Of a stretch of DNA of 64,000 nt, positions 1 to 64,000 are shown piece after piece; the stretch's first letter is position 1; every line of letters begins with the position of its first letter. The stretch lies in contig NC_017249.1 in assembly GCF_000284375.1 (NCBI RefSeq), positions 3,388,001 to 3,452,000 of the forward strand, given 5' to 3'. Source of the stretch: Bradyrhizobium japonicum USDA 6 (GTDB lineage Bacteria; Pseudomonadota; Alphaproteobacteria; Rhizobiales; Xanthobacteraceae). The position numbers were made by a program, and so were the translations under genes. The notes under the pieces were generated by a model, which made no database searches, had not been told where the DNA came from, and worked only from the letters and a program-made list of their open reading frames with translations.

Positions 1-785
1 AGACCAGCGCAGTTTCGGTGCAGGTCGTCGATCAGCGCCGTCAGGCCTTGCAGGCGGCCTATGCGGCCGAGACGCAGGCCGAGGGTGCGCTGAAGGCCGC
101 GCAGCTCAATGTCGAATTCACCCACGTGCTGGCGCCGATCACCGGCCGCGTCAGTCGCCATCTGGTGACCCCCGGCAACCTCGTGCAGGGCGCCGATAGC
201 GGCGCGACGTTGCTCACCTCGATCGTGTCGCTCGATCCGATTTACATCTATTTCGACGTCGACGAGGCGACCTATCAGCGCAACAGCAGGCTGTGGTTCG
301 AAGGCAAGCGGCCGAGTTCGCGCGATACGTCAAATCCCGTGCAGGTGACGCTGACCGGGGAGATAAAGCCCTCGCATGAGGGGAAGATGGACTTCCTCGA
401 CAATCGACTGGACATTTCGACTGCGACCCTGCGCAGCCGCGCGATTGTCCCGAACAAGGATCTCTCGATCCTCCCGGGGCAGTTTGGCCGCGTCAGGATC
501 ATCGGCTCGTCGCCCTATGAGGCGCTGCTGATTCCGGACACCGCTATAGCCACCGACCAGTCGCGCAAGATCGTGTTCGTGGTCAAGGCAGACAACACGG
601 TAGATGTAAGGCCGGTGATGCTCGGGCCGCTCGATGGGGGGCTGCGCGTGATTCGCGAGGGCCTCATGCCGGAGGATCAGGTCATCGTCGACGGGCTGCA
701 GCGTGCGCGCGTCGGCGCCAAGGTGACACCGAAAAAGGCGCAGGCGCCGGCAGACGACAAGGCTCCGGCAGGTGCGAGGCCATGA
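1..785 (+). CDS. RND efflux periplasmic adaptor subunit (5'-truncated)
   Basis: This is the C-terminal ~260 residues of a membrane fusion protein (HlyD/AcrA/MexE type) that bridges an inner-membrane RND pump to an outer-membrane channel. The reading frame is open from base 3, so the real start lies before the window. Visible parts are the end of the alpha-helical hairpin, the lipoyl half-motif (VLAPITGRVSRHLVTPGNLV), a beta-barrel and the membrane-proximal domain, then a charged Ala/Pro/Lys tail. Its stop overlaps the start of the pump gene (ATGA), so the two are translationally coupled. Family assignment is firm; the substrate cannot be told from sequence. Confidence 0.93.
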   Translation, partial: TSAVSVQVVDQRRQALQAAYAAETQAEGALKAAQLNVEFTHVLAPITGRVSRHLVTPGNLVQGADSGATLLTSIVSLDPIYIYFDVDEATYQRNSRLWFEGKRPSSRDTSNPVQVTLTGEIKPSHEGKMDFLDNRLDISTATLRSRAIVPNKDLSILPGQFGRVRIIGSSPYEALLIPDTAIATDQSRKIVFVVKADNTVDVRPVMLGPLDGGLRVIREGLMPEDQVIVDGLQRARVGAKVTPKKAQAPADDKAPAGARP

Positions 786-3700
786 ATCTCGGAAAGCTTT
801 CCATCAACCAGCCCATCTTGGCGATGGTACTGTCCATCGTGCTTGTGATCGTCGGCACGATCGCCTACCAGACGCTGCCGGTCTCGGAATATCCGCAGGC
901 GGTGCCGCCGACCGTCACCGTCACCACGCAATATCCCGGCGCCTCCGCGCAGACCGTATCCGACACGGTGGCAGCCCCGATCGAGCAGGAGATCAACGGC
1001 GTCGAGGACATGCTGTATCTCTACAGTCAGGCGACCTCGAACGGCCAGCTCACCATCACCGTCACCTTCAAGCTCGGTATTGACCTCGACAAGGCGCAGG
1101 TACTTGTGCAGAACCGCGTCGCGATTGCGCAGCCGCGGCTGCCGGACGAGGTGCAGCGCAACGGCGTCGTAACCCGCAAGAACTCGCCCGACATCCTGAT
1201 GGCCGTATTCGTGCTGTCGCCCGACGACTCGTTCGATCAGCTCTACATCTCCAACTACACGCTGCTGCAGGTGCGCGATCAGCTTTTGCGGCTCGACGGC
1301 GTCGGTGACATCCAGATGTTCGGCGCGCGCGACTACTCGATGCGACTGTGGCTCGATCCCGACCGGATCGCTGATGTCGGTCTGACATCGGGCGAGGTGC
1401 TGGCGGCGATCCGCGCACAGAACCTGCAGATCACCGGCGGACAGATCGCTGAGCCGCCGATCGCCGATCGCGCGCTCCAGCCGAACCTCGTCTTCACTGG
1501 CCGCCTCAAGGATATCGGGCAGTTTGAGGACATCGTGGTGAAGGCCGGTTCCGACGGCCGCACCGTACGTCTGCGCGACGTCGCCCGCGTCGAGCTCGGT
1601 GCGCTCTCCTACGCCACCAGCAGCCGCATACTACGCAAGTCGGCCGTCGCAATGGTGGTGACGCAACGGCCCGGATCGAACGCGCTCGCCACGGCGAAGG
1701 CAATCTCCACCACCATGGCGAAGCTGAAGGAAAGTTTTCCGAAGGGCCTCGACTACAATATCGGCTACAACCCCACCGAATTCATCGCCCAATCGGTCCA
1801 TGAGCTGATTAAGACGGTGTACGAGGCGATGGCGCTCGTCGTCATCGTGGTGCTGGTGTTCTTGCAGGGATGGCGGCCTGCGATCATCCCGATCATCGCG
1901 ATCCCAGTGTCGCTGGTCGGCACCTTCGCGGTGATGGCCGCGCTTGGATTCTCGATCAATAATTTGACGCTCTTCGGTCTGGTCCTCGCGGTCGGCATCG
2001 TGGTCGACGACGCCATCGTGGTGGTCGAGAACGTCGAGAGACACCTCCAGCACGGTATGAGCCGGCGCGAGGCGGCGCTCAAGACCATGGAGGAAGTCGG
2101 CGGCGCGCTGGTCTCGATCGCACTCGTGCTCTGCGCAGTGTTCGTGCCAACAGCTTTCCTGGGCGGTATCTCCGGGCAGTTCTTCCAGCAATTCGCCGTC
2201 ACCATCGCAGTCGCGACCGCGATCTCCTGCTTCTGCTCGCTGACACTGTCGCCGGCACTGGCCTCCCAGATCCTTACTCCACACGAGGAGAAACGTCCGC
2301 CGGCGCGCTGGAACGTCATTGCGCGCGGCTGGGACGGCTTCACCGCGCTGTTCAACCGCATCTTCGATCGCCTAGCGCGCGGCTACGCGACCGCCGCCGA
2401 CTTCGTGATCCGGCATACGATGGTGATGCTTGTGATCTATCTCGGGCTGATTGGCAGCGCCGGCTGGCTGCTCGTCACCACTTCGCAGGGCTTCATTCCC
2501 GCGCAGGATCGCGGTTACCTCATCATCTCGGCGCAATTGCCAGGCGCCGCGTCGCTGGCGCGGACCGCTGCGGTGGTGCGCGAAATCGAGCGGATCGCGC
2601 TGGATACGCCAGGTATCGTCCGCGTCGGGGCGTTCAGCGGGTTCTCCGGCGCGACGCGCACGCAGGCCGGTAATGCCGCAGCGCTATTCCCGGTGTTCGA
2701 CGAGCCGGAGGCGCGGCAGAAGAGGGGATTGTCGGCCAACGCGATCACGGCCGATCTACGCAAGCGGCTGTCGGCGATCCAGGGCGCCTTCATCATCGTC
2801 ATTCCACCGCCCGCGGTGCCAGGCATCGGCACTGGCGGCGGCTTCGCCATCCGCATCCAGGATCGACAAGGGCGCGGTCCCGAGCTGCTCGCAGCGGCGA
2901 CCGACGAGCTCGTCGCCGCCGCCCGTAAGTCGCCAAATCTGACCTCGGTGTTCTCGCCTTTCACGGCGAATACGCCGCAGCTGTTTGTCGATATCGATCG
3001 TGTCAAAGCGCAGAAGCTCGCAGTCCCCATCGCCAACATCACCGACACGATCGAGACCTACTTCGGTTCGACCTATGTCAACGACTTCAACCTGTTTGGG
3101 CGTACCTATCACGTCACCGCGCAGGCCGATCTCCCATTCCGCAAGGAGACTTCCGATCTCGCGCGGCTGCGTACCCGGAACGCGGCCGGCGACATGGTGA
3201 TGCTCGGCAGCGTCGTTGACTTCAAGGACATCTCGGGACCCGATCGTGTGGCGCGATACAATCTCTACTCGACGTCCGAGGTGCAAGGTGAGCCGGCGAC
3301 GGGCGTAAGCTCGGCCACAGCGCTCAGCACCATCAAGCGATTGGCCGACGAAACGTTGCCGAGCGGCTTTTCTCTCGAATGGACCGATCTGTCCTATCAA
3401 CAGGTGATGGGTGGCAATGCCGGCCTCTATGTGTTCCCGATCTGTGTGCTGTTCGTCTACTTGGTGCTGGCAGCGCAATATGGCAGCTGGACGTTGCCGT
3501 TCGCGGTGATCCTGATCGTGCCGATGTGCCTGTTCGCGGCCACCATCGGGGTGCGCTTCATGGGTCAGGACGTCAACATCCTAACCCAGATCGGCTTCGT
3601 GGTGCTGGTCGGACTTGCGGCCAAGAACGCGATCCTGATCGTCGAGTTCGCGCGCGACATCGAGCTTGAGGGCAGGTCGCGGCTGGAGGCTGTCATCGAG

Positions 3701-3961
3701 GCCTGCCGGCTCCGCCTGCGGCCGATCCTGATGACCTCGTTTGCTTTCATCCTCGGCGTGCTGCCCCTGGTGATTTCGACTGGTTCGGGCTCGGAGATGC
3801 GCCAGGCGGTCGGCGTCGCGGTGTTCTTCGGCATGCTCGGCGTCACGCTGTTCGGCCTGATCTTCACGCCGATTTTCTATGTGGTGGTGCGCAACCTCGC
3901 GGAAGGCAAGAACGAGGGCAGGCCAATTCAGCCGAGCGCGGCCGCGGCGGCGGCGGAATGA
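782..3961 (+). CDS. HAE1-family RND multidrug efflux pump, inner-membrane permease
   Basis: A 1059-residue proton/drug antiporter of the AcrB/MexF type, the usual length for the family. It starts with the typical first membrane helix (ISINQP-like segment LSINQPILAMVLSIVLVIVG). The proton-relay acidic pair in TM4 is present (D409-D410 in GIVVDDAIVVVEN), as is the TM10 lysine (K948 in GLAAKNAIL). Two large periplasmic loops and twelve membrane segments are expected. It overlaps the adaptor gene by four bases. No outer-membrane channel gene or dedicated regulator follows, so it must use an unlinked TolC/OprM-like channel or one encoded upstream of the window. The Ala-rich C-terminus is ordinary. 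Confidence 0.95.
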   Translation: MNLGKLSINQPILAMVLSIVLVIVGTIAYQTLPVSEYPQAVPPTVTVTTQYPGASAQTVSDTVAAPIEQEINGVEDMLYLYSQATSNGQLTITVTFKLGIDLDKAQVLVQNRVAIAQPRLPDEVQRNGVVTRKNSPDILMAVFVLSPDDSFDQLYISNYTLLQVRDQLLRLDGVGDIQMFGARDYSMRLWLDPDRIADVGLTSGEVLAAIRAQNLQITGGQIAEPPIADRALQPNLVFTGRLKDIGQFEDIVVKAGSDGRTVRLRDVARVELGALSYATSSRILRKSAVAMVVTQRPGSNALATAKAISTTMAKLKESFPKGLDYNIGYNPTEFIAQSVHELIKTVYEAMALVVIVVLVFLQGWRPAIIPIIAIPVSLVGTFAVMAALGFSINNLTLFGLVLAVGIVVDDAIVVVENVERHLQHGMSRREAALKTMEEVGGALVSIALVLCAVFVPTAFLGGISGQFFQQFAVTIAVATAISCFCSLTLSPALASQILTPHEEKRPPARWNVIARGWDGFTALFNRIFDRLARGYATAADFVIRHTMVMLVIYLGLIGSAGWLLVTTSQGFIPAQDRGYLIISAQLPGAASLARTAAVVREIERIALDTPGIVRVGAFSGFSGATRTQAGNAAALFPVFDEPEARQKRGLSANAITADLRKRLSAIQGAFIIVIPPPAVPGIGTGGGFAIRIQDRQGRGPELLAAATDELVAAARKSPNLTSVFSPFTANTPQLFVDIDRVKAQKLAVPIANITDTIETYFGSTYVNDFNLFGRTYHVTAQADLPFRKETSDLARLRTRNAAGDMVMLGSVVDFKDISGPDRVARYNLYSTSEVQGEPATGVSSATALSTIKRLADETLPSGFSLEWTDLSYQQVMGGNAGLYVFPICVLFVYLVLAAQYGSWTLPFAVILIVPMCLFAATIGVRFMGQDVNILTQIGFVVLVGLAAKNAILIVEFARDIELEGRSRLEAVIEACRLRLRPILMTSFAFILGVLPLVISTGSGSEMRQAVGVAVFFGMLGVTLFGLIFTPIFYVVVRNLAEGKNEGRPIQPSAAAAAAE

Positions 3962-5021
3962 GCCGCGTTGACCGCGGTGCGCGATGAAGCGGGGACACTC
4001 GCGCGAAGAGGGCGGATCAAGAACGCCGACGATGTGCGGGGCGGCCTCACATGGGCGGTAAAGATGTTCCTCGCCGCGGCGGCGATCGGCCTCGATGAGC
4101 ACCGGTTTCGGATGCCGGCGGGAATCGAACCGGCGCGGTCTAGCCGCACACCCGCGGAATGTTGTTGATCGCGAACCGCACCGGCACGGGTTGCGCCGGA
4201 CGTCGAGGTGTAGACGGGATCGACGTTGGCAGCTCCAGCGTAGCGGCCGCTGGGCCGCTGCCGCGACGCCTATTCGACGGCTCACGCATTTCACTTGTAG
4301 TCTAGCGGCGGATCGAGCAATCTCTTGTACCGTCGAGCGAAGCCTTCTTGACTCGCCGCTCGTGGTCGTCGGCAAGAGCCTTAAGCTGAGCCGCAATCAC
4401 TTGGTCCGTCATGGCTTTGGCAGAGCGAAGCAAGGTCTTCGCAGTCCTCAAATATTCTTTGCCTCGCTGTGAGATCTGAAGCGTCATGACGCCCTCGCGC
4501 GGTTTTCGGGCGACTGGTCGAAGCGTGTTGGAACCAGCCTATCCAATTGTGCTCACCCTGGTGGCGCGCCGTGAAGCGATCGACGCACCTTGGACCTCCA
4601 GGCCCGCGATCGTTCAACAGAACGCCGACTTCGGCCGGTATCGAGGGCGGGGGCGATTGGTTGCAGATTGAGTTCAAGCCAGTTGAAAGGAAAGTCACCT
4701 CTCGCCATGGAGTTGATAGCCGACCGTTATCGGAACGGCTGGGGCGCGCCTGGGTTCTACGGCGAGAGAGTGGCGCTCGTTCCACGAGGATTTCGATCGA
4801 GCGGAACTATCGATCCATTGCTTTACCAGCGAATTTCACGGCAGTAAGGCCGGCTTCTGCGAGGGGGATCCCTATAGCCGTATCCGGTCGGACCGGGGAT
4901 CGGCTGGCATTTTTCGGGCGACGGAGTACGATTTCTCCCGGCGGAGACAGACCGCGCGTGTGGCGCGCGAAGAGCTTGATTGGCCGACTTCCGGCCGAGG
5001 CTCGACGCCGGAGTCTGACAG
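3962..5021. other. Gene-poor gap between efflux operon and giant kinase
   Basis: About 1.06 kb with no convincing gene other than a possible 61-residue minus-strand ORF listed separately. Long overlapping open frames occur on both strands but have no recognisable protein character. A short stretch near 4110-4135 resembles a tRNA T-arm on the minus strand but does not extend to a full cloverleaf. The 3' half must contain the promoter of the kinase gene; no clear sigma-70 boxes were identified. Confidence 0.5.
4302..4487 (-). CDS. Small hypothetical protein, 61 aa
   Basis: A short, charged, probably helical protein (begins MTLQISQRGKEYLRTAKTLL, followed by KALADDHERRVKKAS). It resembles the small cytoplasmic proteins with an 'ALADDYERRAEKA' motif that are common in Bradyrhizobium genomes, which is the only reason to prefer it over neighbouring random frames. 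GAGGG lies just upstream of the ATG and could serve as a ribosome site. No function is known. It may be a real gene or a relic of one. Confidence 0.42.
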   Translation of the reverse strand: MTLQISQRGKEYLRTAKTLLRSAKAMTDQVIAAQLKALADDHERRVKKASLDGTRDCSIRR

Positions 5022-8000
5022 ATGGTGCGGCAGTCGTTGAACGTCGCATACTCGGATGGTAGTTCCCAGGTGTTGTGGGAGGATGGCGAGCGCGTGTTTA
5101 GCCGCGGCTGGCGAGTGGACGACAATGGCAACCGGCTCGCCGTCCTGCTTGTTGCTCCTGCCGCCCATCACCCGTCCCGGTCAAGACTCGATCGTCTCAC
5201 GCACGAATACGAGCTGAAAGATGAACTCGACGGGGCATGGGCGGTGCGGCCACTGGCCCTCATGCGCGACGCCGGTCGGACCGTGCTAGTGCTCGATGAT
5301 CCAGGCGGCCAGCCGCTCGACCATTTGCTCGGTGAGCCCATGGAGGTAGCGCGCTTCCTGTGCCTGGCTATCGCCGTTACCTCAGCCTTGGGCAAGCTTC
5401 ATCAGCGCGGGCTCATCCACAAAGACATCAAGCCAGCTAATATCGTCGTGGACTGCGCGGATGGACATGTGCGTCTCACCGGGTTTGGCATCGCATCCCG
5501 CCTGTCCCGCGAGCGGCAGGCGCCCGAGCCGCCCGAAACCATCGCCGGTACGCTCGCTTACATGGCACCCGAACAAACCGGGCGGATGAACCGCTCGATC
5601 GACGCCCGCAGCGACCTCTACGCCCTCGGCGTCACGCTGTACCAGATGCTCACGGGCGTGCTGCCCTTCACGGCGGCGGATCCGATGGAATGGGTGCACT
5701 GCCATATCGCAAGACGACCGGCGCCCCCCAGCGAGCGGTTAAAAAACCTCCCAGGCTCGGTCTCCGCGATTATCATGAAGCTTCTCGCCAAGACTGCCGA
5801 GGAGCGTTACCAGACGGCTGCAGGTGCCGAGAGAGATTTACGGCGCTGCCTCGCTGAATGGGAAACCCGTGGCGATATCGATGAATTCCCGCCCGGGGAA
5901 CATGACACCCCGGACCGGCTGCTGATCCCCGAGAAATTGTATGGTCGGACGGCCGAGATCGATACCCTGCTTGCCTCCTTCGACCGTATCGTTGCCGGCG
6001 GCAGGCCGGAGTTGATCCTGGTTTCCGGATACTCCGGCATCGGCAAATCCGCGGTCGTTAACGAGCTTCATAAACGACTTGTTCCGCCCCGCGGTCTTTT
6101 TGCGTCGGGCAAGCTTGATCAGTACAAGCGCGACATCCCCTACGCCACCCTTGCGCAGGCCTTTCAGAGCCTGATCCGCCCTCTCTTGAACAAGACCGAA
6201 GCGGAGCTGCGGAAATGGCGGGAGGCGCTGCTCGAGGCGCTCGAGCCGAACGCTCGGCTCATTGTCGATCTCGTTCCGGAATTGAAGCACATCATCGGCG
6301 AACAGCCACCGGTCCCCGAGCTGCCGCCACAGGATGTGCAAGGTCGCTTTCAACTGGTGTTCCGGCGATTCATCAGCGTGTTCGCGCGGCCGGAACATCC
6401 GCTCGCCCTGTTCCTTGATGATCTCCAATGGCTCGATGCAGCAACGCTCGATTTGCTTCAGGATCTGTTGACCCGGGCGGATGTACAGAACCTGTTGTTG
6501 ATTGGCGCTTACCGCAACAACGAAGTCGATCCCGTCCATCCGCTGACACGCAAGCTTGAGGCGATCCGCCAAGCCGGAGCGATACTACAAGGCATCGTAT
6601 TGGCGCCCTTATCCTGTGAAGATCTGGGACAATTGATCGCGGATTCCGTTCACAGCGAACCGGAGAAAATCGCGCCGCTGGCACAGCTGATTCACGAGAA
6701 GACAACCGGCAATCCGCTTTTCGCTATTCAGTTCATTTCTGCGCTCGCCGACGAAGCATTGCTCACTTTCGATTATGACGAGGCGCGATGGTGCTGGGAC
6801 CTGAATCGCATTCACGCCAAAGGTTACACCGACAATGTGGTGGACCTTATGGTGGGGAAGCTGAACCGTCTGTCCGCCGAAACCCGGAACGCATTGCAAA
6901 AGCTCGCCTGCCTGGGCAACGACGCAGAGTCCGCCATGTTGCGGATCGCTTACCAGGACTCCGGGGAGGAGATGCACGGCCAGCTTTGGGAAGCCGTGCG
7001 AGCAGGGCTGATCCTTCGTTCAGAGGATTCCTACAAGTTTCTCCACGACCGTGTCCAGGAAGCGGCCTACTCCTTGATTCCGGAGGAATCGCGTGCCGAA
7101 GCCCATCTCCGAATGGGGATGCTCCTCGCAGCGCAGACCCCTCCAGAGAGGTTGGAGGAGACGATCTTCGAAATCGTCAATCAGCTCAACCGCGGCTCGC
7201 ATCTCATCACGTCAACTGAGGAGCTTGAGCGGGTCGCTGAGTTGAATTTCATTGCAGGGAAACGCGCAAAGACCTCGACAGCATATGCCTCGGCGCTGAA
7301 CTACCTGATCTCCGGCGTAGCACTGCTGCCAGGGGACCCCTGGGAGCGCCAGCACGACCTGATCTTCGAGCTGGAGTTGCACCGGGCCGAATGTGAGTTC
7401 CTTACTGGTGCACTGGCGGAAGCCGAGCAGCGCCTGGCGATGCTGTCGGCCCGTGCCACAACGACGATCGAACGAGCCCGCGTTACGTGCCTGCAGGTGG
7501 ATCTTTACACGACACTGGATCAGGGCAGTCGCGCGATCGCAGTCGGTCTCGACTATCTCCGCCACCTGGGTGTTGACTGGTCGGCGCACCCGACGGAAGA
7601 AGAGGCAAGGCGCGAGTATGACCGGATCTGGTCCCAACTCGGCTCCCGCGCGATAGAAACCCTGATTGATCTGCCTTTGATGAGCGATCCCGTATCGCTC
7701 GCGACCCTTGATGTGCTGACAAAGCTCGGGCCGCCGGCCCACTATACAGATGCGAAACTACGTTCGATGGTCATCTGTCGAGCAGTCAATCTCAGCCTCG
7801 AGGGCGGCAATTGTGACGGGTCGTGCTACGCCTATGCAGTGCTAGCCAGGCTTGCTGGACCGGAATTCGGCGACTACCAGGCGGGACTTCGATTCGGTCG
7901 TCTCGGCTATGAACTGGTCGAACAGCGCGGGCTAAAGCGCTTCCAAGCCAGGACCTATTTGAACTTTGGATATTTACTCATGTTCTGGACGAGACATGTC

Positions 8001-10907
8001 CGGGAAGGTCGTGATCTGCTGCGACGTGCGTTTGAGACGGCAAACCAGATAGGTGACCTCACTTTTGCGGCGTACTACTACACCCACCTGAACACGTATC
8101 TTCTCGCGGCGGGCGATCCGCTCGATATCGTGCAGGTCGAGGTCGAGCATGGTCTTGCGTTCGCGCGGAACATGCGGTTCGGCTTTGCGATTGACTCCAT
8201 TGCCGGCCAGCTAGGGCTGATCCGGACGCTCCGCGGCTTGACGCCGATTTTCGGTTGCTTTGACGATGGGCAGTTCAACGAACTCCTACTGGAGTCCCGT
8301 TTCCGCAAGAACCCGGATCTGGCGTTGGCCGAGGGCTCGTATTGGACCCGCAAGCTGCAGGCACGTTTCTTTGCCGGCGACTATGTGGGTGCCCTTGAGG
8401 CCTCATTGAGGGCGCAACAGCTGCAGCCGACATCGGCGTCTTTTTTCGAATGCGCGGAATATCACTTTTACAGTGCGCTCTCCAGAGCGGCATCCTGCGA
8501 GTCCGCGGCGGCCGCCCAACGGCAGGAGCATGTCGAGGCACTGGCTGCGCACCACCGACAACTCGAGGTCTGGACGACGGCTTGCCCGGAGAGCTTCGAG
8601 AACCGCGCCGCACTCGTCGGGGCGGAGATCGCCCGGATCGAAGGCCGCGCGCTCGACGCCGAACATCTTTACGAGCACGCTATCCGCTCGGCACACACGC
8701 ATGGCTTGGTCCACAACGAGGCGCTCGCCAACGAAGTCGCCGCACGCTTTTATTCCGCACGCGGGTTCGAGAAGATCGCGCATGCCTATCTGCAGGACGC
8801 GCGGTACGGATACATTCGCTGGGGAGCCGACGGCAAGGTGCGCCAACTCGACGAGTTGTATCCGCACCTCAGGAAGGAAAAGCCAGCTGCCGGCCCCACA
8901 AGCACGATCGGGGCACCCGTCGAACAACTGGATCTATCTACTGTTATCAAAGTCTCGCAAACCGTGTCGGGCGAGATCGTCCTGGAAAAGCTGATCGACA
9001 CGCTGATGCGCACGGCGATTGAGTACGCGGGTGCCGGGCGAGGTCTGTTGATCCTTGCGGTAGGTGATGGGTACCGGATTGAGGCGGAAGTCACGACCAG
9101 CAATGATATGGTGACCGTCGGTCAGCGACAAGCAGGTGTAACCGCCGCAAATCTACCGGAGTCCATTCTACACTACGTGATCCGGACCAAAGAGAGCGTT
9201 CTGATCCACGATGCCGCTGCCGCGAACCCGTTTTTCGCCGATGAGTACATCCATAAGCATCACGCCCATTCAATTCTCTGCCTGCCGTTGCTCAAACAAG
9301 GCAGGCTGGCCGGGGTACTCTACCTAGAGAACAACTTGGCGGCACACGTTTTCACACCTGACCGCGTCACAGTCTTGAAGGTGCTCGCGTCGCAGGCGGC
9401 CATCTCGCTCGAAAATTCGCGGCTTTATGACGATCTCGCAGATCGGGAAGGGAAGATCAGGCGTTTGGTCGACGCCAACATCATTGGGATCCTCATTGCC
9501 GACAGCGAAGGACGGATCCTCGAAGCTAATGACGCGTTTCTACGCATCGTAGGATATGACCGCGAGGACTTGGTTTCGGGGCGCGTGCGCTGGACCGAGC
9601 TGTCCCCGCCCGAATGGCGCGAGCGGGACATACTGACTCAGGCGGAACTGAACTCGGCCGGAATAGTTCGACCCTTCGAGAAGGAGTATGTTCGGAAGGA
9701 CGGCAGCCGCGTTCCCGTACTTATTGGCGCTGCTCTGTTCAAGGAAGGAGGCGACGAGGGCCTTGCATTCGTGCTCGATTTGACGGAGCGAAAGCGCGTC
9801 GAGGAAGCGCTTAGCCAGGCACAAAGACTGAGCCGCACCGGCTATTGGATCTACAACGCCACAACGATGCGTTACCTCTATTGGTCGGACGAGAGTTACA
9901 GGATCTGGGGGTTTGATCCGTCGCAGGGCCTGCCAAGTCGGCAAGGTATTTGGGAACGTATTCACCCAGAGGACCGCGACAGAGTGTGGGGCGCGGTTCA
10001 GGAGGCCGTGCAACGGAAGAGAGACTTCGTGGCCGAGTTCAGACTTCTCCTACCTGATGGAACAATCAAATGGGTCGAAGGAACCAGCTATCATGTGTTT
10101 TCGCCTGGGGGCGCGCTGGCTGAGGTTATCACCACAACCGTCGATGTGACGGAGCGAAGGCGGGCACAGGACGAACGTGAGAAGCTGCGTCAGTTCGAAC
10201 TGGATTTCGCCCACATGAACCGCGTGAGCATGATGGGAGAATTGGCGGCCTCGCTGTCTCACGAAATTCTGCATCCGATCGCTACTGCTCGTAACAACGC
10301 CCGTGCAGGGATGCGCTTTCTGGAGATGAAACCGCCAAATTTGGATGAGACCAGGGAAGCGCTCGCTTGCGTCGTGAGGGACACGGACCGCGCCAAGGAT
10401 ATCGTCGGACGGATGCGTGATCACATCAAGAAAGCGCCTCTGCGAAAGGAGCGTTTTGATCTCAATTCGGCTATCAACGAAGTGATTGTACTGGCGCAAA
10501 GCGCAATTCACAGGAACAGCGTTTCGGTCCAAACCCGGCTCGCAGATGGACTGCTTCCGGTTATGGGGGATTGCGTTCAGCTGCAACAGGTATTGCTGAA
10601 CTTGATCCTGAACGCGGCCGAAGCGATGGGCTTGGTCGAGGAAGGGGCGAGAGAGCTATTGATCAGCACCAGGGAGGATCAGACCGGCGCCCTCGTAACC
10701 GTACGGGATTCGGGGCGGGGCATTGATCCGGAGCACTTCGATCGAGTCTTCGACGCCTTTTACACCACGAAGCCCGGTGGAACAGGGATGGGGTTGTCGA
10801 TATGCCGTTCCATCATCCAAGCACATGGAGGCAAGTTGTGGGCGGAAGCGAACGAACCTCGCGGCGCCGTATTTCAGTTTACCCTGCCGGCGGACAACGA
10901 CTCATGA
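5022..10907 (+). CDS. Giant Ser/Thr-kinase / AAA-ATPase / GAF / PAS / histidine kinase sensor
   Basis: A 1961-residue multidomain signalling protein. Order: Ser/Thr kinase-like domain (about 30-290; catalytic loop HKDIKPAN at 133-140), AAA/STAND-type ATPase (Walker A GYSGIGKS near 336-343, Walker B LALFLDD near 463-468), a long helical TPR-like middle (about 700-1280), GAF (about 1305-1460), PAS (about 1477-1600), second PAS/PAC (about 1604-1720), then HisKA with phospho-acceptor H1747 (SLSHEILHP) and HATPase (N-box LILNAAEAM, DSGRGI, GTGMGLSI). The DFG motif reads GFG (G154), so the metal-binding Asp is absent and the first domain may be a pseudokinase; this change is common in proteobacterial members as far as I recall. 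No membrane helices, so it is cytoplasmic. GGAG precedes the ATG. Two response regulators follow immediately. Confidence 0.93.
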   Translation: MVRQSLNVAYSDGSSQVLWEDGERVFSRGWRVDDNGNRLAVLLVAPAAHHPSRSRLDRLTHEYELKDELDGAWAVRPLALMRDAGRTVLVLDDPGGQPLDHLLGEPMEVARFLCLAIAVTSALGKLHQRGLIHKDIKPANIVVDCADGHVRLTGFGIASRLSRERQAPEPPETIAGTLAYMAPEQTGRMNRSIDARSDLYALGVTLYQMLTGVLPFTAADPMEWVHCHIARRPAPPSERLKNLPGSVSAIIMKLLAKTAEERYQTAAGAERDLRRCLAEWETRGDIDEFPPGEHDTPDRLLIPEKLYGRTAEIDTLLASFDRIVAGGRPELILVSGYSGIGKSAVVNELHKRLVPPRGLFASGKLDQYKRDIPYATLAQAFQSLIRPLLNKTEAELRKWREALLEALEPNARLIVDLVPELKHIIGEQPPVPELPPQDVQGRFQLVFRRFISVFARPEHPLALFLDDLQWLDAATLDLLQDLLTRADVQNLLLIGAYRNNEVDPVHPLTRKLEAIRQAGAILQGIVLAPLSCEDLGQLIADSVHSEPEKIAPLAQLIHEKTTGNPLFAIQFISALADEALLTFDYDEARWCWDLNRIHAKGYTDNVVDLMVGKLNRLSAETRNALQKLACLGNDAESAMLRIAYQDSGEEMHGQLWEAVRAGLILRSEDSYKFLHDRVQEAAYSLIPEESRAEAHLRMGMLLAAQTPPERLEETIFEIVNQLNRGSHLITSTEELERVAELNFIAGKRAKTSTAYASALNYLISGVALLPGDPWERQHDLIFELELHRAECEFLTGALAEAEQRLAMLSARATTTIERARVTCLQVDLYTTLDQGSRAIAVGLDYLRHLGVDWSAHPTEEEARREYDRIWSQLGSRAIETLIDLPLMSDPVSLATLDVLTKLGPPAHYTDAKLRSMVICRAVNLSLEGGNCDGSCYAYAVLARLAGPEFGDYQAGLRFGRLGYELVEQRGLKRFQARTYLNFGYLLMFWTRHVREGRDLLRRAFETANQIGDLTFAAYYYTHLNTYLLAAGDPLDIVQVEVEHGLAFARNMRFGFAIDSIAGQLGLIRTLRGLTPIFGCFDDGQFNELLLESRFRKNPDLALAEGSYWTRKLQARFFAGDYVGALEASLRAQQLQPTSASFFECAEYHFYSALSRAASCESAAAAQRQEHVEALAAHHRQLEVWTTACPESFENRAALVGAEIARIEGRALDAEHLYEHAIRSAHTHGLVHNEALANEVAARFYSARGFEKIAHAYLQDARYGYIRWGADGKVRQLDELYPHLRKEKPAAGPTSTIGAPVEQLDLSTVIKVSQTVSGEIVLEKLIDTLMRTAIEYAGAGRGLLILAVGDGYRIEAEVTTSNDMVTVGQRQAGVTAANLPESILHYVIRTKESVLIHDAAAANPFFADEYIHKHHAHSILCLPLLKQGRLAGVLYLENNLAAHVFTPDRVTVLKVLASQAAISLENSRLYDDLADREGKIRRLVDANIIGILIADSEGRILEANDAFLRIVGYDREDLVSGRVRWTELSPPEWRERDILTQAELNSAGIVRPFEKEYVRKDGSRVPVLIGAALFKEGGDEGLAFVLDLTERKRVEEALSQAQRLSRTGYWIYNATTMRYLYWSDESYRIWGFDPSQGLPSRQGIWERIHPEDRDRVWGAVQEAVQRKRDFVAEFRLLLPDGTIKWVEGTSYHVFSPGGALAEVITTTVDVTERRRAQDEREKLRQFELDFAHMNRVSMMGELAASLSHEILHPIATARNNARAGMRFLEMKPPNLDETREALACVVRDTDRAKDIVGRMRDHIKKAPLRKERFDLNSAINEVIVLAQSAIHRNSVSVQTRLADGLLPVMGDCVQLQQVLLNLILNAAEAMGLVEEGARELLISTREDQTGALVTVRDSGRGIDPEHFDRVFDAFYTTKPGGTGMGLSICRSIIQAHGGKLWAEANEPRGAVFQFTLPADNDS

Positions 10908-11294
10908 ATTATCTTCAATTGGCGTACCCGACCGCAGAGCAGAACGCACGCATCGCTCGAGAATGTCATCGTCCACTGGCTTGCTAAGATAGCAAACAAC
11001 CCCGTCCTTCAGAGCCTGATCCCTGACAACCTCATCGGGGTAGGCGGTAACGAGGATCGTTGGGATTGCATACCCTGCATCGACCAAACGCCTGTGCAGC
11101 TCGACTCCGGTCATTCCGGGCATGTTAACGTCAGTGACCAAGCAGGCGGTTTCAGGCAGGGCACGCGATGCCAGGAAATCGGCCGCCGACGAAAACGCTT
11201 CGACAGTATAGCCCAGCAGCATTATTAGCTTTCGTATTGACTCACGGTGGGGCTGATCGTCGTCGACGACGGATATCAGTGTACGGTGCAACAT
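10902..11294 (-). CDS. Single-domain response regulator (CheY-like receiver)
   Basis: A 130-residue protein made only of a receiver domain: acidic pocket DDD at 11-13, phospho-acceptor D55 (LVTDVNMPG), conserved T in VTAYP and K in YLSKPVDD. There is no output domain, so it probably works as a phosphate sink or relay for the adjacent giant histidine kinase, whose last codons it overlaps tail to tail by six bases. It is divergent from the FixJ-like regulator across a 220-bp gap, so the two regulators probably share a promoter region. Partnership with the kinase is inferred from position. Confidence 0.9.
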   Translation of the reverse strand: MLHRTLISVVDDDQPHRESIRKLIMLLGYTVEAFSSAADFLASRALPETACLVTDVNMPGMTGVELHRRLVDAGYAIPTILVTAYPDEVVRDQALKDGVVCYLSKPVDDDILERCVRSALRSGTPIEDNS

Positions 11295-11393
11295 AGCGGC
11301 TTCCAGGCACTTCCGCCGGCCGGCGAGGCAGCGCCTCGCGCTGCATGCAACATAGTGTCACGGACATCCCTCAATAACGCAATGTCGGCGTTC

Positions 11394-11409
11394 CTAAGCG
11401 ATGGTTTAG
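11394..11409. promoter_or_regulatory. Imperfect 16-bp palindrome, candidate operator
   Basis: CTAAGCGATGGTTTAG, matching the perfect palindrome at 12300-12315 in 14 of 16 positions. It lies in the divergent gap between the two response regulators, 108 bp upstream of the FixJ-like start. The shared sequence suggests one regulator binds both sites, perhaps the FixJ-like protein acting on its own gene. Binding is inferred only. Confidence 0.5.
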
Positions 11410-11516
11410 TCATCCGGCTATCCGCTCAGGCAAAATATTCTGTTCATCTCGATAGATTGTGCGTAGGGTGTGCAGGACTAGGCAAGAATGCGCTTCCCCA
11501 ACGCAGGATACCGGGA

Positions 11517-12152
11517 ATGGGTGAGGCAAATCCCAGTGTCTTGGTTATCGATGATGATCCCGAATTTCGCGATTCGGTCGCGCGACTGTTGCGGACAGTC
11601 GGCTTGGATGCCCGACAATTTTCGTCTGTTCCCGATTTTCTCGAGGCCGATCCGCCGGATGGTCCTACTTGCCTGGTGCTCGACGTAAGAATGCCGGGGC
11701 GAAGCGGTCTCGATCTTCAGAGCGAACTTGTCGCCGCAAACAGGCAAGTGCCTATCATCTTCATCACAGCCTACGCCGACGTGCCGATGACTGTGCAAGC
11801 AATGAAGAGCGGTGCGATAGAGTTCCTTACAAAGCCATTCCGAGATCAGGATCTGCTTGACGCCATCGATGCCGGTCTCGCTCGCGATCGTGCCCGACGT
11901 GAGAGTGATAGGGTGGTGGCTGCAATAAGGCGGCGTCTCGACACGCTCAGCCCCCGCGAGACTGAGGTCATGCTCCATGTCGTGGCTGGTCGCCTGAACA
12001 AGCAGATTGCCAACGATATCGGCATCGCCGAGTCCACGGTGAAAGTGCATCGCACTAACCTGATGCGAAAGATGAAAGCGCGTTCGGTCCCGGAACTCAC
12101 CCGGATGGCGGACTGCCTCAATATAAAACTGCAGCAGCTGCAGAACCTCTGA
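11517..12152 (+). CDS. FixJ/NodW-type two-component response regulator (LuxR HTH)
   Basis: A 211-residue transcription factor with an N-terminal receiver (acidic DDD at 12-14, phospho-acceptor D56 in LVLDVRMPG, T in FITAYADVP, K in FLTKPF) joined by a linker to a C-terminal LuxR/NarL helix-turn-helix (LSPRETEVMLHVVAGRLNKQ, then AESTVKVHRTNLMRKM). The frame is open further upstream, but ATG 11517 is chosen because AGGATA sits seven bases before it and the receiver domain begins right after it. Probably the DNA-binding output of the upstream giant kinase. Near-identical palindromes lie before and after the gene. Confidence 0.92.
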   Translation: MGEANPSVLVIDDDPEFRDSVARLLRTVGLDARQFSSVPDFLEADPPDGPTCLVLDVRMPGRSGLDLQSELVAANRQVPIIFITAYADVPMTVQAMKSGAIEFLTKPFRDQDLLDAIDAGLARDRARRESDRVVAAIRRRLDTLSPRETEVMLHVVAGRLNKQIANDIGIAESTVKVHRTNLMRKMKARSVPELTRMADCLNIKLQQLQNL

Positions 12153-12299
12153 GCCCGAAAGGCGCGCCATCAGTGCTTTCGTGCGAGGGTGCCGTCTACT
12201 CGCAAATCGCATCCACCTCATTTCGCCGCGCCGCTGATCGTCTCCTTTAGGGGCCGATCCGGCCAACGGATTCGGGGCGCGAGGTTTACGCTCTCACTT

Positions 12300-12315
12300 C
12301 TAAGCGATCGCTTAG
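12300..12315. promoter_or_regulatory. Perfect 16-bp palindrome, candidate operator
   Basis: CTAAGCGATCGCTTAG is a perfect inverted repeat. It sits 148 bp after the FixJ-like stop and 199 bp before the LysR start, in a 361-bp gap that otherwise holds no gene. A 14/16 match occurs upstream of the FixJ-like gene. It could be a regulator site controlling the LysR gene; no terminator-type T-tract follows it. Confidence 0.55.
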
Positions 12316-12513
12316 CACAAGCAGCGACAAGCGAACCTCATCATACCTCCGCGTAGTCGACCGCGGCGCCCCTATCCGTCAAAATGCGGCCGTTGACGGT
12401 CACCGAGTTCGTCTTCCCCCTTGGTGAACGACCACGAGCGCCCGAATCCGGGCAGGGCGACGCAAGGCCTGTCGGTAGAGACAGCCGCACCTTGACGGAG
12501 AACATAGCAGCCC

Positions 12514-13404
12514 ATGGAGCTTCATCAGGTTCGCTACTTCCTCGCCGTCGCGTCCACGCTCAACTTCACCCGCGCGGCCGAGCAGTGCAACGTTACGCAG
12601 CCCGCTCTGACCAAGGCGGTGCAGAAACTCGAGCAGGAGCTCGGCGGCCAATTGATCTACCGCGAACGCCAGTTGACGCAGCTCACCGACCTTGGAAAAG
12701 AAGTCCTTCCGATGCTGGAGCGCACACTGGCCTCGGCAGAGGCGGTGCGTCGCCGAGCCCAGGAGTTCCAACGCAAGGAAGTCGCGCCACTGAAGATCGG
12801 CCTCGCCCCATCCATCTCGGCCTCGCTCGTCCTCGATCCGATCGCCGAGATCGCAAAGTTCGTTCCCGGACTTCACGTAGAGTTGCGTGAGGATGTGACG
12901 GAAAAGCTCGTCGACCTCTTGCTCGAGGGGGAGATCAATGCCGCAATGGTCGGCGACGTGCAGGACGTGCCCGCCCGCATCGACGACTGGTCGCTGTTCG
13001 AGGAGCGCTACGTCGCGGTTCTCGCGCCGACACACCGGCTCGCAAACCGTCTCTCGATCGGCATCGACGACCTCCGTGAGACCATCTTGCTGGAACGCGC
13101 CGGATGCGACATCACTCCGAAGATCCAACGGTCGTATTTCCCCGAGGAACCGCTCCACCTCGGCCACTGCAGCGGTCATGACTTGCACTTGCAGCACATG
13201 GCCGCCGCTGGCTTCGGCGTGATACTCGCGCCCGAGCACATGCCGCACCTTCCGACGCTCAAGACCATCCCGCTCGAAGGCGACATGGTTTCGCGGGAGG
13301 TGCGGCTGCTGGCAGTGCAGGGGCGCTGCTACTCGCCGGCGCTGGATGCGTTCGTCAAGTTCGCTCGCCTTCGCGACTGGTCGGTCGTCGCTCGGACGGC
13401 GTGA
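12514..13404 (+). CDS. LysR-family transcriptional regulator
   Basis: A 296-residue LysR regulator. The N-terminal winged helix-turn-helix is clear (MELHQVRYFLAVASTLNFTR, then AAEQCNVTQPALTKAVQKLE), followed by the effector-binding domain (LKIGLAPSISASLVLDP and onward). No operon partner is evident: the next plus-strand gene is a small membrane protein 375 bp downstream, and nothing divergent starts close by, so the target cannot be guessed from position. The region upstream holds the perfect 16-bp palindrome. Confidence 0.92.
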   Translation: MELHQVRYFLAVASTLNFTRAAEQCNVTQPALTKAVQKLEQELGGQLIYRERQLTQLTDLGKEVLPMLERTLASAEAVRRRAQEFQRKEVAPLKIGLAPSISASLVLDPIAEIAKFVPGLHVELREDVTEKLVDLLLEGEINAAMVGDVQDVPARIDDWSLFEERYVAVLAPTHRLANRLSIGIDDLRETILLERAGCDITPKIQRSYFPEEPLHLGHCSGHDLHLQHMAAAGFGVILAPEHMPHLPTLKTIPLEGDMVSREVRLLAVQGRCYSPALDAFVKFARLRDWSVVARTA

Positions 13405-13778
13405 AATCGTCGAATGCGTCCAGCGCCCGGAAGAACATGCGGCGCATGCGTTCACTGCGGTTGGTTCAAAAGCCATCCAAATGCGCTACGCGAACAATGC
13501 TGCCTTCCCAAGCTGTCCCTGACCTCGACAGCCGGACACTGAGCCACCACCGTCGGACTCGCGGTAGACGCGCCACGCTCACCCGCTTCCGTGGCGCCCG
13601 ACGACTGGAATGGAAACGATAACGACCGGGCATTTCCCATGGTTGACGTGCCGGCCTACGCCTATTGCTCGTCTAACCAGAGTGCTTGCTGGCACAGGAT
13701 TGCGTAATCTCTCTCTTGGATGGATGCACCTTCCGCGTCGCAAGGACCCGCTCAAGTAATCGACCAGAGGAGTCTCCG
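13405..13778. other. Intergenic gap, no gene recognised
   Basis: A 374-bp stretch between LysR and a small membrane protein. Short frames on both strands lack any protein-like signature. GAGGAG at about 13767-13772 is the ribosome site of the next gene. Nothing else is visible. Confidence 0.5.
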
Positions 13779-14180
13779 ATGTCGTTTCGCTTCATCACCA
13801 AGTCTATCCACGCCTACCTGATCGACTATCCTGTCGCGGTCGTCTTGATCGCCGCGCCGTTCGTGCTGGGGCTCGGTCAAAGCGGACCGGTTGCGGTGGA
13901 GCTTTCGGTCGTCGCCGGTGTGGCCGCGCTGCTCTTGGCCTCCCTGACCGACCATCCCACCGGGATCGTCCACATCATTCCCTATTGGCTGCACCTTTGG
14001 GTCGATCGCGCCGTCGGGGTGGTCTTTGTCATCGCACCGTTTGCCTTCAAATTTACAGGGCTCGACGCCTGGTACTACTGGGTCCTCGCTGCGGCCGTCC
14101 TGTTCACGACGTCAGTCCTGAACGCGCCTGAGAAGCGAGTTGCGATCCGCCCGGAATTGGGCAGGCGCGCAGCCGGCTGA
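13779..14180 (+). CDS. Small four-helix membrane protein, hypothetical
   Basis: A 133-residue protein with four predicted membrane helices (around YPVAVVLIAAPFVLGL, VELSVVAGVAALLLASL, AVGVVFVIAPFAFKF and YYWVLAAAVLFTTSVL), arranged as two similar halves, each containing a 'V..IAPF' segment. This pattern resembles the small SPW-repeat family of membrane proteins, though a literal SPW triplet is missing. Start chosen at ATG 13779 because GAGGAG lies seven bases upstream; the frame is open further back without a good start. Function unknown. Confidence 0.75.
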   Translation: MSFRFITKSIHAYLIDYPVAVVLIAAPFVLGLGQSGPVAVELSVVAGVAALLLASLTDHPTGIVHIIPYWLHLWVDRAVGVVFVIAPFAFKFTGLDAWYYWVLAAAVLFTTSVLNAPEKRVAIRPELGRRAAG

Positions 14181-14423
14181 AAGCTGCGATGGCGTCGTCG
14201 AGACGTCGCCGATGTTCGTCTGCAGCCGTCCGCAGGACCTCGGGGAGCGACAATAACGATCGCCTGTCGACTCCATGGAGATAGGTGAATTCCCCCGCCG
14301 GCGTTGCAGGATCACTCTCCAAAGGCATGGTCCGATCAATCCCAGGATCAGGAGCTGTGATAGTGCCACGTCGGCGACGGACGCTGATTGAACGATGCAA
14401 ATTCTGTGAAAGAAAAGACACTG

Positions 14424-16019
14424 ATGTCCCACGAAGCCTACGATATTGTCATTGTTGGTGCAGGCGCAGCCGGCTGCGTCGTCGCGAGTTATCTCGCCGA
14501 ACGTACCGATGCGTCGATCGCGCTGATCGAAGCGGGCGATATGGATCGCGATCCGTTCATCCACATCCCAGCGGGCTTCGCCAAACTTCTGGCCCACGAC
14601 CGGCATGTCTGGAAATACGAGACGATCCCCCAGCACGGGACGAAGCGAGCATATCGCTCAGGCAAGGTACTCGGCGGCGGCTCCTCGATCAATGCGATGT
14701 GCTACGTGCGTGGTCAGATTCGCGATTTCGCCGCGTGGCAGGACGCGGTCGGCGACACCGGAAAATGGTCGTATGAAGACCTGCTTCCCGTCTTCATGGC
14801 GCAGGAGGACAACGACACCTTCCACGACGAGTATCACGGCATAGATGGTGGCCTGGCGGTCCAGTTGCCCAAGGGCATCAACAAGCTGAACCAATATTGC
14901 CTCAAGGCATTCCAGGAATATGGGGTTCCCTATAATCCCGACTATAACGGAAGGAGCCAGATCGGCGTCTCGCCGGTGCAGTCGACGGTCGGAGACCAGC
15001 GCCGATGCAGCGCGGTCGACGCTTATCTGCGTCCGCACCTCACTTCGGGCCGCGTGGTCCTGCTCACCGGCAAGACCGTCGTTCGCGTCCTCGTCGAAAA
15101 CAAGCGGGCTGTGGGCGTTGAGTTCATGGACACGAGCCTGAAGAGGATCATGGCCAACGAAGTTGTGCTGTCGGCTGGCGCCGTCCATAGCCCGACGATC
15201 CTCATGCACTCAGGCATCGGGCCAGCCGAGCAGCTGCGCCAACACGGTATCGCGGCGATCGTCGATTCTCCGGAGGTAGGCGAAAATCTCCAGGATCACC
15301 CGATGGTACCGGTCCGTGTCTATGTGAAGGGTGGTCTCGGCTATCAGGCTGCCGCCCAGGGCCTCGGCAGCGTGAAGGCGGGCCTGCGCTATCTCGTCAC
15401 GAAGGACGGCCCGGCGTCGGGTAATGGCATCGAGACGGTGACACACTGGAATCCATCTGATTTCACCGCCGAGCCCACGATCCAATGCTATCACGCTCCT
15501 ATCGTCTTGAACGAGCAGCTCGGCCCGGCGGGCGACCGCTCGGGCATCACTTTCGAACTCGTGGTGCTTCAGCCTAAGAGCCGCGGCTGGGTGCGGTTGG
15601 CCGACAGTGACCCGACGTCAATGCCCCTCATCAACCCGAATTTCGTTGGCGAAGAGGAAGACCTGAGGGCCGCGGTGGAATCAGTGCGCGCGATCCGCAA
15701 GGTCATGGCCCAGGAATCGTTGGCGCCGGTGATCGAGGAAGAGATGGACCCCGGCCTGCACATCCAGTCCGATGCGGAGATCCGCGAATGGGTGAAGCGG
15801 GTCGTGACGACAATGTGGCACCCGGTCGGTACCTGCCGGATGGGCCAGGATGCACGAGCGGTGGTTGACGCGAGGCTCAGGGTCCGCGGCGTCGACGGCC
15901 TCCGGGTAATCGATGCCTCGATCATGCCGAACATAACCAGCGGCAATACCAACGCTCCGACCCAGGCGCTTGCGCGCCACGCTGCGACGATGCTGGTCGA
16001 GGATCTGAAACGCACCTAA
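14424..16019 (+). CDS. GMC-family FAD oxidoreductase (choline/alcohol dehydrogenase-like)
   Basis: A 531-residue flavoenzyme. The N-terminal dinucleotide-binding motif (IVGAGAAGCVVA, about 9-20), the GMC signature 1 (GGGSSINAMCYVRG) and the C-terminal active-site region (H466 in HPVGTCRMG; NTNAPT near the end) are all present. Such enzymes oxidise alcohols such as choline or polyethylene glycol, passing electrons to a carrier or quinone; the true substrate is unknown. An upstream in-frame TTG would add 12 residues, but ATG 14424 gives the standard N-terminus. No betaine-aldehyde dehydrogenase or BetI-type regulator lies next to it, which argues against a dedicated choline pathway. Confidence 0.93.
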   Translation: MSHEAYDIVIVGAGAAGCVVASYLAERTDASIALIEAGDMDRDPFIHIPAGFAKLLAHDRHVWKYETIPQHGTKRAYRSGKVLGGGSSINAMCYVRGQIRDFAAWQDAVGDTGKWSYEDLLPVFMAQEDNDTFHDEYHGIDGGLAVQLPKGINKLNQYCLKAFQEYGVPYNPDYNGRSQIGVSPVQSTVGDQRRCSAVDAYLRPHLTSGRVVLLTGKTVVRVLVENKRAVGVEFMDTSLKRIMANEVVLSAGAVHSPTILMHSGIGPAEQLRQHGIAAIVDSPEVGENLQDHPMVPVRVYVKGGLGYQAAAQGLGSVKAGLRYLVTKDGPASGNGIETVTHWNPSDFTAEPTIQCYHAPIVLNEQLGPAGDRSGITFELVVLQPKSRGWVRLADSDPTSMPLINPNFVGEEEDLRAAVESVRAIRKVMAQESLAPVIEEEMDPGLHIQSDAEIREWVKRVVTTMWHPVGTCRMGQDARAVVDARLRVRGVDGLRVIDASIMPNITSGNTNAPTQALARHAATMLVEDLKRT

Positions 16020-16051
16020 GGAGTTCTGGCGCGAGCAGGCGAGGCCGGCCT

Positions 16052-16070
16052 CCCGCCCACGCCGGGCGGG
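16052..16070 (+). terminator. GC-rich hairpin after GMC oxidoreductase
   Basis: A perfect 7-bp stem (CCCGCCC / GGGCGGG) with a 5-base loop begins 33 bp after the oxidoreductase stop. There is no following T-run, so it is a weak intrinsic terminator candidate; it may only stabilise the 3' end. Confidence 0.35.
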
Positions 16071-16107
16071 AAGCCGCGCGGGAGCTGACACCGGCCATGA
16101 GCGTCCA

Positions 16108-17264
16108 ATGCGCATAGAAAGGTTCAGGTACCTGGCTCCCGCAGCCGTACTCGCTATCGGCATCTTTCTGGTCGATACCTTGTCATCACTGCAGTTCGCG
16201 GTCGCCTCGCTGTATGTTGTCGTCGTGTTGGTAGCTGCCCAGGATCTCGATCGCGGAGGCGCTGTCGTCGTCGGCATAGTCTGCGCACTGCTTACCATCC
16301 TCAGCTATATTCTTACGCACGGCTTCGTCCCCAATGGGAGCGCAACGTTGCGATCCAGCGTTAGCCTGATCGCGCTCTTGGTCACGACAATGCTTGTGCT
16401 CCATCGACTTTCCGCTAACCAGCGCGTCAAGAAAGCAGAGCGCGAACGTATGAACCTGGCGCGCTTCTTCCCGCCAGGCATCGCTGAACAGCTCATCAAG
16501 GCTCGGACCCCTCTTTCGTTTACGCGTCGTCAGCGTGCAGCAGTACTGTTTGTCGACATCGTCGGGTTCACTGAATTCTCATCCAACAGGCCGCCGGATG
16601 TCGTCGTCCGGACGCTGCGACACCACTTGCGTATGTTCAGTGACGTGGTGTTCTCCCATCAGGGCTCGATCGACAAGTTCATGGGTGATGGGCTGATGGC
16701 TTTTTTCGGCCCGAATTGACCAACCTGCGCGACGCCACGAACGCTGCGGAGTGTGCGATCGAGCTTATCAAATCCGTCGATTCCTGGAACCGACGCATTG
16801 AGGCGAGAGACCAGTCGCTCCGTATCGCCGTCGGTATCCATTACGGCGAAGTCATCTATGGAGACGTCGGCAATGAAAAGAAATTGGAACTCACCCTGAT
16901 CGGTGATACCGTGAATGTCGCTAGTCGGGTTGAAGCCCATTGCCGGGTATTGGAGGCTTCTGTGCTCGTCACCGGCGAATTCATGGATGCATTGTCTGCG
17001 GAAGGGAGCGCGGAACTCGCCACCGCGTTTCGCGACGAAGGCGCACACATGCTGCGTGGCCGAAGAGATCCGGTCCGTCTCTTCAGTATTGGCAGGCCGT
17101 CGTGCGAGCAGGCCAACTGCGCTTGGCGGTTGCCTCGCCAGCGGAACTCATTGAATCACGGTGGAAATCGGCAAAACCAGGCCGACGTGTCCGGTTGCAG
17201 AGCCTCTAGAGGTCGTGGGAGGACCGGTGGACCTCGCTTATCGTACAGGAAGCGCGGTGCTTAG
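16108..17264 (+). pseudogene. Membrane-anchored class III adenylate/guanylate cyclase, interrupted by a frameshift
   Basis: The first frame (16108-16719, 203 aa) encodes about four membrane helices and the first half of a cyclase catalytic domain, with metal-binding Asp in VLFVDIVGFTEFS and in FMGDGLMAFFG. It then hits TGA. The rest of the domain continues in the -1 frame from about 16716 (ATNAAECAIEL, then LIGDTVNVASRVE with the usual substrate-binding residues). Restoring one G (CCG-AAT to CCGGAATTG) gives FFGPELTNLRDATNA and one intact protein. Alternatively, T_TTT_TTC at 16701-16707 is a classical -1 slippery heptamer ten bases before the stop. Pseudogene, assembly error and programmed frameshift all remain possible. 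Confidence 0.8.
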
Positions 17265-17316
17265 GGTGTCGATCGTAGAGAGCGCATAGCACCTACGATC
17301 GGATCGCACCTCGCTC

Positions 17317-18333
17317 TCAGATATCCTTCCGGACTTCGCCCTCCTTGGCCATCCGCCGATGGTCGCTGGGATCTCTATTGTACGCCTTTCGGAAAGCCCG
17401 CACGAAACTCGAACGGCTCTCGTACCCCGCATTAAGAGCCACTGCGTCGATCGACATCGTCGTTGTCGTCAAATCGATCGCAGCCTGGCGCATTCTCAAG
17501 TGTCGCAAGACAGCCATCGGGGATTGTCCAAAGATGTCCGAGAAGCGCGCCATGAACGCCGAACGACTCAATCCTGCACTGTGTGCCAGGCTTTGAACTG
17601 AATGGGCGGCTCCCGGCCGCGCCACCATATCGGCAAAAGCACGGGTGACCTGCCTGTCGGCAAGTATCGAGAACCGTTCAGTCCACCGTCGGGATGACTT
17701 GAGCGACCGTCGTACCAACGAGACAACGATCTGCCTGAGCAGAGAAGCTGTCATGGCTCCAACGCCGACCTCTTGCTGTAGCAACTCGTTCATGGCTTCG
17801 CGAAGTTTGAGATCGATTCTGTCCGCCGGCTCGAATTGCTCGATGACCGGTTCGCGGAGTTCTCCGAACAGCCTCACGGACTGACCAAAGGATGCGTTAA
17901 AAAAGCCGCATATCTGGACGATCTCTGGTTGCTCTTTCGGCACTGCGACGCGGAGGATGCCTTCTTGACGAGTCCAGCAGTCTCTCGAAATGAGCTTCGG
18001 AGGGCTACTTCCACCGTCAACCTCGATCATGAGCGGGGTGTTTGGCGGCACGATGATAAGTAAATGAGGGCGCAACGGTATCGTCGGCCCGCCATCAATT
18101 GATAGACGTCCCATGCCACTTAAGTTGTAGTGGATCCCGGGTACGTCAATCGTTCCAAATTCGACTCGATGGCCTCGCGGCACCAGAATCTCGGTCATGG
18201 CGATGACATCTATGTCGAGCGCCTGCATCAAATTGTTGAGGTCTGTTGTAGACAATTTGACAGTGGCGCCCGAGGGCGACGAAACATTCTGCCCGACAAG
18301 AGCCTGCTTTGGAATCGATTTCGAATTATGCAT
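17317..18333 (-). CDS. AraC-family transcriptional regulator
   Basis: A 338-residue regulator. An N-terminal cupin-type ligand-binding domain (about 30-210) precedes a C-terminal AraC double helix-turn-helix (about 235-330; segments VQSLAHSAGLSRSAFMARFS and AVALNAGYESRSSFVRAFRK are typical). The gene is convergent with the broken cyclase and lies upstream of, and on the same strand as, nothing obvious; the molybdenum hydroxylase genes on the same strand end 236 bp before its start. Regulation of that enzyme is possible but unproven. Confidence 0.9.
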   Translation of the reverse strand: MHNSKSIPKQALVGQNVSSPSGATVKLSTTDLNNLMQALDIDVIAMTEILVPRGHRVEFGTIDVPGIHYNLSGMGRLSIDGGPTIPLRPHLLIIVPPNTPLMIEVDGGSSPPKLISRDCWTRQEGILRVAVPKEQPEIVQICGFFNASFGQSVRLFGELREPVIEQFEPADRIDLKLREAMNELLQQEVGVGAMTASLLRQIVVSLVRRSLKSSRRWTERFSILADRQVTRAFADMVARPGAAHSVQSLAHSAGLSRSAFMARFSDIFGQSPMAVLRHLRMRQAAIDLTTTTMSIDAVALNAGYESRSSFVRAFRKAYNRDPSDHRRMAKEGEVRKDI

Positions 18334-18523
18334 GACTGTGGTGGCTCCTGCTAACGGCTACCAGCACCGATAGTGCTCCGAAATCTGTTCTCCGAGGATC
18401 AGCGGGGGCGTCGCCATGCCGTTCGTACCACTGAACCTCGTCTCTCGCCACTAGGCGAAATTTGGACTTGCGGAGAACGCAAATGCTCCAATAGCCATTA
18501 TGCTCCGGGACTATAGTTCCCGA

Positions 18524-18563
18524 CCGTCATCCCGTGTGCGCTACAACGCGCGCGGGATGACGG
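18524..18563 (-). repeat. Long hairpin (REP-like or terminator) after the molybdenum hydroxylase gene
   Basis: An 11-bp perfect inverted repeat (CCGTCATCCCG / CGGGATGACGG) whose inner bases (GTGCGC / GCGCGC) extend the stem to about 17 pairs with one G-T wobble. It begins six bases after the stop of the large oxidoreductase subunit on the minus strand. There is no T-run. Its 'CGTCATCCCG' sequence resembles dispersed palindromes common between rhizobial genes, so it may be a REP-type element that also ends or protects the transcript. Confidence 0.55.
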
Positions 18564-18569
18564 GAATGA

Positions 18570-20777
18570 TTAAGACGACGACTTCAACGAATTCGTATCG
18601 ATCGGCAGGCTGCGCACACGCTTGCCTGTTGCGGCGAAGATCGCATTGGTCACTGCAGCACTGACAATGGCCGTCGGAGCTTCACCAACGCCACCCGGAG
18701 CCTCCGCGTTCTTGATCAAGTGTGTCTCCACCACCGGCACCTCGTCGATACGCATCGGCAGATAGTTGTCAAAATTGCTCTGCTCGACCCGACCATCCTT
18801 GAAGGTGATTGACCCATGGAGTGCGGCGGTGAGGCCGAAAAGCGTTCCACCCTGAACCTGCGCTTCGATTGTATCCGGATTAACGTGCATTCCGCAGTCA
18901 AGCGCACAGACGATCCGCTTGACTTTGACGGAGCCATCGGCCGCTACTTCGACCTCGGCGACCTGCGACGTGTAACTTCCGTAAGCGAATTGTACTGAAA
19001 TTCCGCGGCCATGCCGCACGGGAAGGGGGGATGCCCACCCCGCTTTTTCCGCCGCAAGCGATAAAACAGCGAGTGCTCGCGGATTGTGGCCAAGCAATCC
19101 TTTGCGGTAGGTGACGGGATCCTGCTTCGCGGCATGAGCGAGCTCATCTATGAAGCTTTCGACCACAAAGACATTGTGAGTCGGTCCGACGCCGCGCCAC
19201 CAAGACGTCCGGACACCAGGGGGCTCGACCCGGACAAAGTCGACGTGGATATTGGGCAGCGCATAGGGCGGCTCTGCCGCCGCTTCGACGGCATCGGGGT
19301 CCAATCCGTGCTTGACGTAAGGGGGATAATAGCGAGCCATGACTGAGGAGCCGGCGATCCGATGCGTCCAGGCAACCGGCTTGCCGGCCGCGTCAAGCCC
19401 GGCCGACAGTCGATCGAGATAGTACGGCCGATACATATCGTGCTGGATATCTTCCTCGCGGCTCCAGATCACCTTCACCGGGCCATCGACGTGCTTGGCG
19501 ATCTTGACGGCCAGCACCGTGCCATCGGCCTCCAGCCTTCGACCGAAGCCACCGCCAATCAGGTGATTGTGAATCTTGATTGCCTCCTTTGGCAGGCCGG
19601 TGAGTTCGGCCACCAGAGACTGCGTGATCGTAGGCGCCTGCGTCCCGACCCAGATGTCGCAGCGATCGTTCTGCTGGTGGACCGTGCAGTTCATCGGCTC
19701 CATCGCCGCATGGGCCAGGAAAGGCACCTGATAGATGGCGTCAACCCGTTGCGTCGCGGCCGCAAGGGCGTCCTCTGCATCACCATCGTTACGGGCAACC
19801 GCGCCTGGTTTTTTGGACGCCTCCTCCAACTGCTTGACGATATCGGCATTACTGATCTTCCCGTTCGGCCCATCGTCCCACGTGATGGCAGCCGCCTCGA
19901 GCCCCTTCTTCGCCGCACCCATGTGATCCGCCACCACGGCAACAGCTTCATCGATGTTGACCACCTGCCGGACGCCCTTCACCGCCAGCGCGGCTTTCTC
20001 GTCCACCGCTTTCGCTTTACCACCGAGCACAGGCGAAATGGCAACCGCTGCAACCTTCATGCCCGGCAATCGTGTATCTATGCCGTAGAGCGCGCGCCCA
20101 TCGACCTTTATCGATGAATCCACGCGCCTGGCACGCGTGCCGATCAAGGTGAAATCCTTCGGCTCCTTCAATTTGACGCTTGCCGCCGGCGGCACAGGCA
20201 ATTTCGCCGCGGCCGTCGCAAGTTCGCCGTAGCTCAGATGCTTTGCGCCTGACGCATCGAAGACGATGCCGTCCTTGGCGCGGCAGGTCGCCGGATCGAC
20301 GTTCCAGCGTTTTGCGGCTGCCGCGATCAGCAGATTGCGACCTACTGCGCCTGCCTGACGCAGCGGTGTCCAGAACGCTCGGACAGAGGCGGAACCACCT
20401 GTATTTTGAATGCCTATGATCGAATTGACGTAAAGCGCGTGATTTGGCGGCGCATGCTGAACCTGAATTTTGTCAAGCTTCACCTCCAGTTCTTCAGCGA
20501 GAAGCATCGAGAGCGACGTGTAGACCCCTTGTCCCATCTCGACCATCGGCATGACCAGCGTTACGGCGCCCGTTGGATTGATCCGTATAAATCCATTCGG
20601 AGCGAAAGTACCCGTGACCTCGTCCTCGACGACCTGCGAAGTGGGCGCCGCGAAGACGGAGCTCGTGCTGGCGCCGGTCAGCGAAAAGCCGAGCAGAAAG
20701 CCTGCGCCCTGAAGGAAGGCGCGCCGTGACATGCCTGTTTCCTCGGCGACCTGCTCGCTCAAAATCGGCCCATTCAT
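18570..20777 (-). CDS. iorB: Molybdopterin-binding aldehyde/isoquinoline oxidoreductase, large subunit
   Basis: A 735-residue protein of the xanthine dehydrogenase family, IorB type, that binds molybdopterin cytosine dinucleotide and oxidises an aldehyde or N-heterocycle. The N-terminus carries a twin-arginine signal (SRRAFLQGAGF, RR at 18-19), so it is exported folded through Tat. The catalytic Glu region (GGVGEAPTAIVSAAVTNAIF) is present near the C-terminus. ATG 20777 is chosen over an upstream start because it lies four bases after the small-subunit stop and has GGAG upstream. IorB-type proteins are two-domain large subunits without a separate FAD subunit; electrons usually leave through a cytochrome, which is not encoded here. 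Confidence 0.9.
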   Translation of the reverse strand: MNGPILSEQVAEETGMSRRAFLQGAGFLLGFSLTGASTSSVFAAPTSQVVEDEVTGTFAPNGFIRINPTGAVTLVMPMVEMGQGVYTSLSMLLAEELEVKLDKIQVQHAPPNHALYVNSIIGIQNTGGSASVRAFWTPLRQAGAVGRNLLIAAAAKRWNVDPATCRAKDGIVFDASGAKHLSYGELATAAAKLPVPPAASVKLKEPKDFTLIGTRARRVDSSIKVDGRALYGIDTRLPGMKVAAVAISPVLGGKAKAVDEKAALAVKGVRQVVNIDEAVAVVADHMGAAKKGLEAAAITWDDGPNGKISNADIVKQLEEASKKPGAVARNDGDAEDALAAATQRVDAIYQVPFLAHAAMEPMNCTVHQQNDRCDIWVGTQAPTITQSLVAELTGLPKEAIKIHNHLIGGGFGRRLEADGTVLAVKIAKHVDGPVKVIWSREEDIQHDMYRPYYLDRLSAGLDAAGKPVAWTHRIAGSSVMARYYPPYVKHGLDPDAVEAAAEPPYALPNIHVDFVRVEPPGVRTSWWRGVGPTHNVFVVESFIDELAHAAKQDPVTYRKGLLGHNPRALAVLSLAAEKAGWASPLPVRHGRGISVQFAYGSYTSQVAEVEVAADGSVKVKRIVCALDCGMHVNPDTIEAQVQGGTLFGLTAALHGSITFKDGRVEQSNFDNYLPMRIDEVPVVETHLIKNAEAPGGVGEAPTAIVSAAVTNAIFAATGKRVRSLPIDTNSLKSSS

Positions 20778-20781
20778 GATC

Positions 20782-21237
20782 TCAAACTCCGGCAGCCAGC
20801 CTGATCGCGGCGCGGATGCGCTGATAGGTGCCGCATCGGCAGACATTCCCCGACATGGCGGCGCCGATGTCGTCATCCGTCGGCTTCGGCATGTCTTTCA
20901 GGAGCGCCGCCGCCGACATGATCTGGCCAGATTGGCAGTAACCGCACTGCACCACCTCGAGCTCCAGCCACGCCTTCTGCAAGGCTGCGCCCTGCGGCGT
21001 CCGCCCGATCGCCTCGATCGTGGTGACCGCGCTGTCCCCAACGCTGTCGATCGTTGTCTGACAGGAGCGGACCGCCTGGCCGTCGACATGCACAGTGCAG
21101 GCGCCGCACAGCGCCTGGCCGCAGCCGAACTTGGTTCCGGTCATGCCGAGCACATCGCGCAGCACCCACAGCAGCGGAATGTCACCGTCGACATCGACTT
21201 CATGGGGTGTACCGTTGATTTTCAACGTGAATGCCAT
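20782..21237 (-). CDS. iorA: [2Fe-2S] small subunit of molybdenum hydroxylase
   Basis: A 151-residue protein with two iron-sulfur domains: plant-ferredoxin-type Cys cluster ([18 protein letters not shown]) and the C-terminal four-helix cluster ([19 protein letters not shown] and [18 protein letters not shown]). It passes electrons from the molybdenum centre of the adjacent large subunit. Start at ATG 21237, with AGGAGG nine bases upstream; an upstream in-frame start would add 17 residues not typical of the family. It is the first gene of the two-gene operon. It lacks its own signal and is expected to be carried through Tat bound to the large subunit. Confidence 0.93.
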
Positions 21238-21744
21238 GCGTGCCTCCTGAGCGCGTTGGGAGTGAGGAGTGAGTGGACGGGCACCCACGCATTGGTAGTC
21301 CTCGACAGGCTCAAGTCGCCCGATGCGGCCTATTCCGGCAGATGCGACGGATTGAGGTTGCGCGGGGCGTTACTCGATGAATCTCCGATAGCGACACCCA
21401 TTGATCGCAGCGCGGGACGAAATCTTCCAATAGCCGGCATGTATGGTTTCCATAGCAGCGGGGAATACTGCTGCGATGGTGCTGTCCGCCAAAGGCATCG
21501 CACTGCGCGGCGAGCGGGCGCGGGCTCATTCAGCTTCGACAATTGCTTCCAAGAGTGAAAGTGACGCGCGCATTTGGCGCATCGATCGGCGGCGCGAGCA
21601 TTATAAACGAGCTCGCGCATGCGCACCAACGCGAAGGGCTAATAAAGAGGAAGTGAGTAAGCGTCGATAATGATTGATTTGTACCGACCCGTCGAAACAA
21701 CGACAGATGGTCGAACGACAAGTAAGTCCACGAACAGGTCGATG
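21238..21744. other. Divergent intergenic region between iorA and trpC copy
   Basis: About 500 bp holding the promoters for the oxidoreductase operon (minus) and the trpC copy (plus). No protein-like frame was recognised on either strand, and no attenuator-type leader peptide with tandem Trp codons was seen upstream of trpC. Confidence 0.45.
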
Positions 21745-22593
21745 ATGTCAGACATCTTGAAGAAAATCGAAGCCTATAAGCGCGAGGAGATTGCCGCCTC
21801 CAAGCGTGCTCATCCCCTCGCGAGCATCGAGGCACGCGCCAAGGCGGCGGCGCCACCGCGCGGCTTCGTCCGCGCGATCAAGGAAAAGCATGGCGACGGT
21901 GACCATGCGCTGATTGCTGAGATCAAGAAGGCTTCGCCATCGAAGGGACTCATCCGCGCCGATTTCGATCCGCCGGCCCTGGCAAAGGCCTATGAGGCCG
22001 GGGGCGCGGCCTGCCTCTCGGTGCTGACCGACACTCCGTCGTTCCAGGGGCATCTCGACTTCATGGTCGCGGCGCGCGCGGCGACCAATCTGCCGGTGCT
22101 GCGCAAGGATTTCATGTTCGACACCTATCAGGTCGTCGAAGCCCGCGCTCATGGCGCGGACTGCATCCTGATCATCATGGCCGCGCTCGATGACGCCGCC
22201 GCCAAAGATATTGAGGACGCCGCCATCGCGCTTCAGATGGATGTGCTGGTCGAGATCCACGACCGGGCCGAACTCGAGCGGGCGCTGAAACTCCGCTCGC
22301 CGATGGTCGGCGTCAACAATCGCAATCTCCGTACCTTCGAGACCACGCTTGCGACCAGCGAGGCGCTAGCGCCGCTTATCCCGGAGGAGCGGCTGATGGT
22401 CGGGGAAAGCGGTATCTTCACGCCGGACGATCTGGCCAGGCTTGAGCGTGTGGGAATGTCGACCTTTCTGGTCGGCGAGAGCCTGATGCGCCAGCCGGAT
22501 GTGACGGCAGCAACCCGCGCGCTGCTGGTGCGGGACACGCCGGCGACGGCGGCGGGAATACGTTCCAGCCGAGTCGCGCCATCCTCTCAATAA
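21745..22593 (+). CDS. trpC: Indole-3-glycerol-phosphate synthase
   Basis: A 282-residue (beta/alpha)8 enzyme that closes CdRP to indole-3-glycerol phosphate in tryptophan synthesis. Signature segments are [40 protein letters not shown] and [13 protein letters not shown]. The N-terminus [16 protein letters not shown] is the rhizobial form, so ATG 21745 is preferred over 21670. It stands alone, without trpD or moaC neighbours, so it is probably a second copy of the housekeeping gene. The last ~20 residues ([12 protein letters not shown] end) look divergent. It could support indole or auxin chemistry, but this is speculation. Confidence 0.93.
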
Positions 22594-22639
22594 GCGGCTG
22601 CATGAGGCCGCGCTGGAATGCCTGTGCGCCTTCCTTCGA

Positions 22640-22805
22640 TCATCTGCAACGCCGTATGACGGCGCCCTGGCCCCGCGCCTTAAGCGCGGCGGCCAGAAAA
22701 TCGATCGTTGCGCGAACGCTGGGTAATATGCCGCGCCGTGATGGATGATGCCGTCCTGGGCGCTCCACTCCGGCAGAATGCGGACCAGCTGTCTACGCTC
22801 TAACG
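22640..22805 (-). pseudogene. C-terminal remnant of a LysR-family regulator
   Basis: Translation of the minus strand gives LERRQLVRILPEWSAQ then DGIIH, and after a frame change RRGILPSVRATIDFLAAALK followed by ARGQGAVIRRCR and a stop. This is the usual C-terminus of LysR regulators ('LVRVLPEW...SRRG.LPSVRAFIDFLA'). Several codons are missing between the two parts, out of frame, and no N-terminal DNA-binding domain exists upstream, where a different small gene lies. It is a dead relic convergent with trpC. Confidence 0.72.
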
Positions 22806-23087
22806 TCCTAGTACTCGCCGGACGCAAAGCATTCTGATTTCGTTAGTTTGGTGTAGTTGCTCAGCACTCGGGGGATCAATGGAGCCGAGAGTCTCGATAC
22901 TAAACTTCGCTTCAAGCTCTGACGCCATGCAGATGCAAATCTGCAAGCAAGCGTCCGTCGAAAAGCCGCCTTGCTGCGCGCAGCCGTTTCGGCACGCTGA
23001 GAGAAACTGCGGTCGCCATTCTGCAGCCGTGGCGATTGTTATGAAGTTGACGGCAGCTATCGTCAGAGCAGGGAGAAACGCGGACAT
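22800..23087 (-). CDS. Small Cys-rich exported protein, hypothetical
   Basis: A 95-residue protein with an N-terminal hydrophobic stretch that looks like a signal peptide (MSAFLPALTIAAVNFITIAT, then AAEW) and six cysteines in the mature part (CRNGC, CLQICIC and a late C). The cysteine pattern suggests disulfide bonds in the periplasm. GGGAAG lies upstream of the ATG. No family was recognised. Confidence 0.55.
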   Translation of the reverse strand: MSAFLPALTIAAVNFITIATAAEWRPQFLSACRNGCAQQGGFSTDACLQICICMASELEAKFSIETLGSIDPPSAEQLHQTNEIRMLCVRRVLGR

Positions 23088-23165
23088 TGCTTCGCTTCCC
23101 TTTTTTAGTTTGCTGAGGGGCCGCTCTAATTCGACTCCATCTTTTTCGCCTCTGGCAATATGTAG

Positions 23166-23426
23166 CTATTTGCGTAGTTGTCCCCTGAAACGGAACCACA
23201 AATGACCGATCAGTGATAGGACTATGGCGGTCAGGATTATCGGGAGCCAGATCGACGTGGTTATGATGAACAAGGATATGATCACCACACGTCCAAAGAC
23301 CGATTCGCTGACCGGATTCTTAAGACGAGCGAAGTAGGCGTAGATAACAAAGATGGTGGCCGGCACCATCCACGCGGCGACAAGCACGAGTAACAGGTCA
23401 ACAAGTTGGCTGGCATAATGGTGCAT
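23166..23426 (-). CDS. Small inner-membrane protein, 86 aa
   Basis: A protein with two long hydrophobic segments (LVDLLLVLVAAWMVPATIFV and VVIISLFIITTSIWLPIILT) and a short basic C-terminus (WFRFRGQLRK). A strong AGGAGGTG ribosome site stands just before ATG 23426, which supports a real gene. No family was recognised; function unknown. It precedes the Cys-rich small gene by about 80 bp on the same strand and may be co-transcribed with it. Confidence 0.66.
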   Translation of the reverse strand: MHHYASQLVDLLLVLVAAWMVPATIFVIYAYFARLKNPVSESVFGRVVIISLFIITTSIWLPIILTAIVLSLIGHLWFRFRGQLRK

Positions 23427-23608
23427 GAGCGCACCTCCTGACAGCGTCGGCGCGAATTGCTGTCACCGCTGCGAGAGATGCGATGATCGTCGACGACAAT
23501 TGGTCTTTGTTCGCGTTGGTGGGCATCTGCACGCTCGGCATCGCTGTCACGGCCGGTGCCCAAACTCTTGCGAGCCCGCAGCCTTCGATTCGCCTGAGCT
23601 AGGGCCTC

Positions 23609-24397
23609 TCAACGCGCACTCGTTGAGATTGCTCGGGCAAGGGCTCGTCCAATGCAATCATAACCATCCGCGGTGTTGTGCAATCCGTCCCACGTTACAA
23701 GCGCGCTTTGCGCAACTCCGGCACTGACCGAGTTTCGCATCAGCGCAAAACGAGAGAATAGCCCGACCCGTTCCTGTTTTGCGACATCGATGATGATGTC
23801 CTCCATCGTCGAATAGCCAGCTGAGGCGAGCACCTGTGGCGCATATTGCAGATCCATCAACACGACATCGGCAGAGCCGGCCTTAAGTGCCCTTACCCCT
23901 TCAACAACGTTTCTTTTGAGCCCTTGGTCCGGCCGCCCACCCCAGGCGACGTCATTGGTACCTAATTGCCAGATAACGAGATCAGGCGTGTGCGCGAAAA
24001 CGTCGCGCTCGAACCGCGCGATGTTGTTCGGAATCGTATCGCCGACTCGACCGCTGTTGATGACGTCGATCGTGGCGTTGGATCTAAGCCTGGAGAGTTC
24101 TCGGCGCATCACCTCCGGATATGTGGCCGCGGACCTAAGTACCCAGAGTCCCACCGTCGACGATGATCCGATCGCGACAATCTTTAGCGGCGCACCAGAT
24201 CTCAAACGCGCCGCCGTGCGGGGCAATTGTGCGCCCAGCGAGACATCCAAATTTGCAGCAAGGCATCTCTCGCCAGATGATGCCTCGTTCTGCGCTTGAG
24301 AGGGCGCCGTGCTGGACAAACCGACAATTACGGCAGCACCGATCGACGCTATTGTTCGAGCGGTTCGGCTTACGCATGGCAGAATAATTCGACCCAT
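23609..24397 (-). CDS. Exported SGNH/GDSL-family hydrolase
   Basis: A 262-residue esterase-like protein. Block I nucleophile region (IVAIGSSSTVG, around 75-80), block II/III residues (NSGRVGDT and WQLGTNDVAWGG) and the C-terminal Asp-His pair (WDGLHNTADGY) are present. Residues 1-36 form a signal peptide ending near APSQAQ, so it acts in the periplasm or outside. ATG 24397 is chosen because the signal peptide starts there; an upstream frame would add an unlikely 42 residues. Likely substrates are ester or acetyl groups on sugars or lipids; not determinable here. Confidence 0.87.
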   Translation of the reverse strand: MGRIILPCVSRTARTIASIGAAVIVGLSSTAPSQAQNEASSGERCLAANLDVSLGAQLPRTAARLRSGAPLKIVAIGSSSTVGLWVLRSAATYPEVMRRELSRLRSNATIDVINSGRVGDTIPNNIARFERDVFAHTPDLVIWQLGTNDVAWGGRPDQGLKRNVVEGVRALKAGSADVVLMDLQYAPQVLASAGYSTMEDIIIDVAKQERVGLFSRFALMRNSVSAGVAQSALVTWDGLHNTADGYDCIGRALARAISTSAR

Positions 24398-24512
24398 GTT
24401 CCCCAATAACTGGTGGATTCTCTCTTGACAACCCTTGGCGTCAAACGTCTGTTTTTGATTACAGGTCGATCGAGGGGCAGCGAGCAGCACGCATGAGTCC
24501 GGGAATAAGACA

Positions 24513-25744
24513 ATGTCCGGCAAGCCTGTAGCGAAACGGTTGGTATTCCATATCGGCGGCTACGATCCAATCACGTCGCATACCAGCGCGCAACGACGCT
24601 TTGTGCGCGAAATTGCGAGGTTCCAACGTACCTGGTCAGTGAATGCGGCCGTTGATGGTTTGCATGAAACCGCCGACCAGATACGATGGAATGTGAGGAC
24701 AGCTGGTCCCGATTGGCTCGTCGAAACCGATTACCGTCTGGTCCGATGGCACGATGTAATTGAGGTCTTCGGGGGCGAAGCATAGGCTCACGCATTTCCA
24801 TCGGCATTCTGACGTTTCTGGATTTCGTTTTGACCGGCACTCTTTGGCGTTACTTGCAGACCAATTGGCGCTACGCACTTTTCTTTCTCTATCCATTCGT
24901 TACGTTCGGATTGCTCATCGCTGCCGCCTTTTTGATTGGCGTGGCTGCACTCAAGATCACCGGATCGATTCCCGTTGCTACCGGCGGCGGCCTCTTCGGG
25001 CTCGCAGCCGTGTTGGCGGGGCCGTGGCGCTGGCTGCACCTGGGCGACTTGTTCGACGATTGGATTTTTTCTTGCGAGTACATTCGATTCGGTAATTCGG
25101 AAATAGAGCAAAGGCTGGACAGATTGGCCGCCGAGCTCGTGGCTGCGGCGAGCAACTCTGCCGCAGACGAAATCTTGGTCATAGCGCACAGTCTCGGCGC
25201 CGTACTTGCGGTTGATCTGCTTGATCGCGCCTTGAAGCAGGACCCTGAACTCGGTCGGAATAAAACTCCCGTCACGTTCTTGAGCGTTGGATCATCCATA
25301 CTCAAAGTAGGCCTGCACCCGAAAGCAACACGCTTTCGCGTGACGATGGAGCGCGTCGCCAAGTCGCGCGCGATCTTCTGGGGCGATTATCAGGCCCTCG
25401 TCGACCCGTTGAACTTTTACAAGAGCCGGCCGATGGCCGAAATGGGCTTGTCGACAGAGAACGAAGCGATCGTCAGGGTCGTGAGATTCAGTCGAATGCT
25501 CGACGACGAGATCTATCGACGTATCCGCCTCCACTTCTTCCGTTTGCACAACCAGTTCGTCAGCGGAAATGACAAGCGAACATCGTATGACTACTTCATG
25601 CTGACTTGCGGACCTATTTCAGCCAAATCCCAGACGCTCGCCCCGGATGGCGCCGTGTCGATGATCGCTGACGACGGAGGACTGATTGCGAGCGCGGCGC
25701 CGTCGGAGGGCGAACTGCCAAGTCGTCCGGGCGCGGCGGCCTGA
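24513..25744 (+). pseudogene. Membrane-associated alpha/beta-hydrolase-like protein, split by a -1 frameshift
   Basis: The first 90 residues (24513-24785: KRLVFHIGGYDPITS, ... DYRLVRWHDVIEVFGG) end at TAG. The protein continues in another frame, with membrane helices (WRYALFFLYPFVTFGLLIAA and following) and a lipase-type serine elbow (ILVIAHSLGAVLAVDLLDRA). Adding one G to the G5 run at 24771-24775 joins both into one reading frame (FGGRSIGSRISIGIL). The joined protein, about 410 residues, matches a hypothetical family I recall in Bradyrhizobium. Either a one-base deletion inactivated it, the run is miscalled, or slippage restores it. Confidence 0.75.
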
Positions 25745-25749
25745 TTCAA

Positions 25750-26334
25750 ATGACGCCCACTATTTCGAAAATCATTTTCGTTGCCTTGGCGATCGGCTGG
25801 TACCTCATACGCTACAAGTACGCGCGGCGTTCTCGCCGTGCGAGGATTGTGCGGAGCGCTCGCGGCCCGCTGGAAATTGCCCTCCTGCTTACATCTCTTT
25901 CGGGACTCGGGCTTGTTCCGCTTGTCTACGTAGCGACAGGAATGCCTCGTTTCGCAGATCACAGCTTTTATCCCTGGTTGGCTTGGCTGGGGTCTTTCTT
26001 TGCGATTGCGGCTTTGAGCGTGTTTCACCTGACACATCGTGCACTCGGCCGGAATTGGTCGGTAAGTCTCGACGTGCGGGAGAACCATGAACTCGTGACG
26101 GAAGGGATTTACCGGAGAGTTCGACACCCGATGTATTCGGCATTTTGGCTGTGGGCTATCGCCCAGGCATTGCTGCTGCCGAATTGGATTGCCGGTTTGG
26201 CGGGCCTGGTCGGCTTCGGGGTCTTGTTCTTTGGCCGCGTCGCAAGGGAAGAGCGAATGATGTTGCAGACGTTTGGCGACAGCTATCGCGATTATATGGC
26301 GCGGACCGGTCGGGTCTTCCCGTGGATCCTCTGA
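25750..26334 (+). CDS. ICMT-like membrane methyltransferase
   Basis: A 194-residue protein of the isoprenylcysteine carboxyl methyltransferase / phospholipid methyltransferase superfamily. Several membrane helices are followed by the conserved SAM-binding C-terminus (LVTEGIYRRVRHPMYSAFW; REERMMLQTFGDSYRDYMAR). Bacterial members methylate small molecules or lipids; no substrate can be inferred. It starts five bases after the hydrolase-like gene stop and is probably co-transcribed with it. Confidence 0.88.
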   Translation: MTPTISKIIFVALAIGWYLIRYKYARRSRRARIVRSARGPLEIALLLTSLSGLGLVPLVYVATGMPRFADHSFYPWLAWLGSFFAIAALSVFHLTHRALGRNWSVSLDVRENHELVTEGIYRRVRHPMYSAFWLWAIAQALLLPNWIAGLAGLVGFGVLFFGRVAREERMMLQTFGDSYRDYMARTGRVFPWIL

Positions 26335-26543
26335 GGTCGGCCCGCCACGTCTCGACCTGTGGTACCCACGAGACTGATTTGGAACCAGACGCCTCAATTT
26401 GCGTGCCATTTCCGCAACATACGGCAGAAAAAGCGGTCGGAACCGCCGACTCACCGGTCTATTCGTTGGTGCCGTGGCGAGTGTCGGGTTATTCATATGC
26501 CTGTCAGGTGAATCCAATCGTTCCCGAACAATGGTGAGAACCG

Positions 26544-26741
26544 ATGTTGAAATTCGTTGTCCTTGGAATCGCTACTTTGGCTTTCGTGGGAACCGCAGCT
26601 GCTGCGGACCTGCCACGGCCTCAGCCGGTTGCCGCCGCGGCGCCGGTTGGCAAAGCCCCGATCGGCAAATATCCCGTGGGTAAGAGCCCCGTGGGCAAAT
26701 ACCCGGTCGCTGCCCCGGCTCCGTTGGTGACCAAGGGTTGA
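26544..26741 (+). CDS. Small exported protein with PVGK repeats
   Basis: A 65-residue protein. The first 21 residues (MLKFVVLGIATLAFVGTAAA) are a signal peptide of the kind found on rhizobial Omp25/Omp31 porin-like proteins. The mature part is only about 44 residues, made of near-repeats (PVGKAPIGKYPVGKSPVGKY) rich in Pro, Lys and Gly. It might be a truncated relic of an Omp31-like gene, or a genuine short cell-envelope peptide. GTGAGAA precedes the start. Confidence 0.62.
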   Translation: MLKFVVLGIATLAFVGTAAAADLPRPQPVAAAAPVGKAPIGKYPVGKSPVGKYPVAAPAPLVTKG

Positions 26742-26829
26742 TCTGACTATCCATTCGTACGCCAGCGGCGTTCGTTTGGGGTAGCGGACTACCTGTGTCA
26801 TCGGATCTTGGATCCAAGAGGATTCGAAG

Positions 26830-27516
26830 ATGGGAGTGATTCGGAAATATCCGGGTCTAAAGCTTCTTGCAAAGGCCGCCATGCTGGCGGCCTTTGTGGG
26901 CTTGGGGGCCGGGATCAGTGACGCGCAACCACTCGTGGCGCGTACCGACCAGCCGCAACGGGACGCTCTCCCCAGCTCGGCGACGAAGCATGCGGCGAGC
27001 ATGGCTGCTGCTACGCCGTCGATATCCGATGTAAAGCCAGCTCGAAGAGCTGCCGCCACGGGTCCATACTACGTTGATTTTCGTGCCCGCACGGCAGCAA
27101 CGTACGGTCATGCATTCGTCTGGTACGGAAAGACGAGCGAGAAGAAGGTCGAGGTCGCTGGTCTGGCTCCGGCCGGCGACGAGGTGCCCTATCTCCTGGG
27201 ACACATCATGTTTGTCCCTTCTGAGACGGGTGCGACCTACGGTGATCTTGACGAGCAATATCTGACGGCCAGCTATCGCGTCTATTTGTCTGAGGCAGAC
27301 GCCAAGAAGGTCTTTGCTTATATCAAGCGCCAGCAGGAGTCTTCGCCGCTCTGGAATGCAGCAACGACAAACTGTACTGCCTTTATCGGCCGCATAGCGA
27401 CGTTCATGGGCCTCAACGCTCCGTTTCATCTGCTGAAGCCTGAGGAATACGTCAACAAACTCAGAGATCTGAACGGGGGGCGAAAAACGGTGCAGCTTGA
27501 ACCCGGTCGGGGCTAG
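26830..27516 (+). CDS. Exported protein, possibly permuted papain-like (His-Cys) fold
   Basis: A 228-residue protein with an N-terminal signal peptide ending around SDAQ (residue 33) and a low-complexity Ala/Ser linker to about 75. The domain after that holds YGHAFVWYG (H94) and TTNCTAFIGR (C182), with the His before the Cys, as in circularly permuted NlpC/P60 or LRAT-type enzymes. I infer such a fold from this pattern only; no family was recognised with certainty. The charged C-terminus ends in LEPGRG. Confidence 0.7.
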   Translation: MGVIRKYPGLKLLAKAAMLAAFVGLGAGISDAQPLVARTDQPQRDALPSSATKHAASMAAATPSISDVKPARRAAATGPYYVDFRARTAATYGHAFVWYGKTSEKKVEVAGLAPAGDEVPYLLGHIMFVPSETGATYGDLDEQYLTASYRVYLSEADAKKVFAYIKRQQESSPLWNAATTNCTAFIGRIATFMGLNAPFHLLKPEEYVNKLRDLNGGRKTVQLEPGRG

Positions 27517-28209
27517 AATCCTCGGGTTGAGTTCATGCAGTTTTCCGCGCGCCAGGATGGGTGTGAGGTCTTCGAGACATTCAAGCGAGCTTGTTCTTTG
27601 AGGATGCGGTTCGATACGACCTCGTGGGCTGCCTCGCCTGGTTGATGAATAGGCCGGGAGATCATGGAACGTCCGTGGCACTGCGCTGCAAGGCAGTTCC
27701 ACCTCCGCTTGGTCGTAGCTAAGCTCTCGTTGGAAACCGTTCTGAGGGTGAAGTCCTCCTTGGCGTAGTTGAGGAAGGTTCGCAGAACTTGTCGTCGCAG
27801 ACGAAGATCACCGCTTAGGCCATGGTTCTGGCGTCCAGGCCGAGCATCAACATCAATCGACCAGTGCACGTCGCGTACACGGCGGGATAATGGACGCTCT
27901 CCTGCCGAATCGAGATCTGTATCATCGGTACGCTTGTCGCCGCCTATGGCGATTCGCGATCATGATCGCGGTGTCGCCGACCTTTGCAGCGGTCACCGCG
28001 CGGAAAGCTGCGTGTTATCAAGTCGAAAAGCGCTCCTTCAGCTCTGTGGAAATGGAAGAGCTGAGTTCACTCGCTCGTATTCGAGCGCGATGGATCAGGC
28101 GCATTTTTTGAGCTAAGCCGTCTGAGCCGCCTGGAACGGCGCGGGCGGCCGCTCTCTTGCAGCATACTCAATGCCTGCAAGCTATCGCGCCGGTATTCGG
28201 GGGACGCGG
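27517..28209. other. Gap of ~690 bp with no firm gene
   Basis: No convincing gene. A 73-residue plus-strand frame at 27890-28111 (MDALLPNRDLYHRYACRRLW...) is possible but lacks recognisable features. A 118-residue minus-strand frame at 27513-27869 looks like noise. No tRNA or mobile-element ends were seen. Confidence 0.4.
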
Positions 28210-28616
28210 ATGCGGGTCCATATGATTGTTGCCGGCCTTATCCTAGCGATCATGGGGAAGGCCAGTGCCACGGTTGTCGATAAGGGAACCGACGCGCAAA
28301 AGTCTTGCGAGCTGCTTGTCAAGAACTCGCTTCGCAGTCAGGAAGAAGCTCGGTCCGCAGGCGCATGTGAGGGGATGATCGAGACCGCGATGATCTTTTC
28401 GCCAAATCTGCCCGCTGACGTGCGTGCATGCCCCCCGCGCAAGGCAGCCCCTTGCAAAGTGCGAAGGTTTTTCTGCAGTATCTTGATAACAATCCGGATC
28501 GAGCGAATGAACCGGGGATCACCGTCGCGATCGAAGCATTCAGGGATGCTTGGCCCTGCCGCGGGGACGATGCCGGGACTGGACTGAAAAAGCGTGCCCC
28601 AAAAAAATCCAAATAG
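28210..28616 (+). pseudogene. Rap1a/Tai-family (T6SS immunity-like) protein, split by a -1 frameshift
   Basis: The first frame begins with a signal peptide (MRVHMIVAGLILAIMGKASA) and continues QKSCELLVKNSLRSQ, GACEGMIETAM, and ADVRACPP. The second half is in the -1 frame (PAQGSPLQSAKVFLQYLDNN, then ITVAIEAFRDAWPC). Together they show the paired-cysteine pattern and C-terminal 'YL..NP......A..AF.DAWPC' of the Rap1a/Tai immunity family (periplasmic proteins that neutralise T6SS amidases). One C added to the C6 run at 28431-28436 rejoins the frames. Many rhizobial members are not linked to T6SS effectors, so the immunity role is only possible. Confidence 0.7.
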
Positions 28617-28829
28617 AACGCGTATCTGCGGATACTGATACTAGCCTTGCGGCCGGCGATGTTCGCGTCAGGCCTGATTGATTCGCAATGAACTACCGCC
28701 GAGGTGCGAACTGAACCGCAGTGCACACCTCCACGATCAGCATTCAACGCCTTATCGACGAGCGAAGCGAACCCTTGAGCCCCGATCAACAGCGGGGCAT
28801 TGTGCCATAAACGCCCGGGCTGGAACAGC

Positions 28830-30446
28830 ATGACAATCCCATGCCGCGTCCTGATGATCTATCCGAAGTTCGTTCCGAATTCGTTTTGGAACTATGCGGA
28901 GGCCTGCGAACTCGTCGGCGCGAAGTATCCAACGGCGCCACTCGGCCTGATTACCGTCGCTGCTATGTTGCCGAAGCATTGGGACATCCGGCTCGTCAAC
29001 CGCAATACCGAAGCGTTGACAGATGCGGACCTCGATTGGGCCGATCTTGTGATGATCGGCGGTATGCTCAACCAGCAGCCTGATGCCATCTACCTGATCG
29101 ATCTCGCTCACCTGCGCGGCAAGCCAGTCTGTGTTGGTGGGCCGGACGTCTCCTCCAGCCCGCATCTTTACGCGGACGCGGACTTTCAGGTGGTCGGCGA
29201 GGCCGAGCATGTCATCGAGCAGTTCATCGCCGCCTGGGAAAGCGGCGAACGCAAGGGCGTGTTCATCGCCGAGAAATTCAAGATTGATGTCACGCTGAGT
29301 CCGATGCCTCGCTACGATCTACTCAACTTCGATCACTATCTATACATCGGCTTGCAGTATTCGCGTGGCTGCCCGTTCACCTGCGAGTTCTGCGATATTA
29401 TCGAACTGTATGGTCGTGTGCCGCGTACCAAGACCAACGATCAGATTCTCGCAGAGTTGCAGGCACTCTACGATCACGGTTATCGCGGGCATGTCGATTT
29501 CGTCGACGACAATTTCATCGGCAACAAGAAGAACCTCCGCACCTTGATGCCGCGGCTCAAAGCCTGGCTGGAAGACCACGATTATCCATTCGAGTTCTCA
29601 ACCGAAGCCTCGATCAACATCGCGGACGACAGCGAGCTGTTGCAGGCAATGAAGGATGCGAACTTCTTCGCGATCTTCGTCGGCATCGAGAGCCCGGATC
29701 CCGAGACGCTCGTCCAGATGAAGAAGAAGCAGAACACCAAGCGCAACATCGCCGAGTGCATTCACAAGATTTACGGCTACGGCATGTTCGTCACCGCTGG
29801 CTTCATCGTCGGGTTCGATAGCGAAAATGCCTCGATAGGACAGGCAATGGCCGACCTCATCGAGGAGGCGAGCATTCCAGTCTCCATCGTTGGACTGCTT
29901 TATGCGCTGCCTGGGACGCAGCTTACACGGCGGTTGGCAGCAGAAGGCCGCTTGCACCAGGGCCATGACCTCATGAACGTCGAGCAGACGGGCGATCAGT
30001 GCACGCTCGGCTGTAATTTCGATACCAAGCGTCCGCTTCGTGACATCCTTGCCGATTACAAGGCCGTGCTCGGGCACGTCTACAGTCCGGCAGCATATGC
30101 AGGGCGGCTGTCGCGTCTCGCAGCCATGCTCGACCGCTCCGACCGGCGACGCGATCTCCCGGATGGCGATGTGCGCAAGAGGCTTGGCGGCATCGACAGC
30201 GTACACAAGATCATGCGGGCCCTGCCGAAGGTTCGCGAGCCGTTCTGGAAGACCTTCGTCGAAGTCGCGGAGACCAATCCGGGCGCGCTACGGTACATCG
30301 TGATGCTGATGGCGTTGTACATGCACCTTGGGCCGTTCTCGGAACGCGTGATCGGCGAGATTGACCGCCGCATTGCCGAGTTGGACGATGTACCTCCACT
30401 AAGGGCGTCCGCAGTTAGTCAGGTGCTACCTCCAGCGACGGTGTAG
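28830..30446 (+). CDS. B12-binding-domain radical SAM protein
   Basis: A 538-residue enzyme. The N-terminal Rossmann-like B12-binding domain (about 1-150) has VGGPDVSSSPHLY and VVGEAEH but no DxHxxG histidine, so cobalamin would be bound base-off. The radical SAM core has the 4Fe-4S motif C181-x3-C185-x2-C188 (SRGCPFTCEFC), followed by the DUF4070-type C-terminal region (YALPGTQLTRRLAAEGRL, CTLGCNF). Such enzymes often methylate unreactive carbons in lipids, hopanoids or natural products. It is related to, but not the same as, HpnP. It stands alone; substrate unknown. Confidence 0.9.
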   Translation: MTIPCRVLMIYPKFVPNSFWNYAEACELVGAKYPTAPLGLITVAAMLPKHWDIRLVNRNTEALTDADLDWADLVMIGGMLNQQPDAIYLIDLAHLRGKPVCVGGPDVSSSPHLYADADFQVVGEAEHVIEQFIAAWESGERKGVFIAEKFKIDVTLSPMPRYDLLNFDHYLYIGLQYSRGCPFTCEFCDIIELYGRVPRTKTNDQILAELQALYDHGYRGHVDFVDDNFIGNKKNLRTLMPRLKAWLEDHDYPFEFSTEASINIADDSELLQAMKDANFFAIFVGIESPDPETLVQMKKKQNTKRNIAECIHKIYGYGMFVTAGFIVGFDSENASIGQAMADLIEEASIPVSIVGLLYALPGTQLTRRLAAEGRLHQGHDLMNVEQTGDQCTLGCNFDTKRPLRDILADYKAVLGHVYSPAAYAGRLSRLAAMLDRSDRRRDLPDGDVRKRLGGIDSVHKIMRALPKVREPFWKTFVEVAETNPGALRYIVMLMALYMHLGPFSERVIGEIDRRIAELDDVPPLRASAVSQVLPPATV

Positions 30447-30575
30447 CCACAGCCACTGATCGGGATATTCGCGGATCCAGCCCTCGATGACCGACGTGAC
30501 CGCTTGCATCGTTCCCTGAATGTCGATTTGCCCGCGCGGCCGATTCAGGCTTGAGCAGCCGAAGCGATAATTCGG
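30426..30575 (-). pseudogene. C-terminal remnant of a lipid A (LpxL/HtrB-type) acyltransferase
   Basis: One minus-strand frame reads RPRGQIDIQGTMQAVTSVIE then GWIREYPDQWLWLHRRWR and a stop. This is the strongly conserved C-terminus of Kdo2-lipid A acyltransferases ('IE.WIRE.P.QW.WLHRRW'). Only about 45-50 residues remain; the frame upstream runs into the stop region of the HlyD gene. It overlaps the 3' end of the radical SAM gene on the other strand. Probably the leftover of a deletion that brought the export operon next to it. Confidence 0.75.
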
Positions 30576-30589
30576 AGCTCGGGTCCTCG

Positions 30590-31564
30590 CTAGTTCTCAA
30601 GCCAGACACTCATGCCCGGCTCAAGGTCTGTCGACTCTCCCTTGGGCTCGAGGCGCAAGCGCAGCGTATTGCGGTCATGATCGCCAATGACACGCTCTGC
30701 CTGCCAGGTGGCAAACACGCCGAGCGGCCGCAGCTCGGTGATGACCGCCTTCGTCGCGACATTGGCGCCTTGCCGCATCACATTCGCCGTTTCTCCCATC
30801 GCGAGACGATCGAGATGATCCTCGCGGACGTTGAATGAGAGCCATTGCCTGCCCGCGGCCTCGACCATCAGGATCGGCTGGCCCGCGCGAACGTTCTCGC
30901 CGACCTCGGCGGCGGTGACGCTGACCACGCCGTCGGCCGGCGCGCGCAACACCATCTTGTCGAGGCGGCGCTCGAGCACGGCCACGGCGGCGGCTGCGGC
31001 CTGCACCTGTGCATCGGCGATGGCCCGTTCTTCCTTGGTCGGGCCCGCCACCGCGGCATCGTAATTGGCCTGGGCCTCGGCGACGTCGGCCTGCGCGGCC
31101 GCCACGTCATTCTCGGCCTGGTCCAGCGCCTGCTGCGACTCGAAACTCTGCCGTGCGAGCGTGCTAGTCCGCGTGAGTTGGGCCTGCACGTAGTCGAGGC
31201 GGGCGCCGGCCCTGGCGATCGCGGCCTTCAGGGAATCGACCTGTTCGCGGCGCACGCCGGCATAGACATTGTTGCGGCTTGCGACGGCGGAGGCGAGCGC
31301 GGCACGTGCCTGGTCCGCCTGCGCCGTCAGCTCCACCGCCGAGAGCTGCGCCACGACGTCGCCTTGCTTCACGGAGGCACCCTTCGCGACCGCGATCGAG
31401 ACCAGCTGGCCGTTGACCTCCGGCTCGACCCTGACCTCGGTCGCGCGCACGACGCCGACGATGGCCGCGGGCGGCGCCCAATGGCGGATGACATAGATCA
31501 GCACCCCCGCCGCGACGAGTGCGAGTGGAATGGCGATGAAGGCGGCAGGTCTAAGGTTGGGCAT
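30590..31564 (-). CDS. HlyD-family periplasmic adaptor
   Basis: A 324-residue membrane fusion protein: one N-terminal membrane anchor (AAFIAIPLALVAAGVLIYVI), a split biotinyl-lipoyl domain (VEPEVNGQLVSIAVAKGASV ... LRAPADGVVS) and a long alpha-helical hairpin (about 85-200). Start at ATG 31564, overlapping the end of the permease gene by 14 bases. It is the last gene of a three-gene operon on the minus strand that contains a second, different HlyD protein. It should link the ABC-2 permease to an outer-membrane channel. Confidence 0.88.
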   Translation of the reverse strand: MPNLRPAAFIAIPLALVAAGVLIYVIRHWAPPAAIVGVVRATEVRVEPEVNGQLVSIAVAKGASVKQGDVVAQLSAVELTAQADQARAALASAVASRNNVYAGVRREQVDSLKAAIARAGARLDYVQAQLTRTSTLARQSFESQQALDQAENDVAAAQADVAEAQANYDAAVAGPTKEERAIADAQVQAAAAAVAVLERRLDKMVLRAPADGVVSVTAAEVGENVRAGQPILMVEAAGRQWLSFNVREDHLDRLAMGETANVMRQGANVATKAVITELRPLGVFATWQAERVIGDHDRNTLRLRLEPKGESTDLEPGMSVWLEN

Positions 31565-33881
31565 GTCGCTGTCTCCTCCTGACGGCAAATGCCGAGATCA
31601 CCGCGAGCGCGAAATAGCCGAGCGCCAGGCACCAGAGAGTGAGCCAGTCATGGGCAACCTCCCAGATGCCGGCCCCTAGCTGGTTGATGCGCACGAGGCC
31701 GTCGATCGCGGAGTCGGCGGGGAACAACCGGCCGAACGCAAGGGCCACATCCGGGATCGCTTCGCGCGGCCACGCGAAGCCGGCCATGAAGAACTGCGGC
31801 AGGCTCGTTGCCAGCAGCAGAATGGTTGCATTCTCCGGCCGCGTGAACCAGGCCCCGACGGCCTGACCCATGAAGCTCGTCGCCAGCAGAAAGACGCTCG
31901 CGAGCGCGAGAACCCGCGGAAGATGGCCGAGCGTCGAAAAGCCGTAGATGCGAGGCAGCACGATGACATAGAGCGCGAGCGCAGGAAGGTAGACGGTCAG
32001 ATGCGCGATGCCGCGGCCGAGCACGCCGGCAAAGGCTGCGCCTCCGCTCGCGAGCGCAGTGCCGGTCAACATCGCCGCGCCGATCAGCAGGGTCTGCTGC
32101 AGGATCAGGATGAACGCCGCTGGAACGATGTAGCTCGCATAGCCGCCCACCGGGTTGAAGATCGGCTGCAGCAGCACATCGGCCGGGCTCGACGCCGCGA
32201 GCTTCGCCTTGACGAGGCTGCCATCCGAGCGCGCGCCGCGCGAAACGAGCTCGGACGTCAAGGTTCCGATGGCGGTGGCCAACCCGCTGGCGCTCGTTCT
32301 GAAGATGAACAGATAGGTTGCGTCCGCATAGACGGGGATGTGGGCGGTGATGCCCTTGAGCACGTCGCGCTCGGTGTTGGGCGGAATCTCGACGACGGCA
32401 AAGGCCTGCCCGCGATCGATCGCGGTGTGCGCCTCGGCGAGCGTTCGGGAGCGAACCGTCACGCTCAATGCGCCGCTCGCATCCAGCGTCTCGACGATCT
32501 GCCGGCTGAGATCGCTGAGATCGTTGTCGACGACCGCAATCGGAAGCTTGCGAAGGATCTGGTTCAGATAGGGTTGGGGATAGTAGATGCCGTAGACCAG
32601 CGGAGCGACAAATAGCAGAGTGAGGGCGCTTCGCGTTCCCAGCACGCGCCGCCACTCCGCCACGAAGGCGCCACCGACGCCGCGCGGCGTGTCGCTGGCC
32701 TCGGATGGCTCGGCAGGCCGCGCCGTCGCAAACCAGCCCTTGCGGGTGACGTTCGCCATGCGCAGCCATACCAGGCCGGCAAAGAGCAACGCCAGGCCCG
32801 CAAGCGCCGCGAAGGGAAGGGCGGAATCCGCGACCGGCAATCCCCGCGCGGCTTGTCCCAGCAGGACGGCCATGTACCAGCGCAGCGGCAGGATCGCGCT
32901 CCATGTCTGCGCAAAGGCATTCATGCCGATGGTGGGAAAGCCGACGCCGGCATAGCCGAATGCGGGTGAGGCGATCAGGCCCGCAAGCCCGAGTCCGGTG
33001 GCGAGATCGCCGACCAGAAGCTGAAGCAGGGCGCCGAGCGACAGATAACCGATGATCAGCAGCGAGGCCGCGGCGATCATCAAGGGCAGATCGCCCTTGA
33101 AGGGGATTTCCAGCACGCCTTCCAGGAACAGCGGCTCGGCCAGCATGATCAGGACGAAGATGCAGAACAGCGGCGCGAGCTTGCCGGCCAGCGCGACAAG
33201 CGGATCACCGCCGGCGCTTTCGAGCCAGGCCCGGGCGTCGCGGCGGCGGAATTCGGAGCCGACGGAATAGCCGGCGGCGAGAGTAATCACCACATGGATG
33301 ATGGTCGGCAGCAGCGCGCGTAGCAGAAACTGCGCGTAGTTCTTCTGCGGATTGACGAGCGCGATGGTCTCCGCCTTGAGCGCTCCCAGGGTTGTTGGGG
33401 CAGGTGCCGCGCGACTGGCGGGAGCGGCCACGGTCGCCGCGGCGGAAAGAGAATCGCTCAGACCCGAGGATGCGATCCCGGACGGAGTCAAAAACTGCTG
33501 GTTATAAAATCCGACGATCTGCGGGCGGCGCGCGGCCTTCAGGTCGCGGTCGAAGTTCGGCGGGATATAGACGGCCGAGATCGACTTGCCGGAGCGTATA
33601 TTCTGCACGGCCGTGGACAGTGTGCCGGAGCGGTCGACGATCTTCAGGCTTGGCGACGCCGCAATGTATTCCACCAGGGCGCGCGAGGCGTCCGACTTGT
33701 CCTCGTCGACGACAGTCACGCCTAACCCGCGAATGACCGGATGGCTGAACACCGTCGTGAGCACCACGAAAGCGAACAGCGGGACGCCGAGAATCAGCAG
33801 CAGCGCCACGCGATCATGGATCAGCCAGCGGCATTCGCGCCGCACAACCATCCAGAACCCCGGCTTGGAGGCCGCCATCAT
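31551..33881 (-). CDS. Double ABC-2-type permease (fused tandem membrane domains)
   Basis: A 776-residue inner-membrane protein built as two similar halves: each has an N-terminal helix, an extracytoplasmic domain (VVDEDKSDASRALVEYIAAS in half 1; VVDNDLSDLSRQIVETLDAS in half 2) and about five C-terminal helices. This is the ABC2_membrane_3 (YhhJ/YbhR) organisation, duplicated in one chain so that one polypeptide supplies a whole permease pore. No ATPase gene accompanies it in this window. It overlaps the upstream HlyD gene by four bases (ATGA) and the downstream one by 14, showing tight coupling. Substrate unknown; relatives export drugs or lipids. Confidence 0.88.
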   Translation of the reverse strand: MMAASKPGFWMVVRRECRWLIHDRVALLLILGVPLFAFVVLTTVFSHPVIRGLGVTVVDEDKSDASRALVEYIAASPSLKIVDRSGTLSTAVQNIRSGKSISAVYIPPNFDRDLKAARRPQIVGFYNQQFLTPSGIASSGLSDSLSAAATVAAPASRAAPAPTTLGALKAETIALVNPQKNYAQFLLRALLPTIIHVVITLAAGYSVGSEFRRRDARAWLESAGGDPLVALAGKLAPLFCIFVLIMLAEPLFLEGVLEIPFKGDLPLMIAAASLLIIGYLSLGALLQLLVGDLATGLGLAGLIASPAFGYAGVGFPTIGMNAFAQTWSAILPLRWYMAVLLGQAARGLPVADSALPFAALAGLALLFAGLVWLRMANVTRKGWFATARPAEPSEASDTPRGVGGAFVAEWRRVLGTRSALTLLFVAPLVYGIYYPQPYLNQILRKLPIAVVDNDLSDLSRQIVETLDASGALSVTVRSRTLAEAHTAIDRGQAFAVVEIPPNTERDVLKGITAHIPVYADATYLFIFRTSASGLATAIGTLTSELVSRGARSDGSLVKAKLAASSPADVLLQPIFNPVGGYASYIVPAAFILILQQTLLIGAAMLTGTALASGGAAFAGVLGRGIAHLTVYLPALALYVIVLPRIYGFSTLGHLPRVLALASVFLLATSFMGQAVGAWFTRPENATILLLATSLPQFFMAGFAWPREAIPDVALAFGRLFPADSAIDGLVRINQLGAGIWEVAHDWLTLWCLALGYFALAVISAFAVRRRQRHAQP

Positions 33882-34939
33882 TGCCGCGACCGCCAGTCGA
33901 GATAGGCGCTCATCCCCGGCCGCAGCTCGGGCATCGGTTGCACCGGATAGGCGCGGATCGAAAACGTCCGCAGGTCGAAATCGCCGGAGGCACGCGTGGC
34001 CCGCCAGCTCGCATATTCCCCCTTGGTCGCGATCAGCTTGACCTCGACCGCGACGGAGCGGTCGCCGAGGGCCGGAATGCGGACATCGAAGCGATCGCCG
34101 ACCTTCAGGCCTTTGACGAGATCCTCGCGCAGATCGAAATGCACCCAGAGGTCGGCCAGATTGATCAAGGTGATGAGCGGGACGCCCGGCGATACATATT
34201 CGCCAGGCTCCACGTTGCGCTGATAGATCTGTGAGGCTACGGGCGCATAAACCACGAGCTGGTCGATGATCGATTGAACGCTCTGGATATCGGCACTGGC
34301 CTTTTCGACATTGGTCTTGGCAATGGCCCGCTCCTCCTTGGTGTAGCCATTGACCGCCTGCTCATAGGCCGATTTGGCCTGGTCGACGGCGCGCTCGCTT
34401 TCGTGCAGCGCATCGGTTACCTGGTCGAGGCGGGCCTGCGGCGCGTTGCCTTGCTCGGTCAAGGTGTGTGTACGGTCAAACGTCTTCTGTGCCAGCACCA
34501 GCGCCGCTTGCGCCCGCTCCATTTCCGCGTTCCGTGCCGCGATCACTTCCACGCGCGTTCCGACGAGCACGTTGGCAAGCTGCGCGTCCGCGACAGCCTT
34601 GGCCGCCTTCATCTGCTCGTGCTTGGCCAGCGTCTCTGGATTGTCGATCTGGACCAGCACTGCGCCCGCAGCCACGTTCTGGCCGCGCTCGACGGGAATC
34701 TTGCCAACCCGTCCGTCCACGCGCGCCGCGATATCGAGCCGCGTTGCATCGACCTCGCCCTGAACCAGCAAGGGCTCCGGGCGCAACAGATAGAAGACGG
34801 AAAGCCCGACGACAGCAGCCGCAACGACACCGACGATGATAGAGGGCGTGCGTGTCGGGTTGCGCGCGGCTTTCGCCGGTCCGTTACTCGGCACGTCGGG
34901 CGTGCTTTGAACGTCCTTGTCAGAGCTCGGCACGTCCAT
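33878..34939 (-). CDS. HlyD-family adaptor (EmrA-like), first gene of export operon
   Basis: A 353-residue membrane fusion protein with a short cytoplasmic tail, one membrane helix (SIIVGVVAAAVVGLSVFYLL), a lipoyl domain (LDIAARVDGRVGKIPVERGQ), a long coiled-coil hairpin and a barrel domain ending at MSAYLDW. AGGGAG lies upstream of ATG 34939. It differs clearly from the second HlyD in the same operon. Two adaptors around one double permease suggest a heteromeric periplasmic assembly. Confidence 0.9.
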   Translation of the reverse strand: MDVPSSDKDVQSTPDVPSNGPAKAARNPTRTPSIIVGVVAAAVVGLSVFYLLRPEPLLVQGEVDATRLDIAARVDGRVGKIPVERGQNVAAGAVLVQIDNPETLAKHEQMKAAKAVADAQLANVLVGTRVEVIAARNAEMERAQAALVLAQKTFDRTHTLTEQGNAPQARLDQVTDALHESERAVDQAKSAYEQAVNGYTKEERAIAKTNVEKASADIQSVQSIIDQLVVYAPVASQIYQRNVEPGEYVSPGVPLITLINLADLWVHFDLREDLVKGLKVGDRFDVRIPALGDRSVAVEVKLIATKGEYASWRATRASGDFDLRTFSIRAYPVQPMPELRPGMSAYLDWRSRQ

Positions 34940-35408
34940 GCCTGACTCCCTTTCTGGTGGCCGGCCGGCCTTTAGTTTATTCGGTTGTTAGGCTCAGCCG
35001 CAATCGCGAGGCGATGAATTTTTTGAGTCAGAGCCGACCATGTAACCTGTCCGTTGCCCACGCTTGGATGTTTGATACCTGACTTGTTGAAAGTTGCTGC
35101 TCTCGCAGTGGTGCTCGTCCCGATGTCCCGTGGGGGCGTCAAGTGATCAAGCAGCAGACCCATCCCAGCGATGACATTCCTCTCCAAGATGAATGACGGC
35201 GATCGCGTCATAGTCGCGCCACCTGACCCTGTCCTTGGTCGGGCCAGGATGCAGGTGCGAGATGCCAAACGCCGTCACGAAGTCAAACCCCACGATCCCT
35301 TTGGGGGAAGACCGGAAGTGGCGTTTCGGAGCCGTCGGGGCAGCTTTTGACCCAAAGGCGAGATTCAACGTCTGGAGTGATTTCCAGCTTCTGTCTGATC
35401 TTCGGATG
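34940..35408. other. Gap upstream of the export operon
   Basis: About 470 bp, which must include the export operon promoter. A 73-residue TTG-started minus-strand frame at 35147-35368 has no recognisable features and is not called. No other structure seen. Confidence 0.45.
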
Positions 35409-36437
35409 CTAGCCGGGGAAGTCGCGGAACTCCTTGACGAGATTAAACGGAATTTTCCACCCGGCGCCTCCCCCGCGCATCAGCATCTTGATGTCTTCCG
35501 CCCTGTTTTCTTTTCCGGTTTTCGGATCGGTCTCCAGCGTGTGGCCTTGGCTGTCCCAAGGTTTGGTCGCGCTCTTCGAGTAGTAGCCGAGAAAATGGCC
35601 GGATTCATGGGCAGATGTGTTGGGCCCGCGTTGCGAGCTGATGAGGGCAAGGTCCAGGCCTCGAGCAAACGAGCCATTGGCGGGGCCGCCATTGGACCAA
35701 ACCTTATCGACGCAGAAAATGGTTAGATGGGCGCCCTGAACTTTGTGTTTGACGAAGAAGCCCTTCAGTTTTTCGACGTCGATCACATCGGGAAAGATCG
35801 CTAGGCTCGCATCCTTCATGCCAGTCGCATTGGCGAGCTCCTGTTTGATGGCAGCCTGCGAGTCGTCGATGACCAGCCAGTCGCTTGGCACCCGCTCGAA
35901 GCGGATGTTGGCCTGCGGTCTCCATATATTGTTCATCGTCAGCAATTCATCTTGCTCGTTGCAGGGCTTCTTGGCGTGAAACGCCGGAGCGCCGCCACTC
36001 CCCGGAACCATGACATTGCGGAACGCCACCTTGATCTTGATTTCCGGCAGCACGACAACATGGAGCTTGGCTTCGATCTTCCGGCCGGCCGACCGGGCCA
36101 CCACCTCCAGGCCGGGAAAGCCAATCGGCTTAATCCGGCCATTGATTTCGAAAAACCGTGCATCGCCATTGAAGGTGGCGGGAAGCGACGCCGCCCTGAG
36201 CTGCGGATCGATATCGGGTTTGGAAAAGGTGTCTCTGGCCTGCATGACGCGTCTAAGGGTATCGGCGCCATCGATCTCCTTGATCCCGAGGGCATGGGCG
36301 TTAGGATCGACTTTGAGCTTTCTTCCGGGATCGATCAGCGCCACGATGTTGGAGCCGCCGAACGGCACCACCATGCCCGGCGGGCTGCGGCGCTCATCGA
36401 TGCCGGAGCGCCGGAAAACCTCTTGAAAGGCGGCCAT
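35409..36437 (-). CDS. Putative metzincin-like metalloprotease (HESGH)
   Basis: A 342-residue protein with no signal peptide or membrane helix. Near the C-terminus is HESGHFLGYY (H277-H281), followed by a further His in DSQGH and a later MLMRGG that could be the Met-turn of metzincin proteases. The gap between GHFLGYY and the third His is longer than in the classical HExxHxxGxxH motif, so the third ligand is uncertain. ATG 36437 has AGGAGA upstream. It opens an island of four HExxH genes next to the T6SS, which suggests a secreted toxin or processing enzyme; no immunity gene is obvious. Confidence 0.72.
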   Translation of the reverse strand: MAAFQEVFRRSGIDERRSPPGMVVPFGGSNIVALIDPGRKLKVDPNAHALGIKEIDGADTLRRVMQARDTFSKPDIDPQLRAASLPATFNGDARFFEINGRIKPIGFPGLEVVARSAGRKIEAKLHVVVLPEIKIKVAFRNVMVPGSGGAPAFHAKKPCNEQDELLTMNNIWRPQANIRFERVPSDWLVIDDSQAAIKQELANATGMKDASLAIFPDVIDVEKLKGFFVKHKVQGAHLTIFCVDKVWSNGGPANGSFARGLDLALISSQRGPNTSAHESGHFLGYYSKSATKPWDSQGHTLETDPKTGKENRAEDIKMLMRGGGAGWKIPFNLVKEFRDFPG

Positions 36438-36525
36438 GTCTGGTTCTCCTGTCTTAGTTCGGTTCGTCAACGCGAAATCTTGCGCGCAGAAATGAGAGCC
36501 TCGTTCGGCCCCGGAAACACCATCT

Positions 36526-36574
36526 GGCCGGCCCCCGCGGCGAGATGCAGAAAATTTCGGCGGCGAAGTTTCAT
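36526..36574 (-). pseudogene. Leader-peptide remnant of a TctC/Bug-type binding protein
   Basis: MKLRRRNFLHLAAGAG is nearly the Tat leader shared by the many TctC solute-binding proteins of Bradyrhizobium (MKLPRRNFLHLAAGAA). The frame loses all TctC character within a few residues and stops after about 35. This marks the beginning of a lost gene upstream of the metzincin gene. The identification rests on remembered family sequences. Confidence 0.55.
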
Positions 36575-36810
36575 GGCCAGTCCCTCCGCAAAAATTGGGC
36601 ACGGACGACAATAAGCGTAGCCTACTCCGCTTTCCGGAGAGCGCGGAAGGCCAATCAATGTCCGCTAATGGCCCTGTTGAGGGCGCTCGCACCTCGCCTT
36701 TGAACTTCCCCGACCGCTCACGTCACTACTAGTCATAGCCGTGGTGGGAGCCGACGCTCCCTCCAGCGCTCAGCTTTGGGCAGGCCACGCCAGCAACGGG
36801 AGAAATTGCC

Positions 36811-37377
36811 ATGGGACGCGCGCCGCAGCCACTGCCGCAATACACCCCGCCGGGCCCGGTGGAACAGATGCCGAATATGGCGACGCAACCGCAGTGCTCG
36901 CCGCTTGCCAAGGTTCACAGCGCCGATGTCTTTCCCTACGTGGCCAATGAAGTCGCGACGTCCCGCACCGAGGTCGGCCATCTCGGTGTGGACGTCAGTC
37001 TGGTCCCGCCGGCCGGCATCTGCCAATATCTCATCATCTGGGATTTCGGCGTCGACTGGCGGCATCTCAAGAACATCGCCAAGCGCGATCCGCTGTTGGC
37101 AGCACAGCTCATCCGATTCGAGAGCGACAAGTCGTTGCAGTTCCAGATCGTCGGATACAGCGACAGCACCGGCGGCGAACGGAACAACATCTTCCTGCGC
37201 ACGGGCCGGGCCAAGAACGTCTTTCATCTGTTCGGCCCAAGCGCCCGCTCGCGCGTCTTCTCCGTCAAGCCCGCTTCACACTATGAGTATCTGAAGGACA
37301 ACACGACCGTGATGAACAGGGCCGCCAATCGCGCTGTGGTCGTCGAAATCTTCGCCGGCGGCGGCGGGACGATCTAG
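36811..37377 (+). CDS. OmpA-like domain protein without signal peptide
   Basis: A 188-residue protein. Residues 70-185 form an OmpA/MotB-type peptidoglycan-binding domain: QIVGYSDSTGGERNNIFLRT with the diaminopimelate-binding Asp, RTGRAKNVFHLF, and the end RAANRAVVVEIF. The Pro-rich N-terminus has no signal peptide or lipobox, so the route out of the cytoplasm is unclear. It is followed 115 bp later on the same strand by an HExxH protein. OmpA-like and HExxH proteins also pair in phage-tail-like injection loci, which is why I group it with the island. Confidence 0.75.
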   Translation: MGRAPQPLPQYTPPGPVEQMPNMATQPQCSPLAKVHSADVFPYVANEVATSRTEVGHLGVDVSLVPPAGICQYLIIWDFGVDWRHLKNIAKRDPLLAAQLIRFESDKSLQFQIVGYSDSTGGERNNIFLRTGRAKNVFHLFGPSARSRVFSVKPASHYEYLKDNTTVMNRAANRAVVVEIFAGGGGTI

Positions 37378-37492
37378 CCACATTCCAACGCGAACGGAGG
37401 GGCGGGCGGCTCCTAATCGTGCAGTACAGCGTTTCAGCGTTTGCGGGGCCCAGCCGGACCACTATTGCTCGACCACGCAAGGGAGATAGGTG

Positions 37493-38395
37493 ATGCCACT
37501 GACCGAAGGCGACGTCCTGGACACACTCAGTGACTCGGTCGCGCTTGGCATCGAGTTCTACGTCGACAAGATCCATATCAAGGGCGAATACTTGACGACG
37601 GTTCGCGATCACATTCGTGCCGGCAATATATTGGTGAAGGGCGGCACTCAGGATCTCGCCTTCTACGATCAGGTTACGGATGTTTTGTTGACGCAGAAGA
37701 AGTCGCCGCCCGCAAATGATAGCGATCGGGCGCTGCTCCTGCATGAGTGCGTCCATGCCATGATCGACGTCTATGATCCTGACGGCGCTGTTACGCGCCA
37801 CATGGGCGAACTGGCGGCCTACCTCACTCAAACCACATATAGTGTTCGCAAGAATCCGTCGTCTAACCGCAACGGCACCGCCCCCTGGGACAAATTCTGG
37901 GGCGACCTCTACGCCACGGTGCGCGCCAATAAGCTCGACACCAGCGCGGGCAACGGCGTCCGGATCCCGTCGGCGACGCTCGAAAATCTGCGCCGGCAGC
38001 TCGCAGCGCTGCCTTTTGTGAACTATGGAAAGTTCACCAAAGAAGCGACGGGCGTATCGGATGGGCTGACCCGCAGGAACTTGTTTCTGTCGAGCGATGA
38101 ACCCGTGTCCATGCGATCATCGAGCGTTTCCCACGAAACTTATGTTGATCCGAGCGATGACTATTTGGTGCGCACCCTGATGGAGGCTTACGCGAGCGCC
38201 GATGTCAGAGGCTATGGCAGCCGACTGCGCCGGCTACGTCGTGATTTTCTCTATTGCTCGCTGTCTCGCGCCCATGAACTCCAGAAGAGGTTTTCGGTGC
38301 GGAAGCGTGGAGACCGGCTCTCCGAACTGTTTCACGATCGCCTGTCGCATGGCGGCCGCGCAATTCTTCTCCGTGTGCTTGCGCTGCGAAGCTGA
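37493..38395 (+). CDS. Putative zincin (HECVH) protein
   Basis: A 300-residue cytoplasmic-type protein with HECVHAMID (H84-H88) and, about 20 residues later, GELAAYL supplying a possible third (Glu) ligand, as in gluzincins. The rest is not recognised; the C-terminus is basic (RLRRLRRDF, VRKRGDR). GGGAGA stands before ATG 37493 (a GTG lies immediately upstream). The motif region aligns with the HESLH protein at 40815 (HExxHA..D, then E...AY), so the two look like paralogues with different surroundings. Confidence 0.7.
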   Translation: MPLTEGDVLDTLSDSVALGIEFYVDKIHIKGEYLTTVRDHIRAGNILVKGGTQDLAFYDQVTDVLLTQKKSPPANDSDRALLLHECVHAMIDVYDPDGAVTRHMGELAAYLTQTTYSVRKNPSSNRNGTAPWDKFWGDLYATVRANKLDTSAGNGVRIPSATLENLRRQLAALPFVNYGKFTKEATGVSDGLTRRNLFLSSDEPVSMRSSSVSHETYVDPSDDYLVRTLMEAYASADVRGYGSRLRRLRRDFLYCSLSRAHELQKRFSVRKRGDRLSELFHDRLSHGGRAILLRVLALRS

Positions 38396-38520
38396 CCAGC
38401 ACGCTGGAAAAATCGGAAAGATACTCTTGAGAGGAAGAATTCACGACCGCACCGCGTCGAATTCTCGGCGTCTTGGTGCGTCATTTGAGTGGACTCCCGG
38501 CCGCTCCCTTGCAGTGGATT

Positions 38521-39540
38521 CTAGTCCAGGTGCCTTGCGCGCAGATCTTGAAGGTCCTTTTTCAATGCCACAAGATCCAGCCCGCGAGGAAAAGTGAGGC
38601 GTCCAGAGCGGATCACGAGCCGGACGTACGGATAGCGCTCCTCGGCAAGCATCGGAGAGCTGATTTTGTATTTGTGCCAATCTTCAACGATGTGTGCTTG
38701 TTGCTCGACGTTGTAGGATTCCCAGGAATCGCCCGGCGTGTACTCGTAGCCGGAACCGATTGTCTGCGCCCAGAAGGAGCGCGCCATCGTCCAGTTTGAA
38801 TCGTTGAACGCCTGCCACACATGGGTCATTTCGTGCACGAAGAGGTCGCAAATGCGACCGAAGTCGTCGCACAAGAGACCGAAGGTGGGGCTGGGCGATG
38901 CCAGGTTACTGAACGCGACACTGCCAAGATTGATGGCATACCGCATGCTCGGCACCATGGGATTGCTCCCCCTGAAGAACGGTCCATCGTTCGTCCACGG
39001 TCTTCCGCCTGCTCCCAGGCCATTGGTAATCGCAATTGTCTCCCACGGCGGCAGCGTCGGGCCAAAAACGTTGCGCGCGAAATCCCGTTCGCTCACGTCC
39101 AGCACGCGCGCGAAGTCGGGTCGGCTTCCTTCACATTCCGGCGGGGTCGGAGCCGCTGGAGTGGGCGCAACCGGTGGAGTGGGCGCAATCGGCGGGGGAG
39201 GCGGCGTACCTGGCGGCAGATAGATGAATCCCCCTCGCCATCCACCTCTGCCGCCGGTCGTACCGGAGGAAAACGCGAAATTCTGGCGATCGGGCGACAT
39301 CGCGCGGCTGCCTACATACTCGGCCAGGTACCAGTTCACCTGCCGTGTGGCTTGTTGGAAATCGCGCTGCTTGACGAGCTTTATGCCCGGAAAATTGAAC
39401 TCGATGAGGTCCCAGGGGTCGATGCCGATCCGCTTGGCAAGGGATATCCAGGTCTCGCCTGCCGTCACCGCATGCCGGATTCCTGCGGGCGGTACGTAGC
39501 TTTCGACGACAGGCTTCAAGGGCCTTTCCTGGTTCGGCAA
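38521..39540 (-). CDS. LysM-like / proline linker / zincin (HEMTH) protein
   Basis: A 339-residue protein in three parts: an N-terminal LysM-like domain (about 20-60; HAVTAGETWISLAKRIGI), a Pro/Thr linker (about 107-135; runs of PPPPP and PTPPVAPTPAAPTPP), and a C-terminal domain with FVHEMTHVWQAF (H236-H240) and a later EQQAHIVEDW that could give the third ligand. The domain plan fits a cell-wall-binding enzyme or a cargo of a contractile system. There is no signal peptide. It is convergent with the HECVH gene. Confidence 0.74.
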   Translation of the reverse strand: MPNQERPLKPVVESYVPPAGIRHAVTAGETWISLAKRIGIDPWDLIEFNFPGIKLVKQRDFQQATRQVNWYLAEYVGSRAMSPDRQNFAFSSGTTGGRGGWRGGFIYLPPGTPPPPPIAPTPPVAPTPAAPTPPECEGSRPDFARVLDVSERDFARNVFGPTLPPWETIAITNGLGAGGRPWTNDGPFFRGSNPMVPSMRYAINLGSVAFSNLASPSPTFGLLCDDFGRICDLFVHEMTHVWQAFNDSNWTMARSFWAQTIGSGYEYTPGDSWESYNVEQQAHIVEDWHKYKISSPMLAEERYPYVRLVIRSGRLTFPRGLDLVALKKDLQDLRARHLD

Positions 39541-39734
39541 TGTAAGACCTCCCCCCGCTAATTCCTGCGGAACTACGCGTTCTCGCCACCAATACTTTTA
39601 TTCGTCGCCGCTACCTCGAGGCGGTTCGATGGTCCCATTCATTCTGGTCACCAACTGGCAGTGGCAAATCGAAGTGCCTCATTCGTCGGTTGGAGGCGTA
39701 GACACGGAGCAATGTCGCACCAGCGATATCCGCT

Positions 39735-40613
39735 TTAGCGCCGGCCTTTTGACTTCGAGCCGAGCAGGTCATGCGTGCCGCTGATGCTCACGGTTCCGGA
39801 GCACTCGAACCCGCCGAAAAGTCCGCAGGAGCCGGTGACCGTAACGCGTAAGTCTTTGCGCTGGTACATGTCGACCGAAATGCCCACGCGCGAAAAGTCG
39901 TTCGCGCTGTTCGGCAGGATCAGATCGATGTGCTCCGCGGCCCATTGCGGTATATGCTTGTTGCTCTTCCAGAACAGCTCATTGCCGGCGTGATGCACGA
40001 AGTTCGGCCCGACCGTAAGGGCGCCGTCCACGCCCTCGAATACGAAGCCCGTTTCGTCGATGTGCACGTTCACCCGATCAGGTGCTACGGCGAAATGCAA
40101 CGAGGTGATGTCCTGGGGCTGCGGGTCTTTGCCGAATTGCGAGCTGTAGGCGTCGCTCCATTGTCCGCGGTCGCGCCCGAGCCCGAAGCCGTGGCGGCCC
40201 GGGAGATCCCGCGTTGAGAGCGGCCTGTCCGACAGCTTTGGGCGCCAGATCTCCCGAAACCCCTTGCCGATCGTTGCCGCCATCGACAGATCGAGGGCCC
40301 AATGCGACGCTTTCTCCGGGCTTTGCCCTTCGGCGAAGGCGTCGAATCCGTCCGTCGTCTTGGCAATGCGCAGCTTCTTGATCAGCTCTTCCCAGTCCTT
40401 GGGCAGGAAGGTGACGCCGTCGAGCGTGGTCGTCGCGGCAGCGACACCATACTTCTCGAGCTGGTGTCGGATGTAGGGCTTCTCGTCATAAAGGCGCACA
40501 TCCGGGTTGGGGCCGGCAAAATAATTCTTCAAGTCGATCTGCGGCCGCAGCATGGTCAGTCGCGCCGCGATCTTCCGGTAAGTGTCGGTCGTCGTCGGAT
40601 CGGTCGTCGTCAT
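39735..40613 (-). CDS. Hypothetical protein in the zincin island
   Basis: A 292-residue soluble protein with no signal peptide and no recognised motif. It contains Asp/Lys-rich N-terminal segments, HWALDLSMAATIG and SLHFAVAPDRVNVHIDETGF, and a Gly/Ser-rich tail (GSCGLFGGFECSGTVSISGT) with a basic end. ATG 40613 was chosen because upstream codons in frame look non-coding. It lies between and on the same strand as the LysM protein, facing away from the HESLH gene (divergent). It might be an effector or chaperone, but nothing in the sequence says so. Confidence 0.65.
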   Translation of the reverse strand: MTTTDPTTTDTYRKIAARLTMLRPQIDLKNYFAGPNPDVRLYDEKPYIRHQLEKYGVAAATTTLDGVTFLPKDWEELIKKLRIAKTTDGFDAFAEGQSPEKASHWALDLSMAATIGKGFREIWRPKLSDRPLSTRDLPGRHGFGLGRDRGQWSDAYSSQFGKDPQPQDITSLHFAVAPDRVNVHIDETGFVFEGVDGALTVGPNFVHHAGNELFWKSNKHIPQWAAEHIDLILPNSANDFSRVGISVDMYQRKDLRVTVTGSCGLFGGFECSGTVSISGTHDLLGSKSKGRR

Positions 40614-40814
40614 GGGGCGCACTCCGAGGCAATCCTCGCCCCAAATTGGTCTCACCCGGACGGGTTCGGGTTCAATGCCGGCTCGTTCGACCAAGCTGCC
40701 GCCCGGCCCAGGTCACTCGAATTCCTGTCGCGCCAGTGCAATGACTGTTTGAACCTGCTGATCGGAAACGGCGACCATTATCCATGGGGTAGTGCAAACA
40801 ACGAGGACGATCAA

Positions 40815-41444
40815 ATGTCACTGCGGGGCAGGGTGTTGGACGTACTCAATGGCCCGGCAGTCGCACGCATGCGCTTCCGGTTTCCGATCCGCGGCAGCCA
40901 CGTGACGATTGCGCCGCAAACGTTCCATCACGTCGCCCGCGCGATCCGGTTGGGGCAGGTCACCGTCAGACCTCCGACGGATCTCGCGGCAGGCGTTGCT
41001 GCACAATACAACGATGTCGCGAGAACCAGGGCGGACGGCACAGCGGTTGCGGCGAACACGCTGGAGGTCGTGTCGGCGACGGGGCGGCTGGACGAGGCCT
41101 ATGTCGTCCACGAGAGCCTGCATGCGGCATACGATCTGTTGCGTACAGGCCTTGATGCCAATGCCGAAGAGGCGTCTGCCTACGTCTGCACGGCGCTCTA
41201 TTGCCGCATGACAGGCCTGCCCCGCCCTCGCTGGGCCAACGGGCCGATCTACGCCAATGCCGCAGAGGTCGCCCGAACGCTGCTGTCCCAGTATCAGAAG
41301 GGCGATCCCGGGATTCCCTGGGTCGGCGAGCATGAATGGAAGATGCTGCGCGCAGGTGTTGGCCTTGATCCGGTCTATGCCAGCGGACCCGGAGGTATTC
41401 TCACGGGATGGCTCCTCGGCCAGCAATATACCCACGACGGCTAG
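40815..41444 (+). CDS. Small putative zincin (HESLH) protein
   Basis: A 209-residue protein with AYVVHESLHAAYDLL (H99-H103) and NAEEASAYV about 15 residues later, a possible Glu ligand. It lacks signal peptide and membrane segments. GAGGA is seven bases before ATG 40815; a longer in-frame extension exists but overlaps the divergent neighbour antisense. It resembles the HECVH protein around the motif. Convergent with the T6SS-linked methyltransferase gene, with a hairpin between them. Confidence 0.7.
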   Translation: MSLRGRVLDVLNGPAVARMRFRFPIRGSHVTIAPQTFHHVARAIRLGQVTVRPPTDLAAGVAAQYNDVARTRADGTAVAANTLEVVSATGRLDEAYVVHESLHAAYDLLRTGLDANAEEASAYVCTALYCRMTGLPRPRWANGPIYANAAEVARTLLSQYQKGDPGIPWVGEHEWKMLRAGVGLDPVYASGPGGILTGWLLGQQYTHDG

Positions 41445-41473
41445 AGTGCCGGGCCGCATCCGTTGCAGGAAAT

Positions 41474-41496
41474 GGCAGGAGCTTCCAACTCCTGCC
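41474..41496. terminator. Hairpin between convergent genes
   Basis: GGCAGGAG / CTCCTGCC forms a perfect 8-bp stem with a 7-base loop, nested inside an outer CCGTTG / CAACGG repeat (41460-41465 and 41505-41510). It stands between the HESLH gene and the methyltransferase gene, so it may serve both strands. No T-run is present. Confidence 0.5.
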
Positions 41497-41530
41497 GTTC
41501 ATGCCAACGGAGCCGACGCACTTTAGCGCG

Positions 41531-43117
41531 TCACGCGACCAGCAGGCCCAGCTTGCCGACCATTGCAAGCGAGCGTTGAACGCTTTCTCGCGTCGACAGC
41601 AATAACGGCTCGGCAGGCTGCCCGGCACTATCCTTCTGGTCTATCCGGATGGTCGGGCCGAATTTTTCGGTCATTTCGGCCGTGATCTGGTCGATGGTCC
41701 GCGCTCCGTCGAGCAATTGCAGGAAATCCCTGGTCCGGTCGTCCTCCAACTGCACCGTTTGGTGGAGGAGGTTGGTGACGAGCGGACCTGTTTGCGCTTG
41801 TCTTCGCGCGAGCAGGCTCGCCTGCGGATGCACGGTAGCTTCCTTCAACAGAAAGGGACGCGACAGCAGGAACGAAACTTCGCCGCTGCAAGCCAGGATG
41901 AACATCGCCTCAGTCAACACCCTTTGGTCATCATCTGCCTGCCGGTCGCCCAGCAGCGCGCGGGCCCCATCGAGCAGCTCGTCGAATGAAAGTGCTCGCG
42001 GCCAGGCCCGGCCCAGACATAGATACGCGGCCTTCAAGAGCGGATTGGTCACCGTGACCCTGCTGCCGTCCTGGTTCTCGAATTCCATCGCGGAATCGTC
42101 GGTCACGCAGGCGTCGGGGTCGACCGGGTTGGTCGTGCTCAGCAAATGGAACCTGGTGACGAAATCGAGGTCGATCTGGCGGGATAGCGAAATGCTGTCG
42201 TGGCAGAGCAAGGTGCGCCGAAAGCCGTTGCCGTCGATGAAGTCCTGATATTGATCGCGTGCCATGAACTCGCTCTCCGGGAAGCGCTGCAACGTTGCGC
42301 GAACCTCCTCGGAATAGCCGGCAAGATAGCGTCGTGAAAAATCAGCGTCGCCCAGATATTGCAGGCCATGGCGGCTTGCGTCCTCGGCCACCTCATGCAG
42401 CAGGAACGCCTCGGCGCCATCATCGAGATCGTCGTGAAACAGTAACTCGTCGGGGGATTTAAGGACGCGGTTGTACTGGTCGCGCATGACTGCGCCGTGC
42501 ACCGAGTTGGCCTTCGAGCCGTCGCTCAGGAACTTCAGGATCGCGCGGGCCTGTCCGACCTTCTCCTTCATGCCGGTGAGACGGCGGGTGTGATACCGCA
42601 TCATGTCGCGGACCATGTCGCGAAGATGCGAGAACGGGTGCGCATTGTAGCTGACGTAGCAGACCCCGCGCGGAGCCAGGTTCTGCTTGAAGATCATCAT
42701 CATCTTCTCGCGCACCGCCGGCGGTACCCAGGAATACACGCCGTGCGCCAAGATGTAGTCGAACTCCCCGAAGCCTGTGTCGACATTCATGATGTCGCAG
42801 TGGAGGAGCTTGATGTTGCTCAGGCCCAATGTGGCGATATTTCGCTGGCCGCGCTCGATCGTCACGCCGCTCAGGTCGACACCGACGAATTCGCTGCTTG
42901 GATATTGAAAGGCCATCGGCAACAGGTTGCCGCCAACGCCGCAGCCAAGCTCCAGCACCCGGCAACGCTCGACCGGCGCTGACTGCATGCCGTAAACGGC
43001 GGCAATGGTAGCAAGATGGTTCGGATGAGTGAGCCCGTAGACGTGGCCAGGGTAGTAGACCTCGTCGTATGGCGTGGGACCAGCGTTCGGGTGGCGATGC
43101 TCGGTTTGAATGTTCAT
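41531..43117 (-). CDS. SAM-dependent methyltransferase with regulatory domain, T6SS-linked
   Basis: A 528-residue protein. Residues 45-200 form a class I methyltransferase (motif I LELGCGVGGN at 55-64; VGVDLSG; HGVYSWVP); the middle (about 220-330) matches the methyltransferase regulatory domain type, and the C-terminus contains winged-helix-like segments. It starts six bases after the tssH stop with GAGGACG as ribosome site, so it is the last gene of the T6SS minus-strand operon. Its target is unknown; modification of a T6SS part or effector is a hypothesis from linkage. Confidence 0.83.
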   Translation of the reverse strand: MNIQTEHRHPNAGPTPYDEVYYPGHVYGLTHPNHLATIAAVYGMQSAPVERCRVLELGCGVGGNLLPMAFQYPSSEFVGVDLSGVTIERGQRNIATLGLSNIKLLHCDIMNVDTGFGEFDYILAHGVYSWVPPAVREKMMMIFKQNLAPRGVCYVSYNAHPFSHLRDMVRDMMRYHTRRLTGMKEKVGQARAILKFLSDGSKANSVHGAVMRDQYNRVLKSPDELLFHDDLDDGAEAFLLHEVAEDASRHGLQYLGDADFSRRYLAGYSEEVRATLQRFPESEFMARDQYQDFIDGNGFRRTLLCHDSISLSRQIDLDFVTRFHLLSTTNPVDPDACVTDDSAMEFENQDGSRVTVTNPLLKAAYLCLGRAWPRALSFDELLDGARALLGDRQADDDQRVLTEAMFILACSGEVSFLLSRPFLLKEATVHPQASLLARRQAQTGPLVTNLLHQTVQLEDDRTRDFLQLLDGARTIDQITAEMTEKFGPTIRIDQKDSAGQPAEPLLLSTRESVQRSLAMVGKLGLLVA

Positions 43118-43122
43118 CGTCC

Positions 43123-45762
43123 TCAATTCCACGAATATGCGAACTTATCGTTCTCGATCGAGACCCGCGCCTTCTTGATTTCTTCCTTGGCAAGCGATTT
43201 GCTAAGGAACTCGCGCGACAGCTCCGGGAGCAGGGTGTTGGTGATGATGTTGTCAATCATTCGCCCGCCGGAATCCGGGTCGTTGCAACGTGACACTATG
43301 TGCTCCACGACCGCGTCATCGTAGTCGAAGGACGCGTTATGATTGTCGCGGAGGCGTCGTCCGATCCGGTCGAGCTGCAACCGAACGATCCCGGCGAGCA
43401 TCTCGTCGGATAGCGGGAAGTACGGTATCGAGACGATGCGTCCGAGCAGCGCTGCAGGAAACACCTTCAGCAATTCCGGCCTCAGCATCTTGGCGAGCTC
43501 TTCCGGCTCGCTGCGATACTTTGGATCGCGCGCGAGACCCATGATCAGATCGGTGCCGACGTTGGTGGTAAGGATGATCAAGGTGTTCTTGAAGTCGATC
43601 CGCCGCCCGTTGCCGTCTTCCATGGTTCCCTTGTCGAACACCTGGAAGAAGATCTCGTGGACGTCGGGATGAGCTTTCTCCACCTCGTCGAGCAGGATGA
43701 CGCTGTAGGGCTTGCGCCGGACAGCCTCCGTGAGGCGCCCACCTTCGCCGTAGCCGACATAGCCGGGAGGTGCACCCTTCAAGGTCGAGACGGTGTGCGC
43801 TTCCTGGAACTCCGACATGTTGATCGTGATCATGTTCTGCTCGCCGCCGTAAAGGGTCTCGGCAAGCGCCAGCGCGGTTTCGGTTTTGCCCACGCCGGAT
43901 GGACCAGCCAGCATGAACACGCCGATCGGCTTCGACGGGTTGTCCAGTTTGGCGCGGCTGGTCTCGATTCGCTTGGCGATCATCGTCAGCCCATGAGACT
44001 GGCCGACGACGCGGCGGTTGAGGATCTCCGGTAGTTTCAGCACGGTTTCGATCTCGTCGCGCATCATCCGGCCGACCGGGATGCCGGTCCAATCAGAAAC
44101 AACGGACGCCACCGATTGCTGGTCTACATGGGCATAGACCATCCGCTTTTCCGGATTGATGCTCTCAAGTGTGTCGAACTTGCCGCGCAGCTCCGCGCGC
44201 CTGGCAGCCGGATCGTCGCCTTCCTTGGGTTCGGACAGGATCTCTCGAATGCTGCGGATGTCCTTGACGAGCGCCTGCTCTTTGGCCCAATCGGCTTCGA
44301 GGTTCGTCAGCTTGTCCTTCAGTGCTGCAATGTCGTTGTCGATCACTACGATGCGCTCGTCGCCCTCAATCCCAAGATCACTGTCGCTGACGAGTGCCGA
44401 TCTCTCCGCTTCACGAGCGGTAATCGCAACGCGTGCATCCTCGATCAGGGCTGGCGTCGCGCTCTGGCTGATGGCCACGCGTGCCGAGGCGGTGTCAAGC
44501 AGGCTGACCGCCTTGTCCGGCAGCTGCCGTGAAGGAATGTAGCGGTGGGACAAGTTGACCGCTGCGACGATGGCAGCATCGGAGATGCGAACCCCGTGGT
44601 GCTTTTCCATCGGACCGAGAAGTCCGCGCAGCATGACGCAGCAGGTCTCCACTTCCGGCTCATCGATCTGGATCGGCTGGAAGCGTCGTGTGAGCGCGGG
44701 ATCTTTCTCGATATACTGGCGATATTCTGCCCATGTGGTGGCGGCGATCGTGCGCAGCGTGCCACGGGCGAGAGGAGGTTTCAGGAGATTGGCCGCATCA
44801 CCGGTGCCGGCCGCGCCGCCGGCGCCGATCAATGTGTGGGCTTCATCGATGAACAGTATGATGGGGGTGGGTGAGCTCTGGACCTCGTCGATCACCGAGC
44901 GCAAGCGCTGCTCAAACTCACCCTTCATGGAAGCACCGGCCTGCATCAGGCCGATATCGAGCGCACAAAGCCTTACACCGCGGAGCGGTGGCGGCACGTC
45001 GCCGGCGGCGATTCGCTGGGCGAATCCCTCGACAACTGCGGTCTTGCCGACGCCAGCCTCGCCGGTAAGAATTGGATTGTTCTGCCGCCGTCGCATCAAC
45101 ACGTCGATCAGCTGGCGGATTTCTTCGTCCCGGCCAAGGATCGGATCCATCTCGCCCGATTTGGCCTTGGCGGTGAGATCCTGAGAGAACCGGTCGAGCG
45201 GCGTCGTCCCCTTGGGACCCGCTTGGGCCGCGCCTTCCGTGCCTGCACCGACCAGGCCCGAACCGTCCATCGGCCGCATGGTTTCCTCGTCGGAGCCGGC
45301 CCAGACGTTGCGGCGCTCCGCGGCGAGTGCGTCGACGTTGACCTTGGCGAATTCCTGCGAGAGGTTGTTCAGCGTGCGACGAATATCGTTCGATTTCAGG
45401 CCCGCCACAAGCAGATGACCGGTGCGGATCTGGGTTTCGCCAAAGAACAGCGTGGCATAATGCCAGCCCCGATCGAGCAGATCGATGACCGGATTGGCGA
45501 CGCCCGGCATGTCGGTTTCGTTCTTACGAAAGCCATTGATCACGCCGGCAAGGTCCGACAACAAGCGTGCCCGGTCGAGCTTGTAATGATCGACCGAGAG
45601 GCTGAGATCGTTGCGTTCCTGCTGCAGGATATGAAACAGCCAGTGCGCTAGCTCGACGTTGCGATTGCCGGCGCTCTTCGCGTGACGCAGGGCCTGTATG
45701 AAGGCATCATAGCCGGCCCGGTTCAGCTTGCCCGTTACAGCCTCAATGCTGATGTCGGTCAC
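43123..45762 (-). CDS. tssH: T6SS ATPase TssH (ClpV)
   Basis: An 879-residue AAA+ unfoldase that disassembles the contracted TssB-TssC sheath. It has a Clp-N domain (about 1-155), first AAA module (Walker A GEAGVGKT at 234-241; ILFIDEAH), a middle coiled-coil domain, second AAA module (GPSGVGKTE at 620-628; VILLDEVEKAH) and a ClpB-type C-terminal domain. The length is normal. It follows tssG by 97 bp on the same strand. The short start MTDISIEAVTGKLN is typical of ClpV proteins, setting it apart from ClpB. Confidence 0.96.
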   Translation of the reverse strand: MTDISIEAVTGKLNRAGYDAFIQALRHAKSAGNRNVELAHWLFHILQQERNDLSLSVDHYKLDRARLLSDLAGVINGFRKNETDMPGVANPVIDLLDRGWHYATLFFGETQIRTGHLLVAGLKSNDIRRTLNNLSQEFAKVNVDALAAERRNVWAGSDEETMRPMDGSGLVGAGTEGAAQAGPKGTTPLDRFSQDLTAKAKSGEMDPILGRDEEIRQLIDVLMRRRQNNPILTGEAGVGKTAVVEGFAQRIAAGDVPPPLRGVRLCALDIGLMQAGASMKGEFEQRLRSVIDEVQSSPTPIILFIDEAHTLIGAGGAAGTGDAANLLKPPLARGTLRTIAATTWAEYRQYIEKDPALTRRFQPIQIDEPEVETCCVMLRGLLGPMEKHHGVRISDAAIVAAVNLSHRYIPSRQLPDKAVSLLDTASARVAISQSATPALIEDARVAITAREAERSALVSDSDLGIEGDERIVVIDNDIAALKDKLTNLEADWAKEQALVKDIRSIREILSEPKEGDDPAARRAELRGKFDTLESINPEKRMVYAHVDQQSVASVVSDWTGIPVGRMMRDEIETVLKLPEILNRRVVGQSHGLTMIAKRIETSRAKLDNPSKPIGVFMLAGPSGVGKTETALALAETLYGGEQNMITINMSEFQEAHTVSTLKGAPPGYVGYGEGGRLTEAVRRKPYSVILLDEVEKAHPDVHEIFFQVFDKGTMEDGNGRRIDFKNTLIILTTNVGTDLIMGLARDPKYRSEPEELAKMLRPELLKVFPAALLGRIVSIPYFPLSDEMLAGIVRLQLDRIGRRLRDNHNASFDYDDAVVEHIVSRCNDPDSGGRMIDNIITNTLLPELSREFLSKSLAKEEIKKARVSIENDKFAYSWN

Positions 45763-45859
45763 GGCGGATCCTCCTGCTTAATCCATCCGCGGATGCCTGG
45801 CATCAAGCGGAAATTTCATCGAATCCCATAGCTTTAGGCAATCGGCGCTACGGATAGGT

Positions 45860-46891
45860 TCAAATCGCCGGGGCATCGCCTGCGGCGGCCCGACGGGCGC
45901 TCAAGCGCTCGCCGAGCTGAAAGCGGGCATCGCGGCGATATTCTTCCGTGGAAGTCCAGTTCGGCGAGATCCAGGTGGTCCATCCAAGTCGTCCGCTCTG
46001 TCCGAGCCTGACCGGAACGACCTCTCCCGCCGGAATGGCGAGCTCCACCTCCCATTCCAATTCGTCGCCGATATAGAAGAATACGGCGTCCGCCAGAGGC
46101 TCCGACAGGTTGCGCGCTTCGGTCGGCAAGAACTGTTCGTACTGGGTGAAATTCTTGACGAAGACTCGCACCCTGATCTTGTCCTCGACGCTGAATACGC
46201 GTGAGCCCAGAAGCGCGTCCCGGCCGAGACTGGCATGGGTTCCGCCGAGCCGGCTGCAATGACTTGGGTCGAATGACAGCCAGGTGCCGACAAATTCGTC
46301 GATCTCGACCTTGACGTCGAACAGCCCCTGCAGGAACCGCGTCAACCGTGACGCACACTTCGCTCTGGGGGAGATCAGTCCGGCAAAGCTGAGCTTCGCC
46401 ATGTCCGGTACGGTGTCTCGATCGGCCAAAACGTCGGAGCCGAGGCCGGCGAAGGAGCCTACATAGGCGATGAAGCGATCATCCGCCGGACGGTCGTGCT
46501 GAGCGATCGGCCGCGCATCGGCCCAGGCGCGAAAGAAGAGTTGCAGAAAGCGTCCGTTGAGCAGATCGAGAAAGCGCGGGAAGGCGTCATCCCGCATCAG
46601 CCACCAACTGAGGCTTTCGTCGGTGGTGGCAAGCGGCAGCGCGCCCTGCGGCCCCAGGAGACCGAGAAATTTGACGAGTATCCTGATCCGGCCACCCAGG
46701 TCGTCGACGGCCGCAAGGTTGGAGGCGGGGAACTCCAGATAAGGCACTTGGCCGAGGTCGATATACTCCTCGCGGCGCGCAGCACTGTCACCGATCCGCG
46801 GTCGATCGGAGTTGGCGCGCTCGAGCTGGCGCAGCGTGTTGAAGAAATCGAACCGCCAGGGCTCCGCCTTCATCTGGTCGATCAGCGTCAT
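45860..46891 (-). CDS. tssG: T6SS baseplate subunit TssG
   Basis: A 343-residue baseplate wedge protein. The N-terminus (MKAEPWRFDFFNTLRQLERA) and segments such as LPLATTDESLSWWLMRDDAF, RFLDLLNGRFLQLFFRAWAD and SPRAKCASRLTRFLQGLFDV are diagnostic. Its start overlaps the tssF stop by four bases (ATGA). The frame stays open further upstream inside tssF, but ATG 46891 gives the family N-terminus. It forms the TssE-F2-G-K wedge complex around VgrG. Confidence 0.94.
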   Translation of the reverse strand: MTLIDQMKAEPWRFDFFNTLRQLERANSDRPRIGDSAARREEYIDLGQVPYLEFPASNLAAVDDLGGRIRILVKFLGLLGPQGALPLATTDESLSWWLMRDDAFPRFLDLLNGRFLQLFFRAWADARPIAQHDRPADDRFIAYVGSFAGLGSDVLADRDTVPDMAKLSFAGLISPRAKCASRLTRFLQGLFDVKVEIDEFVGTWLSFDPSHCSRLGGTHASLGRDALLGSRVFSVEDKIRVRVFVKNFTQYEQFLPTEARNLSEPLADAVFFYIGDELEWEVELAIPAGEVVPVRLGQSGRLGWTTWISPNWTSTEEYRRDARFQLGERLSARRAAAGDAPAI

Positions 46892-48855
46892 AGAGGTCTC
46901 CGCGTGCCCATGCGCGGCGGCCAACGCATGATCTCGCCGCGTTCCGGCGTCGAGACGACCGTCTGTGTGAAGGTATTGAAGCCCGAATAGTCGGCGAAGA
47001 AGCGCTCCAGCACGGCTCCGAGCAAGAACACGCCGCTGCCCTCGAATGCCTTCTCGTCGAGGGTGATAGTAATCTCCAGGCCGCGTGCTGCGCCGCTGCC
47101 GGTGCGCTCGCGCACCCGCCGTACGACAGGCCGGCTTTCTATGCTGCGCACGCCGCGGATCTTGCGTTCCGTGGCGTCGTCGAACTGGTCGGCGAACAAG
47201 GACAGCATTTCGCGCAGGGCTCCGGCGTTCTTGCCGCCACCGCGCTCGACGAGGCCAAGATAGTTCAGGCTCAGCATGTTGATCAGCCGCCAGCTGACGA
47301 TTCCGCTGTTCGCGATCTCGCTGCGGCTGCGCATCTGCGCCACGATCGGCTCGCGTGGTCGGGTGGGACCAGCGACGCACATCAGATCAAGGGAAGTATC
47401 GTCCAGCAGGCGGAAGTCGGCGCCCCCCTGGCCGACCGGCAAGTGTTCCGTGAGATGCCGGTTGGAGCACAGCGCCCGGACGCTGAGTTCGGCGACCGCA
47501 CCTTCGCCGCTTAGTTCACCGGGCTCCAGCAGAGACAGGAACATGTCCGTCCCGGTGTAGTCCGAGGATGCGCCATAAGTCTTTTCTCCCACTGTGCGGC
47601 GCCGGGGCAACCGTCGAACGGTGAAATAGAGCCCCTCGACCGATCCGCTGGTCCGGTCGACGGCGGCCGAATACAGCGGGCGCACCGGCCGCTTGTCCTT
47701 GTCAGCCGGAAAGTGCGCGTAGACTTCGAGCACCTGGTGCGGTTCGTATTCCAGATAGCGGCTGCGATCGGGCACGACATGGTACTCGTGCGTATTCGAC
47801 TTGACGGGGATGCGATCGCTCGTCTTCTCGAACAGGTTGATCGCCGGCGCGCTATAGAGACTGAAAGTATCGGGCCGTACCGCGGCGGCAAGCCGTGAAT
47901 TGTGTTCATCGAAAGCGAAGACGATATCGATCGATTTGCTGCGCAGCCGTGGTATCACGCTGCGAAGTCCCGTCAGGTTGAAGCCGAGGAACTTGCGTGG
48001 AAACATGAAATATTCCCGCAGCAGCTCCGAGCCGCGAAAGACCCGGTTGTCGTTGGGAAACAGCGACTCGTTTTCGTCGAAACCAATCTGCTGCACGCAG
48101 TCATGGGGCGCACGAGTCACCACCGGATCGCCGAAATCATCGAGATGCCGGAAGTAGACGCCCCTGCAATTCGAGATCAATTGCTCGTAAAGCGCAATGG
48201 CGTCGGATTCCGCGCCTGAAAGGTAGATCGGAAGCTCGCTCGTGCGGCAGCCTGCAAACCAGGTTTCCGGCTTGGCCCTAGCCTCTGCGTCCGGCAGCTC
48301 CTCATCGAGCCGGGCCGCGGTGCGGTGGGTCAACGATAGCCTGAGCCCAGCGATGACGTCGCCGCCGACGGGAATCCCGAGCGCCTGCAGCGCGCCTGCA
48401 GTCGAGAAGTATTCGGCGCCGGTGACGTCAAATGGCCAAAGAACGATATCGCGGCAAAGTCGAAATCGGCAGGAAAGACTTCGTTCTCTCTCGCGATAGG
48501 CGGCATCGAAATAGGCGCCGCGCGCGATCTTCCTGCCATCGCGTAGCGCTGGGTCGGCATAGGGGGGGCGAGCCGTGACCAACATGGCCGACGGAGTCGG
48601 GGCAAGGTAATTCGGAACCAGTTGCTCGAGCAGGTTTGCAGTGAATTCCGGGAACTCATGCTTGAGCTTGAGCTGAACGCGAGCGGCGAGAAATGCGGCG
48701 CCTTCCAGCAATCCTGTGATCATGGGATCTGAGCGATCCCGGATCAGCCCACCGAGGCGTTCTGCGATGCCGGGATACTCTTCGGCGAAATCCCCGGCCT
48801 GCTCGTAGAGCAGTGACAGTTCACGATTGTAAAAATCCAGGAATTCGCGGTTCAT
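46888..48855 (-). CDS. tssF: T6SS baseplate subunit TssF
   Basis: A 655-residue wedge protein beginning MNREFLDFYNRELSLLYEQA, the classical TssF N-terminus, followed by YPGIAERLGGL and DPMITGLLEGAAFLAARVQL. The C-terminus ends in a gp6-like region (FADYSGFNTFTQTVV). ATG 48855 is two bases after the tssE stop and is preferred to an upstream in-frame start. Overlaps tssG by four bases. Confidence 0.95.
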   Translation of the reverse strand: MNREFLDFYNRELSLLYEQAGDFAEEYPGIAERLGGLIRDRSDPMITGLLEGAAFLAARVQLKLKHEFPEFTANLLEQLVPNYLAPTPSAMLVTARPPYADPALRDGRKIARGAYFDAAYRERERSLSCRFRLCRDIVLWPFDVTGAEYFSTAGALQALGIPVGGDVIAGLRLSLTHRTAARLDEELPDAEARAKPETWFAGCRTSELPIYLSGAESDAIALYEQLISNCRGVYFRHLDDFGDPVVTRAPHDCVQQIGFDENESLFPNDNRVFRGSELLREYFMFPRKFLGFNLTGLRSVIPRLRSKSIDIVFAFDEHNSRLAAAVRPDTFSLYSAPAINLFEKTSDRIPVKSNTHEYHVVPDRSRYLEYEPHQVLEVYAHFPADKDKRPVRPLYSAAVDRTSGSVEGLYFTVRRLPRRRTVGEKTYGASSDYTGTDMFLSLLEPGELSGEGAVAELSVRALCSNRHLTEHLPVGQGGADFRLLDDTSLDLMCVAGPTRPREPIVAQMRSRSEIANSGIVSWRLINMLSLNYLGLVERGGGKNAGALREMLSLFADQFDDATERKIRGVRSIESRPVVRRVRERTGSGAARGLEITITLDEKAFEGSGVFLLGAVLERFFADYSGFNTFTQTVVSTPERGEIMRWPPRMGTRRPL

Positions 48856-48856
48856 G

Positions 48857-49405
48857 CTAAAGTCGGTTGATCTGGATATCGCCGCTGTCGAGGTCGACGT
48901 CGGCGACAAATTCCACGGGGACGTTGAGCGGTTCGGCTTTCAGGTCGGCGTGAACGATGAAGCGCAGCTTGAGTTGCTCGGGGCCGACCGAGCCGTCGCG
49001 TCGGACCCGGATGGTGTTGCGATCGAGCCTCGGTTCATAAGTCGTGAGCGTCGCGCGCAACGCGTCGGTGAGCTCGTCGTCGGCGACCTCATCGATCGAA
49101 CGGTGGGCAATATCAGGGAAGCCAAAGTTCAGGATTGAGGTTCGGACGCAATCGCGCCCGTCCAGATCCAGGGTCGATTCCAGGGCAATGGTATTGAGGA
49201 GCGTTTCGAGGTCATGGGAGACCTCGCGCCGGAGCAACGTTTCCGAGATTGGAAATCGGCCCGCGCTCCGCCGCCCTGCAATGACCCGCTCGCCAGACTC
49301 ATCGCGTAGATTGAGCTTCTTGCGTGCGTCGCGCGCTTCATGGGCTGAGCGAAATGCCAGCATCAATGGGGGAGAGAGCCGATCCTTCCTTGGTGCAATG
49401 GTCAT
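48857..49405 (-). CDS. tssE: T6SS baseplate subunit TssE (gp25-like)
   Basis: A 182-residue lysozyme-like baseplate protein related to phage T4 gp25. The gp25 core is at about 60-165 (LRREVSHDLETLLNTIALES; TSILNFGFPD; TLTTYEPRL). The start MTIAPRKDRLSPPLMLAF is the family pattern. It lies directly upstream of tssF with one base between stop and start. Confidence 0.92.
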   Translation of the reverse strand: MTIAPRKDRLSPPLMLAFRSAHEARDARKKLNLRDESGERVIAGRRSAGRFPISETLLRREVSHDLETLLNTIALESTLDLDGRDCVRTSILNFGFPDIAHRSIDEVADDELTDALRATLTTYEPRLDRNTIRVRRDGSVGPEQLKLRFIVHADLKAEPLNVPVEFVADVDLDSGDIQINRL

Positions 49406-49585
49406 TCACGGTCCCCATGACGTCCAACTCGCATGCAATCTCGGGGGACGCTCGTTGGTGTCCGACTTGACGTCGCCCAGCAGGCTTTCGGACCCGCAAC
49501 CGGGCCGAACGAGAGGTGCGATAAAAGTCGCACCGCTTGGCGCCGGTTCGCCATTCGCAACCGGCGCCAGGCGAGGGGCCGACAA

Positions 49586-50071
49586 TCAGGCCCATTCCTT
49601 GTTGGCAGGAACATCCCAGCCAAACGTCGGCGAAGCTCCGGCGCCACCCTTCTCCGTCTGGGTCTTGTAGATCATCTTGACCTTTGCGAAGTTCAGACTC
49701 ACGTTTTCGGTAAGCCGATCTTCGCCGTGCGATCCGCCTGTTGATACGCTAGTCACGAGAACCTGCTTCATCTCGATCTTGAGATATTCCAGCGGGTTTT
49801 CGCCGGCCTTGCGGACCGTCAGGATCGCGCTGTCAATATGCTTTCCGTTTGCGCAGACCTTGAAAAGCTCCGGCGTGGCCTTGTCAACGAAGTGCGTGAA
49901 GTGAAGATCCTGCACGCTGACCTTGCCGGCGCCGCCGCCCGATCCGCTGTGGAAGGTGCCGGTCTGGCTCTCGCCAAACGACCAGCTCAAAATATCGATT
50001 TCGTCTTTATGCTTGTCGTCCAGCGACTCGCCCTTGATCGGATCGAGTTTCAGGAAGATGTCGACAGCCAT
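49586..50071 (-). CDS. hcp: T6SS tube protein Hcp (TssD)
   Basis: A 161-residue protein that stacks as hexamers into the inner tube. The start MAVDIFLKLDPIKGES and the segments ILSWSFGESQTGT, KVSVQDLHFTHFVDKATPEL, KQVLVTSVSTGG and ENVSLNFAKVKMIY are typical. It sits between tssC and tssE, 48 bp downstream of the tssC stop and 180 bp upstream of tssE. Being the most abundant component, it may have its own promoter or a stabilised message, but none is evident in the short gap. Confidence 0.96.
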   Translation of the reverse strand: MAVDIFLKLDPIKGESLDDKHKDEIDILSWSFGESQTGTFHSGSGGGAGKVSVQDLHFTHFVDKATPELFKVCANGKHIDSAILTVRKAGENPLEYLKIEMKQVLVTSVSTGGSHGEDRLTENVSLNFAKVKMIYKTQTEKGGAGASPTFGWDVPANKEWA

Positions 50072-50119
50072 AGCATGGTCCTCTCAAATTTCTGTGTGTA
50101 CGGTTACGATGCTGCAGCG

Positions 50120-51622
50120 TCAGGAGCTGGGACCTGGCAGGCGTGAAACCAGACTGAGGCCGACATCCATCGCTTCCAATTGAAAGTGCGGACGAAGAAA
50201 GAAGCGCGCGTTGTAATATCCCGGGTTCTCCTCGTTTGCTATGACCTCTACCTTCGCAGCGGCCAGCGGCTTGCGCGCTTTCTGAGCTTCTGACGATAGG
50301 GCTGGGTTGGCATCAACGTACTCGTTGATCCAGGTTTGTAGCCAGACCGTCAGCTCATCCTTCTCCTTCATGGATCCGATTTTGTCGCGAACCATGCACT
50401 TCAGATAGTGCGCAAAGCGAGACACTGCGAACATGTAGGGCAGACGTGACGACAGGTTGTCGGACGCGGTTGCATCCACGCCCTTCTCGCCGAAATACTT
50501 CTTCGGCTTGTAAAGCGACTGGGCGCCGATGAAGGCGGCCTTGTCGGTGTTCTTGCGATGGATCAGCGGGATGAGGCCCGCTTTTGCAAGTTCGTGCTCG
50601 CGGCGATCGCTGATGGCGATCTCGGTCGGGCATTTCAGGTCGACGCCACCGTCGTCGGTCGGGAATGTGTGCGTCGGCAGATTGATGACCTCGCCGCCGG
50701 ATTGCACACCGCGGATGCGCGTGCACCAGCCGAACTCTTTGAAGGCGCGGTTGATGTTGACCGCCATCGCATAGGCGGCGTTGATCCAGCCGTATTTGTC
50801 GCCGGTGTGCCCGTCTGTCTCCTCCTCGAAGGCGAACTCCTCCACGGGCTCCGATTTCGCGCCGTAGGGGAGGCGACCCAGCGCGCGCGGCATGCACAGG
50901 CCGAGATAACGCGAGTCGTCCTGGTCGCGCAGTCCCTTCCATGCGGCATATTCCGGTGTGTCGAACACCTTGCCGATATCGCGAGGGTTGGACAATTCGG
51001 TCCACGAGTCCATCCCCATCAGCGTCGGCTCGGCGCCGCTGAAGAAGGGGGCGTGTGCGGCGCCGGCGATCTTGCTGAGATCGCGCAGCAACTGCACGTC
51101 GGTGGGGAGGTGGCTGAAATAGTAGTCGCCGATAAGGCAGCCGAACGGCTCGCCGCCCAACTGGCCGAACTCATATTCGTAGATCTGCTTGAACAATGGG
51201 CTCTGGTCCCAGCGCGCGTCGGGATAAAGCCGCAGGTTACGATACAGCTCGTTCTTCGAGACGTTCATCACCCGGATCTTGAGGTTGGCGTCGGTCTCCG
51301 AGTTGAAGACGAGGTAATGGAGACCCCGCCAGGTACTTTCGATCGCCTGGAATTCGGGCGCGTGAATGATCTCGTTCATCTGCGCGGTCAGCTTCTGGTC
51401 GATCCGCGCGATCATCTCCTCGATGGTATCGAGAACGTCCGACTTGATGACGCTCGAGTCCTTCAATGCCTCTTGAACGAGCGTGGTTACCGCGTTGTCG
51501 ACCTCGGTCGCTGCGCGCTCGGTGCGCGGTTTGAAGCTTTGCTTCAGCAGAGTGGCAAACTCGTCAGCTTCGACGGTCTTGACCTGGGTGGTGCTCTCTT
51601 TGTGAACAGCTTCTTTTGCCAT
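50120..51622 (-). CDS. tssC: T6SS sheath large subunit TssC
   Basis: A 500-residue contractile-sheath protein that pairs with TssB. Diagnostic segments include FQAIESTWRGLHYLVFNSET, FGCLIGDYYFSH, RFAHYLKCMVRDKIGSM and the C-terminal HFQLEAMDVGLSLVSRLP. It begins 16 bp after the tssB stop. The C-terminal helix normally recognised by ClpV belongs to TssC's N-terminus (EADEFATLLKQSF here). Confidence 0.96.
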   Translation of the reverse strand: MAKEAVHKESTTQVKTVEADEFATLLKQSFKPRTERAATEVDNAVTTLVQEALKDSSVIKSDVLDTIEEMIARIDQKLTAQMNEIIHAPEFQAIESTWRGLHYLVFNSETDANLKIRVMNVSKNELYRNLRLYPDARWDQSPLFKQIYEYEFGQLGGEPFGCLIGDYYFSHLPTDVQLLRDLSKIAGAAHAPFFSGAEPTLMGMDSWTELSNPRDIGKVFDTPEYAAWKGLRDQDDSRYLGLCMPRALGRLPYGAKSEPVEEFAFEEETDGHTGDKYGWINAAYAMAVNINRAFKEFGWCTRIRGVQSGGEVINLPTHTFPTDDGGVDLKCPTEIAISDRREHELAKAGLIPLIHRKNTDKAAFIGAQSLYKPKKYFGEKGVDATASDNLSSRLPYMFAVSRFAHYLKCMVRDKIGSMKEKDELTVWLQTWINEYVDANPALSSEAQKARKPLAAAKVEVIANEENPGYYNARFFLRPHFQLEAMDVGLSLVSRLPGPSS

Positions 51623-51638
51623 GGTCCCCGTTCCTTCC

Positions 51639-52166
51639 TTAGCTCTCGGTGCCAGGTTCGGTCGACTGGCTGATCGCGCGTTCCCGAAGCGCTGCCATCA
51701 GTTGAGGATCGGCCAGAAGTTTTTTCAGCTGGTCCTCGGCGGCTACCTTGCCATCCATGTAGCGCAGCAGGTTGGCAAGTTGTTCGCGCGCCTCGAGCAG
51801 CTTGGCTGTAGCCGGCACCTGGCGGGCGACGGCCACGGGAGTGAAGTCGGCCATCTTGTTGAAGCGCAGATTGACCGAAAGTTTTTCGTCTGATCCGTCG
51901 CTGAGACGATTGGCGACACGCGCCGTCACGCCGGGCTGGATTGCCGCCATGCGGCTGTCGAAATTGTCCATGTCAAACTCGAGGAATTTGCGCTCCTCGA
52001 CCTTGGTCTTCTCGACGCCCGGGTTATTGCCGGAAAGGTCGGAGAGGACGCCCATGACGAACGGCAGTTCGATCAGCCGCTCGGCGTCGTAAGGATCTTC
52101 GTATGTGATGTGCACGCGTGGTGCGCGATTTCGACGAATGAATTTTTGACCGCTATCTGTAGCCAT
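51639..52166 (-). CDS. tssB: T6SS sheath small subunit TssB
   Basis: A 175-residue sheath protein. The segments RAPRVHITYEDPYDAERLIE, LPFVMGVLSDLSG and FLEFDMDNFDSRMAAIQPGV are diagnostic. It forms the helical sheath with TssC, encoded next to it. It lies 127 bp after the tssA stop; this gap is large enough for a promoter, though none was identified. Confidence 0.96.
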   Translation of the reverse strand: MATDSGQKFIRRNRAPRVHITYEDPYDAERLIELPFVMGVLSDLSGNNPGVEKTKVEERKFLEFDMDNFDSRMAAIQPGVTARVANRLSDGSDEKLSVNLRFNKMADFTPVAVARQVPATAKLLEAREQLANLLRYMDGKVAAEDQLKKLLADPQLMAALRERAISQSTEPGTES

Positions 52167-52293
52167 GGTTCCCTCACTACGAAATCGCTTTAGACGTCGA
52201 ATTTGCGCGACGCAGATCGGCTAGGGGACTTCAAGTTGCTGCGGTCGGCAAACATCCTTGTGTCCATTTAGTGCCCTCGAGCGAAAGCTGGGT

Positions 52294-53607
52294 TCAATGC
52301 GATCCGTCGATTGTTTTAAGGACTCCCTCAGGAAGAACATCATCCAAAAGGCTGAGAAAATCTCGTTGCGCGAGGTCGCGCGCACGATCTACCAAAAAGG
52401 GGACGGGGCTGGACGGCTCTGCGGTTCGGAAAAACGACGCCACCTTCGCCAGCAGACCCAAGGCTTGCGCTCTGCTTTCCACTGAAAATACAATATCTTG
52501 AGTGTGGTTCTCGGCCGTCGATGAGAGCGACGTGGCGAGTTCCGCCATCCGTTCGATCGGCAGGTCGAAGACCTTGTTGCGCCCGATGTTGATCGCAGCG
52601 CTCTCCACGTGCGCAGGCACCAGCATCCGCATGACTTCGATAAATGACTTGCCGACCATCTCCTGCGCTTGACGCACCAGCAACAGTGCCGGGTTGGATG
52701 GTTCCATTCGGGCAAAATAGTCTGCCGCCGCTGCAAGCGCTGCAGATGCCTGTGCGGATGAAGTCACCACCCCGGTCGTGTCTGACGGCGCCTGTGTATC
52801 GACAGGACCGACATCTTCCGCGGTTGCGGCGATCGCGGCCGGATCGCGCGACGCGACAAGACCCGCAAGCCAGGCAGCCATGCCGTTAACCAAGCCGGAG
52901 AGCCTGTCGAGGCTGATCGGTTGCCCCGCGTTCAACTTCTCGTGCCAGGTCTGCTTGATACCCGCGATTTCAGCAGCAACCGCAGAGCACCGCCCGCTGG
53001 CTGCCTTGAGAGTGTCGAGATCTGTCTCGCTGACGATGCGCTCGATGGCTGCCAGATCAGGCCCGTCTGCGTCGGCGTCGCCGGCGGGAATTTCGCCGTG
53101 AGCGATTTGATAGGCACGGTAGTTGAGGTTGCCGTGTCTGCGGTTCTCGATCAGGGGAAGGAACTGGAGCGGGTTGATCACGGTCGGGAACACGTCGATT
53201 GCCTCGACCGTGACGGCGCGAAGTGCGTAGTCGCCGTCCTCGCCCTTCGGATGCACCGCTTCCCACTGTTCGCGCAGCAGCAGGTTGGTCGCCTTCAGGC
53301 AGCAGAGAAAGCCGTCGAGATCGCGGTTGAGGATTGAAAACTTGGCCAGCAGCAGGTTCAGACGTAGATCGCGGGTACGCGCCAGAATGGGCTGCGCGGC
53401 GGCAAACTGGCCGGCAAAATCGACTGCCTTTGGATCGAAGCGTCCACGCTCTCCGTTGGCATTGACGACCTCGAAGAAAGACATCGGTAGCAGCGATTCC
53501 GCACCTGCGAAGAAGTTCAGATATTGGACGTCTCCGATGGCGTCGAGATCCGGCCCGCAGGGATCGTCAGCGGCAATGGGCTGCGTCAGGGAGGCGACAT
53601 CAAGCAT
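52294..53607 (-). CDS. tssA: T6SS assembly cap protein TssA
   Basis: A protein of about 437 residues. The ImpA-type N-terminal domain begins SLTQPIAADDPCGPDLDA and includes LRLNLLLAKFSILNRDLDGF and WEAVHPKGEDGDY. The C-terminal part has two related segments (PSNPALLLVRQAQEMVGKSF and PSSPVPFLVDRARDLAQRDF), so the SxPxxxLxRA motif of the TssA C-terminus is repeated. ATG 53607 is chosen; ATG 53622 is an alternative. It is the first gene of the minus-strand operon and is divergent from vgrG. Confidence 0.92.
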   Translation of the reverse strand: MLDVASLTQPIAADDPCGPDLDAIGDVQYLNFFAGAESLLPMSFFEVVNANGERGRFDPKAVDFAGQFAAAQPILARTRDLRLNLLLAKFSILNRDLDGFLCCLKATNLLLREQWEAVHPKGEDGDYALRAVTVEAIDVFPTVINPLQFLPLIENRRHGNLNYRAYQIAHGEIPAGDADADGPDLAAIERIVSETDLDTLKAASGRCSAVAAEIAGIKQTWHEKLNAGQPISLDRLSGLVNGMAAWLAGLVASRDPAAIAATAEDVGPVDTQAPSDTTGVVTSSAQASAALAAAADYFARMEPSNPALLLVRQAQEMVGKSFIEVMRMLVPAHVESAAINIGRNKVFDLPIERMAELATSLSSTAENHTQDIVFSVESRAQALGLLAKVASFFRTAEPSSPVPFLVDRARDLAQRDFLSLLDDVLPEGVLKTIDGSH

Positions 53608-53956
53608 ATGCGGGCCGTCCATCTGCTCGATCACGGCCCCGCTGCCGAGCCCGTGGCGACTAGGGGATCGCGCGGGGGGCATGATCCGAATCTATACCTA
53701 TGGGTCAGATGCCTGCCGACCTTGGTTCATTCCCGAAGATCATGCCATTTTCGCGTGAACCGGCAAGCTCTTGGAGCCGACTACTTGATGGCCCGAGGTG
53801 GTTCTTTGACGGCCGTTGCGGACCGTCAGGAAGCCCAGCCCTGGGGCGGGCTTGCCGGCACAGCCGGTGGCGCGCAGGATTTCCGTCGTTCTTGCATAAC
53901 GTCTGATCAGCTTTTTGCAGCGGGTCATTCGATCGAAGGAGGGAGTTTAAGCCCAC
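53608..53956. promoter_or_regulatory. Divergent promoter region tssA / vgrG
   Basis: A 349-bp gap from which both T6SS operons must be read. AAGGAGGGAG near 53937 is the vgrG ribosome site. A GACGG-N10-CCGTC dyad at about 53806-53827 could bind a regulator. No good sigma-54 (TGGCAC-N5-TTGC) match was found on either strand by eye. Confidence 0.5.
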
Positions 53957-55825
53957 ATGGGCCAGCTTACTCAGGATACCCGCCTCTGCGAACTCAAGAC
54001 GCCTCTTGGCAAGGACGTTTTGGTTTTTGCCGGATTCGAAGGCTCGGAAGGTCTCAGCGAACTGTTCGAGTATCGCATCGAGTGTCTCAGTGAGGATGCC
54101 GACCTCGACTTCGACCGCGCTATCGGTCAGCAGTGCACGCTGACCATAAAGCTGCATGAAAAGGAGCGCGAGTTCAGCGGCATTCTGACGGAGGCCCAAT
54201 GGCTCGGGGTGAAGAACGACTATTTCAGCTACCGGATCGTGCTGAGGCCCTGGTTATGGCTGTTGTCGCGAACCACCGATTGCCGGATCTTTCAGGACAA
54301 GAAGGCACCCGACATCATCAAAGAGGTCTTCAACGAACGCGGCTTCACCGACTATGAATCCAAACTGACCGAAGAGGGTTCTTGTCCGAAGCTAGAATAT
54401 TGCGTTCAGTACCGCGAGACCGACATGAACTTCGTGTGCCGGCTGATGGAGCAGCATGGCATCTACTACTTCTTCAAGCATGAGGGCGGCAAGCACACGC
54501 TGGTGTTGGCGGACTCCAAATCGTCGCACAGTCCGATCAAAGGTCTTGCTACGATTCCCTACATCCCGCTCGCGGGTGCCGACCGGCGAGGCGAGCAGCA
54601 CGTCTATGAATGGGTATCGGAACGACGATTTCGTACCGGCAAGATCGAACTTAACGATTACAATTATCAGAAGCCCAACGCTCAGATGATCAGCGATGCC
54701 AAGGGCTCCGAGCATTACACTCGGTCGGAGATGGAGTTTTACGACTATCCCGGGAAGTTCAAGGAGAAATCCGATGGCGAGCGCTACGCGAAGATCCAGC
54801 TCCAGGCAGAGCAAGCGATGGATCGGCGTCGCCGCGGCAATGGCGACGCCGTCAACCTGTTCCCCGGTGGGCTGACGAAGCTCGAAAAGCACTCCAAGGA
54901 CTCGCAGAACGTCGAATACCTCGTGGTGCGAGCTGTGCACTCGTTCTCGATCGAATCCTATCGCACCGGCGGTCCGAGCGACGCAGGGCAGCACGTCTAT
55001 TTCGGCAGCTACGAGTTCTTGCCGAGCGACCGGCCGTTTCGAGCGCTGATGATGACGCCGAAGCCAAGAATCAACGGTGTCCAGACGGCCAAGGTGGTGA
55101 CCAAAGACGATAATTCGAGCGAGGAAATCGACGTCGAATCTCTGGGCGAAATCTATGTCCGCTTTTTCTGGGATCGGAAGAAGAAGCGGTCGTGCCGGTT
55201 GCGCGTGGCTCAGGTCTGGTCTGGCAAGCGCTGGGGCGGTCAGATCATCCCGCGCGTCGGACAGGAAGTCGTTATCGAATTCCTGGAGGGGGATCCGGAC
55301 CGGCCCCTGGTGATCGGCACCGTTTACAACGACGAGTACAAGCTGCCCTACGATCTGCCGTCGAAGAAGACGATTGCAGGATTGAAGTCGGACTCCACCA
55401 AAGGTGGCGGCGGCTTCAACGAGTGGAGCTTCGAGGACAAGAAGGGGTCCGAGAAGATCACGGTGCATGCCGAGAAGGACCACGACGTAACGGTCCGCGA
55501 CACCGAGACACGTACCATCGGCGAGGCCGCATTTGGCGGCGACACGCGCAGCACCACGCTCAAGAACGGCAATGATAAACTCGATATCCAGTTGGGTGGT
55601 CAGCACATCACTTTGGCCATGGACCAGTCTGTCAATGCAGGCGTCAGCATCACGCTCATGGCCAATGCCAACATCACCCTACAGGTGGGTCCTAGTCAGA
55701 TCATTCTGACCCCGGCGGGCATCGTCATCAACGCGCCGACGATCGCCATGACGGCGCAGGCCGGTATGGCGCTTGCTGCCGGTGGTCCGCTGGTCGCCCA
55801 CGGTACTCCAACCCTTGTTGGTTGA
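53957..55825 (+). CDS. vgrG: T6SS spike protein VgrG (TssI)
   Basis: A 622-residue trimeric spike: gp27-like domain (about 1-380; LSELFEYRIECLSED, QYRETDMNFVCRLMEQHGIY), gp5 OB-fold (about 390-460; WDRKKKRSCRLRVAQVWSGK, GDPDRPLVIGTVYN) and a C-terminal beta-helix needle rich in VTLTLM-like repeats (ITLMANANITLQVGPSQIIL). It ends HGTPTLVG with no added effector domain, so it is a structural rather than evolved VgrG. It starts the plus-strand operon. No PAAR gene follows. Confidence 0.96.
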   Translation: MGQLTQDTRLCELKTPLGKDVLVFAGFEGSEGLSELFEYRIECLSEDADLDFDRAIGQQCTLTIKLHEKEREFSGILTEAQWLGVKNDYFSYRIVLRPWLWLLSRTTDCRIFQDKKAPDIIKEVFNERGFTDYESKLTEEGSCPKLEYCVQYRETDMNFVCRLMEQHGIYYFFKHEGGKHTLVLADSKSSHSPIKGLATIPYIPLAGADRRGEQHVYEWVSERRFRTGKIELNDYNYQKPNAQMISDAKGSEHYTRSEMEFYDYPGKFKEKSDGERYAKIQLQAEQAMDRRRRGNGDAVNLFPGGLTKLEKHSKDSQNVEYLVVRAVHSFSIESYRTGGPSDAGQHVYFGSYEFLPSDRPFRALMMTPKPRINGVQTAKVVTKDDNSSEEIDVESLGEIYVRFFWDRKKKRSCRLRVAQVWSGKRWGGQIIPRVGQEVVIEFLEGDPDRPLVIGTVYNDEYKLPYDLPSKKTIAGLKSDSTKGGGGFNEWSFEDKKGSEKITVHAEKDHDVTVRDTETRTIGEAAFGGDTRSTTLKNGNDKLDIQLGGQHITLAMDQSVNAGVSITLMANANITLQVGPSQIILTPAGIVINAPTIAMTAQAGMALAAGGPLVAHGTPTLVG

Positions 55826-55830
55826 CGGTC

Positions 55831-56394
55831 ATGGGACAAGTTCGGTTCGGTACGGTTCAGGATCTGTTTCAGGCCTATCCCTTGGCGCGTTATGATGTCG
55901 GCAAAGCCGACGTTGACAAGCCTTCGCTGGACTTCCTTCAGGAGGCCGCCGATGCGCGGAATTGGCACCCGGCCGTGTCTTACTGTGCCTATCTGCTTCC
56001 CAGGCGCGTAGCAGTTGCCTGGGGATGTCGCTCTCTGCGACTGATGTTCGACCATTTCGACGCCAGCGATACCAGGTCGCTCAATATTGTGGAGACCTGG
56101 GTCCGGCAGCCGGACGAGCAGTCCCGGAACAAGGCGCTGGCTGTCGGCAATGCCAATGATCCTGAGCAGCCGGCGACATGGCTGGCGCTGGCGGCCGGCT
56201 GGTCCGGCGGAAGCGTGGTTCCCCCGGAATTTGCGCCTGTGGAAGCTAAGCCAGATCAGGCCGCGCGGGCGGTGCGTGCAGCACTGCTGATCGGCCTCTG
56301 CCGGCTCCCCCGTGACTCCCGGGACCGGATAATGACGTCATGCCTAGAGGATGGTATTCAATTGGCACGCGGCGAACCGCGCCCTCCGCGCTAA
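55831..56394 (+). CDS. DUF6931-like protein, T6SS-linked
   Basis: A 187-residue soluble protein. Segments LQEAADARNWHPAVSYCAYL, WVRQPDEQSRNKALAVGNAN and PATWLALAAGWSGGS match what I recall of the DUF6931 family, small helical proteins coded next to VgrG in rhizobial T6SS loci. ATG 55831 is used; a TTG nine bases earlier overlaps the vgrG stop. Its place right after vgrG suggests an adaptor or chaperone for spike loading; this is inferred from position only. Confidence 0.75.
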   Translation: MGQVRFGTVQDLFQAYPLARYDVGKADVDKPSLDFLQEAADARNWHPAVSYCAYLLPRRVAVAWGCRSLRLMFDHFDASDTRSLNIVETWVRQPDEQSRNKALAVGNANDPEQPATWLALAAGWSGGSVVPPEFAPVEAKPDQAARAVRAALLIGLCRLPRDSRDRIMTSCLEDGIQLARGEPRPPR

Positions 56395-56406
56395 CGAGAC
56401 GATGTG

Positions 56407-57765
56407 ATGGTGCTTCGCTTTAATATCGAGAACGAACCGAACCTTCCGGATGGCGGACCTGTGTCGTTTACGGTCACCGGCAGGCGTTCAGTCGATATTG
56501 GCCGGGACCGTCACCTCGACTGGACGCTGCCGGATCCGGCGCGGACGATTTCCGGAAAGCATTGCGAAGTGCACTTTCGCGACGGTGGCTATTGGCTACA
56601 CGACGTTTCGACCAACGGCACCTTCCTCAATGGTGCCGACCAGCGCATGCGGGGGCCGCACCGCTTGCGCGACGGTGACCGACTCACGATCGGCCACTAC
56701 ATCATCGGAGTTTCGCTGGAGAACGAGGCTGGCGGACGCAGCCCAAACCCTGAGCCGCAACTGCGCGAACCCTCGGTCCAGCGGCATGCCGACTACGGAG
56801 AGCTTTGGGCAGCCGATCGTGACATTCCGCCGCCGATCGATCCGCAACTGTTGAAGAAGCCACGCGAGGCTGCGCGGCCCGTCAATCCGGGGTTCCTGGA
56901 TTGGGCGGCGAGCGTCCCGGCACCGGGTGTAGACCCGTTCCGACGGTCACAGCCGGCGTCTCCGCACCAACCGTCCGAGCAGGACGACGACATGAACTGG
57001 GCAGCCGGTCCAGCCAGCGCGCCGAAACCGCAAGTCGAGCGCCCCCCCATCATGCCGACCCCGCGCCGGCCGTCGGTATGGACCGATGATGAACCAGCCG
57101 CTGCCCAGCCGCCAGCATCGCCATCGCGCCCGGCGCAAGCGGCAGACGAGGGACCTGTCACGGCCAAGCCAGTCGGCGGTACCGAGTTCGCGCGACTGGT
57201 GGCGCGCGCTGCAGGATTGCCGGACAATTTCTTTGCCAGCAGGTCCGATGCCGAACTCGCCGAACAGCTTGGCGTCATCTTGCGTATGACCGTGGATAAT
57301 CTGATGGCGCTGCTTCAGGCGCGGACGCAAGCCAAGCAGCTGACCCGTAGCACCAGCCAAACCACCGTCCAAGCCCTTGAGAATAATCCGCTGAAGTTCT
57401 CGCCGAGCTCGGAAGAAGCGATGCGCATTCTCTTTGGGCCGCCGACGCGCAGCTACCTCGACGCACAGCGCGCCTTTGCACAGGGCTTCAGTGATCTCAA
57501 GTCACATCAGTTGAAGACCTACATGGCGATGCAGCATGCTGTCCATGAGCTGATTGCGGGCATAGATCCGACGCTGATGGCGCGCGAGCTCGAGCTTCAG
57601 CGTGGCGCAAGCTCCTGGCTCGGCACGAACAAGGGAAAACTCTGGGACGAGTTCTTGACGCGCTGGAAGGCGCATCTCGGCCGCGACAACAGCGCGCCGA
57701 TCGAAACCTTTATGTTGCATTTCTCGAACTATTACGACCGCGGCGACAAGCCCGGTTCAAAGTAA
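56407..57765 (+). CDS. tagH: T6SS FHA-domain protein (TagH/Fha)
   Basis: A 452-residue scaffold. The N-terminal FHA domain (about 25-95) keeps the phosphothreonine-binding residues (GRDRHLDW, ISGKHCEVHF, DVSTNGTFLNG). A long Pro-rich disordered middle (about 110-255) leads to a C-terminal TagH domain (ARLVARAAGLPDNF, SPSSEEAMRILFGP, YDRGDKP). In Agrobacterium, Fha links the PpkA kinase and TssL phosphorylation; no PpkA or PppA is seen here, but they may lie beyond the window. An upstream GTG adds one residue. Confidence 0.92.
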   Translation: MVLRFNIENEPNLPDGGPVSFTVTGRRSVDIGRDRHLDWTLPDPARTISGKHCEVHFRDGGYWLHDVSTNGTFLNGADQRMRGPHRLRDGDRLTIGHYIIGVSLENEAGGRSPNPEPQLREPSVQRHADYGELWAADRDIPPPIDPQLLKKPREAARPVNPGFLDWAASVPAPGVDPFRRSQPASPHQPSEQDDDMNWAAGPASAPKPQVERPPIMPTPRRPSVWTDDEPAAAQPPASPSRPAQAADEGPVTAKPVGGTEFARLVARAAGLPDNFFASRSDAELAEQLGVILRMTVDNLMALLQARTQAKQLTRSTSQTTVQALENNPLKFSPSSEEAMRILFGPPTRSYLDAQRAFAQGFSDLKSHQLKTYMAMQHAVHELIAGIDPTLMARELELQRGASSWLGTNKGKLWDEFLTRWKAHLGRDNSAPIETFMLHFSNYYDRGDKPGSK

Positions 57766-57813
57766 ACTATCGGCGACCACGCGGCTGCCGACAATTTCTA
57801 AGTGGATGTAGGA

Positions 57814-59151
57814 ATGTCTTGGTACAGCAAAGTTTTCTGGTCGGAAGGTCTATTTCTGCGGCCGCATCATCTGCAGCAGAACGACCGCTACATCGAACAC
57901 TTGCTGGAAAAGCGCGTTCGCTACACGACCCCATACCCGTGGGGCTTTGCCCAGCTAGAGATCGACAAGGATCTTACCGAACAGAGCAAGTTCGCGGTGC
58001 GCAATGCGTCCGGTGTCATGCCGGACGGTACGCCGTTCGATATCCCCGCGGACAGCCAAATTCCCGAAGCGATCGATGTGCCGGAGACGGCCGCAGGCCA
58101 GGTCGTCTGGCTGATGATGCCGGTCGCGGCGCCAAACACCCGCGAGGTCGACGAGGATCGCACCGACAGCGCCAGTCGTTATGTTCGTAGTTCGGAAACC
58201 TTCATTGACTCGACCTCTGCGCTACGCATCGAGGAAGAGATCGACATCGCTTATCCGCGCTTGTCGTTCGAACTGCGCAAGAGCAGCAAGCCCGGATACA
58301 TGGGGCTCGGCATCGCGCGCATTCTCGAGGTGCGCGACAAGAACATCCTGTTCGACGATAAGTTCGTGCCGCCGATGCTGATCTGCGCCGCGCATCCGAT
58401 CATCGATGGCTGGCTCAACCGCATCATCGGCTGGGTTGAGACTAAACTCGACGAGCTGGCGCGTTACGCGGTCGATCCGTCATCCGGCGGTGGGTTGCAG
58501 AGCGTCGACTATCTGGTCCTGCAAGTGCTGAACCGTACCATTCCGGTCCTGACTCATTTCCAGCGCTCCGGCAGCGTGCACCCCGAGCGCCTGTACGAGG
58601 AATTGCTGAGATTCGCGGGTGAACTTGCGACGTTTTCTACGGCGGAACGGCGGGCGCGCAACTATCCGGCTTACGATCACGACGATCTCGAGAACGTCTT
58701 CACACCCCTGGTGAGCGACATCCAGGACTTCTTGAGCGCGCGATTGGGCCGGCGGGCGATCCGCCTTGAGATCATCGAGCGCGCACAGAATGCGTTCGTA
58801 TCGCCGATCCGCGATCGAGCGCTATTCCGAAACGCGACCCTGGTGCTGGAGGTTGCCGCGCGGCGGCCGCTCGTGGAGATCCAGAACGATTTCCCGCACC
58901 TGTTCAAGGTCGGGCCGAACACCAAGATGAACGAGATCGTGCACGCAAACTTGCCGGGCCTGACCTTGGCGCATTTGCCGACGCCGCCGCCGCATATCCG
59001 GGCCATTACGGATCACGTCTATTTCTATCTCGACCGCAAGTCGCCGCTTTGGCCCGAGTTCAGCACGGCGGCCTCGATCGGAATGCATTTCTCCGGCGAC
59101 TGGCCGGAGCTTGAGCTGTATCTTTGGGCCATCCTGGAAGACAGGCCATGA
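57814..59151 (+). CDS. tssK: T6SS baseplate-membrane linker TssK
   Basis: A 445-residue protein with the classic N-terminus MSWYSKVFWSEGLFLRPHHL and segments PRLSFELRKSS, GYMGLGIARILEVRDKNILF and LTLAHLPTPPPHIRAI. TssK trimers connect baseplate wedges to TssL. The frame has a GTG 12 bases upstream, but ATG 57814 fits the family. Its stop overlaps the tssL start (ATGA). Confidence 0.95.
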   Translation: MSWYSKVFWSEGLFLRPHHLQQNDRYIEHLLEKRVRYTTPYPWGFAQLEIDKDLTEQSKFAVRNASGVMPDGTPFDIPADSQIPEAIDVPETAAGQVVWLMMPVAAPNTREVDEDRTDSASRYVRSSETFIDSTSALRIEEEIDIAYPRLSFELRKSSKPGYMGLGIARILEVRDKNILFDDKFVPPMLICAAHPIIDGWLNRIIGWVETKLDELARYAVDPSSGGGLQSVDYLVLQVLNRTIPVLTHFQRSGSVHPERLYEELLRFAGELATFSTAERRARNYPAYDHDDLENVFTPLVSDIQDFLSARLGRRAIRLEIIERAQNAFVSPIRDRALFRNATLVLEVAARRPLVEIQNDFPHLFKVGPNTKMNEIVHANLPGLTLAHLPTPPPHIRAITDHVYFYLDRKSPLWPEFSTAASIGMHFSGDWPELELYLWAILEDRP

Positions 59152-60674
59152 GCGACAGGGACAAGCCGGTCAATCCTTTCGGTCGGGGCGAACGGACGAT
59201 CATTCGTCCCAACCCCGGCGGGAAGTTGCCGCCGGCGCCGACCTCTCAGCCTCCGCCGGGCGAGGGGCCCGCGGCACGCCCAGGCTATTCGCCATCACCA
59301 GTACCCTCTCCCGGCGCGCCGGCGCCACCGTCATCATTTTCTCCTGTCCCGCAGGGCTCGAACTACGCCTCCGCGCCGGCCAGCCATCCCGCTGAGGAAT
59401 GGATATCGACACCCGCACAGGCCCAGGCGCAGCAGCCTATGCTACCGCCAGGACCGCCGCTGCGCGTCGACGATCTCGTCGCGCCAAATGCCAATCCAGT
59501 GATGCGTGCTGCGGGCCCGTTGCTGCAGCTGCTTGGTCGGTTGCGGGTGGCGCTCATGCGCGCGTCATTCGCGAGTTTGATGGAGCAGGTTGCAGACGCG
59601 ATCAAGTTCTTCGAGAAGGACATCCGTTCCGCGGGCATATCCGAGCACCAGGCCAACACAGCGAAATACATCCTGTGTGCCACTGCCGACGATATCGTGC
59701 AGCACATCCCAACCGAGGAGCGCCACGTCTGGACGCAATATTCGATGCTGAGCCGGTTCTTCGGCGAGCGTGTCGGCGGCGTCCGTTTCTTCGAGATCCT
59801 CGACCATTTGAAGGTTGATCCACTGGTCAACTATCCGGTCCTCGAACTCCAGCACGCCTGCCTTGCGCTTGGTTTTCAGGGCATTCACCGGACGTCAGGT
59901 GGCGGACTTGCGAACCTGCAGCTGATCCAGCGTAACCTTTATGAATTGCTGCGCCGGGTCCGGCCGAAGACGATGAGCGACCTGTCGCCCAACTGGCGCG
60001 GGCAGGCGCTGGCGGGGCGCCGGCAGCGTCTGCGCGTTCCGGTCTGGCTCGTCGCGGCCGTCGTCGCCGCGCTGCTGACCGGGTCCTATTTCGTCCTGCG
60101 GACGCTCCTCGCTGGCCGGTCAGAGAATGCTGCCGAGGTGGCGCTCGCGCTCCATCCAGCCGGCCCGATCGAGCTCAAGCGCCAGATCGTTGCACCACCG
60201 CCGCCGCCTCCACCTCCGCCGCCACCGGATCGCATCACCCAGTTGCAACGCATCCGCAATGCGCTCGCGAAGGAGAACACCGCCTGTGCCATGACGGCGG
60301 ACCAGACCCCGAGCTTCATCGTGATCAGGGTCTGCGATCTGGCGCTGTTCGCGTCGGGCCAGGCGACCATCCTCGACGGTTTCAAGCCGATCGCACTCCG
60401 CGTCGCAGCAACCCTCGACAAGGAGCCGGGACGGATTCGGGTCGTCGGCCATACCGACAGTTCGCCGATCCGCACAGTCCGCTTCCCGTCAAATTTCGAG
60501 TTGTCGGTCGAGCGTGCCAAGGCGGTAGCCGCGGCATTGAAGCCTGGCTTGACCGATGGCGCACGCGTCGACGTCGAGGGCAAAGGAGCAGATGCGCCAA
60601 TCGCCAGCAACACGACACCCGAGGGACGCGCCAAGAACCGGCGCGTCGAGATCTTTATCGAACGCAGCGAATAG
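59148..60674 (+). CDS. tssL: T6SS membrane protein TssL with C-terminal OmpA domain
   Basis: A 508-residue protein in four parts: Pro/Ser-rich disordered N-terminus (about 10-115), DotU/IcmH cytoplasmic domain (about 120-285; YILCATADDIVQHIPTEERH), one membrane helix (VWLVAAVVAALLTGSYFVLR, about 300-322), and after an 11-proline run a periplasmic OmpA-type peptidoglycan-binding domain (VVGHTDSSPIRTVRFPSNFE, AKNRRVEIFIERSE). This extended TssL anchors the T6SS in the cell wall directly, replacing TagL and possibly helping in the absence of TssJ. Start overlaps the tssK stop. Confidence 0.95.
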   Translation: MSDRDKPVNPFGRGERTIIRPNPGGKLPPAPTSQPPPGEGPAARPGYSPSPVPSPGAPAPPSSFSPVPQGSNYASAPASHPAEEWISTPAQAQAQQPMLPPGPPLRVDDLVAPNANPVMRAAGPLLQLLGRLRVALMRASFASLMEQVADAIKFFEKDIRSAGISEHQANTAKYILCATADDIVQHIPTEERHVWTQYSMLSRFFGERVGGVRFFEILDHLKVDPLVNYPVLELQHACLALGFQGIHRTSGGGLANLQLIQRNLYELLRRVRPKTMSDLSPNWRGQALAGRRQRLRVPVWLVAAVVAALLTGSYFVLRTLLAGRSENAAEVALALHPAGPIELKRQIVAPPPPPPPPPPPDRITQLQRIRNALAKENTACAMTADQTPSFIVIRVCDLALFASGQATILDGFKPIALRVAATLDKEPGRIRVVGHTDSSPIRTVRFPSNFELSVERAKAVAAALKPGLTDGARVDVEGKGADAPIASNTTPEGRAKNRRVEIFIERSE

Positions 60675-60717
60675 GCAGATACCGCCGGGTCAGGTGGTTT
60701 GCGACAGGTACGGTTAG

Positions 60718-63700
60718 ATGCTTGCCAAGGACATTCTTCGCATCGTTCTCTACGGAGTAGGGCTCAGCTCGCTCGGAGCGGTGATCTATCTCGCCGGTCC
60801 CTTCATCGCGTTCGGCGACTGGCGGCCGCTGGAGAACCATATCGTCCGGCAGATCGCTATTCTGCTGCTCACCACGGTCGTGGCAGGCATCGTTGGCCTC
60901 AATCTATTCAAGCGTCGCAAGAGTGCCAAGGAGATTGCCGATGGCATCGCTGGTGCGGACCAGCCTGTCAGCGATGAACCGGTGCTCAAGGAGCGCATGA
61001 AGGATGCGCTCGCGACGCTGAAGACCGCCAGCGGCAACAAGTCGGGCTATCTCTACGATCTGCCGTGGTACGTCATCATCGGTCCGCCCGGCGCCGGCAA
61101 GACCACGGCGCTGGTCAATTCCGGGCTCAAATTTCCGCTCGCGCGCGGGGCGACGCCCGCAGCGATCGCGGGAGTCGGTGGTACGCGCTACTGCGATTGG
61201 TGGTTTACCGAGGAGGCGGTGCTGATCGATACCGCCGGCCGCTACACGACCCAGGACTCCAACAGCAAGGCCGACAAGGACAGCTGGCTGGCGTTCCTGG
61301 ACATCCTGAAGAAAAGCCGGTCGCGCCAGCCGATCAACGGCGTCCTCGTCGCCATCAGTATCGAAGACATCCTGACGCTGCCGAAGCAGGAACTCGCACT
61401 TCACGCCGATGCCATCAGGATGCGCCTGCTCGAGTTGCATCAGAGGCTCAAGGTCAGCTTCCCGGTCTACGCGCTATTTACCAAAGCCGATCTCGTTGCC
61501 GGCTTCACCGAGTATTTCGCCTATCTCGGGGAGGCCGGCCGGCGCCAGGTCTGGGGTGCCACGTTCCAGACCGCAGACAAGACCCAGAATCTGGTGGGGC
61601 AGATCCCGGTCGAGTTCGACCGTCTGCTGGAGCGCCTGAGCGAGGAGACGCTCGACCGTCTGCAGGATGAGCCGACGCCCCAGCACCGCGTGCAATTGTT
61701 CGGCTTTCCGGCACAGATGGCGCGGCTCAAGCCTCAGATCCACGACTTCCTCAACCAGATCTTCGAGCCGACGCGCTATCACGTGAACGCGAACCTGCGC
61801 GGTTTCTACTTCACCTCGGGCACGCAGCAGGGCACGCCGATCGACCAATTGATCGGGTCGCTGGCACGTACGTTCGGCGCTGAGGAGGTCGGTTCCGGAT
61901 CCTATTCGGGCGCGGGCAAGAGCTTCTTCCTCGCCGATCTGATTTCCAAGGTCATCATAGGCGAGGCCGACTGGGTGTCGACCGACCGTGCCGCGGTGCG
62001 CCGCGCGCTGATCCTGAAAACCGCGGGCCTGTCTTTGATCGGCCTGGTCTCGATCGGACTGATCGCAGCTTGGCTGATGAGCTACAAGCGGAACTCCGAT
62101 TTGATCGAGCAAAGCCTGCAGGCGGATAGCGAGTATGCAGCCGCCGGCGCACCACTTATCAAGCAGACGCTAATTGCCGATCATGATCTCGACAAGGTGC
62201 TGCCGCTACTCTACCGGTTGCGCAACGCCCCGGCAGGGTACGGATCGCGCGCCCAGTCGGTGCCTCTGTCGGCTCGCTACGGGCTCAGTCAGCACGCCCG
62301 GCTGCTGTCGCCCTCGAAGGCGGCCTATCATACGGCGCTTGAGCGCATGTTTCGGCCGCGCCTGCTGTATCGCCTCGAGGAGCAGCTCAATGCGCGCATC
62401 AACGAACCTGCCTTCGTCTACGAGGCGCTCAAGGTCTACTTGATGGTCGGCGGCCTACAGTCGCCAGACCGCGAGCTGATCCGCTCCTGGATGCAACGTG
62501 ACTGGGTGGACAACCTCTATCCTGGCGCCACCAACGCGGAAGGGCGGCGTCTGCTCGACGAGAATCTCGTGGCAATGTTCGACCTCGAGACCGAGCAGCA
62601 GCCGCTGGTCGAACTCGACGGCCGGCTGATCAAGCAGGCCCAGAGCTCCTTGGCGCGCCTGAGCGTGTCGCAACGTGCCTACGAGTTTCTGAAATCGGAG
62701 GCTCGCGCATCGACCGCTGGCGACTGGATCGCTAGCCGCCATGGCGGACCCGACATGGGTGTCGTGTTCGAAACCACGACGGGGCAGCCTTTGGACGCGG
62801 TGCGGGTACCTGAGTTCTTCACGTATAACGGCTTCCATCAGAAGTTCGTCGCCCGGCTGTCCGGATTGTCTGAGCGGATGAAGAGGGAGCGATGGGTTTT
62901 GGGTGACGCAGGCCAGCAGTCAGCCATCGACCAGCAGTACGACAATCTGGCCGGCGATCTGCTCAACATCTATTCGAACGATTTCGTGACGACCTGGCGA
63001 ACGGCGCTCGGGAGCCTGCGCCTGAAGAAGCTGCTCGCCGACAAGCCGAAATACGAGGTGCTGCGGGCGCTTTCGGCGCCGACCTCGCCGATGCGGCAAA
63101 TTCTGGAATCGGTGCGCGACGAGACGGTGCTGACCAAGGAACGGGCGAAGCCGGCGAACGCTTCGGCGCAAGCTGCCGCACCGGCGCCCGCACTCTTCAC
63201 GAACGCCCAGGATGGACCGCCTGGCGCGACGATCGAGGCACAGTTCAAACCTTACCACGCGGCGCTCGAAGGCGAGAGCACCCGCCGGCCGATCGACTCG
63301 ACGGTCGCAAACCTGAACGACATCGCGCAGAACCTGACGTTGATCATTGAGAATCCCCAACTGACAGCACAGGCCACGGCTGCGCTTCAGGCCCAGGTCG
63401 CAGCGCTCCGCAACAATGCCTCGCGCATGCCGCCGCCATTCTCCGACATGCTGCGCGCAGCAGCCGCGGAGTTCGAAGGCAGCATCGCGGCTTCAACCGC
63501 CGGGCAAATCCTGCAAACGTTGCGCGATCAGGTCACGCCGGTCTGCCAACAGACCGTGACCAACCGCTACCCGTTTGTCCGCAGCAGCGGCCAGGAAGTC
63601 CCGCTGGCGGATTTTGCCAAATTGTTCAGTCCGAATGGCGTTATGGACAAGTTCTTCACCCAGTACCTGGCACCTTATGCCGATACGTCGCGGTCGGACT

Positions 63701-64000
63701 GGGCTTGGCGCAAGGAGAGCCCCGTTGGTCGGTCGTTCTCGCCCGACACGCTCAAACAATTCCAGAATGCGGCTTATATCCGGGATGCGTTCTTCCAGAC
63801 GGGCGGCGGTGTGCCCGCCGTTTCTTTCGCGATCCGGCCTCCTGGGGCACCGGGCCCAGGCGTGACCGTTAAGACCGAGATCGGCGGCACCACGATTGCG
63901 AGTCCAACCATTCCCGGACCGGCCACGTCGTCCTTGTTCGGCGGTCCGCAACCGACGCCACCGCCACCGCCACAGAGCAACTCGCCAACGACCGTCCTAT
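60718..64000 (+). CDS. tssM: T6SS membrane protein TssM (IcmF), 3' end beyond window
   Basis: The first ~1094 residues of TssM; the frame is open to the window end. Two N-terminal membrane helices (about 8-25, 45-62), a cytoplasmic NTPase-like domain with Walker A GPPGAGKTT (about 122-130) and DTAGRY, a third helix near 435-455 (LIGLVSIGLIAAWLMSY), then the large periplasmic IcmF-related and DUF1215-type region. A Pro-rich stretch (PTPPPPPQ) lies at the cut. With TssL it forms the trans-envelope complex. Starts 43 bp after tssL. Confidence 0.95.
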   Translation, partial: MLAKDILRIVLYGVGLSSLGAVIYLAGPFIAFGDWRPLENHIVRQIAILLLTTVVAGIVGLNLFKRRKSAKEIADGIAGADQPVSDEPVLKERMKDALATLKTASGNKSGYLYDLPWYVIIGPPGAGKTTALVNSGLKFPLARGATPAAIAGVGGTRYCDWWFTEEAVLIDTAGRYTTQDSNSKADKDSWLAFLDILKKSRSRQPINGVLVAISIEDILTLPKQELALHADAIRMRLLELHQRLKVSFPVYALFTKADLVAGFTEYFAYLGEAGRRQVWGATFQTADKTQNLVGQIPVEFDRLLERLSEETLDRLQDEPTPQHRVQLFGFPAQMARLKPQIHDFLNQIFEPTRYHVNANLRGFYFTSGTQQGTPIDQLIGSLARTFGAEEVGSGSYSGAGKSFFLADLISKVIIGEADWVSTDRAAVRRALILKTAGLSLIGLVSIGLIAAWLMSYKRNSDLIEQSLQADSEYAAAGAPLIKQTLIADHDLDKVLPLLYRLRNAPAGYGSRAQSVPLSARYGLSQHARLLSPSKAAYHTALERMFRPRLLYRLEEQLNARINEPAFVYEALKVYLMVGGLQSPDRELIRSWMQRDWVDNLYPGATNAEGRRLLDENLVAMFDLETEQQPLVELDGRLIKQAQSSLARLSVSQRAYEFLKSEARASTAGDWIASRHGGPDMGVVFETTTGQPLDAVRVPEFFTYNGFHQKFVARLSGLSERMKRERWVLGDAGQQSAIDQQYDNLAGDLLNIYSNDFVTTWRTALGSLRLKKLLADKPKYEVLRALSAPTSPMRQILESVRDETVLTKERAKPANASAQAAAPAPALFTNAQDGPPGATIEAQFKPYHAALEGESTRRPIDSTVANLNDIAQNLTLIIENPQLTAQATAALQAQVAALRNNASRMPPPFSDMLRAAAAEFEGSIAASTAGQILQTLRDQVTPVCQQTVTNRYPFVRSSGQEVPLADFAKLFSPNGVMDKFFTQYLAPYADTSRSDWAWRKESPVGRSFSPDTLKQFQNAAYIRDAFFQTGGGVPAVSFAIRPPGAPGPGVTVKTEIGGTTIASPTIPGPATSSLFGGPQPTPPPPPQSNSPTTVL

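Follow-up and report, generated by a model that had tools for sequence, protein, structure and literature searches.

Soybean bradyrhizobia carry a T6SS, a system whose role in rhizobia has been called unclear in one account (PMC7104290), and a T6SS effector-immunity pair has been described in Rhizobium etli (PMC10215855). Among described systems, the closest to the locus considered here is the VgrG2b C-terminal metallopeptidase/Tpe1 family, which includes P. aeruginosa VgrG2b and A. baylyi ACIAD0053. LysM domains have been reported to help effectors load onto VgrG, and PG_binding_1 is listed in the same paper (Commun Biol 2023, PMC10673891). The known M91 examples given in PMC3482391, HopH1 and NleD, are T3SS effectors. 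The initial annotation knew of no system with the composition described below, a statement that has to be qualified, since T6SS effectors with metallopeptidase domains and effector loading aided by LysM have both been published. The locus itself, the A family and the C/F family were not found in the literature searched, a set with most subscription papers outside its scope.

The window, a stretch of 64,000 nucleotides of Bradyrhizobium japonicum USDA 6, contains a T6SS cluster with six genes, encoding proteins A to F, beside its tssH end. A conserved gene for a methyltransferase-like protein (41531..43132, minus strand) sits between these candidate cargo genes and tssH/clpV (43123..45762, minus), which was named by its Clp-type AAA domains and position. 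There follow tssG, tssF, a gp25-like tssE, hcp, tssC, tssB and tssA (45860..53682, minus), then vgrG (53957..55825, plus), Fha, tssK and tssL with OmpA (56404..60674, plus), and finally, where tssM would be expected, the first part of a 1178-aa ORF (60718..64000, plus), named by position and continuing past the window end. The six-gene block quite probably supplies the neighbouring T6SS with a variable set of cargo proteins (effectors), those with HExxH being injected as zinc peptidases. Injected proteins are the most likely reading because one member is plainly a relative of an established T6SS toxin.

That member, protein D (339 aa; 38521..39540, minus), is predicted to combine a split LysM-like module (about residues 1-110) with a metallopeptidase domain (about 140-310), in which HEMTH occupies 236-240 and E279 lies on a later helix. 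In PDB profile searches, made for A, LysM and D, its catalytic domain proved homologous to VgrG2b (E 8.3e-18 to 6h56), and its predicted structure, one of two modelled (F and D), shares the VgrG2b-type fold with HExxH and a downstream Glu. On profile and model together, the assignment of D as a VgrG2b-type metallopeptidase is firm. It differs from the VgrG2b/Tpe1 family in being fused to a LysM-like module rather than to VgrG or PAAR, in having no immunity-like ORF called beside it (by a caller that is weak for short genes; an immunity gene could also lie farther off), and in having relatives that bear OmpA or a tail module. The N-terminus scores 17.8 bits against Pfam LysM, under the cut-off of 20.9, and a helical insertion (signature VNWYL..YVGC) seems to divide the LysM in two. 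An N-terminal LysM on a putative effector, together with PG_binding_1 in relatives, recalls the LysM-loaded effectors described in PMC10673891, whereas the apparent split sets D apart from them, as does the lack of any match to the window's VgrG near the LysM genes examined, a query that a divergent VgrG could escape.

The motif of D also has the HExxHxxQ-E pattern of the PVC/eCIS metallopeptidase (DUF4157; PMC3482391), and the initial annotation had likened the block to cargo of such particles. Cargo of an eCIS-type particle would fit with the predicted eCIS toxins that combine LysM and DUF4157 (PMC11297309) and with the Tox-OmpA of PVC toxins (PMC3482391). The likeness is nevertheless loose, as neither D nor the rest of the island has a Pfam DUF4157 match at E<=1 and the links observed are to the T6SS sheath gene and to the neighbouring T6SS cluster (T6SS being the system surveyed); eCIS cargo is highly improbable here.

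All four HExxH proteins originally pointed out are present, although the coordinates given for them were gene ends and not motif positions. The motif occurs in 4/6 island proteins versus 1/36 other called genes of the window, and clustering in the island exceeds chance: shuffling the six proteins left a mean of 0.05 with HExxH, and four was never reached in 2000 shuffles. Nine other loci of the genus gave two HExxH proteins from 114 called genes, one of them a copy of F (L031). HExxH is kept in 65/72 A homologues, 44/45 D-type homologues (45 of 62 matches, picked by the analyst as D-type) and 102/107 F homologues, and the records without it are all shorter than the query, some of those for A only slightly. 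Across 16 comparisons of island proteins, dN/dS was 0.03-0.24, with A at 0.12-0.23 and E at 0.03-0.08. Hydropathy revealed no signal-like N-terminus among the island proteins, which bears out the reported absence of signal peptides, and the remark that no immunity genes are obvious holds to the extent that no extra ORF was called in the island gaps, by a caller that expects the codon usage of coding sequence and performs poorly on short genes.

Protein F (209 aa; 40815..41444, plus), the start of which was reassigned within a 380-aa ORF, carries HESLH, and its H99, E100, H103 and E119 are invariant across 43 aligned rows. Predicted helices at 91-109 and 115-132 place HExxH and a conserved Glu on successive helices, the gluzincin pattern, which C and its relatives share; F is probably zincin-like, with suggestive support from the model. 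Protein C (300 aa; 37493..38395, plus) is homologous to F in its HExxH domain (HECVH) and ends in a tail module of ~75 aa that is common to D-type relatives. A frameshift in C was considered and rejected, and the odd C-terminus was taken as a real module because it was found again in P0143 and P0147. It is conceivable that some of these HExxH domains are instead metalloenzymes of another kind or binding domains devoid of activity, with F resembling the ChlB HExxH oxygenase domain. The retention of HExxH among F homologues and the gluzincin-like, invariant E119 weigh against that reading, which seems rather unlikely, but they do not decide between it and peptidases.

Protein A (342 aa; 35409..36437, minus) belongs to a family absent from Pfam and NCBIfam; the GTG at 36692 listed as its start probably makes it too long, the ATG at 36437 being the likely one. 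The motif HESGHFLGYYS is followed by LMR; set against the metzincin HExxHxxGxx(H/D) plus Met-turn, its third ligand is ambiguous. The PDB profile search placed ADAMTS-5 at E 0.16, a value equalled by an unrelated ribosomal protein, and hhalign gave 80.9% with the LysM-linked HEVGH family. The zincin fold on which the original proposal depended is firm for D and suggested by the model of F; for C it is extended by homology to F, and A is a putative metzincin-like peptidase judged by motif and weak matches.

Protein B (188 aa; 36811..37377, plus), stand-alone and without a signal peptide, is a candidate cargo loader or adaptor, and in relatives it lies directly upstream of differing cargo genes. 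It reaches 18.6 bits (E 0.0024) against Pfam OmpA, where the cut-off is 27.2, and at best E 6e-6 against NCBIfam OmpA-type models, far under their cut-offs; with every score below threshold, the OmpA-like protein first noted is best described as resembling OmpA only. Protein E (292 aa; 39735..40613, minus) was rightly called unrecognised: neither Pfam nor NCBIfam has a family that matches it at E<=1.

A distribution mostly in genomes without T6SS had been named as fatal to the proposal. The distribution seen is not of that kind: once weak matches had been dropped, every genome of the genus in which A, E, F or the LysM module turned up carries this T6SS subtype. The dropped matches were one for A in G139 (7.7e-4), a T6SS-bearing genome, and three for F in G100, G101 and G137 (E 8e-5 to 2e-4), which are 535-aa ORFs, ligase-like by eye, in genomes without TssC. 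E is present in 17/18 genomes with the subtype, being missing from G139, F is absent from 4/18, and F adjoins E at the tssH end in 13/14 genomes that have it. Co-occurrence with the T6SS is stricter for E and F than for A or the LysM module, and this, with their low dN/dS, would suit T6SS chaperones, processing peptidases or spike accessories instead of toxins, F and E being machine components nearly fixed beside tssH. A chaperone role has been proposed for DUF4157, in one case independent of the metalloprotease motif (PMC11297309). The genomes lacking F or E argue against such roles, as do F-family genes located away from T6SS in other genera and the cargo-like fusion of C/F-type domains to LysM and PG_binding_1 modules, and on balance this alternative is doubtful.

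The locus is variable and the genomes of the genus are related, so unrelated accessory genes could be hitch-hiking on a T6SS-bearing genomic island, co-occurrence then reflecting linkage and shared ancestry. Against this, LysM and A copies megabases off are still confined to T6SS genomes, the association with the T6SS sheath gene holds in other phyla, and D is a VgrG2b relative; hitch-hiking is decidedly unlikely.

The cargo reading is directly supported by D being homologous to the effector domain of VgrG2b and C to F, by T6SS co-occurrence, by the swapping of cargo genes at this locus and by reshuffled modules. The proposed link to the T6SS is upheld by D and by the restriction of E, F, A and LysM to genomes with this T6SS subtype, whereas delivery itself we infer. 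Proteins made without a signal peptide would be carried on the spike or on Hcp and secreted. Their attachment would depend on a fused module, which is LysM in D and PG_binding_1 or an OmpA-like one in relatives, or perhaps on B as a stand-alone module protein. Once injected into target cells, the HExxH domains would bind zinc and work as toxic peptidases, D acting like the VgrG2b/Tpe1 metallopeptidase toxin. The target would presumably be other than kin, as no immunity gene was seen.

More tentatively, the split LysM, with OmpA-like and PG_binding_1 as alternatives, might be an interchangeable loading tag in a protease-rich T6SS arsenal (A, C/F, D, M91, C70 and others) of Pseudomonadota, Acidobacteriota and Planctomycetota. 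Many of its members would be orphans that lack an immunity partner for the reason that their targets are eukaryotic or otherwise non-kin cells and not sibling bacteria. Candidate cargo is now on offer for the Bradyrhizobium T6SS, including two HExxH families without an above-cut-off Pfam or NCBIfam match, and the tag offers a means of locating orphan candidate effectors across phyla. A viral origin of the LysM module was rejected, none of 63 pattern matches in viral contigs being confirmed. Among relatives, peptidase M91 (PF14891) is the alternative cargo at the site in G069, and C70/AvrRpt2 (PF12385) is the partner of the LysM module in L044; both are absent from the window, and AvrRpt2 is a T3SS effector. 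With no immunity gene seen, such relatives open the idea of a eukaryotic target to direct testing.

The six genes A (35409–36437, − strand), B (36811–37377, +), C (37493–38395, +), D (38521–39540, −), E (39735–40613, −) and F (40815–41444, +) lie in a 9.2-Mb single-contig genome, between genes that we labelled HlyD/transport-like and the end of a type VI secretion system (T6SS) formed by tssH and MT (41531–43132, −), a methyltransferase-like gene. From tssH (43123) to tssL (60674), the T6SS includes tssA, tssB, tssC, tssF, tssG, tssK, a gp25 protein gene, hcp, vgrG and Fha; a 1178-aa ORF that begins at 60718 and runs past the window's end is a putative tssM, named by its expected place. No PAAR protein was found in the subset of window genes scanned. 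Directly 3′ of vgrG is a DUF6931 protein (PF22011, 55822–56394), possibly an adaptor.

The initial annotation had described four HExxH proteins here, and these were confirmed (A, C, D and F): the motif occurs in four of the six island proteins vs one of the 36 other called genes of the window, and when the six proteins were shuffled 2000 times a mean of 0.05 carried it and never four. Across nine further loci retrieved from the genus, HExxH was found in 2/114 called genes, one being a copy of F (L031). The island genes gave dN/dS values of 0.03–0.24 in 16 pairwise comparisons. Also as annotated, none of the island proteins has a signal-like N-terminus by hydropathy and no obvious immunity gene was seen, no ORF being called in the island gaps with a gene caller of low sensitivity to short genes.

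Among 146 genomes of the genus, 18 carry this T6SS subtype (defined by tssC at ≥96%) and 30 carry any TssC by the same query. E occurs in 17 genomes (14 close, three at 39% identity and located on the cluster's other side), F in 14 (17 reported minus three weak matches), the LysM module of D in nine and A in nine (10 reported minus one weak match), all within the 18, rather than mostly in genomes devoid of a T6SS; absences in these searches are soft, since some scored only part of the first-look candidates. Hypergeometric P values with the subtype, which ignore kinship, are 3e-21 for E, 3e-16 for F and 8e-10 for both LysM and A. Some copies are distant, the LysM module being 1.25 Mb (G027) or 3.4 Mb (G070) from the T6SS and A in G070 7.1 Mb away along the contig (2.7 Mb if circular). 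G139, the only subtype genome in which E is absent, has a T6SS cluster without it, and its F stands alone among housekeeping-like genes on another contig (L031, 8354–8983).

Beyond the genus, the F family was found in five of 397 genomes of the order, all with TssC (background 69/397); two are of the genus and three of other genera (one strong match, 252 bits; two weak, 38 and 26 bits), where it is either ~1.5 Mb from TssC or on a separate contig. A scan of GTDB genomes for the LysM module located 23 loci, spread over 21 genomes, of which 20 have TssC: Bradyrhizobium (8/8, overlapping the genus sample), the Bryobacterales side (7/7), Planctomycetota (3/4), Reyranella and a Rhodobacteraceae MAG. 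Against 45/100 in the order of one Bryobacteraceae genome (two LysM genomes included), chance is unlikely for Acidobacteriota (P 0.004). The Planctomycetota association is compatible with chance (P 0.11) against 32/97 in the order of one Rhodopirellula genome (one LysM genome included), an order to which the two Planctomycetota MAGs may not belong.

At the tssH end, the order tssH-MT-F-E is conserved in the window and 12 further genus genomes, though F is interrupted in G013 and E carries a stop in G043, and gene content past E varies. G088 has D, C, B and A; G013 has D and C plus another member of the A family, with HEIGH; G112 has D and a C remnant; G069 has an M91 peptidase (PF14891, E 7e-8), a protein of 460 aa and a second protein, with HELVH, and G049 has the same set as judged by sequence; and G010 pairs the 460-aa protein with one that is PIN-like at a score under the cut-off. 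In G043, G017 and G027, among others, E is followed by nothing cargo-like. Where the site is without E and F, G040, G056 and G060 hold A together with an OmpA-like fusion and an M10 protein resembling matrixin, and G139 a PG_binding_1-HEIAH protein.

Modules are likewise exchanged within proteins. Partners fused to the LysM segment are the D-type zincin, HELAH and HEVGH domains, DUF5995, a C/F-type domain, several unknown domains and, in L044, a C70/AvrRpt2-like cysteine peptidase (PF12385, E 3.4e-14). The D-type domain is also fused to OmpA (P0152) and to the tail of C, and PG_binding_1 to a C/F-type domain (L096); in G040 and G060, an OmpA-like N-terminus (below the Pfam cut-off) precedes an unknown domain. 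Stand-alone B, an OmpA-like protein, lies directly upstream of and on the same strand as C (window, G088), A (G040, G056, G060) or a 433-aa protein (G067), and in G122 it has no same-strand partner directly downstream; from this placement before varying cargo we infer a loader or adaptor. A second LysM-module gene, ~250 kb away in the window's genome, is interrupted (L090, ~9550–10420; ~3677.5–3678.4 kb of the contig), and uninterrupted copies occur in L052, L054 and L088. In G122 and G067, an orphan LysM gene is divergent from a 204-aa HEFGH/HELGH protein, ~26 kb from tssC (L089, 9140–10908; L056, 9167–10927).

Two HExxH families of the locus match no Pfam or NCBIfam model above cut-off. By its motif HESGHFLGYYS and a downstream LMR, A weakly resembles metzincins; its matches to ADAMTS-5 (E 0.16) and Pfam Reprolysin_4 (E 0.2) tie with ribosomal protein S3 and an unrelated family, respectively, and hhalign aligned it with the LysM-linked HEVGH family over 54 columns (80.9%, E 1.2e-5). 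One close homologue of A, P0170, shares 97% identity with it and carries the label Bradyrhizobium diazoefficiens.

The locus is most likely a protease-rich, module-shuffling T6SS cargo locus, whose parts have known relatives. The proposal of T6SS delivery was largely borne out; secretion, zinc binding and activity are what we infer. Most likely, the island proteins are T6SS cargo whose loading LysM, OmpA-like or PG_binding modules would mediate, and they would act as putative zinc peptidases inside the target. The C70 relatives are of the AvrRpt2 type. The M91 relatives are of the HopH1/NleD type (PMC3482391), and VgrG2b, which D's peptidase resembles, has been labelled trans-kingdom. These relatives and that label, together with the lack of a visible immunity gene, make non-kin or eukaryotic targets attractive, but immunity genes could lie elsewhere.

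On the tssL side of some clusters, an E-like 392-aa protein adjoins a 336-aa protein and one that is caspase-like by eye (L082, 14682–18876; L083, 1564–5753). In the window's genome, the latter two have similar-looking counterparts past the T6SS (L099, 15315–18228).
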